Position numbers and translations under genes: made by a program. Below are positions 1 to 26,771 of a stretch of 26,771 bases of DNA, one piece after another. The stretch's first letter is position 1. Each line of letters begins with the position of its first letter. The notes beneath the pieces were generated by a model, which saw only the letters and a program-made list of their open reading frames with translations, was not told the DNA's origin and did no database searches. This stretch comes from a virus: the IMG/VR virus record IMGVR_UViG_3300023179_000438, positions 1-26,771 of that record. One strand, 5' to 3'.

Positions 1-1477
1 CGGCGGGAGCATCTTCGCCCAACTGCTTTAGTGCTGCCTTGGCTTCAAGCATCTTCTTCTTGAATGCCTTGCGATCCTCGTACATGGTCTCCATGAGTTC
101 AGGCAAGAAGCCCTGCTTGCTCTTGGTGAAGCAGACGCAGTTAGCAGCAACGCAGTAACCCTTGTCAAACATTCTCTCCATGTACGCTCGCGTGGGCGTG
201 TCCGCGCCCGCGTGTGCCCGCGTGAGGAAGTCTTCTACTGTGTAGGCTAGAGGCTCAACCTGTCGGTCTACAACCTTGGTATCGGGGCTAAGATTGTACT
301 GCATGATGAGGTGGGGATACAGCGAGTCCAAGTCAAACGAGACTACCCAATCGTGACTGCCCACAATAGGCTCCTTCACATAGGCTCCCTCAAACTTGTC
401 CTCCTTCTCTGCGTCCCCCTTCTTCATCGGGATGGCAATCTTCTTCTTGGTCAGGTGATGGTAGATGATAGCATCCCATGTACGCACCTGCGAGAAGACA
501 TCATTCAGATTCACCTTGGCAGAGTAGGCTAGAGCCAAGGAGAGTTCAAGCAACTTCAACTTGTTCTCAAGCATCTCTACGAGAGCAACATCGTGCTGAT
601 TGTACTCAATGAACTTCTGAAAGTCTCTCTTGTAGAACTCAGACAGGGTTCCTTCGTAGTGCTTCTTGCGCTCGCCCAACTCCACCCAAGCAATGTGGTT
701 CAGGGCATAGGACTCCTGATTCACATAGGTGAACTTGCGGTACAGGTCGAAGTAGTCAAGGGTTGCTATTCCCAACAAGTCATAGACCTCATTCTCCTTG
801 TTCATCACAACTACTGTTCGGGAGCGAATGTCTCTCCACGGGGAAAGACGCATGGCTTCTTTCTCACCGAACAGTCGTGTGATGCGATTGACGAGGTAGG
901 GAATGTCGAAGAAGTTGATGTTCCATCCCGTAATGATGTCTATGTCCAAAGCCTCCCATGCCGCAAGGAACTCCTGCAACATCTTGGCTTCGTCCTCGTA
1001 CTGAAAACACTTGGCATCGGGCAAGGCAAACTTACCCAAACCAAATACCAATGTCTTGCCTTTGACCTTCAGGGTAATGGCGTTGACTCTCTCAGTAGCA
1101 GTTTTGATGTTGGGGAATCCATCTTCGCTCTCGGTCTCAATGTCTATGAAACCAACACGAAGCAGAGAAGGATCGTACTCAACATCATTAGGGTACTGCT
1201 TGCCGATGTACTGATAGACCCACTCGGAGTTGCCGTATATCTCAAAGCCGCTTACCCCACGGTACTCCTTGATGAACTCGTTGCAATCGCGGATACTGCC
1301 GGGTTGAAATGGCTCAACAGGCTTACCTTCAAGAGTAGTCCAATCTGTTTGCTTGCCCTTTGCAGGAACGAACAAGGTTGGTGCGAAGTCTGCCTTGTAT
1401 GAAACCTTCTTGCCGTTCTCGTAGCCACGGAAGAGGATGTTGGAGCCTTTTACGGCTACATGGGTGTAGAAGTTCAC
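1..1477 (-). CDS. 43: DNA polymerase, family B (T4 gp43 type), N-terminal 492 codons; 3' end outside window
   Basis: Replicative DNA polymerase with 3'-5' proofreading. The frame is open to the left edge, so about half of a protein near 900 residues is present. The exonuclease I motif reads FIDIETE with the acidic pair at residues 112 and 114, the same numbers as in T4 gp43. The exonuclease II region reads GWNINFFDIPYLVNRI, and polymerase motif A reads FDLDSLYPHLI near residue 390. I place the start at a GTG at 1477, because it is the only start that gives the family N-terminus and it follows an AAGGA ribosome site (1484-1488) with a 6-base gap. The GTG overlaps the stop of the upstream glycosyltransferase by 4 bases, implying translational coupling. 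A very GC-rich alternating stretch (184-225) encodes the loop after motif A. Identity is confident. Confidence 0.95.
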   Translation of the reverse strand, partial: MNFYTHVAVKGSNILFRGYENGKKVSYKADFAPTLFVPAKGKQTDWTTLEGKPVEPFQPGSIRDCNEFIKEYRGVSGFEIYGNSEWVYQYIGKQYPNDVEYDPSLLRVGFIDIETESEDGFPNIKTATERVNAITLKVKGKTLVFGLGKFALPDAKCFQYEDEAKMLQEFLAAWEALDIDIITGWNINFFDIPYLVNRITRLFGEKEAMRLSPWRDIRSRTVVVMNKENEVYDLLGIATLDYFDLYRKFTYVNQESYALNHIAWVELGERKKHYEGTLSEFYKRDFQKFIEYNQHDVALVEMLENKLKLLELSLALAYSAKVNLNDVFSQVRTWDAIIYHHLTKKKIAIPMKKGDAEKEDKFEGAYVKEPIVGSHDWVVSFDLDSLYPHLIMQYNLSPDTKVVDRQVEPLAYTVEDFLTRAHAGADTPTRAYMERMFDKGYCVAANCVCFTKSKQGFLPELMETMYEDRKAFKKKMLEAKAALKQLGEDAPA

Positions 1478-3738
1478 GCGGGTTCCTTGTAGAAACTGTG
1501 CATAGTTTCCATGTCTTGTGCTTCAACATAATGACCTATCATTAGGTTGTCTATTTTCGCGCACCCAGAAAGGTGATATATTGATACCTCATTATACCAA
1601 GAAATGTCCGATCTTTCAAGACCTATATGCATACCTATGTCATGATCGTCATGCCAAACAGCATAGTTTAACTTTTTCACTATAAACTCGGCCAGCCTTC
1701 TTGATACCGAATACCCAGCACCACTCATAAATCTCTTAACACCATTTGTATTCTTGAATGTTACCAAATCTACTTCCTCTTTTGGAGGTATTTCTAGAAT
1801 ACGACCGGTGTAATCATAACCAAGGAAAATATCGTACTTGTTAAAGAGGGTTGGGTTTATGTAAGTATCATCGTCACATTTCCAATAGTGCGATGCTTGT
1901 GTTTCCTCCAAAAACCACTTACTGAATCCTCTTTGTTTGTGTGACAGATTTTTGTAATCATCTTCTGCATTTACAAACAAAGTGCTGCTATCTTCATCCA
2001 GATGATAGTCTTTACCATTAGTTTTGGTGGGGTCGTTTACCAACCAAACTATTCGGAATTTGTTTGTGTCTATTTCCCTTGCCCAAGTTTTCTCTATCTG
2101 CTCTCTTCTTGACCTGTACTTTGGTTTGTTGGAAGAGGAGATTCCTATAGGTATTCTCAAATCTTTCCCTCCGTCATTCAAATACATCTTATAAAGAAGT
2201 ACCATCTTATCGGGCGGAACGGAGTGAGCAAGCAATAGATTGTCTATCTTTTTGCCAGAATTTAAAGTTTCTGGAGAGGTTTCTTTTATTGATGGATGTA
2301 TATCAGAATCGGAATGAACCACAGCATCCGGTATGAGATTGCTGATTATGTACCCTAAGTCATAATCTTCGTGGTTTATCTTTACACGATTTTCATACTC
2401 TGTAGGAATACCGTTTTTGGGGGTTGGCGGCATTTTGTCTAGAATTTGATTTACAATTCTTCTAGAGACACAATAGCCACCACCATGCATAAAGTATCCC
2501 GGAACCCCCAACTTCAAATGGTTCTGATAGAAAAATTGCAATCCCGTGTAATCTTTATTCTTGTAGCCATCATAATTGTTGAACCGTTTAGTGTTGATAA
2601 AGGTATCATCATCAACCTTCCAAAAGTACTCAGAATTGGTTTCTTTCATTCCCCACTCCAAAGATGCTCTGGTTCTATCATAACATGTATACCAACTGTC
2701 ATGAGCATTTATGTAAAGGCAGTTATCCTCTTTAGAGAAGTAGTATGCCTTTTGGGGGTCTGATTTAAATTCAGGATGCGTTTGATCGTTGATTACATAG
2801 ACCAAGAAATATTTTTCCTTATCTAGTGATCCTGCCCATGTTTGCTCGCAGGCTTTTCTCCTGTCTGCGTATACTGGATTTGTGTTGTTCTTGCTTGCTA
2901 TACTTAGAAATACGATATCTTTGTTTGTTACTTTCTTGGTTGTTTGTATACCGTTGTCTTGACTAAATTTAGACTCCATGAGTTCATAACAATCCGCTCT
3001 ATCTACTATAGTGTCGTATCTAACGAAACCAAACATCCTTTCATTACAGATGTACTGTTTTACTTCGTTTATTCTTGCACTATTGGCAAAGGTTATGAAT
3101 TCCCATTGATTGCTTCCGTCGTAGTAATTAACCTTGTCTATGTACTTGCAGTCTAGAAGATATGTGCAATGAACCAAGTCAACTTCAAATGTTCCGTTCA
3201 ATGCTTGTCTGTGCCATATTTGGAATGTTTCGTTGTTGGGGTCTTGTCCTATAAATCCCCATTCGTTTACCTTGTAGAAATAATTGGAGTACAGAGTTCT
3301 TTCCTCATAGTCTTTTAGGAACGGAGCAATCAAGGGCAATCCCTTATCAATTAGATACTTCAATGTGTAAGGGGCAACCCAATTGTCGGTGTCTATCGGG
3401 AAGAAGTAATCACACTTCTCCTGCTTACATAAGTCCAAACTTCTCTGCCTAATGATAGACATGATGTGAAGTCTAATTCCATCCTTGTCCTGCCAACCCA
3501 TGTCTTTCTGAAGAACAGAGAAGTCCCCATGCTCAAACATGACCTTCTTGTAACTACGATGATTTTTGTTCATCCACGAAGTTAAGGTAGCAACCGTGTC
3601 ATCGTCGTTGTTGTTTGTGTTGATGTAGATGACTATCTTATCCTTGGGATAGTCCAACTCATCTATGCAACGAAGATAGTGCTTGAGATAGTTGTTGTGG
3701 TTGCGTGTAAGTATCGGAATGAATACCGTCTTGTCCAT
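1474..3738 (-). CDS. Three-domain glycosyltransferase: GT-A domain plus two tandem GT31/Fringe-like repeats
   Basis: A predicted multi-domain glycosyltransferase of 754 residues. Residues 1-250 look like a GT-A fold with a metal-binding DTD at 116-118 (FFPIDTDNW). Two homologous repeats follow. The first has KVDDDTF at 374-380, GGGYCVSRR at 419-427 and HEDYDLG at 456-462. The second has KCDDDTY at 620-626, GAGYSVSRR at 673-681 and HDDHDIG at 696-702. Each repeat ends in a KIDNL motif. This DDD plus [E/D]D pattern is that of beta-1,3-glycosyltransferases (GT31, Fringe). I start at the ATG at 3738, with AAGGAG at 3746-3751, rather than an upstream in-frame start overlapping the GroES-like gene. 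The gene is AT-richer than the polymerase and sits inside a replication operon, which suggests acquisition. The acceptor (DNA base, virion or host glycan) cannot be told from sequence. Confidence 0.8.
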   Translation of the reverse strand: MDKTVFIPILTRNHNNYLKHYLRCIDELDYPKDKIVIYINTNNNDDDTVATLTSWMNKNHRSYKKVMFEHGDFSVLQKDMGWQDKDGIRLHIMSIIRQRSLDLCKQEKCDYFFPIDTDNWVAPYTLKYLIDKGLPLIAPFLKDYEERTLYSNYFYKVNEWGFIGQDPNNETFQIWHRQALNGTFEVDLVHCTYLLDCKYIDKVNYYDGSNQWEFITFANSARINEVKQYICNERMFGFVRYDTIVDRADCYELMESKFSQDNGIQTTKKVTNKDIVFLSIASKNNTNPVYADRRKACEQTWAGSLDKEKYFLVYVINDQTHPEFKSDPQKAYYFSKEDNCLYINAHDSWYTCYDRTRASLEWGMKETNSEYFWKVDDDTFINTKRFNNYDGYKNKDYTGLQFFYQNHLKLGVPGYFMHGGGYCVSRRIVNQILDKMPPTPKNGIPTEYENRVKINHEDYDLGYIISNLIPDAVVHSDSDIHPSIKETSPETLNSGKKIDNLLLAHSVPPDKMVLLYKMYLNDGGKDLRIPIGISSSNKPKYRSRREQIEKTWAREIDTNKFRIVWLVNDPTKTNGKDYHLDEDSSTLFVNAEDDYKNLSHKQRGFSKWFLEETQASHYWKCDDDTYINPTLFNKYDIFLGYDYTGRILEIPPKEEVDLVTFKNTNGVKRFMSGAGYSVSRRLAEFIVKKLNYAVWHDDHDIGMHIGLERSDISWYNEVSIYHLSGCAKIDNLMIGHYVEAQDMETMHSFYKEPA

Positions 3739-3749
3739 GTTATCTCTCC

Positions 3750-4013
3750 TTATCTCTCCACCATAGCGATCCAATCCTGATGTATCACATTGTTGTTACC
3801 GTAGCCCTGACCCTTGATCTTGGAGATGTCCCACAGCACCTTATCTCCAACCTTGATGTCTTCGCTCAACTTGTCACCGATAGAGATGACCGTACTCCAC
3901 ACCATCTGTGAACGAATCTTCTCGGTGTAGATTACTCCACTCTCTGTGGTCTTCTCGCCACCGCCAACGGTCTGAACTTCAATCCACTTGCCAATAGGTC
4001 TTAACTTGTTCAT
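3750..4013 (-). CDS. GroES-like co-chaperonin (functional analogue of T4 gp31)
   Basis: A small co-chaperonin of 87 residues that would cap the host GroEL ring during folding of phage proteins such as the major capsid protein. The N-terminus RPIGKWIEV matches the GroES beta-strand. It is followed by a polar glycine-rich stretch (GGGEKTTESG), the hydrophobic tripeptide VIY at the position of the GroES mobile-loop IVL, and the barrel motif IKVGDKVLW. It is shorter than GroES (97) and T4 gp31 (111). The ATG overlaps the stop of the upstream methyltransferase (ATGA), and the downstream glycosyltransferase starts 11 bases after its stop. Expression is therefore probably coupled to the methyltransferase pair. 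The family is well supported. Client specificity is inference. Confidence 0.8.
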   Translation of the reverse strand: MNKLRPIGKWIEVQTVGGGEKTTESGVIYTEKIRSQMVWSTVISIGDKLSEDIKVGDKVLWDISKIKGQGYGNNNVIHQDWIAMVER

Positions 4014-4717
4014 GGGTACTCTTCTCGTATTCTACTTCTAGATAGTTCAGCCCATTGTGGGTTTAGTTCACAACCTATGTACTTTCTACGATTTTTTAAT
4101 GCAACCAAACCAGTAGTACCGCTTCCACTAAACGGATCAAGAACTACTCCCCCTTCTGGACTTCCTGCTAGAATACAAGTTTCTATTCCCTCTATGGGGC
4201 AAGTCACATATCCGTAGTTCATACTCGTAGGAAGAGGTTTGTTTTCTTCCGACCATACAGATGTCTTGTTAGGCATTCTGTTGAAATAGAATGAATTTGA
4301 TTTGGTAAATAGAAGAATGTAATGATGACTTCTTTTGAAAGGACCACTCCATTCATCACACGGGTTTGTAGGACCATGGATATCCCATATTATTTCTTGC
4401 TGCAACAACCAACCATCCTTCTCTAAAGCAAATGCTACTTTCCAAGGAACCCCCGATTTGTAACCGAGTCCATCTCCAATAACAAGCCAAAAAGTGCCGC
4501 CGTCAACCAATATTCTTTTTACTTCGGAGTGAATAGAAACTATGGTTTCGATATATTCCTCTTCTGTTTTTTCGTAACCTATACAGTTTCCCGGGTTTGG
4601 TCTTATGTTTTTGCCATAAAATGGCGGGCATGAAATACAGCAATCCACAGTACCGCTCTCTATATTTTTCAAGGTATGTGAAGAGTCTCCATCAATAATC
4701 TCCCAATTGTTTGTCAT
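4010..4717 (-). CDS. DNA methyltransferase (N4-cytosine/N6-adenine class, permuted motifs), first of an overlapping pair
   Basis: A 235-residue site-specific DNA amino-methyltransferase using S-adenosylmethionine. The catalytic motif comes first as SCPPFYG (near residues 29-35), a variant of the S/D-PP-Y loop with Cys-Pro-Pro-Phe. The SAM-binding motif DPFSGSGTT follows near residue 193, so the motif order is the permuted beta-class type. The phenylalanine in place of tyrosine is unusual but tolerated in some families. It overlaps the larger methyltransferase upstream by 4 bases (ATGA) and the GroES-like gene downstream by 4 bases. Its base composition is AT-richer than the neighbouring methyltransferase, so the two are not a simple recent tandem duplication. 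No restriction endonuclease is adjacent. A role in protecting phage DNA or modifying it is inferred. Confidence 0.85.
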   Translation of the reverse strand: MTNNWEIIDGDSSHTLKNIESGTVDCCISCPPFYGKNIRPNPGNCIGYEKTEEEYIETIVSIHSEVKRILVDGGTFWLVIGDGLGYKSGVPWKVAFALEKDGWLLQQEIIWDIHGPTNPCDEWSGPFKRSHHYILLFTKSNSFYFNRMPNKTSVWSEENKPLPTSMNYGYVTCPIEGIETCILAGSPEGGVVLDPFSGSGTTGLVALKNRRKYIGCELNPQWAELSRSRIREEYP

Positions 4718-5919
4718 GCTAGGAAATCCAATAGTGTTAGGGGTGCTTCTTCTGCGATCCTGCCCTCAGCCAACTTGATGTACTCGGGGTTCAACTCTGT
4801 GCCGATGTACTTGCGTCCGTGATTCAAAGCAACTACAGCAGTTGTGCCGCTGCCTGTGAACGGATCAAACACCGTGCAGGGAACAACTTCTGCTTCACAA
4901 GAACAAGCAGATTCCCACCCAATAGTTTTAGTATGGCAGACCGGACCTCTGCGAATATCTTTGGTTTCCCCGCCGCCTTGAAGATTCTTTCCGTTTTTCC
5001 CTTCTGGCAGGTTATCGCTTTTTCCAGAACCGCTTTCAAAAGAGCGAGCAGTCTCAACCTTACGAATCCAAGGTGTACCACACTTGCAGCAACATCCATG
5101 CTCGCTCGTACCCGCGAGGATGCAAGGCTCAATCAAGTCCTTTGGGTAAGTGGCAAAGTGTGCTCCCTTGTACGCCTTGGTGGTCACCGTCCACACCGAA
5201 CGCTTGTTCCGCTTACCGTCCGCTCCCCATACACGCTCGCCGGGAGAGAATCTATCACCGTTGGGATAGTCTGCCTGATAGCCTTCCCCATGCTTGTCTC
5301 TAGAAGCAGGTGAAGTAGTAGCAGGTTCCTTGATGGCCTCGTTATCGTAGTAATACTTTGGTTGCTTCGTCAGCAGGAAGATATACTCATGCGACTTGGT
5401 GCAACGGTCGGTCACACTCTCAGGCATGGGATTTGGCTTGTTCCAAATGATGTCCTGACGGAGATACCAACCGTCAGCCTGTAGAGCAAGAGCCACTCGC
5501 CACGGAATACCAATCAAGTCCTTGTGCTTGAGACCGCTCTTCTTTGCTCCGTCCTTGCCCTTCTGCGAAACTCCCTTGTATCCTTCGGAGTACTTCACCG
5601 CTCCGTAGTTTGGGGTCTGATCCCCCAACTTACGCAACTGCTCCATGCCTCCACTCGTAGTGGCGTAGGTGTCACCAAGGTTGAGCCACAGCGTACCGTC
5701 ATCTCGGAGAATACGCTTGGCTTCCCTGAACACCTCAACCATCTTCTTCACATAGTCATCGGGAGTTTCCTCGCCTCCGATTTCCGCCTCTCCACCATCA
5801 TAGTCACGAAGACCATAATAGGGAGGAGAGGTAACTATGGTATGTACGCACCCATCGGGTAGCGTCTTCATTCCCTGTATGCAATCACCTTCAATGATTT
5901 GGTATCTGTTGTCTTCCAT
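4714..5919 (-). CDS. DNA methyltransferase with zinc-ribbon-like insertion
   Basis: A 401-residue DNA amino-methyltransferase of the permuted type. The catalytic TSPPYYG is at residues 30-36 and the SAM-binding DPFTGSGTT at 352-360. Between them, roughly residues 265-345, is a cysteine-rich insert (GCCCKCG, then CHTK and ACSCEAE) that resembles the zinc-ribbon seen in many phage and actinobacterial methyltransferases. I start at the ATG at 5919 because MEDNRYQIIEGD is the family N-terminus. The upstream in-frame extension lies wholly over the lysozyme gene. The chosen start still overlaps the lysozyme 3' end by 29 bases. The ribosome site is weak (AAGAAAG), so translation may depend on coupling. 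Target sequence is unknown. Confidence 0.9.
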   Translation of the reverse strand: MEDNRYQIIEGDCIQGMKTLPDGCVHTIVTSPPYYGLRDYDGGEAEIGGEETPDDYVKKMVEVFREAKRILRDDGTLWLNLGDTYATTSGGMEQLRKLGDQTPNYGAVKYSEGYKGVSQKGKDGAKKSGLKHKDLIGIPWRVALALQADGWYLRQDIIWNKPNPMPESVTDRCTKSHEYIFLLTKQPKYYYDNEAIKEPATTSPASRDKHGEGYQADYPNGDRFSPGERVWGADGKRNKRSVWTVTTKAYKGAHFATYPKDLIEPCILAGTSEHGCCCKCGTPWIRKVETARSFESGSGKSDNLPEGKNGKNLQGGGETKDIRRGPVCHTKTIGWESACSCEAEVVPCTVFDPFTGSGTTAVVALNHGRKYIGTELNPEYIKLAEGRIAEEAPLTLLDFLA

Positions 5920-6397
5920 ATAGAACTTTCTTGATCTTGTTCCAGTACTTGATAGTTTTACTCTTCTTGTATCCTGTTGGACCGCCGTTGTGAATGCGAG
6001 CAAGACTCTCGTAGGTCGCGCCCTTGGGAGCGTAACGATTGAGGTATGCTACCACAATTCGTTCTGCGTATGCACGGTTCTTGCAGTCTGAGTACTTGCC
6101 ACCGATTGATGGATCATACTCAACAGCATCTCGCCAATACACTTCCCAAGTTTGGTACGGACCAATCGCCTTGCCGTTGTCACCAACAGCATCGTCTTTG
6201 CCGCCGCTCTCGACTTCAAGCATCGCGTCCAACAACTGACGGGTCTGTTGCGGAGTTAGTCCACGGATTGCTAATGAAGTTTTCGAACTTTGACTTTGGA
6301 GTGTGCTTGCAGCAACCGTTGCCGTAGACAACATCAGAAGGCTTAACGCCAACAATGAACTTCGGAGTAGACTGTGCCGATTCAGTATTCTTGCCAT
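5891..6397 (-). CDS. Secreted invertebrate-type (i-type) lysozyme-like endolysin
   Basis: A peptidoglycan hydrolase of 168 residues, probably the phage endolysin. Residues 1-31 form a signal peptide: basic MARILNRHSLLR, hydrophobic core LLALSLLMLSTATVA, then AAS. The mature part matches i-type lysozymes (destabilase family). EVESGGK at 61-67 corresponds to the catalytic Glu region, VGDNGKAIGPYQ at 71-82 to the second acid and GPFQ motif, YWRDA follows, and ARIHNGGPTGYKKSKTIKYW at 133-152 is the family signature. Most of the disulphide cysteines of animal enzymes are missing. The first 180 bases, encoding the signal peptide and linker, overlap the upstream gene in another frame. An alternative ATG at 6409 would add four residues. 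T4 uses an unrelated lysozyme, so this is a replacement. Export by Sec is inferred from the signal peptide. Confidence 0.8.
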   Translation of the reverse strand: MARILNRHSLLRSSLLALSLLMLSTATVAASTLQSQSSKTSLAIRGLTPQQTRQLLDAMLEVESGGKDDAVGDNGKAIGPYQTWEVYWRDAVEYDPSIGGKYSDCKNRAYAERIVVAYLNRYAPKGATYESLARIHNGGPTGYKKSKTIKYWNKIKKVLYGRQQIPNH

Positions 6398-6698
6398 GTA
6401 TGTAAGCATACATCAAAACGGAGTAGTTGACAATATCCACAAGGGTATCTTCGAAAGATTCATTTTCAACTGCCAACTTACCGGACTCAACAAATGACGA
6501 AAGGCGGCTCATTTTATCGGTCATGCGGACTAGGAAGCCCTGTTCGGTTGTGCAAATTCCCATAGCCTCCACTCGGGTGAAATTTGCAAAGGGTTCAAGA
6601 CCATCGTTACCTGCGTAGTCTGCGTTCTTCTTCTTCATCAGGTTACGAGCCTTGGTTGTCAGTTCTTCGTGAATCTTGAGCAGTTCATCGCGTGTCAT
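6216..6698 (-). CDS. Nucleotide modification associated domain 1 (DUF1599-type) protein
   Basis: A 160-residue protein whose first 105 residues match the small helical family named nucleotide modification associated domain 1. The signature is KKKNADYAGNDG, then FANFTRVEA, RMTDKMSRL and FEDTLVDIVNYSVLM with helical spacing. The family was named from its neighbourhoods with DNA base-modifying genes; its reaction is not established. The C-terminal 55 residues have no obvious domain and are encoded over the signal peptide of the lysozyme, so that tail may be tolerated rather than selected. The ATG follows GGAG inside the end of dUTPase. Proximity to dUTPase, two methyltransferases and a glycosyltransferase supports a role in nucleotide or DNA modification, as inference. 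Confidence 0.75.
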   Translation of the reverse strand: MTRDELLKIHEELTTKARNLMKKKNADYAGNDGLEPFANFTRVEAMGICTTEQGFLVRMTDKMSRLSSFVESGKLAVENESFEDTLVDIVNYSVLMYAYIHGKNTESAQSTPKFIVGVKPSDVVYGNGCCKHTPKSKFENFISNPWTNSATDPSVVGRDA

Positions 6699-6701
6699 TT
6701 T

Positions 6702-7235
6702 TTAAACTCCAGTAGAGCCGAACCCACCCTTTCGGCTAGTCTTGGGGAGGATTCTCTCGTCGGTGGTTTCAAGAGAGTACTTGAGAACAGGGACCATCTC
6801 GCCTTGGCAGATACGGTCTCCGTGTGTAATTCGGATAGGAAGGTCTGAAATATTCACTACCGCTACCATCAGTTGATCTGTGTAGTCGGAGTCTATTATA
6901 CCCTCGGAGTTGGCTAATATCAAGCCGCCCTTGATTGCAAGCCCGCTACGGGCGTGTAGGCGAACGGAATAGCCCTCTGGGATGTCTAGGACGATCCCTG
7001 TCGGTATAAGCACCCTAACGCCATTAGGAGGCACTATAAGGAACGGAGGGGCATCAGGACGCTCAAAGCCCGCCATGAGCCTGTGGTGACCGTTATTGCG
7101 GTCGTAGGCATCCACCATACGGGTCTTGGAACCGAAGTAAGCCTTGACATCAAAGCAGGCAGACTGCTCTGTAGCGAAGGCTAGATCAGGGACATCTATC
7201 CAAAGTTTGTTGTATTTTAACTTTAGTGTTTCCAT
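6702..7235 (-). CDS. dut: dUTP diphosphatase (trimeric dUTPase)
   Basis: Hydrolyses dUTP to dUMP and pyrophosphate, keeping uracil out of phage DNA and feeding dTMP synthesis. All five conserved motifs are visible in the 177 residues: SACFDVKA (motif 1), HARSGLAIKGG (motif 2), GIIDSDYTD (motif 3), RICQGEMVPV (motif 4) and RKGGFGSTG (motif 5). It is about 25 residues longer than typical bacterial dUTPases. The extra length lies between motifs 1 and 2, around residues 35-65. No clear Shine-Dalgarno sequence precedes the ATG. It starts 25 bases after the RegA stop and ends 3 bases before the next gene. Confidence 0.93.
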   Translation of the reverse strand: METLKLKYNKLWIDVPDLAFATEQSACFDVKAYFGSKTRMVDAYDRNNGHHRLMAGFERPDAPPFLIVPPNGVRVLIPTGIVLDIPEGYSVRLHARSGLAIKGGLILANSEGIIDSDYTDQLMVAVVNISDLPIRITHGDRICQGEMVPVLKYSLETTDERILPKTSRKGGFGSTGV

Positions 7236-7260
7236 AATGTAAATTTCAAAAAGGGGTTAG

Positions 7261-7698
7261 TTATTCTTCGCTGTCAGGATCATAGGTCTCCCCTTGATCC
7301 ATTGCTCTCTTCCTTCCGATGTTGTACTTTGGGATCAGTTCCCATTCCTTTTTCTGACCGAACGGTAGAATCTTGAGGTACGATACGGGGACTACAGGCT
7401 CCTTGGTCTTGCTTGAATCTACGATCTTGATTAGACCCCACTCCTGCAACAGGTTGCAGATTGTGTTACGGCGAGCCTTGTCCGAATCGGGGAAGTTCGC
7501 AGGCAACCCATCCAACATGAAGAGTTCCTTGAAGTGAACGATGTAGTACTTGCCTCTCTTGTGAAGGATGTGGCAGGACTGCCATAGTTTGTTTTCCGTC
7601 TTTGATGATACCCCGATGCGGGTTAGAGTTTCCTTGACTTTCAAGAAATTCTCTGGATTTGGGAGGGTTACCTCCACGAAGGATTCCACTAGCGACAT
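7261..7698 (-). CDS. regA: RegA translational repressor
   Basis: RNA-binding repressor that in T4 blocks ribosome binding on early mRNAs, including its own and those of genes 44 and 45. The 145 residues match T4 RegA closely over FLKVKETLTRIGVS, QSCHILHKRGKYYIVHFKEL and FMLDG, then NLLQEWGLIKIV and WELIPKYNIGRK. T4 RegA has 122 residues. The difference is mostly an acidic C-terminal tail (DQGETYDPDSEE). The ATG is preceded by AAGGAG with an 8-base gap. The gene lies directly after gene 62, as in T4, but the following gene is dUTPase rather than the polymerase. Autoregulation is expected from the family. Confidence 0.93.
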   Translation of the reverse strand: MSLVESFVEVTLPNPENFLKVKETLTRIGVSSKTENKLWQSCHILHKRGKYYIVHFKELFMLDGLPANFPDSDKARRNTICNLLQEWGLIKIVDSSKTKEPVVPVSYLKILPFGQKKEWELIPKYNIGRKRAMDQGETYDPDSEE

Positions 7699-7728
7699 GA
7701 CAATACTCCTTGATGTGTGTCCAAGGGG

Positions 7729-7735
7729 TATTTAG
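7729..7735 (-). promoter_or_regulatory. Possible late-type promoter box upstream of regA
   Basis: CTAAATA lies 30 bases upstream of the regA start in the 40-base gap after gene 62. The distance fits other late-type boxes in this window. RegA is normally an early product, so this could be chance. Confidence 0.3.
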
Positions 7736-7738
7736 CAT

Positions 7739-8128
7739 TTACTTACCCTTCACTCCTCCCTTCCATGTCTTTCTCTTCAGATATTCTATATCTTCCTCAG
7801 TCATCAGAGCCATGTATTCTCTTGCCCTGTACTTGCTCACATTGTAGTACTCGCAGATCATACCACCGATCTCCTCATCCCACTCTGCCTTGGGCCAACG
7901 AGAGAATCTCTTACGCTTCTTGATGGAGTTGTACAGGAAGTCATACTGCAACTTCTTGTCTAGGTGCGGAAAGGTGTTCATGCTGTTCGCTGCCATGACC
8001 GTATCAGGAAACTGTGAGAACGCACGATTGATTACAAAGGGAATGTACTGCTTCTCTTTGTCGAAGTCGCGGTCTATGAGGTTGCCTGTCTTGTCGTTGA
8101 TGCTGTTTACGAAGTCAAAGGGGTTCAT
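7739..8128 (-). CDS. 62: Clamp loader small subunit (T4 gp62 type)
   Basis: Small subunit of the sliding-clamp loader, which with gp44 opens the gp45 ring and places it on primer-template DNA. The 129 residues start MNPFDFVNSIN and end with the most recognisable block, YYNVSKYRAREYMALM followed by EEDIEYLKRKTWKGG. It is shorter than T4 gp62 (187). The ATG overlaps the stop of the preceding gene by 4 bases. In T4 gene 62 follows gene 44 directly. Here an unrelated 236-residue gene is interposed, so coupling runs through that gene. Confidence 0.8.
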   Translation of the reverse strand: MNPFDFVNSINDKTGNLIDRDFDKEKQYIPFVINRAFSQFPDTVMAANSMNTFPHLDKKLQYDFLYNSIKKRKRFSRWPKAEWDEEIGGMICEYYNVSKYRAREYMALMTEEDIEYLKRKTWKGGVKGK

Positions 8129-8835
8129 AGTTTTAGGTCAAGGATATTTGAGATATCCTCTTCAGAAGTCAAAGATACGATCAGGCGAATAGGAATGTAA
8201 ACCCACTCGTTCTTCTTGATGTCGTAAAAGGATCGGAGCAAGAAGGTGTCGTATGCATTGATGCCATGATAGCGATCAATCAGCGGGGCTTCAACATGGT
8301 CGTGGGTAATTGATGCAGGTCTGTGTCTGATTTTTGTCTTGATCCGATTTCCGTTCAAGTCCTCATATACAATATCCAAATGCCTTGGACCAATCAGGGC
8401 TAGTGCCTTGTCTATGAAGTCCGCTAGGATCATGTCGGTTGTTCCGCTCAAGTCAAAGATGCTTGTGACCTCATCCTTCTTTGTGCTTGGCTGACGAGTT
8501 ACCTTTGATGCGAAGTAGTTGCGACGATCCTTTAGAAACGCATCTCGTAGGTTTTGGCACTCATCCAAGTATTCGGTGTAGTTGTACTTACTCGTCAACT
8601 TGTCACCCACAGTCATCAACTTCTCAAGATCACTCTCATCTATCTTGGAGGATAGACTTACGATCTTTTGAAATGGATTACTCAACCCATCCTGTTTTAG
8701 TTGGGTCAGTATCTCGCTGCTTGATTCCCCAATAGACTTGCGATACTCTTCCACAAATTCATTGATGCGGAACTTCTTGTTGATCTCATGCAACGCGATT
8801 GTAAGATCGTTCAGACTTTTGATCTTGTGATTCAT
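8125..8835 (-). CDS. Hypothetical protein inserted between clamp loader genes 44 and 62
   Basis: I do not recognise this 236-residue protein. The N-terminal 110 residues look helical and charged (IALHEINKKFRINEFVEEY, then SKIDESDLEKLMTVGDKL). A segment FDLSGTTDMILADFIDKAL follows, and the C-terminal third is strand-rich with basic patches (NRIKTKIRHRPASI). There is no signal peptide or membrane segment. The ATG has AAGGATGCC just upstream, 8 bases after the gene 44 stop, and its own stop overlaps the gene 62 start by 4 bases. It is therefore co-translated with the clamp loader. Position suggests a role tied to replication, but that is only context. Confidence 0.8.
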   Translation of the reverse strand: MNHKIKSLNDLTIALHEINKKFRINEFVEEYRKSIGESSSEILTQLKQDGLSNPFQKIVSLSSKIDESDLEKLMTVGDKLTSKYNYTEYLDECQNLRDAFLKDRRNYFASKVTRQPSTKKDEVTSIFDLSGTTDMILADFIDKALALIGPRHLDIVYEDLNGNRIKTKIRHRPASITHDHVEAPLIDRYHGINAYDTFLLRSFYDIKKNEWVYIPIRLIVSLTSEEDISNILDLKL

Positions 8836-8842
8836 GGCATCC

Positions 8843-9775
8843 TTATTTAGTGAAGGTACAGTCTGAAGCGAGCATCAAACAACATGCTACGAGGTTTAGT
8901 TCCTGATCTGCAACAAAGGCAGACTTATACTGATACTCTCCAAGGATGAGAACAGCCTGTGGGATTGATCCCATCTCAACCTTATCCTGTATTCCCTCAT
9001 AGATTTTTCTAAATAGAGAAGCGGGTTCTCTATCAGAGTTATCCACAACCCACTTACGAATCTCAGGGAATGACTTTGACTTCATCGCCTTGATGAGAGC
9101 ATCTATCTCAATGTCCTTACCATTAGAGAGAACGGAAGCGTTGATAGAACCCGACAGGGCATGACGCTGAATTGTGTTCAGAGTCTTTCTGAAGTCAGGA
9201 TAGTAGCGAATGATTAGTTCTGCTACTGCTTTCTCCTCGTACTGCACACCCTCGGAGTCCATAATCATCTTGGCTCTATCCAAGAACTGTCCTGCTAGTG
9301 TTGGCTTTTCCTTTGCAGGAATCTTGAAGTCAATCACCGTGCAGCGAGAGTGCAGAGGCTCAATGATACGGGTCTTGAAGTTGCAGGTAAGAACGAATCT
9401 ACAGTTGTTAGCAAACTCTTCAATAGCACCACGAAGAGCAGGCTGTGTAGACTGAGGATTCAGATAGTCTGCCTCATCAAGGATGACTACCTTCTTCCCT
9501 CCACTCAAAGAGACCGTGGACGCAAAGTTGCGTATGCGTGTGCGGAGAACATCAATACCGTTATCCTCACTCGCATTGATGAACAAGTAGTCTAGACCCA
9601 ACTCCTTGCACATCGCAACCGCGACCGTGGTCTTACCGCATCCTGCACCACCCGCAAGAATCATGTTTGGGACTTCGCCCGTGCGGACGATATCCTCAAA
9701 GGTCTTCTTGATGCTTGCGGGGAGGATGCAGTCTGCGACCTTGGAAGGTCGGTACTTTTCAACCAACGGTAGCAT
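8843..9775 (-). CDS. 44: Clamp loader large subunit, AAA+ ATPase (T4 gp44 type)
   Basis: ATPase subunit of the clamp loader. The 310-residue protein begins LVEKYRPSKVADCILP, the standard N-terminus of clamp loader ATPases. The Walker A motif GGAGCGKTT is at 42-50, Walker B VVILDEAD at 96-103, and the arginine-finger SRC at 143-145. Length is close to T4 gp44 (319). I start at the ATG at 9775, preceded by GGAAAG. The longer open frame upstream lies over gene 45 and has no family similarity. The start overlaps the end of gene 45 by 17 bases, consistent with coupled translation in the replication operon. Confidence 0.95.
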   Translation of the reverse strand: MLPLVEKYRPSKVADCILPASIKKTFEDIVRTGEVPNMILAGGAGCGKTTVAVAMCKELGLDYLFINASEDNGIDVLRTRIRNFASTVSLSGGKKVVILDEADYLNPQSTQPALRGAIEEFANNCRFVLTCNFKTRIIEPLHSRCTVIDFKIPAKEKPTLAGQFLDRAKMIMDSEGVQYEEKAVAELIIRYYPDFRKTLNTIQRHALSGSINASVLSNGKDIEIDALIKAMKSKSFPEIRKWVVDNSDREPASLFRKIYEGIQDKVEMGSIPQAVLILGEYQYKSAFVADQELNLVACCLMLASDCTFTK

Positions 9776-10460
9776 GAGACTTCTTTCCTGCCTTGTAGGT
9801 GCTGTCGCTCTCAAGCGAAATCCAATACACCTTGTTGCCGTCCTCGCTACGGAACTCAGCAACATACTTGTCACTTACCATGACATCGTAGTTGCCGGGG
9901 ATCATGCGAAGAGCATCAACCTTAAACAGGAACTTGAAGTCTGCGTCTGTATCAGTATCGCCAACATCCATAGCATAGTTGTGGCTTGTTGGATCCTTGC
10001 GGTCAAGGACTCGCAGTTCAAGACGGTCACCCTTGCGTGATAGTTCCATATCGGGGCAACCAAGAACAGCGGAAGCCTTCTGCATCTCAACGAGATCCTT
10101 GCCGTCTAAACGGAAGTTGACCACAGAAGGAGGCATCTTCAACTTCTTGTCACTCTTCATCAACTGCTCAGGGTCAGAGTAATAGTACTTGACCTTGGAC
10201 TTGCTGCCCTTTGACGAGATGACCACATGGGTATCCTCAAACTCAAAGTTTGGATCCTTGAACATGCTGATCGTAGCAAGGAACTTGCTCAGATCGTAGA
10301 TGCCAAAGTCAATTGGGAACTCTTCAGAGACAGTAGCCTCGCAGAAGATGTTCATGGTTGGGCTGATAGTGCGAATGATGTTGCCCGAACGAATCACGAT
10401 GTTGCTGTTGATGGCAGCGTAATTCTTGAGCAACGCGATAGTGTCTTGCGAGATGTTCAT
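9759..10460 (-). CDS. 45: Sliding clamp, DNA polymerase processivity factor (T4 gp45 type)
   Basis: Trimeric ring that tethers the polymerase and, in T4, also activates late transcription from moving clamps. The 233 residues match T4 gp45 (228) in the N-terminal DTIALLKNYAAINSNIVIRSG, in FDLSKF-like strand FGIYDLSKFLATISMF, and in the C-terminal YWISLESDST. The ATG has an excellent AGGAGGT ribosome site (10466-10472) 5 bases upstream and a sigma-70 promoter beyond that. This is the first gene of the 45-44-X-62-regA run. High expression fits the need for many clamps. Since late-type promoter boxes are present in the window, a clamp-coupled late system is plausible. Confidence 0.95.
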   Translation of the reverse strand: MNISQDTIALLKNYAAINSNIVIRSGNIIRTISPTMNIFCEATVSEEFPIDFGIYDLSKFLATISMFKDPNFEFEDTHVVISSKGSKSKVKYYYSDPEQLMKSDKKLKMPPSVVNFRLDGKDLVEMQKASAVLGCPDMELSRKGDRLELRVLDRKDPTSHNYAMDVGDTDTDADFKFLFKVDALRMIPGNYDVMVSDKYVAEFRSEDGNKVYWISLESDSTYKAGKKSHATVG

Positions 10461-10487
10461 AGTGTACCTCCTAAAGGTGTTGGAGAG

Positions 10488-10515
10488 ATTATATCACAGT
10501 AACGAGTGAAGTCAA
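10488..10515 (-). promoter_or_regulatory. Sigma-70-type promoter for the gene 45 replication operon
   Basis: On the minus strand TTGACT (10510-10515) and TATAAT (10488-10493) are separated by 16 bases. The expected start, near 10481, gives a leader of about 20 bases that carries the strong ribosome site of gene 45. This is a probable early promoter read by host RNA polymerase. Confidence 0.8.
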
Positions 10516-11366
10516 GTGCTTGGTGGCAACAAATCTACTTGATTGTGCCTGATTAGTGTCTCTCTCAAGAACATGGCCGGTACGCAATAGACTTGGAAAT
10601 TTCTACAATTCAACATTACCACTACGCCCACACACGCGCCCGTGTCCGCACGATAGAGACCGCCGCCTGAAGAGCCGGGAGCACCATCTGCATCTGTCTG
10701 GTAGAAGAAAGGCAAATGGTCAGATAGTGATCCACGGCTCCTATGATTGTTGCCGATTATTCCTCGGGTGATAGTCATGTAATCCGCAGCAGGATTGCCC
10801 ATCATGTATACAGGCACACCCATGCGTGGGATATTGTAATCGAAGAGGCATCCCTTTACGAGTGGAGTAAGTGGCTTCTCTTGCTCCACCTCTAGTATTG
10901 ATAGATCATACTCGGGATCGTTGAATACTAACTTGCAAGTCTCTGTAGAAATTGGAGACTCGTATTCTCCTGCAAAGAGAGTGACCTCTATCTTCTTGGT
11001 CCCCCATGTCTTTTCCTGACTTGGCTTATCTTCAGGAGTACACATATCAGACTGTTGAATGAAGCCTATCTCCACAAAGTTTTGCGGGCAGAACCAATAC
11101 TTACTCTTTACTTCCTGTTCGTCTTCTATCACATGTGCTGCTGTTAGCACATACAACTTACCATTCTTGCGATATGCAATACCAGAACCAAGAGGACTTC
11201 CTCCATAGTGGACTACTGCATTAGCACCCACCACTTTCTCTACCACCTGTTGATTGTAGCCATTGCAATCGCAATTTGCTGATGAATGGCAGGATACTTG
11301 TCCTGCTGTGAGCACGGTTGCGAGCGTTAGAACGCCCGCCATGACCAAACGCCTCGGTCTTAGCAT
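10512..11366 (-). CDS. Secreted trypsin-like serine protease
   Basis: A 284-residue protein with a chymotrypsin-fold protease domain. The triad is visible: His in LTAAHVIED, Asp in PEYDLSILEV, and Ser in GAPGSSGGGLY. The N-terminus MLRPRRLVMAGVLTLATVLTAG is a signal peptide. It is followed by VSCHSSANCDC, which could be a degenerate lipobox or a cysteine-rich linker. I start at the ATG at 11366, with GGAG 7 bases upstream, because an in-frame extension further upstream overlaps the next gene and would bury the signal peptide. A TATAAATA late-type box lies 68 bases upstream, so it is probably made late and acts outside the cytoplasm or on the virion. Its 3' end covers the -35 box of the gene 45 promoter. 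Substrate is unknown. Confidence 0.85.
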   Translation of the reverse strand: MLRPRRLVMAGVLTLATVLTAGQVSCHSSANCDCNGYNQQVVEKVVGANAVVHYGGSPLGSGIAYRKNGKLYVLTAAHVIEDEQEVKSKYWFCPQNFVEIGFIQQSDMCTPEDKPSQEKTWGTKKIEVTLFAGEYESPISTETCKLVFNDPEYDLSILEVEQEKPLTPLVKGCLFDYNIPRMGVPVYMMGNPAADYMTITRGIIGNNHRSRGSLSDHLPFFYQTDADGAPGSSGGGLYRADTGACVGVVVMLNCRNFQVYCVPAMFLRETLIRHNQVDLLPPST

Positions 11367-11433
11367 ACGCGGCTCCGTTCTGTCCTTTTTAGACGGCCAG
11401 ATTCCTAGAAATCTGTCCTTCCAAGAACACCAG

Positions 11434-11441
11434 TATTTATA
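11434..11441 (-). promoter_or_regulatory. T4-late-type promoter for the secreted protease
   Basis: A perfect TATAAATA, the T4 late -10 consensus, is read on the minus strand just beyond the stop of the small upstream gene. Transcription would start near 11427, giving a leader of about 60 bases before the protease ATG. Confidence 0.75.
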
Positions 11442-11448
11442 AAAATGG

Positions 11449-11643
11449 CTACTTCGTGATGTTGAAAGTTGCGTTGAAATGGATGCGGATTTGATCGGAT
11501 CGGTAATGGCGAACAATCCCCGAATCGCAATGTACCACGCACCAAATGTCGTTTTCGAATGTTCCTGAGTCTCGTACATAGATGGCGTATCCTTCCTTAC
11601 CATCTTCTACGACAACTGGTATCGGATTGTGAAACTCAAGCAT
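11449..11643 (-). CDS. Small conserved-looking phage protein
   Basis: A 64-residue protein starting LEFHNPIPVVVEDGKEGYAI and ending VRHYRSDQIRIHFNATFNI. I recall similar short proteins with an N-terminal NPIPV motif and a C-terminal VRH...QI...NATF motif in T4-like phages of aquatic bacteria. The function is not known. It is probably a small strand-rich fold, with no membrane segment. The ATG at 11643 lies within the ACTAATG that follows the tRNA-Leu remnant, so the remnant forms its leader. No strong ribosome site is visible there. Confidence 0.7.
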   Translation of the reverse strand: MLEFHNPIPVVVEDGKEGYAIYVRDSGTFENDIWCVVHCDSGIVRHYRSDQIRIHFNATFNITK

Positions 11644-11647
11644 TAGT

Positions 11648-11728
11648 ATGATCTACGGAGTCGAACCCACACGCCTTGCGGCAAAAGAACCTAAATCTTT
11701 CGTGTATGCCAATTTCACCAAACTTTGG
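11648..11728 (-). pseudogene. tRNA-Leu(UAG) remnant with destroyed acceptor stem
   Basis: The D-arm, anticodon arm (loop with UAG), variable arm and 5' half of the T-arm are identical to the intact tRNA-Leu at 12797-12878 over 64 bases (11657-11720). The sequences that should form the acceptor stem (5' side near 11721-11728, 3' side 11648-11656) do not pair with each other. It therefore cannot be a normal tRNA. It lies directly before the ATG of the 64-residue gene. Confidence 0.8.
11657..11720 (-). repeat. 64-bp direct repeat, copy 1 (in the tRNA-Leu remnant)
   Basis: Perfect direct repeat of 12808-12871. The 7 bases at 11641-11647 (CATTAGT on the plus strand) also match 12791-12797, so similarity extends to both sides of a short divergent patch. 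The two copies bracket the LpxH-like gene and two tRNAs. Confidence 0.9.
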
Positions 11729-11884
11729 GTTTATCATCATCTGTGGGAACAAGAGGGTTTAGAATATTGTTTCTGGCTTTTACTCTTTATATATTCTGCA
11801 AAAGTGCAACAAAGAGACATAAGAAAAAGAACAAACACACACACTCCAACAACTGTATCAAACGCTATTTGTATGAAGTCTGAT

Positions 11885-12640
11885 TTACTGGAGGTGTCCG
11901 AGTTGCAGGTTTCCATTTAAGTCCTCGTAAATAAAAGAGCAATTTTCTTTCTCTGTCCAACAACCCGTGTTTGCGTAGATTATACCATCTATAATCTTTA
12001 TTTTTGGTTCATGGAGATGCCCGCATATTACACCATCATAACCCTTCTCTTTGGCGTAACGACAAACCACGGTTTCAAAACTATCAATAAACTGTGTTGC
12101 TCTTTTTACCTTTATCTTGATGTATTTGCTGATGCTCCAATACCTCATACCAAGTATTCTTCTAAACCAATTGAACACTTCGTTTACTGAAAGCAAAAAT
12201 TCATAGCACCAGTCTCCCGTCTTATACATCCAAGATGTGGCAGGGTATTTGGTCAAGAAATCAAACTGATGCCCGTGCAAAACCAAAAATTTCTTTCCCA
12301 ATCTAGTCGTGTAATCGAGTCTTTCACTCAACAATATAGAACCAAAAATTTCATGCCCATGAAACTTAGACATAAACTCATCGTGATTCCCCCAAATGTA
12401 ATGTATGCTTGTTCCCTTTCTCCCCTTCTTTAGAAGTCGTTCAACAACCTCTAGGTGAGAACTCTGCTTTTCTTGAGTCATAGAAAACACTTGCTTAAAT
12501 CTCCAAATGTCTACTATGTCGCCAACCAAAAATAGTTGTTTGAACTCTGTTTTCTTTAACCACTCATTGAACAGTTTACTTTTGGCTTTTTTAGAACCCA
12601 AGTGTAGGTCAGAAACAAAAACAGAATCGTATTTCTTCAT
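11885..12640 (-). CDS. LpxH-like calcineurin-family metallophosphoesterase
   Basis: A 251-residue metallophosphoesterase with all family motifs: SDLHLGS (residues 10-16), GDIVDIW, GNHDEF, HGHQFD and GHLHEP, then NTGCW. The SDLHLG start and the GDIVDIW and NTGCWTE blocks resemble UDP-2,3-diacylglucosamine pyrophosphatase (LpxH, COG2908), which cleaves a lipid A precursor. The true phage substrate could differ. The gene is distinctly AT-rich and is flanked by intact and broken copies of tRNA-Leu, consistent with an imported cassette. Its ATG is only 5 bases from the 3' end of tRNA-Thr. About 160 bases follow its stop without a gene (11721-11884). They are AT-rich, and I see no structure in them. 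Confidence 0.8.
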   Translation of the reverse strand: MKKYDSVFVSDLHLGSKKAKSKLFNEWLKKTEFKQLFLVGDIVDIWRFKQVFSMTQEKQSSHLEVVERLLKKGRKGTSIHYIWGNHDEFMSKFHGHEIFGSILLSERLDYTTRLGKKFLVLHGHQFDFLTKYPATSWMYKTGDWCYEFLLSVNEVFNWFRRILGMRYWSISKYIKIKVKRATQFIDSFETVVCRYAKEKGYDGVICGHLHEPKIKIIDGIIYANTGCWTEKENCSFIYEDLNGNLQLGHLQ

Positions 12641-12644
12641 CTAA

Positions 12645-12716
12645 AGCCACCTATGGGAATCGAACCCATGATCTTCGCTTTACAAAAGCGACGCATTACC
12701 TCTCTGCTAAGATGGC
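12645..12716 (-). tRNA. tRNA-Thr(UGU)
   Basis: Cloverleaf with acceptor GCCATCT pairing AGGTGGC (one G-U), anticodon stem TCGCT/AGCGA with loop TTTGTAA, and T-arm ATGGGTTCGATTCCCAT. The CCA end is not encoded. It reads ACA and related threonine codons. Confidence 0.92.
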
Positions 12717-12718
12717 AG

Positions 12719-12791
12719 TAGTCCCTATAGGATTCGAACCTATAACTTTTACCGTGTAAAGGTAACACTCTAGCCGTTGAGTTAAGGGACC
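12719..12791 (-). tRNA. tRNA-Val(UAC)
   Basis: Acceptor GGTCCCT/AGGGACT (first pair G-U), anticodon stem TTACC/GGTAA with loop TTTACAC, T-arm TATAGGTTCGAATCCTATA. The 3' end is 2 bases from tRNA-Thr, so the two are probably cut from one precursor. Confidence 0.92.
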
Positions 12792-12796
12792 ATTAG

Positions 12797-12878
12797 TGTC
12801 GGTGGAGGGAGTCGAACCCACACGCCTTGCGGCAAAAGAACCTAAATCTTTCGTGTATGCCAATTTCACCACACCGAC
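12797..12878 (-). tRNA. tRNA-Leu(UAG)
   Basis: Acceptor GTCGGTG/CACCGAC, class II D-arm, anticodon stem AAAGA/TCTTT with loop TTTAGGT, and variable arm GCCGCAAGGC. The T-stem has one mismatch (GTGGG against CCCTC). It is the intact partner of the remnant at 11648. Confidence 0.88.
12808..12871 (-). repeat. 64-bp direct repeat, copy 2 (in the intact tRNA-Leu)
   Basis: Identical to 11657-11720. See the tRNA-Leu remnant. Confidence 0.9.
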
Positions 12879-12884
12879 GATTTG

Positions 12885-13412
12885 TTATTTAGCCCGTGCC
12901 TTCTTCTTCTTCGCCAATGACTTGTTGACCTTGGCAACCATTTCCTTCAGTTCAGAAGGAGAGAATGCGTTTGTCTTCAGCAGATCGTTTCTTCTCTTCT
13001 CCTCGTCCTTCTCTGCCTTCATTTCCCTCGTCTTTTCACCGGCATCAAGTTGCTTGCAGTATTCAACGAGAGCAGCCTGACAAGCCTCTTCGCTAACGAA
13101 AGGACCATTGAAGTCTGCCCATGTTTCCTGCCAGAAAATCCAACCACCATGCTTGGGGGAATACTCTACGGGATCGTGCCGACCGATAGCGATGAACCCC
13201 TTATCGCTTGCCTTGGGCTTACCCCACTCGCACATAACTTTCTCGTTGTTCTTGACCCACAGTTCAACATCAAAGTCGAAAGGGTAATGCTTGAGAAGAG
13301 CACGGGCTTTCTTGCGGATTTCGTCCTTGCCCATCTTGGTATTGCTCATGAGTTCCTTGAGAAACTCTGAAGTCCTCACAACTGCCCAATAGGATTCATA
13401 TGGTAGTGTCAT
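12885..13412 (-). CDS. Hypothetical protein, N-terminus like BPSL0761 family; basic coiled C-terminus
   Basis: A 175-residue protein. The first 60 residues (LPYESYWAVVRTSEFLKELM, then IRKKARALLKHYPFDFD) resemble short bacterial proteins of the BPSL0761 family, which have no known role. The middle carries WIFWQETWADFNGPF, and the C-terminal 60 residues are a lysine- and glutamate-rich helix ending KKKKARAK. I start at the ATG at 13412 (AAGGT nearby), since the upstream in-frame stretch lies over the preceding gene and is arginine-rich without family similarity. It overlaps that gene by 17 bases. The stop TAA is part of a CTAAATA box just before tRNA-Leu(UAG). Confidence 0.75.
   Translation of the reverse strand: MTLPYESYWAVVRTSEFLKELMSNTKMGKDEIRKKARALLKHYPFDFDVELWVKNNEKVMCEWGKPKASDKGFIAIGRHDPVEYSPKHGGWIFWQETWADFNGPFVSEEACQAALVEYCKQLDAGEKTREMKAEKDEEKRRNDLLKTNAFSPSELKEMVAKVNKSLAKKKKARAK
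12886..12892 (-). promoter_or_regulatory. Possible late-type promoter box before tRNA-Leu(UAG)
   Basis: CTAAATA ends 7 bases before the 5' end of tRNA-Leu (12878), so a transcript would begin almost at the mature tRNA. The box coincides with the stop codon of the upstream gene, so chance is a real alternative. Confidence 0.3.
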
Positions 13413-13719
13413 TCTGTACCTTCTTCTTTCTAGGCTTTCTCTTCGCCTCACGAACCTTCTCTATTGCATCCTGCTTGTTCAGGCTGTCAAAGTATTCCTT
13501 GTTCTTTGAAGGCTCCCCATTATGTTCATCACGAAAGCAAGGGAAGCACAAAAAAGTTTCATCTTTTCCTTCATCTCCCTTGGCGGGGACTTCGTGTTTG
13601 CAAGTCCTACACACCAAGGTCTTGTTCGTCTTCACCATAGAAATGAACTCATCCGCCCACTTCTGATGAATGGTGGTGAAGGTTTCATCCTTGCCGATAG
13701 TATAGATTGGGGTTGCCAT
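13396..13719 (-). CDS. Small zinc-ribbon-type protein
   Basis: A 107-residue protein with two paired cysteines, CRTC (residues 37-40) and CFPC (58-61), spaced as a treble-clef or zinc-ribbon. A strongly basic C-terminus (EAKRKPRKKKVQ) follows, and could bind nucleic acid. I do not recognise the family. The ATG lies only 7 bases after the -10 box of a consensus promoter, so its mRNA may be leaderless. No Shine-Dalgarno sequence is visible. It overlaps the next gene by 17 bases. Confidence 0.75.
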   Translation of the reverse strand: MATPIYTIGKDETFTTIHQKWADEFISMVKTNKTLVCRTCKHEVPAKGDEGKDETFLCFPCFRDEHNGEPSKNKEYFDSLNKQDAIEKVREAKRKPRKKKVQNDTTI

Positions 13720-13726
13720 TACGAAT

Positions 13727-13755
13727 ATTATACCGCGAAGTCAGACCTGTGTCAA
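13727..13755 (-). promoter_or_regulatory. Consensus sigma-70 promoter (TTGACA-17-TATAAT)
   Basis: TTGACA at 13750-13755 and TATAAT at 13727-13732 with a 17-base spacer, a perfect match to consensus. The predicted start is at or within one or two bases of the ATG at 13719. The -35 box lies in the 3' end of the upstream small gene. Confidence 0.85.
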
Positions 13756-13926
13756 GGTCTTCTTTCGGTTATTTCGTTCATGCGCCTTCCACAAGCCTTG
13801 GGTAAATCCCGCGTGTTGCCCGTGCGCGTACCCGCGAGAGTATGACCAATTGTGCAACTTGAAAGCACCTGCTGTTAGTGCGGACAGTAGAGAGATGATG
13901 AGGGATGTGGTTGTGATGGTTTCCAT
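13741..13926 (-). CDS. Small membrane protein
   Basis: A 61-residue protein with one hydrophobic segment near the N-terminus (TSLIISLLSALTAGAF), then a Tyr-Gly-His-rich stretch (SYSRGYAHGQHAGFTQG) and a basic tail. The segment SRGYAHGQHAGF is encoded by a GC-rich alternating tract (13808-13839). No ribosome site is clear, and the frame extends upstream only across tRNA genes, so the ATG at 13926 is the reasonable start. Function unknown. Confidence 0.55.
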   Translation of the reverse strand: METITTTSLIISLLSALTAGAFKLHNWSYSRGYAHGQHAGFTQGLWKAHERNNRKKTLTQV

Positions 13927-13963
13927 GTCAGTAGATATAAGAGTAAACTGAATCTTTACAAAG

Positions 13964-14049
13964 TGCGAGAGGTGGGATTCGAACCCACACGCCTTTAGGG
14001 GGCAGCGGATTTTGAATCCGCCGTGTATGCCAATTCCAACCACTCTCGC
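13964..14049 (-). tRNA. tRNA-Leu(CAA)
   Basis: Class II tRNA. Acceptor GCGAGAG/CTCTCGC, anticodon stem GCGGA/TCCGC with loop TTCAAAA, long variable arm (TGCCCCCTAAAGGCG), T-arm GTGGGTTCGAATCCCAC. No encoded CCA. Confidence 0.93.
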
Positions 14050-14053
14050 ATTA

Positions 14054-14126
14054 TAGGACCGATGGGATTCGAACCCATACTTTGCGGATTTTAAATCCGC
14101 TGACTCTGCCGTTGGTCTACGATCCC
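14054..14126 (-). tRNA. tRNA with UAA anticodon (Leu by codon) on a class I body
   Basis: Acceptor GGGATCG/CGGTCCT, anticodon stem GCGGA/TCCGC with loop TTTAAAA, T-arm ATGGGTTCGAATCCCAT. The anticodon UAA reads UUA (Leu), but the variable loop is only about 5 bases instead of the long arm of leucine tRNAs. It starts 2 bases downstream of the predicted transcript start of its own promoter. Confidence 0.85.
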
Positions 14127-14134
14127 ATACAGGT

Positions 14135-14162
14135 AGTATAGCATCTAACCAAGTGTTGTCAA
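14135..14162 (-). promoter_or_regulatory. Sigma-70-type promoter for the tRNA(UAA)/tRNA-Leu(CAA) pair
   Basis: TTGACA (14157-14162) and TATACT (14135-14140) with a 16-base spacer. The start is expected near 14128, two bases before the 5' end of the tRNA at 14126. The -35 box directly abuts the 3' end of the upstream Met-like tRNA. Confidence 0.8.
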
Positions 14163-14235
14163 CTCCCAAGGTTGGATTCGAACCAACGACTTATCCCGTA
14201 TGAAAGGATTGTTCTGCCAACTGAACTACTTCGCC
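14163..14235 (-). tRNA. tRNA-Met(CAU)-like with defective acceptor stem
   Basis: D-arm GTTCAGTTGGCAGAAC, anticodon stem ATCCT/GGGAT with loop TTCATAC, and T-arm GTTGGTTCGAATCCAAC are all sound. The acceptor halves GGCGAAG and CTTGGGA pair at only four of seven positions (3, 5, 6 and 7). It may be a decaying gene, or the sequence of one half may have been replaced. Confidence 0.65.
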
Positions 14236-14238
14236 AAA

Positions 14239-14310
14239 CTGGCTCGGATGGATTCGAACCATCAACCAACAAATTAACAGTTTGCCGCACCACCGTTGTG
14301 CTACGAGCCA
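14239..14310 (-). tRNA. tRNA-Asn(GUU)
   Basis: Acceptor TGGCTCG/CGAGCCA fully paired, anticodon stem GCAAA/TTTGT with loop CTGTTAA, T-arm GATGGTTCGAATCCATC. Lies 3 bases from the Met-like tRNA. Confidence 0.92.
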
Positions 14311-14315
14311 AACGG

Positions 14316-14519
14316 TCAAACCTTGTATCTGGCTCTCTCGTATGCTGTTGGCTCTCGCCCAAACTTCTCCTCTTTAATCCAAGCGGGAAGGATGCCATGA
14401 TCCTCCAACTTACGAAGAGTTTCCTTCTTTGCGTTGAGTAGACCTTCCTGCCTCTTCAACTTGCGAGCCTCATACTTCCGCTTGCGACGGCGGCGTAGTT
14501 CACGAAACTTGTTAATCAT
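14316..14519 (-). CDS. Small highly basic protein
   Basis: A 67-residue protein, about 40% Lys plus Arg in its first half (INKFRELRRRRKRKYEARK), then a helix and the tail FGREPTAYERARYKV. It could bind RNA or DNA. The ATG overlaps the stop of the upstream gene (8-base overlap) and follows AAAGG. It ends 6 bases before the 5' end of tRNA-Asn. Family not recognised. Confidence 0.65.
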   Translation of the reverse strand: MINKFRELRRRRKRKYEARKLKRQEGLLNAKKETLRKLEDHGILPAWIKEEKFGREPTAYERARYKV

Positions 14520-15117
14520 TGTCTATACCTTTCTTCTTCATGAGATGACGCACCCAAATCTGTGTAACTGTCATCGGGTGATGAAACTCTTCAAACTTGA
14601 AACCACGGATGGGTTCCTTGTTCTTGGTCTTCAATGCTGTGTAGATACCGTTCAAACGATTAGGATGGAACTCACCAACAGACTCTTCCTTGCCCATGCC
14701 GGGCCATGCGTCTGCCTTGGTTCCGATTACAAAACCCTGTGGAGACTTGGGAGACTTGAAGAAGATAGCGTCCTGCTCGTACTTCGTTCCCATCTTCTTG
14801 GCAAAGCCCTTGATTGCTCCGACCTTTGCATCGGAGTCATCGTCACCGATAACCATGAAAGACTCTTCGGTAACTCTACGCTTCTTGCCATCTCCAAGAT
14901 CCTCTTCATAAGTTCCAACGACCTTCTCAAAGCCAAACCCTGCGGCACGAATGTCGTTCTCAAGTTTCTTGTTCTGCGTTCGGTTCATTTGCAAAGAGTT
15001 GCTACCACGAAACGCTGTGAGGATAGCGAACGGTCTCTTCTCGACATGAGAGAAAACGCGAGACAATGATATCTCGGTGATTAGTTCTCTAGTGTATGTC
15101 TCCATCTCTTCAGCCAT
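14512..15117 (-). CDS. DUF3293-like protein
   Basis: A 201-residue soluble protein. The order FAILTAFRGSNS, then NRTQNKKLENDIRAAG, then VTEESFMVIGDDD and YEQDAIFFKSP resembles the DUF3293 family. In that family, a strand with a LTA motif, an N/R-rich helix, and an E-S-F strand precede a Q-x-A-V/I-F strand. No biochemical role is established for the family. The start ATG overlaps the stop of the preceding gene and has AAGGGA upstream. A second in-frame ATG four codons later is also possible. Confidence 0.7.
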   Translation of the reverse strand: MAEEMETYTRELITEISLSRVFSHVEKRPFAILTAFRGSNSLQMNRTQNKKLENDIRAAGFGFEKVVGTYEEDLGDGKKRRVTEESFMVIGDDDSDAKVGAIKGFAKKMGTKYEQDAIFFKSPKSPQGFVIGTKADAWPGMGKEESVGEFHPNRLNGIYTALKTKNKEPIRGFKFEEFHHPMTVTQIWVRHLMKKKGIDND

Positions 15118-15292
15118 TTGTTAGTCCCTTTATCTCTGCGTTTGCTTGCTTTAGAGCCAAGTAAGCCTTCTTGATCTCCTCAAACGCCTGCATCGTTCCG
15201 AACTTGCCCTCATTCTCCCACTCAACTATCCGTGCAGCCTTGCGAGCAAACTCTCCGATGTTTGCGTGTGTAGCGAAATCTTCAATGACCAT
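15110..15292 (-). CDS. Small helical hypothetical protein
   Basis: A 60-residue protein, almost entirely helical by composition (IEDFATHANIGEFARKAAR, then FEEIKKAYLALKQANAEIKG). I start at the ATG at 15292, which has GGAG 6 bases upstream. A TTG further upstream at 15322 would add 10 residues. The stop overlaps the start of the DUF3293-like gene. No family recognised. Confidence 0.65.
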   Translation of the reverse strand: MVIEDFATHANIGEFARKAARIVEWENEGKFGTMQAFEEIKKAYLALKQANAEIKGLTNG

Positions 15293-15338
15293 CTCTTTCT
15301 CCAAATGCGACCCGCCAAACAACGCGACGGCTCTAGTT

Positions 15339-15362
15339 GTGATATAGTGTTTAGTATATCAC
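15339..15362. repeat. Perfect 8-bp inverted repeat with 8-base spacer
   Basis: GTGATATA (15339-15346) and TATATCAC (15355-15362) are exact inverses around GTGTTTAG. It sits between two small genes and overlaps the stop codon of the 46-residue gene. No T-run follows, so an operator is likelier than a terminator. Confidence 0.6.
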
Positions 15363-15499
15363 GCCTTTCGCTTCGGATCAAGTTTAACTTTTCGCTTCTT
15401 GGTCTTCTTTTTGAAAATCGCATCCCAATTTTTAGACCACAAATCGTAGTCTACCTTGCGATAACGATCTCCCTTGCCCGCATCATGCTTACCGCCCAT
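15359..15499 (-). CDS. Very small basic phage protein (46 residues)
   Basis: Starts MGGKHDAGKGDRYRKVDYDL, continues WSKNWDAIFKKK and ends in a basic tail. I recall short proteins with this GKGD-(K/R)YR...W...NW..IF pattern in T4-like phages. Their function is unknown. It has one of the best ribosome sites in the window (AGGAGG, 5-6 bases before the ATG at 15499), which supports real translation despite the length. It follows a tRNA-Pro gene by 16 bases. Confidence 0.75.
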   Translation of the reverse strand: MGGKHDAGKGDRYRKVDYDLWSKNWDAIFKKKTKKRKVKLDPKRKA

Positions 15500-15513
15500 A
15501 CAAACCTCCTATA

Positions 15514-15588
<75 letters not shown>

Positions 15589-15591
15589 TAA

Positions 15592-15663
15592 AGCGGATGA
15601 AGGGAGTCGAACCCTCAACATTTGGCATGGAAGGCCAACACTCTGCCATTGAGTTACATCCGC
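15592..15663 (-). tRNA. tRNA-Gly(UCC)
   Basis: Acceptor GCGGATG/CATCCGC, anticodon stem TTGGC/GCCAA with loop CTTCCAT, T-arm GAGGGTTCGACTCCCTT. Three bases separate it from tRNA-Pro. Confidence 0.94.
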
Positions 15664-15679
15664 ATAGTGACATTAGTAG

Positions 15680-16732
15680 TTAGGTGAAGATATTGTTGAG
15701 TTGACGATTAACCCTCACAAATGTTGTGCATTTTGGCAAGTCCTTAAGTCTCTCTGCACCAACATAAGTGCAAGCAGAACGAACTCCACCAAGTATATGT
15801 TGGATCGTTTCATCAGCAGGACCGCTAGGCTTGACATAAACCTTCTTGCCTTCAGATGCACGGTAAGTAGCAACACCGCCTGAGTACTTCTGCATAGCAT
15901 CAGCAGAACTCATGCCATAGAACTCCTTACCGTTCTCTGTGTTCTCTCCTGCTGCCTCGTCCGCGCCCGCGAGCATACCCCCGATCATAACGAAGTCCGC
16001 TCCCGCACCATATGCCTTTGCAACATCTCCGGGGCAGGTGCATCCTCCATCAGCCATTACAAATCCACCAAGACCGTGAGCAGCATCAGCACACTCCATG
16101 ATCGCAGACAGTTGGGGATAACCAACGCCCGCTACCTTTCGCGTTGTGCATACAGAGCCGGGTCCAATACCAATCTTGACAATGTTGGCTCCTGCGAGAA
16201 TTAGTGCCTCCGTCATTTCTCGGGTGACTACATTACCTGCAATGATGATATGGTTTGGGAAGAAGCCACGAATACTGCTAACAAAGTTTACGAACTTCTG
16301 CGTGTATCCGTTGGCAACATCAATACAGATGAACTTGATCTGTGTGTACATACCAAGAACCTCTTGTGCCTTTAGCATCTCCTTCATGTTGCTGCTGCTA
16401 TCTCCCATACCCATCGTGTAGATTATGTTGCATGAGATTGCGTTGGGCAACCAATCATGAATGTTGGCTTCCTTCCACTCACGAATAGGAACATGCTTGT
16501 GTATCGCACCCATAGCCTCCCACTTGGATAGGGCTTTAGCCATAGGTATAGTTCCCGTAGAGTCCATGTTTGCCGCTACAAGAGGAATGCCTGTCCATGT
16601 CTCTTCGCCTTTAGGCAAAGTGAACTTGAATGTGCGGTTTAGATCAACCTTGCTTCGGCTCTCAAGATTGCTTCGCTTTGGGCGAATCAGCACATCTGCG
16701 AAATCCAACTTGATGTCTTCTTCAATCTTCAT
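15680..16732 (-). CDS. guaC: GMP reductase
   Basis: Converts GMP to IMP with NADPH, releasing ammonia, and so moves guanine nucleotides back toward the adenine branch. The 350 residues follow E. coli GuaC (347) from the first residue (MKIEEDIKLDFADVLIRPKR) to the end. Landmarks are AANMDSTGT, FICIDVANGY, the active-site loop GIGPGSVCTTR with the catalytic Cys at about 195, ADGGCTCPGDVAKAYG, and the reductase-specific YRASEGK. The absence of a CBS domain and the close length separate it from IMP dehydrogenase. GGAG lies 9 bases before the ATG. It is flanked by tRNA genes on both sides. GuaC is rare in T4-like phages as far as I know. Confidence 0.93.
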   Translation of the reverse strand: MKIEEDIKLDFADVLIRPKRSNLESRSKVDLNRTFKFTLPKGEETWTGIPLVAANMDSTGTIPMAKALSKWEAMGAIHKHVPIREWKEANIHDWLPNAISCNIIYTMGMGDSSSNMKEMLKAQEVLGMYTQIKFICIDVANGYTQKFVNFVSSIRGFFPNHIIIAGNVVTREMTEALILAGANIVKIGIGPGSVCTTRKVAGVGYPQLSAIMECADAAHGLGGFVMADGGCTCPGDVAKAYGAGADFVMIGGMLAGADEAAGENTENGKEFYGMSSADAMQKYSGGVATYRASEGKKVYVKPSGPADETIQHILGGVRSACTYVGAERLKDLPKCTTFVRVNRQLNNIFT

Positions 16733-16754
16733 AGTGTAGACTCCATAATGAGAA

Positions 16755-16878
16755 AGTGGGATACGGGATTCGAACCCGTTGCCGATGTTTTGTTTTACTT
16801 ACATGTACTCAGTAACCAACACATGCCACCGACAATCCTACCATTGGCGTTACTGCTTTTGCCGAAGAACCATCCCAC
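16755..16878 (-). ncRNA. tRNA-like RNA of 124 nt: acceptor stem and T-arm with an enlarged central domain
   Basis: A perfect 7-bp acceptor-type stem (GTGGGAT with ATCCCAC) and a perfect T-arm (ACGGG, TTCGAAT, CCCGT) are present. The part between them is about 45-50 bases too long for a tRNA. It contains a 7-bp helix (16827-16833 with 16781-16787, two G-U pairs), and inside that a 5-bp helix (16821-16825 with 16802-16806). I cannot find a normal D-arm or anticodon arm. T4 encodes two stable RNAs of similar size and unknown function in its tRNA cluster, which may be an analogy. A tRNA carrying an insertion is the main alternative. Confidence 0.6.
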
Positions 16879-16959
16879 AAAGAAAGGCAGTAGACCCGAT
16901 GCTCTCTAGTGGCCATCTAGAAGAAACATCCAACTACGCCCCCTAACTGCATCATACAC

Positions 16960-16966
16960 TATTTAT
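16960..16966 (-). promoter_or_regulatory. Late-type promoter box upstream of the tRNA-like RNA
   Basis: ATAAATA in the context GATAAATAG. Transcription would start near 16953 and read first an 80-base segment (16879-16953) and then the tRNA-like RNA. It touches the palindrome that starts at 16965. Confidence 0.5.
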
Positions 16967-17055
16967 CCCATCGAATTCGATGGGATTGCCCCATCGTTAG
17001 TGGATGGGTAGGTTGATGGACAGGCAGAGTTTTTGATGGGGTTAACAATCCCATC
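16965..17055. repeat. Cluster of CCCATC/GATGGG hexamers with a perfect 22-bp palindrome
   Basis: A perfect 22-bp palindrome centred on GAATTC spans 16965-16986. CCCATC or its complement recurs at 16967-16972, 16979-16984, 16990-16995, 17003-17008, 17035-17040 and 17050-17055. The last two form a stem (TTGATGGG with CCCATCAA) around a 9-base loop. The stretch from 16879 to 17066 contains no gene that I can support. Confidence 0.8.
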
Positions 17056-17066
17056 AAGGTTTTGAG

Positions 17067-17139
17067 TGACCCTACGGAGATTCGAACTCCGGTCAAGAGG
17101 ATGAAAGCCTCCTATCCTAGACCACTAGACGATAGGGCC
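17067..17139 (-). tRNA. tRNA-Glu(UUC)
   Basis: Acceptor GGCCCTA/TAGGGTC (one G-U), anticodon loop CTTTCAT, T-arm CGGAGTTCGAATCTCCG. It is preceded by its own promoter. Confidence 0.93.
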
Positions 17140-17153
17140 AAGTTGTCTAGAGT

Positions 17154-17182
17154 ATTATAGCCGACGAACCGCTCGCCGTCAA
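17154..17182 (-). promoter_or_regulatory. Sigma-70-type promoter for tRNA-Glu
   Basis: TTGACG (17177-17182) and TATAAT (17154-17159) with a 17-base spacer. The start is expected near 17147, 8 bases before the tRNA. Confidence 0.8.
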
Positions 17183-17185
17183 CAA

Positions 17186-17554
17186 CTATTCTAGACGGAG
17201 TAGGTATTTTGTTCTGTTTAGTACGCCAACCATCTCATCACGAATGTTGAGAAGATCGGTGTCTGTGTTTGGGTTTAACTTCTTCGGTAGTTCGTTTGTA
17301 AGGAACTCAATAGCCATTTGGACTATTCCCATAGAATTGGAATCCTTGTAATTACTTACGCTGAACGAGAAGTTAGGATTACCCAAGGTGTTACCATACT
17401 TCCCTGCATGAACCTCAACAAACTTGTCTACGAGAGGATCAAGGGCATCGTACAACTTACCTAGAGCCTTATGCTCTTCATATGACTTCGTTTGCCAATG
17501 AAGAACTCTTACTTGAGATTGAAGTTGTAGGAAGAATGATATGTGCATACTCAT
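17186..17554 (-). CDS. DUF5856-like helical protein, possibly ferritin/Dps-like fold
   Basis: A 122-residue helical protein beginning MSMHISFFLQLQSQVRVLHW, then QTKSYEEHKALGKLYDALD and LVDKFVEVHAGKYG. The HWQT...EHKALG...Y..L..L.D.FVE...GKYG pattern is one I associate with DUF5856 proteins of phages. The spacing of His and Glu recalls the ferritin-like four-helix bundle, although metal binding is only inference. A second ATG two codons later is an alternative start. The ribosome site is weak. It ends just before the tRNA-Glu promoter. Confidence 0.75.
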   Translation of the reverse strand: MSMHISFFLQLQSQVRVLHWQTKSYEEHKALGKLYDALDPLVDKFVEVHAGKYGNTLGNPNFSFSVSNYKDSNSMGIVQMAIEFLTNELPKKLNPNTDTDLLNIRDEMVGVLNRTKYLLRLE

Positions 17555-17569
17555 ATTTAGTATTCCAAG

Positions 17570-17654
17570 CGGGCAGAGAAGGATTCGAACCCTCGGAGGC
17601 GTTAACCTCTGCGGTTTAGTAGACCGCTGCATTAGACCACTCTGCCATCTGCCC
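17570..17654 (-). tRNA. tRNA-Ser(ACU)
   Basis: Class II tRNA. Acceptor GGGCAGA/TCTGCCC, anticodon stem GCGGT/ACCGC with loop CTACTAA, variable arm AGAGGTTAACGCCTCC, T-arm GAGGGTTCGAATCCTTC, discriminator G. The anticodon reads ACU rather than the usual GCU. Confidence 0.88.
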
Positions 17655-17658
17655 GAAG

Positions 17659-17741
17659 TGCGCGGGGTAGGATTCGAACCTACGAAGACGAAAGCCAACA
17701 GATTTACAGTCTGTCCCGTTTGACCACTCCGGAACCCACGC
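17659..17741 (-). tRNA. tRNA-Tyr(GUA)
   Basis: Class II tRNA. Acceptor GCGTGGG/CCCGCGC, anticodon loop CTGTAAA, variable arm TTGGCTTTCGTCTTC, T-arm GTAGGTTCGAATCCTAC. Confidence 0.93.
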
Positions 17742-17746
17742 TAAAG

Positions 17747-17835
17747 CGGACAGGGAAGGATTCGAACCCTCGGAAGGGCATTCACCCTTCAGCGGTTTTC
17801 AAGACCGCCGCATTAAACCGCTCTGCCACCTGTCC
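17747..17835 (-). tRNA. tRNA-Ser(UGA)
   Basis: Class II tRNA. Acceptor GGACAGG/CCTGTCC, anticodon stem GCGGT/ACCGC with loop CTTGAAA, variable arm GAAGGGTGAATGCCCTTC, T-arm GAGGGTTCGAATCCTTC, discriminator G. Confidence 0.94.
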
Positions 17836-17842
17836 TTAAAAT

Positions 17843-18052
17843 TCATTCCGACAAGAATCTACGGCTCTCGTTGACTTCGTGGCGAGCCTTTTCAATGATG
17901 TTTCTCTCGGCTTGCATATACCCCTGACGGTACTCCATCCAAAACACCTCTGTGGTCGCATGAGTGATCGAACGATCTGCTAGACCATTCATGCGATCAT
18001 TGTAGCCTTCTTTATACCCTTGTCCGGGCGTGTATGAGTTCATGCTTGTCAT
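17843..18052 (-). CDS. Small hypothetical protein
   Basis: A 69-residue soluble protein with repeated tyrosine-glycine motifs (PGQGYKEGYNDRMNG, then EYRQGYMQAERN) and a charged helical C-terminus. The GYKEGYNDRM motif occurs in short phage and bacterial proteins of unknown role. The start at 18052 has GGAGG 5 bases upstream. The longer frame would run into tRNA-Ala. It lies in an alternating tRNA/small-gene array. Confidence 0.7.
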   Translation of the reverse strand: MTSMNSYTPGQGYKEGYNDRMNGLADRSITHATTEVFWMEYRQGYMQAERNIIEKARHEVNESRRFLSE

Positions 18053-18067
18053 GCTAACCTCCTGTAG

Positions 18068-18139
18068 TGGACCGAAGAGGATTCGAACCTCCAACCCATG
18101 CCTTGCAAAGGCATTGTTCTCCCGTTGAACTATCGGCCC
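18068..18139 (-). tRNA. tRNA-Ala(UGC)
   Basis: Acceptor GGGCCGA/TCGGTCC, anticodon stem TGCCT/AGGCA with loop TTGCAA region giving UGC, T-arm GGAGGTTCGAATCCTCT. Its 5' 10 bases overlap the end of the upstream coding gene. Confidence 0.92.
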
Positions 18140-18336
18140 ATGAATTCTATTCCGTCAACCTTTGTGAATGAAGCAGCGTAATCTGCGGCTCTCTTCCAAA
18201 GGTCAGGATCCATCTCCTTGACATACTCACTAAACTTCATTCCAAACAACATGATGGCATGATGATACTTTTTGACCGTTTCAGGGTCTCGTATCTCATT
18301 ACCGCTATCATCGGTTGGATAGAAGTTGCTTCCCAT
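18130..18336 (-). CDS. Small hypothetical protein overlapping tRNA-Ala
   Basis: A 68-residue protein: acidic start (GSNFYPTDDSGNEIRDPETV), then a helical part (YHHAIMLFGMKFSEYVKEM). The ATG at 18336 has GGAGG upstream; longer versions would run through tRNA-Gln. The stop codon at 18130-18132 lies inside the acceptor stem of tRNA-Ala, so tRNA cleavage would remove the end of this message. Function unknown. Confidence 0.7.
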   Translation of the reverse strand: MGSNFYPTDDSGNEIRDPETVKKYHHAIMLFGMKFSEYVKEMDPDLWKRAADYAASFTKVDGIEFMGR

Positions 18337-18350
18337 TAGTACCTCCAAAA

Positions 18351-18421
18351 TTGCCCGACCTAGATTCGAACTAGGACACAGAGGACCAAAATCTCTGGTG
18401 CTACCGTTACACCATCGGGCA
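18351..18421 (-). tRNA. tRNA-Gln(UUG)
   Basis: Acceptor TGCCCGA/TCGGGCA, anticodon loop TTTTGGT, T-arm CCTAGTTCGAATCTAGG. The lowest anticodon-stem pair is an A-C mismatch. Confidence 0.9.
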
Positions 18422-18442
18422 AGTGCTTCCATGCACTATTAA

Positions 18443-18463
18443 CCCGTCACATCAAGCGACGGG
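18443..18463 (-). terminator. Possible weak terminator hairpin
   Basis: CCCGTC and GACGGG form a 6-bp stem overlapping the stop of the membrane protein gene at 18452. It is followed on the minus strand by TTAATAGT. The T-run is poor, so any termination would be partial, letting transcription continue into tRNA-Gln. Confidence 0.35.
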
Positions 18464-18661
18464 GCTGTTGCCGAATAGTCCCGCCACGACATGAGCGATA
18501 GCAACGACAGCATTCTTCAGCCACACGGCTCCGTTCCAAGCGAACGGAAGAAGGGCCAGAGTGACGAGAAGGCTACGGTTGACACCAACCTTGCTGAGAA
18601 GGCAGTTCAACTTATCACAGCCACCAGTAACAGGGCATGTGCCCGATTCAAACTTTGCCAT
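18452..18661 (-). CDS. Small membrane protein with cysteine-rich N-terminus
   Basis: A 69-residue protein. Residues 1-22 contain three cysteines (SGTCPVTGGCDKLNCLL), then two hydrophobic helices (SLLVTLALLPFAWNGAVWL and a second, AVVAIAHVVAGLF). It is probably an inner membrane protein; a holin-like role is possible but unsupported. The ATG at 18661 has AAGGAG 7-8 bases upstream. A longer in-frame version would overlap the preceding gene. Confidence 0.75.
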   Translation of the reverse strand: MAKFESGTCPVTGGCDKLNCLLSKVGVNRSLLVTLALLPFAWNGAVWLKNAVVAIAHVVAGLFGNSPVA

Positions 18662-18707
18662 TTGTTTTCTCCTTATGTTAAAGTTGTAAGGGATGGCGAT
18701 CCCTCTA

Positions 18708-19073
18708 TCAGTTCCGCTTCTTTGACTTGCAGCAAGCAGTTTCCGCTTCTGCAATCTCGTAGAAACGATCCTGACTATTGTAGACCTCTTCTTCCAAGTT
18801 GTCAATCATGGAAATAAGGGTACGATCCATTTCCTCAATCTTGCTAGTCAAACCATTGACCTCACTATTGATTGAGTTGTGAAGTAGGCTAACCTCTCCG
18901 TCAACACGACGATCAACCTCACCGATGCGATTCAGGAGTTCGTCGCGTACAGTAGAGAGAGTTCGCTGATTCTCTTCATCCCGACGCTTGGCATTGGTAG
19001 CGATTGTACCAATGAAAGTTACGAGATTGGTTGCGAGTGAAAGACCAAGGATACCGTAAAGAAGTGAGTCCAT
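18708..19073 (-). CDS. Membrane-anchored coiled-coil protein
   Basis: A 121-residue protein with an N-terminal membrane segment (LLYGILGLSLATNLVTFIGT) followed by a long heptad-rich helix (residues 30-105). It ends CCKSKKRN. The topology, with a short anchor and a long coiled coil, is that of inner-membrane spanin-like or structural adaptor proteins; I cannot choose. The ATG at 19073 has AAAGGAG upstream. A TTG at 19091 would put the ribosome site inside the gene and is rejected. A late-type box lies 33 bases before the ATG. Confidence 0.75.
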   Translation of the reverse strand: MDSLLYGILGLSLATNLVTFIGTIATNAKRRDEENQRTLSTVRDELLNRIGEVDRRVDGEVSLLHNSINSEVNGLTSKIEEMDRTLISMIDNLEEEVYNSQDRFYEIAEAETACCKSKKRN

Positions 19074-19105
19074 AATGTAATCTCCTTTCAAGAGATGGGT
19101 GCTTG

Positions 19106-19112
19106 TATTTAG
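19106..19112 (-). promoter_or_regulatory. Late-type promoter box
   Basis: CTAAATA directly abuts the 3' end of tRNA-Lys (19113) and lies 33 bases before the ATG of the coiled-coil membrane protein. The distance fits a short leader with the AAAGGAG site. Confidence 0.6.
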
Positions 19113-19184
19113 TGCCCCCGACAGGACTTGAACCTGTAACTTACCGATTAAAAGTCGGCTACTCTACCATTGAGTTACGGAGGC
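19113..19184 (-). tRNA. tRNA-Lys(UUU)
   Basis: Acceptor GCCTCCG/CGGGGGC, anticodon stem CCGA/TCGG with loop CTTTTAA, T-arm ACAGGTTCAAGTCCTGT. Confidence 0.92.
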
Positions 19185-19187
19185 GAG

Positions 19188-19261
19188 CGTTCCCGACAGG
19201 ATTCGAACCTGTGACTTGTTGCTTAGAAGGCAACTACTCTATCCAACTGAGTTACGGGAAC
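19188..19261 (-). tRNA. tRNA-Arg(UCU)
   Basis: Acceptor GTTCCCG/CGGGAAC, anticodon stem TTGC/GCAA with loop CTTCTAA, T-arm ACAGGTTCGAATCCTGT, discriminator G. Confidence 0.93.
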
Positions 19262-19268
19262 AGGGGGG

Positions 19269-19541
19269 TCAGACAGCGTTTTTGAAATGTTTCACGCTGT
19301 CCAAGTTGAATGCTCGCCACGCTTCCTTGTCCAAATCCCAAACAGCGAGAGTGTTGGGGTTGACCTTGCGTGGAGTCTTAGGCTCCGCAGAGTCCTTCTC
19401 GTACTCGCGCACGGGCATGTGCGCCTGCGCGAGGGTGCAACGCATTACTCGCTCCGATCCGTCCTTCTTGGTGAAGGTGATCTCACAGATACCCTTGCGA
19501 AGTTCCATCTTGTACTCATCGCGTGTCATTGCAGTAGTCAT
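19269..19541 (-). CDS. SH3 beta-barrel fold phage protein
   Basis: A 90-residue protein. The pattern CEITFTKKDGSERVMRCTL, then a variable loop, then NPNTLAVWDLDKEAWRAF is that of small proteins annotated as SH3 beta-barrel fold-containing in T4-like phages of aquatic bacteria. Their function is unknown. The loop between the two blocks is encoded by the GC-rich hairpin at 19404-19433. The ATG at 19541 has AAGGAG 7 bases upstream and overlaps the stop of the upstream membrane gene (ATGA). A second ATG at 19529 is possible. Confidence 0.75.
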   Translation of the reverse strand: MTTAMTRDEYKMELRKGICEITFTKKDGSERVMRCTLAQAHMPVREYEKDSAEPKTPRKVNPNTLAVWDLDKEAWRAFNLDSVKHFKNAV

Positions 19542-19807
19542 CACTTGCTCCTTCGGCTTGTGTTGAAGTATTCCTTGCACAGACGCTCAAACTCCCTATC
19601 CCTAATGAAACGCTTTACGCCTTCGGGGCTTGCCATATATGATACGCCAAAGAGACCAAGGACGCAAGCCCAAAGCCCCAAGACGATCCATGCGGGAGAG
19701 GTAACCCACCACCACGACCAATCCAACTGACCTGTCAACTTCAGTATGACAAAAGTCAATAGAACTGTGGTTGCGATTGATGGACGGCGAACTTGTGTTT
19801 TCTTCAT
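19541..19807 (-). CDS. Fragile-X-F-type transmembrane protein
   Basis: An 88-residue membrane protein with two helices. The first is TTVLLTFVILKLTGQL, followed by the tryptophan motif DWSWWWVTSPAWI, then WIVLGLWACVLGLFGVSYM and a charged tail. The LKLTG...WSWWWV.SP.W pattern matches small proteins called transmembrane Fragile-X-F in phage genomes. The name comes from a distant match and says nothing about function. I start at the ATG at 19807, since the upstream ATG at 19825 would include the -10 box. The message may be leaderless. Confidence 0.75.
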   Translation of the reverse strand: MKKTQVRRPSIATTVLLTFVILKLTGQLDWSWWWVTSPAWIVLGLWACVLGLFGVSYMASPEGVKRFIRDREFERLCKEYFNTSRRSK

Positions 19808-19813
19808 ACCACC

Positions 19814-19841
19814 ATTATAGCACATCCCACCGTCAAGTCAA
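19814..19841 (-). promoter_or_regulatory. Sigma-70-type promoter at the start of the Fragile-X-F gene
   Basis: TTGACT (19836-19841) and TATAAT (19814-19819) with a 16-base spacer. The predicted start coincides with the ATG at 19807. The -35 box overlaps the end of the upstream gene. Confidence 0.75.
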
Positions 19842-20273
19842 GGGTCTGTATTTCGCATTTCCTCTTGCGATCAGGGGCAGACCCAAGGCAGTAGAACCCG
19901 TTGCTTTGGCTATGGCTTTGTATGCCTTTTTGACAGCCTTCATGGAATCTCCGTGGGTATCCGCGATAACTGCCTTTTCTTTTTCCTTGGAATCGGTAGC
20001 CATTGCAATCCATCCACCACTCTTTTTCCCCTTGTTCTTTTTTAGAGTCCCATAATACTTACGGTTGCTATTAGGCTCTCGTAGTGTCCAGTCGTAAGCC
20101 TCCTCACCTCGCCTGTGCTTCTTGTGCTTCCGGACCATGACTGTCACGCCGGGGGTCTTATGGCGTAGGTCGGCAGGGCGAACAACAACTCTAGCAGATG
20201 GATCAATAGCCTCAACAGCATCCTGCTTCTTGGCCTCTCCCAAATCCCACTTTAATTGCTTGAACGATTTCAT
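19833..20273 (-). CDS. MKSF-type basic protein, probable packaged internal protein
   Basis: A 146-residue very basic protein starting MKSFKQLKWDLGEAKK. The first residues resemble the T4 capsid-targeting peptide (MKTYQEFI-x-E), and LGE followed by Ala fits the T4 prohead protease cleavage rule. The rest has a strand-rich, lysine-rich domain (VMVRKHKKHRRGEEAYDW, RKYYGTLKKNKGKKSGGWIA) and a helical end. Possible DNA binding in the head is inference. The start overlaps the previous gene (ATGA) without a clear ribosome site. Function unknown. Confidence 0.7.
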   Translation of the reverse strand: MKSFKQLKWDLGEAKKQDAVEAIDPSARVVVRPADLRHKTPGVTVMVRKHKKHRRGEEAYDWTLREPNSNRKYYGTLKKNKGKKSGGWIAMATDSKEKEKAVIADTHGDSMKAVKKAYKAIAKATGSTALGLPLIARGNAKYRPLT

Positions 20274-20683
20274 ACGGAGGTTGAGGTTCTTTTGATCTTG
20301 CCGTGTAGTTGACGAGAGAACAAGTTGGAACGATAGTCAAGAGGTTTGCCGATTACCTTATTTTGTTGTGCCCAATTTCCACCCGTGACTCTAGACAAAA
20401 CAAGGTCTCTAATCTCCACAACATCTCCAACACGAAGCGGAGGCAGTTCTTCCTGTCGTTGTCCATTGCCGATATAGCCCATCAGCATCCACCCCTCACT
20501 TGTCTTTATACGAACCCGCCATCTCCAAACTTTAGTTTTATACTTGTAGTTCTTGATGGGTCTTTCGTATACAGCCACAGCACTCACAACAGTTCCGCTA
20601 ATGTTAAAACGACTGACGAAATACTCGCCACGGGGTGTTGGAGCCGCATCCTGTTCTACAAGATGTTGGCTAAACGACTTCAA
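20270..20683 (-). CDS. MKSF-type protein starting at TTG, probable packaged internal protein
   Basis: A 137-residue protein with N-terminus (M)KSFSQHLVEQDAAPTPRGEY. The start codon is TTG, overlapping the stop of the upstream gene (TTGA). I accept it because the MKSF...LVE peptide is shared with three other proteins here. The rest is strand-rich (NISGTVVSAVAVYERPIKNY, KVWRWRVRIKTSEGW, RVGDVVEIRDLVLSRV) and may form an OB- or SH3-like barrel. That fold call is tentative. Its end overlaps the next gene by 4 bases. Confidence 0.68.
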   Translation of the reverse strand: MKSFSQHLVEQDAAPTPRGEYFVSRFNISGTVVSAVAVYERPIKNYKYKTKVWRWRVRIKTSEGWMLMGYIGNGQRQEELPPLRVGDVVEIRDLVLSRVTGGNWAQQNKVIGKPLDYRSNLFSRQLHGKIKRTSTSV

Positions 20684-20907
20684 AATGGAATGCCGTTTTC
20701 CCCGTTCGTGCCACCGAATGTGTGCTTCGCTCGGGTCATGCTGTTTGAGACTTCAAACTGAACAGAGATGTTACCATCCAACATAGGGGCAGCATCAGAG
20801 ACCTTCAGTAGAGGAAGGCCGGGTCTGTCAATAACTGTTCCTACGGGAAAGAAATGTAGGAAGTATTCGGGAGTGACTGCTATGCTAACCAACTTCTTTC
20901 TAGCCAT
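20680..20907 (-). CDS. Small hypothetical protein
   Basis: A 75-residue protein (ARKKLVSIAVTPEYFLHFF, then GTVIDRPGLPLLKVSDAAPM) with alternating hydrophobic strands and no signal peptide. The ATG has GGAG 7 bases upstream. It lies 10 bases after the large polyprotein-like gene and is coupled to the TTG-started gene downstream. Family not recognised. Confidence 0.7.
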   Translation of the reverse strand: MARKKLVSIAVTPEYFLHFFPVGTVIDRPGLPLLKVSDAAPMLDGNISVQFEVSNSMTRAKHTFGGTNGENGIPF

Positions 20908-20917
20908 TTGTTTCTCC

Positions 20918-23089
20918 TTACTTGTTATGCATCTTCCATGCGGTAGCGTACATTACCTCTTTCCAACGCTCTCCATACTTCTTCTTGAATGCAGCCTTCA
21001 CATCAGGGTCTTTGCTGAACTTGCGAGCCGGACCTGTTGGAGGTGACTTCTCGTTCACTTCCTGAGCATCCTCAAAGACTCCGTAACGACTAGCAGAAGG
21101 ACCGCCTGCGTTTGTGGGAGTAGACTTGGTGTGTGTCTTTCCTGTTACTGCATTCTTGGTGGGGTTGTTGCTTATTACCTTCTTGATTATAGCATTAACC
21201 TTCTGCTGTGTCTGCACGGGTGTTGGCTTCTTTACTGCAACACCATTTAGAGTGAATGGGCGTTCTGCCATTCCATAAGAACGATTGCCCTGTGTTACAG
21301 TCAAGTAGAAACCAACATCAAAGTAGTCAGTTTGAATGTCGCTGCGATCCCAGTTCTTCTTGTTGATTGTGTTGAGAATCTTCTTTAGAATCTCACCGTT
21401 CTTGTAGTTCATTGGGTAGTAGTGATTGATGTCTGCGAAAGGCAATGGTGTTCCGTCGTGTTTGGTAGCAAACGCCACAGGACCGGAAACGATTGCTACA
21501 CGAAGACTGGAGTAACTGTTGCGCTCTCTAGCAACCATGAACTTGAACTTGGGGAATTCCTTCTTGAGATCGTCACGGATTACCTTGATTGCTTCTGTGC
21601 TAATGTATGCTTCGCTGATATCCTCTCCCTCGGTTTCGGTCTCTTCCTTCTTGATATCAGATGGGTGAAGGACATTGACAATCTTACCACTAGCGGTTTC
21701 AATCGCAATCGCCTTCCACTTCTTGTTCTTTAGGTCATCATCCAACATATGGTTGATGTGAGCAGGGATAGCGGCAGCACCACTTACCTTCTTCTGTAAT
21801 AGTGCGCCGGGTCCATCTGCTTTCATGACAACGATTGTGAACGGACCTTGGATGTCCTTTACATTCTTAAGGATTTTGCTGAAAGGAATGCGAGCCTCGT
21901 TTACTGACTCTGAAGTAGCCATGTGTGTGCCTAGCGATTCCTTCTTCACTATCTTTGCAATCTCTGCCTTGAGATAGTCCATGAGGTTCTTGGGTGCGCG
22001 ACGGAACCAATCCTTATAATCATCAAGCCAATCCTCTACGGTTCCCTGCGTAGGTGCAACTCTGGCTTTCATTCCGCCCTTCTTGTATGCTGCTTCTAGA
22101 TCATCCAAGAATGAATCTACTGTCTTCTTGTCAATAGTTCCTGAACTTGATGACCAAGATGCTTCTTGGATTTCAACACTCTCCTTCATGCCGATTACAG
22201 TAACCTCGCCACCCGACCAACTTCCCTTAGAACCAACCTTTGCTTCTGCCTTCTTGTCAAGACCCTTGACCATGTTTTGGAAGTCGCTTGGGCTGTAGAC
22301 CTTGATCTCCGAAGACTCAGGACTCTTCTCGCTTGTGAAGACGATGACACTTCCTGTTGGCTTTGAATCAAGTTGAGACTTCATCTTACGGAAGTTGCTT
22401 ACCATAGATGAACCTCCCGCATTCTTAATCATTGTCTCTGCACCTGCCATGAAGCGAACACCTTCAGTCACCTCTTCCTCAACATCCTCAACTTCCTCCA
22501 CCTCATCCTCTTCAACGAAGCGGTTCATGCCACGCTTGTCCCCGTTGAACTCTGATGACTTGTTCTTCTCTGTCTTTGTGTTGCCCTTCTTGACAACCTT
22601 TAGTTCTTCCTTGGCTTCATCAACAACGACCTCTTCTACCAACTCCTTGTGGTTGTCCATGATCCACTTTGCTGCTGCTGACAACATTTGGTTTGGCTTA
22701 TACTTCACATACGCCCGCGTGTACCCGCCCGTGGGTGGGGTTCCGACCTTCTCTGGCCAAAGGTTAAGTGCCAACTTACCCTCACCGCGACTGCCCAAGT
22801 ACAACTGATTGGGTACTGTCGTTACGGCTGTGCTCTTGACTATGGTGATGAACCCGATCTCCTGACCGCCCTTTCCCTTGACTATCCATACCGACCTACT
22901 GCCTTCCTTGTATGGGCTGAAAGTAATCTTTCCAATAGTCTTCTCTCCTGCCTCGTTGAGTTCCATACTAACGACATCCACTCTACCTGCCGACAGGGTG
23001 TTGTTATACAGCCTGTTAATGTGACGGAGGGATTCGTTGATGTTCTTCTTCTGCGAGGATAGTGGCTTACGGAAATTGAAGTCGCTCAT
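20918..23089 (-). CDS. 723-residue modular protein with LPD29-like domain and repeated hydrophobic-x-Glu sites; putative internal-head polyprotein
   Basis: Sites fitting the T4 prohead protease rule ([L/I/V]-x-E before a small residue) divide it: INE19-S, LNE46-A, VDE158-A, VTE209-G, IQE309-A, VNE398-A, ISE493-A; VNE680 precedes Lys. They fall mostly at the borders between module-like stretches. Residues 494-600 (YISTEAIKVIRDDLKKEF, PKFKFMVARE, LRVAIVSGPVAF) resemble LPD29, a domain found in polyvalent proteins delivered by mobile elements. Residues 190-209 are an acidic linker, and the C-terminus (FKKKYGERWKEVMYATAW) is a motif I recall at the end of other phage proteins. A late-type box lies about 30 bases upstream, and AAGGA precedes the ATG. 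Virion packaging and processing are inference. Confidence 0.8.
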   Translation of the reverse strand: MSDFNFRKPLSSQKKNINESLRHINRLYNNTLSAGRVDVVSMELNEAGEKTIGKITFSPYKEGSRSVWIVKGKGGQEIGFITIVKSTAVTTVPNQLYLGSRGEGKLALNLWPEKVGTPPTGGYTRAYVKYKPNQMLSAAAKWIMDNHKELVEEVVVDEAKEELKVVKKGNTKTEKNKSSEFNGDKRGMNRFVEEDEVEEVEDVEEEVTEGVRFMAGAETMIKNAGGSSMVSNFRKMKSQLDSKPTGSVIVFTSEKSPESSEIKVYSPSDFQNMVKGLDKKAEAKVGSKGSWSGGEVTVIGMKESVEIQEASWSSSSGTIDKKTVDSFLDDLEAAYKKGGMKARVAPTQGTVEDWLDDYKDWFRRAPKNLMDYLKAEIAKIVKKESLGTHMATSESVNEARIPFSKILKNVKDIQGPFTIVVMKADGPGALLQKKVSGAAAIPAHINHMLDDDLKNKKWKAIAIETASGKIVNVLHPSDIKKEETETEGEDISEAYISTEAIKVIRDDLKKEFPKFKFMVARERNSYSSLRVAIVSGPVAFATKHDGTPLPFADINHYYPMNYKNGEILKKILNTINKKNWDRSDIQTDYFDVGFYLTVTQGNRSYGMAERPFTLNGVAVKKPTPVQTQQKVNAIIKKVISNNPTKNAVTGKTHTKSTPTNAGGPSASRYGVFEDAQEVNEKSPPTGPARKFSKDPDVKAAFKKKYGERWKEVMYATAWKMHNK

Positions 23090-23117
23090 GTTTAGTGTCC
23101 TTGAAAGGGGTGTCTGC

Positions 23118-23124
23118 TATTTAT
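23118..23124 (-). promoter_or_regulatory. Late-type promoter box for the 723-residue protein
   Basis: ATAAATA in the context GATAAATAG, 28 bases before the ATG at 23089. It overlaps the stop codon of the preceding gene. Confidence 0.55.
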
Positions 23125-23441
23125 CTCTTGGTAGTCTGCCAATCAGGAGTTAGTGGCAAAGACTTGTTAGTTACTGCTTTCTTGCTATTTGCTCCTGCGC
23201 TCTTCATCCAACGAAGAACCATATCCCGTCTGCTGTTGGCTTCAATGGCATTCTCAACCTCCCACGGGAAGTGTTTACGGTACTTACGATCCTTACGGTC
23301 CTTTGGATCATCCGTATCTGTAAAGTCCTCAACATCAAAATCAGCACGAACCGTATCTACCTGAAAGCCTAGACCATAGGTAAACATTGCTGTGCTGTTT
23401 GGCATATCCTCTTCTTTGATGTATTGCCGAAAAGACTTCAT
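23121..23441 (-). CDS. MKSF-type protein, probable packaged internal protein
   Basis: A 106-residue protein starting MKSFRQYIKEEDMPNSTAMF. The targeting-like peptide and IKE-E cleavage-like site match the other MKSF proteins. An acidic stretch (FDVEDFTDTDDPKDRKDRKY) and a helical section (WEVENAIEANSRRDMVLRWM) follow. The WEVENAIEANSRRD region reads as a conserved helix, but I do not recognise the family. The ATG is one base from the stop of the lipoprotein gene. Confidence 0.7.
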   Translation of the reverse strand: MKSFRQYIKEEDMPNSTAMFTYGLGFQVDTVRADFDVEDFTDTDDPKDRKDRKYRKHFPWEVENAIEANSRRDMVLRWMKSAGANSKKAVTNKSLPLTPDWQTTKR

Positions 23442-23442
23442 C

Positions 23443-23739
23443 TCAACTCTGCGATGGAGGTTGCTCTGTTGACTTGGGAGCCTCTGGTGTTGGTTCGGTC
23501 TCTTCTTCTGTACACTTGGTTTTCAAGTATTGATTGTAAGCCCAAACCACAACCAAGAAAACTATAGGCAGATACCACAGAATCCAACCCCAATTAGTTG
23601 TTAGATGGGTATCGTGTGTGATTTCCCAATCCAATTTCTTCATCACCACATTGTCCTTGGTGATGTCGGGGATAATGACTGGTGCTGTGCTGCAAGCCGT
23701 TAGAACGAGTGAAGTGATTAATCCTATTAGGTATTTCAT
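23443..23739 (-). CDS. Lipoprotein with C-terminal membrane segment, possible unimolecular spanin
   Basis: A 98-residue protein. MKYLIGLITSLVLTACST is a lipoprotein signal with the lipobox LTAC. A polar stretch follows, then a membrane segment (WGWILWYLPIVFLVVVWAY) and a proline- and glutamate-rich tail. Lipid at the N-terminus and a transmembrane helix near the C-terminus is the topology of u-spanins, which fuse the inner and outer membranes at lysis. The stretch between anchors is only about 35 residues, short for crossing the periplasm, so this is uncertain. The ATG at 23739 has AAGGAG. The holin-like gene lies directly upstream. Confidence 0.75.
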   Translation of the reverse strand: MKYLIGLITSLVLTACSTAPVIIPDITKDNVVMKKLDWEITHDTHLTTNWGWILWYLPIVFLVVVWAYNQYLKTKCTEEETEPTPEAPKSTEQPPSQS

Positions 23740-23749
23740 GTTTACTCCT

Positions 23750-24178
23750 TTACGACTTGTTTGCTGCTGCTGCTGAACCAAAGTAGAATCCTACAATGCT
23801 CAACAAGATTTGACGATTCTCTGATGTGAACAGGAACCCATTGATTTCCACAAAGTACTTTCTCAAAACATCAGGCCCCAAGAAGTTGGTTTGAGTTGCA
23901 TCCACTTCAACAAATGTAGGAACGCCGAAGAAGGGTAGAACGAACGGAGCCAAGAATGTGGCGAACAGAGTTGACAGAACTATAATCTGACGCACTCCCT
24001 TACCCATATCTAAAGGAACTCGCTCTACGGCTTTGTCTTGGTTACTGGTGGTCTGTGTGTTTGCAGCCATCATCCGTTCAAACAATTCCTTTTGGTCTTG
24101 AGACTTCTGTGCTATGAAGCGGAACAGGAAGCCAACAGCGGAACCTCCAAGCATTGATAATAGTTCAATCATAGGCAT
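23750..24178 (-). CDS. Holin-like membrane protein (3-TM holin type)
   Basis: A 142-residue membrane protein. Hydrophobic segments lie near residues 4-22 (ELLSMLGGSAVGFLFRFIAQ), 66-85 (IIVLSTLFATFLAPFVLPFF) and 124-138 (ILLSIVGFYFGSAAAA). The ending GFYFGSAA is typical of the GTA/phage 3-TM holin family. The first two segments are separated by a polar helical linker (SQDQKELFERMMAANTQ). A late-type promoter and a ribosome site (AAAGGGG) precede it, and a putative spanin follows, which together suggest a lysis pair. The lysozyme is 17 kb away, so the lysis genes are scattered. Confidence 0.65.
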   Translation of the reverse strand: MPMIELLSMLGGSAVGFLFRFIAQKSQDQKELFERMMAANTQTTSNQDKAVERVPLDMGKGVRQIIVLSTLFATFLAPFVLPFFGVPTFVEVDATQTNFLGPDVLRKYFVEINGFLFTSENRQILLSIVGFYFGSAAAANKS

Positions 24179-24203
24179 GATAACCCCTTTCTAAAAGACC
24201 AAG

Positions 24204-24210
24204 TATTTAT
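24204..24210 (-). promoter_or_regulatory. Late-type promoter box for the holin-like gene
   Basis: ATAAATA lies 26 bases before the ATG at 24178 and directly after the T-run of the terminator of the preceding gene, so it restarts transcription. Confidence 0.65.
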
Positions 24211-24243
24211 GTAAAAGAAAAGGGGAGGAGTTTCCTCCTCCCC
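24211..24243 (-). terminator. Strong rho-independent terminator after the outer membrane protein gene
   Basis: A perfect 9-bp stem (GGGGAGGAG with CTCCTCCCC) closed by a GAAA tetraloop on the minus strand is followed by TTTTCTTTT. It is the clearest terminator in the window. Confidence 0.92.
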
Positions 24244-24270
24244 AATCCCTAAAGTTACGAAATTATAAAA

Positions 24271-25026
24271 TCAGAACTTGATGCCGATACCGGCGGTCAC
24301 ATTCCAACTGTTCTCGTTGGCAGCGTTTACTTCCTGCCATACAGGAACGCCGAAACCTGCGTTCACATCAACATTGTTGGAAACCTTCCACTCAGCCTTG
24401 GGACCAAGGAAAGCAACATTGCTACCCTCGGTGTACCATTGGTTCAGATCAGCACCTACTGAAACTGCACCAAAGTTATAAGCAACGAACGACTCGGCGT
24501 TCAAACCGTAGTTGTTGTAGTTGCCGAATACTGGGCTATAAGCAACCTGACCTACCCATAGATAGTCGAAAGACTGAGTATAGACAACGCTACCCCAAGT
24601 CATGTCATAGTTGAAACCGATATGTGGGTTCACATTATCTGTGCCGTATCCTGCTGAACCTGTTGGCATCCATGCACCCGCTTCAACGCTGAAGTTGGTT
24701 ACTGAGCCAAGGAACTTCTCACCTGTGAACAAAGCGTAATCTGCACCAACATCAATAGCACCATAACCGGTGGTGTCCTGCGAATAAACAGGGACGGTGA
24801 TGTGCCAACCGAGCAGGTCATACAACTTGCCCTTTACGGTTGAGTCCAACTCTGTAACGGTGTCAACATTCTTCTTGCCCCAAAAGGTCAAGGTCTCGTC
24901 AACCGATACGCTGTTGAACATGGCAGGTGATGCCTTCGTAGCCGGAGCCGAAGCAGTCTGAGCAAAAGTGCTGTGCGCCAAAACTACTGCGGCTACAGCG
25001 GCGAAGTATCTAAAGAATCGTGTCAT
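24271..25026 (-). CDS. Outer membrane beta-barrel protein
   Basis: A 251-residue secreted protein. The signal peptide is MTRFFRYFAAVAAVVLAHS with cleavage near TFAQ-T. The mature part has alternating aromatic strands rich in Gly, Asn and Tyr (SFDYLWVGQVAYSPVFGNY, FVAYNFGAVSVGADLNQWY), and the last strand ends GIGIKF with a C-terminal Phe, the BAM recognition signature. No cysteine occurs in the mature region. I start at the ATG at 25026, preceded by AAGGAG. A possible promoter lies upstream and a strong terminator ends the unit, so it is an independent transcript. By analogy with phage-encoded barrels such as lambda Lom, it may alter the host surface or block superinfection. Those roles are inferred. 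Confidence 0.85.
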   Translation of the reverse strand: MTRFFRYFAAVAAVVLAHSTFAQTASAPATKASPAMFNSVSVDETLTFWGKKNVDTVTELDSTVKGKLYDLLGWHITVPVYSQDTTGYGAIDVGADYALFTGEKFLGSVTNFSVEAGAWMPTGSAGYGTDNVNPHIGFNYDMTWGSVVYTQSFDYLWVGQVAYSPVFGNYNNYGLNAESFVAYNFGAVSVGADLNQWYTEGSNVAFLGPKAEWKVSNNVDVNAGFGVPVWQEVNAANENSWNVTAGIGIKF

Positions 25027-25081
25027 TTCATTTCTCCTTATAAGTGCCATCCTGTTTTGGATGGTCATGTATGTAGGAGGA

Positions 25082-25108
25082 AGTATACCACAAACGGGTA
25101 TATTTCAA
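25082..25108 (-). promoter_or_regulatory. Possible sigma-70-type promoter for the outer membrane protein
   Basis: TTGAAA (25103-25108) and TATACT (25082-25087) with a short 15-base spacer. The expected leader is about 48 bases. Confidence 0.45.
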
Positions 25109-25115
25109 GTGGCAG

Positions 25116-25292
25116 TTAGGGTTTTTTAATTTCCTTGGGGGTCTTTTTGTCCTCTGCGGCGGGGGTATCCACAACTTCTTTAACTTCTTCAGCCTTCTTT
25201 TCTTCTGTAACTTCTGGTGGAGGAGCACTCAATGGACTTACTATCTGTGGTCTCTCATGAAACTTCGGTGCTATAAATCTACGGTTCTGCAT
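25116..25292 (-). CDS. Small charged proline-rich protein (58 residues)
   Basis: Reads MQNRRFIAPKFHERPQIVSP, then an alternating Pro/Glu/Lys tail ending KEIKKP. It is likely disordered. The ATG lies 1 base after the stop of the MKSFKK gene, with GAGAGG upstream. Its tail resembles low-complexity linkers, so codon evidence is limited. Tight spacing in a run of tiny genes is the main support. Function unknown. Confidence 0.6.
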   Translation of the reverse strand: MQNRRFIAPKFHERPQIVSPLSAPPPEVTEEKKAEEVKEVVDTPAAEDKKTPKEIKKP

Positions 25293-25293
25293 A

Positions 25294-25422
25294 TTACTTA
25301 CCTCTCTTCTTTCTGCCCTGACAATGGGCGCGTTGCGAGAAGCCCTTGGGATTAGAGCAGTTGATGGACTTCTTGTAGTCCTTTGTCCACTTCTCCTCCA
25401 AGAACTTCTTGAACGATTTCAT
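25294..25422 (-). CDS. MKSF-type micro-protein with NPKGFSQRAHC motif (42 residues)
   Basis: Reads MKSFKKFLEEKWTKDYKKSI, then NCSNPKGFSQRAHCQGRKKR. The N-terminus is the targeting-like peptide with LEE. The second half is a cysteine/histidine motif (C-x3-KGFSQ-x2-HC-x-GRKKR) that I recall at the ends of several T4-like phage proteins. The protein is therefore little more than two recurrent tags joined. The ATG overlaps the stop of the upstream gene (ATGA). Confidence 0.72.
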   Translation of the reverse strand: MKSFKKFLEEKWTKDYKKSINCSNPKGFSQRAHCQGRKKRGK

Positions 25423-25574
25423 TTTACTTTCGTGTTCATTCTTGCTACACCGCCATCCGAACCCGGCGGGTATATCTTCGGTAGTCCTGCGCGGGAGATG
25501 CCCTTGGCTCTCTTACGAGTCTTGTAGCCTCCCTTGGTTCCGAACGACTTTCCTGCATCTCTCGCTCTTCCCAT
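25419..25574 (-). CDS. Small basic protein (51 residues)
   Basis: Starts MGRARDAGKSFGTKGGYKTR, continues RAKGISRAGLPKIYPPGSDG and ends MNTKVK. It is strongly basic and glycine-rich, without a membrane segment. The ATG at 25574 lies 2 bases before the stop of the preceding gene, and its stop overlaps the next start. Translational coupling across the row of tiny genes is likely. Family not recognised. Confidence 0.65.
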   Translation of the reverse strand: MGRARDAGKSFGTKGGYKTRKRAKGISRAGLPKIYPPGSDGGVARMNTKVK

Positions 25575-25576
25575 GA

Positions 25577-26771
25577 TTACTCTCCTACTGCTAGTATTGT
25601 TGCTACGATCTTCATGCCTGTGCTGAAAGTCTTCTCGCCTCTCTTGCCGGGTGCGATACTTCCAAGACCCTTGTATGTTGATGACATCTGATCCAACATC
25701 CCCTTGGGCTGTACCACGATGTTGTGTGAGACATCACCGTTGGCCGATGGATCATAGATCGCGGTGTGGATGATTGCACAAGGAGCGAAGTACTTCTTAC
25801 CGAGAACCTGTGCCTTGATATAGTCATAGTTGACATCGTTGTAGCCGACGCTATGCAGCCACTCTATCGCTCCACTCTTAGTTAGAAACTCACGAAGACC
25901 GCTCCACTCCTTTAGTTTAGTGACGAACTTCAATTGAGGTTTCTTCTTACTATCAAGGATATCCTTTACTGTAATGGCTTCTTTAACAACCTTGTGTTTA
26001 GGAACAAGGATGCTTGCAGGCTCACCGACATCCACCACATATCCGCCACCAGACTGTCTTGCCTTGTCTGTTCCGCCATCATCGTAACGAACAATCTTGC
26101 CCTTTACCATCTTGCCCTTATGTGGAACCTTGACAGTATCCCCTGCACTAAGTTCGTTAATCTGAATTACTTCATCAAGGTTCTCTTCAGTCAATCGCAT
26201 TCCGTTAGAGAGATACAGCCCACGCTCCAGTCCTCTAAACTGTAGTTGTGCTCCATCTCCACTCTTGTTTAGAACAATGCGACCGTTCTTGATGCACTCC
26301 TGTGCTCCCATACCAATCCCTGCTGTTGAGCAACCCCACATGTTTGTGTTCTTGGTGAACTTGAACAAGCAGATGACGCTATAGCAAGCATCATATGCGT
26401 GACGGAATGCGTTCTTGTCACCCTTTGTAAACTCCTTGGTGCAAGTCACGACTCTACCATCGGCATCTACTCTGACTCCAAGTTGCTTTGCTTTTTCCTT
26501 TACCGCCTTGACTATAGCCATAGCAGACATGACTCTTGCGTTGTAGTCTTTGCTACTTGCTGTTGCAACAGGAGCCTCGCCCAAGGTTTCTCCTTCGGGA
26601 GTATACTCTGCAAAGACCTTTACCATACCCAACGCAGAGTGTATGAGGTGGTCAATCTCTGTTGCGTGGTGTGGGTCTAGTGCTATGTGGTGAACTACCT
26701 TGTCTAGAATTTTCATTAGACCTGTTCTGTGGGCAATGGTTACGCCCATAGCAGCGAGGGTTGTCCCCTTG
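25577..26771 (-). CDS. Large hypothetical protein, 5' end possibly outside window; SH3/KOW-like module; possible internal protein
   Basis: The frame is open to the right edge. The first ATG inside is at 26749 with a poor ribosome site, so the gene may begin outside. From that ATG there are 390 residues. Residues 202-255 (AGDTVKVPHKGKMVKGKIVR, then YVVDVGEPASILVPKHKVV) form a small SH3 or KOW-like barrel. LGE58-A and VKE257-A fit the same cleavage pattern as in the 723-residue protein and fall at the border of a helical N-terminal part and before a C-terminal module (258-390). I do not recognise a family. A packaged role is inference from these sites and the neighbourhood. Confidence 0.7.
   Translation of the reverse strand, partial: KGTTLAAMGVTIAHRTGLMKILDKVVHHIALDPHHATEIDHLIHSALGMVKVFAEYTPEGETLGEAPVATASSKDYNARVMSAMAIVKAVKEKAKQLGVRVDADGRVVTCTKEFTKGDKNAFRHAYDACYSVICLFKFTKNTNMWGCSTAGIGMGAQECIKNGRIVLNKSGDGAQLQFRGLERGLYLSNGMRLTEENLDEVIQINELSAGDTVKVPHKGKMVKGKIVRYDDGGTDKARQSGGGYVVDVGEPASILVPKHKVVKEAITVKDILDSKKKPQLKFVTKLKEWSGLREFLTKSGAIEWLHSVGYNDVNYDYIKAQVLGKKYFAPCAIIHTAIYDPSANGDVSHNIVVQPKGMLDQMSSTYKGLGSIAPGKRGEKTFSTGMKIVATILAVGE

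Follow-up and report, generated by a model that had tools for sequence, protein, structure and literature searches.

A 723-residue open reading frame on the minus strand of the window, by which we mean the whole 26.8-kb virus record analysed here, probably encodes a packaged polyprotein that is cut by the prohead protease of a T4-related phage. As originally predicted, the chain is a single frame (ATG at 23089, stop at 20918-20920), and all eight motifs taken to resemble prohead-protease sites are present, ending at residues 19, 46, 158, 209, 309, 398, 493 and 680. The parts of the gene are listed below, with a hyphen marking each candidate cut, together with their counterparts in two related contigs, L001 and L003.

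23118-23125, minus strand: T4-type late promoter core GATAAATA, lying 29 bases upstream of the ATG and also present in L001
23098-23102, minus strand: AAGGA, a ribosome-binding-like site read from the sequence
20918-23089, minus strand: candidate packaged polyprotein, 723-residue frame (ORF and motif scan)
23033-23089, minus strand: leader, residues 1-19, MSDFNFRKPLSSQKKNINE, ending in the candidate site INE-S (LNE-A in L001, LSE-A in L003)
22952-23032, minus strand: short segment, residues 20-46, ending in LNE-A (also LNE-A in L001)
22616-22951, minus strand: module 1, residues 47-158, ending in VDE-A (VGE-A in L001)
22463-22615, minus strand: charged linker, residues 159-209, ending in VTE-G (VTE-G in L001)
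22163-22462, minus strand: module 3, residues 210-309, ending in IQE-A (in L001, PINE-K, an extra module of about 85 residues, then LNE-A)
21896-22162, minus strand: module 4, residues 310-398, ending in VNE-A (in L001, four residues deleted, TSE-A)
21611-21895, minus strand: module 5, residues 399-493, ending in ISE-A (LSE-A in L001)
21050-21610, minus strand: LPD29 module and low-complexity tail, residues 494-680, ending in VNE-K (INE-V in L001)
21425-21601, minus strand: match to the Pfam profile PF18847 (LPD29), residues 497-555
20921-21049, minus strand: C-terminal 'SPP...YATAWK' module, residues 681-723, widespread, with matches in many contigs

What can be read directly from these sequences is the modularity of the chain, the conservation of its sites, the match of one site to the N-terminus of a solo gene and the presence of gp21 in related contigs. 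The site that matches a solo N-terminus is that at residue 493. The module that follows it had been likened to LPD29, and it indeed matches PF18847 at residues 497-555 (E 4.3e-7; score 31 bits, curated cut-off 27) and phrog_10415 (E 5e-19), the latter match beginning at residue 494. In 17 further IMG/VR loci that were checked, this module is a stand-alone gene with its ATG directly before AYIS, and in eight annotated phages the solo LPD29 gene likewise begins with M-AY there, one being annotated with a short 5' extension. The solo proteins thus start M-AYISTE where both polyproteins read [IL]SE-AYISTE. Since the Glu of the site stands where the solo genes have Met, a cut at 493 would recreate the solo N-terminus. 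Initiator Met is removed before Ala, and the N-terminus left by such a cut would equal that of the solo protein after Met removal. Given eight sites along 723 residues, the solo start would fall exactly on one by chance about 1% of the time. The solo genes carry no targeting leader; hence the polyprotein looks like a means of packaging a gene which in other phages is expressed within the cell. A search with the LPD29 module alone for more LPD29 polyproteins returned none. A fold search of the module gave no significant PDB match (the best was polymerase beta, E 0.03, TM 0.34) and two matches below 0.001, both to phage proteins without known function.

The sole full-length relative, and the only one recovered by a leader-based search, is the homologue in L001 (contig IMGVR 3300045125_000034), which covers residues 1-723. 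It is broken by frameshifts that resemble assembly errors, and it was therefore read piece by piece. A joint alignment of the fragments with the full chain misplaced the short pieces and was discarded. L001 keeps seven of the eight sites, with P3 exchanged among Ile, Leu and Val: INE becomes LNE at 19, IQE becomes LNE at 309, ISE becomes LSE at 493 and VNE becomes INE at 680. LNE-A at 46 and VTE-G at 209 are identical, and VDE-A at 158 becomes VGE-A. The exception is site 398, where a four-residue deletion leaves TSE-A. At the 309 join, L001 reads SVEPINE-KYYRK, followed by about 85 extra residues and then KEENLNE-ADWWSSSG; the extra module is inserted exactly at the junction, with a candidate [IL]NE site flanking each end. 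Two further relatives share the C-terminal module. In L003, the same type of leader and the C-terminal module enclose a different middle module bounded by LVE-A and LSE-V, and L002 encodes a small leader-plus-module protein that carries the C-terminal module.

The C-terminal module was confirmed in at least 185 matched IMG/VR stretches, and the join that precedes it is strongly conserved. Glu occupies P1 in 44 of 44 anchored copies and P3 is aliphatic in 42 of them, while P2 varies freely. (Three automatic anchors landed on a later SP motif; those copies read LDE-VSPP and are counted so among the 44.) In a non-redundant set, 16 of 17 representatives have an aliphatic P3 against 4.3 expected, a value reached in none of 20,000 draws. 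The conservation at this join could be structural instead; however, the same motif stands at joins with unrelated downstream sequence, which argues for a protease site over a structural constraint. The module is also found in chains bearing enzymes, namely cytidylyltransferase, RimK ATP-grasp, Zn protease and DUF5824. One such chain, of 1300 residues (L004:6791-10690), runs through cytidylyltransferase, RimK ATP-grasp, ATP-dependent Zn protease, DUF5824, the C-terminal module and DUF3140, with some sites close to domain borders. Separately, small proteins in L010 and L012 show repeated EQ[IL]DE-[VI] joins between short modules.

The eight sites are unequal. Judged by their sequence and conservation, the candidate sites at 19, 46, 309, 493 and 680 are well supported, those at 158 and 209 plausible, and that at 398 doubtful. 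The published cutting rule of gp21 is L/I-x-E (PMC9026906). It fits sites 19, 46, 309 and 493; P3 is Val at the other four (158, 209, 398 and 680), which lie outside the rule, although the Val at 680 becomes Ile in L001. Val at P3 is also absent from the gp23 leaders examined, which counts against the Val sites, and site 209 sits within an acidic run. In number, [LIV]xE[AGSK] occurs 8 times in the frame against 3.7 in shuffled sequences (p 0.03); for the strict T4 form, [LI]xE, the figures are 5 and 5.9 (p 0.73), with no enrichment. Counting alone is thus insufficient for a polyprotein claim, and it was dropped as proof. Moreover, since [LIV]xE is found inside the folded enzymes of related polyproteins too, the motif by itself does not define a cut site. 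A single-sequence fold of the whole protein has a mean pLDDT of 39.5 and serves at most as a rough coil map. In this very low-confidence model, coil covers seven of the eight sites (shift test 0.04), and the mean coil run at the sites is 29.6 against 12.6 (test 0.01), a placement that weakly favours their being cut. The original proposal that most sites lie between modules is partly supported by the insertion at 309 and the solo start at 493 and weakly, in that model, by the coil placement, with motif numbers adding only marginally.

The segments of the chain are mutually unlike, and with LPD29 and the C-terminal module recognised, the protein has the multi-domain make-up of the polyvalent type. 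In searches module by module, modules 1, 3, 4 and 5 gave no PHROG match or weak, non-significant ones, and modules 3 to 5 have no homologues among annotated phages. This lack of recognisable homologues counts against the polyprotein reading. Pfam found LPD29 only, with no embedded peptidase or other recognised effector domain, and the PHROG search of the frame returned no peptidase- or effector-type family. Such embedded domains are common in polyvalent proteins, if not universal.

Evidence that the protein is destined for the head comes from its promoter and its neighbours. A leader of the type MSDFNFRKPL...INE-S is common to the frame, L001, L002 and L003, although in L002 there is no clear site at the first position. 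For comparison, T4 IPIII starts MKTYQEFIAE-A, and the T4 IPI leader consists of 19 residues ending in ITE before Ala. The leader of the frame is equal in length to that of IPI, but MSDFNFRKPLSSQKKNINE matches neither T4 capsid-targeting sequence (IPIII MKTYQEFIAE or the IPI leader), a mismatch that counts against the polyprotein reading. The late promoter core recurs before the homologues as CATAAATA in L003 and CCTAAATA in L002. Across the window the ATAAATA core is found 4 times against 2.7 by chance; as it is not enriched, the argument from the promoter depends on its position. Three neighbouring genes begin with leaders that resemble capsid-targeting sequences.

23121-23441, minus strand: 106-residue gene with the capsid-targeting-like leader MKSFRQYIKE-E (MKSFRQFIKE-E in a relative)
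20270-20683, minus strand: 137-residue gene with a TTG start and the leader (M/L)KSFSQHLVE-Q (LKSFFAHLTE-Q in a relative)
19833-20273, minus strand: 146-residue gene with the leader MKSFKQLKWDLGE-A (MKSYKQLKWDLGE-A in a relative)

In all three leaders, P3 and P1 are kept in the relative while other leader residues change, and MKSFRQYIKE and MKSFSQHLVE match the IPIII sequence in length and in how they end. For IPIII, the first ten residues suffice for targeting (PMC9026906).

The genomic setting is that of a T4-type phage. The window carries a family B polymerase, a gp44-like clamp loader and a gp45-like clamp. Identity between this polymerase and those of the best-ranked phage records, which are all from cyanophages, does not exceed 48.7%, and the virus is thus a distant T4 relative. 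On the minus strand, 16 tRNA genes (12645-19261) adjoin the leader-bearing genes; in T4, ipIII and ipI likewise stand beside a tRNA cluster. Head genes were recognised neither in the window nor in the contig of L001, where PF03420, PF07068 and S-RSM4 gp13 to gp23 found nothing along its 145 kb; this contig was read as a fragment. Because both are fragments lacking head genes, this phage's own protease is not seen. Among the contigs recovered with the C-terminal module, 19 were examined, and gp21 (PF03420) is present in 12 of these. In gp23 proteins from genes close to it, [LI]xE stands where the mature protein should begin (LLSE-V, LLGE-A, FLLE-T and LFE-A, for example); this point is placed by comparison with T4 gp23, which reads LTE-A there.

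The chain shares features with several known systems. As in T4 IPI, IPII, IPIII and Alt, a short N-terminal leader ends in [LI]xE, with a small residue next, and the late promoter core, the location near a tRNA cluster and, in related contigs, a gp21-type protease are all features of the T4 internal proteins. The latter are made as one protein per gene with a single leader cut, plus a C-terminal cut in Alt. Unlike them, the 723-residue gene strings together several modules that differ from one another, each join carrying a site, behind a leader of different sequence. In having several [LI]xE sites per chain it resembles the T4 core proteins gp22, gp67 and gp68, which gp21 cuts in several places and which are for the most part removed (PMC9026906). 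It is unlikely, but conceivable, that the protein is itself a core or scaffold component, cut up to leave the head with nothing delivered, and its high Lys and Glu content would suit that role. However, scaffold fragments have no need of folded domains; here the joins fall at the borders of modules, one of them where a solo gene starts, the modules are mutually unlike, one is an independent gene elsewhere, and the related polyproteins bear enzymes such as cytidylyltransferase, RimK ATP-grasp and Zn protease.

LPD29 itself is one of the domains of polyvalent proteins, for which injection has been proposed (PMC5512222). The chain resembles the large polyvalent proteins of Iyer et al. 2017 (PMC5512222) in containing LPD29, in its many domains and in its presumed delivery with the DNA. 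The analogy to viral polyproteins has already been drawn for them, with release ascribed to embedded peptidase domains (PMC5512222); by contrast, no peptidase domain was found in this chain, and its sites may instead fit a head protease. A packaged polyvalent protein that acts as one chain, with one or two N-terminal cuts and inner motifs that are functionless linkers, would account for the LPD29 domain, the marginal motif count and the loss of site 398. We consider this slightly less probable again, given the exact match of the solo N-terminus at 493, the extra module at 309 flanked by sites and the invariant Glu before the C-terminal module. Least probable is a cytoplasmic protein with motifs arising by chance, for which the lack of recognised head genes in the window, the replication genes and tRNAs of the region and the leaderless solo LPD29 genes would speak, against the late promoter core kept in homologues, the three neighbours with capsid-targeting leaders and the equivalent position of ipIII and ipI in T4.

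Taken together, a packaged precursor, as first proposed, is favoured by the solo N-terminus at 493, the 309 insertion, the Glu before the C-terminal module, the neighbouring leaders, the late promoter and gp21 in 12 of 19 contigs; that its sites are unequal tempers the original claim. The precursor would be transcribed late and brought into the prohead core by its leader, and the phage's gp21-type prohead protease would cut after [I/L/V]-x-E between the modules, releasing several small proteins, of which LPD29, at least, is an independent gene elsewhere. The folded modules retained in the head would then enter the next host along with the DNA, where they may serve as effectors. The cut sites seem to be where modules come and go, so that the precursor may act as a gene-packaging cassette.

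Some of this has precedents: T4 has both capsid-targeting leaders and cutting by a head protease, and injected multidomain polyvalent proteins are described in PMC5512222. The phage P1 proteins DarA and DdrB, as summarised in PMC5512222, undergo proteolytic processing before head packaging; this the 723-residue chain is predicted to share with them, although the domains differ and that summary does not describe them as a multi-site string. Our literature search, in which subscription journals were thinly covered, returned no description of a packaged polyprotein cut by a prohead protease, and an earlier account may exist. More broadly, and with somewhat less than an even chance of being right, we suggest a widespread class in T4-related phages in which a head-targeting leader is followed by ordinary phage genes that have been captured and linked through prohead-protease sites, to be released inside the head and swapped at these sites, so that a particle delivers several proteins from one gene. 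If true, the one-gene-each internal proteins of T4 and the ideas on polyvalent proteins would be united by a head-protease-cut precursor, and a leader plus [ILV]xE joins would make a simple sequence rule for injected proteins that predicts their mature N-termini. With the C-terminal module in so many IMG/VR stretches, some beside cytidylyltransferases and RimK-like ligases, many hidden injected proteins are possible.

A second cleavable precursor is possible within the window itself.

25577-26749, minus strand: 390-residue gene with the candidate sites LGE-A, LDE-V, INE-L and VKE-A, their positions kept in a relative

A further late promoter core, CATAAATA at 24204-24210 on the minus strand, lies about 26 bases before a 142-residue membrane-protein-like gene at 24178. 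At 4010-6003, also on the minus strand, two adjacent DNA methyltransferase-like genes with SPPxYG-type motifs were read by eye. Finally, T4-like targeting leaders were seen on several genes of a phage with a named host, Methylophilales phage Melnitz-3 (L134 and L168): MQGFKTFLSE-A, MKKFSEIIE-A, MKNFKNHIAE-E and LINFSKYITE-D.
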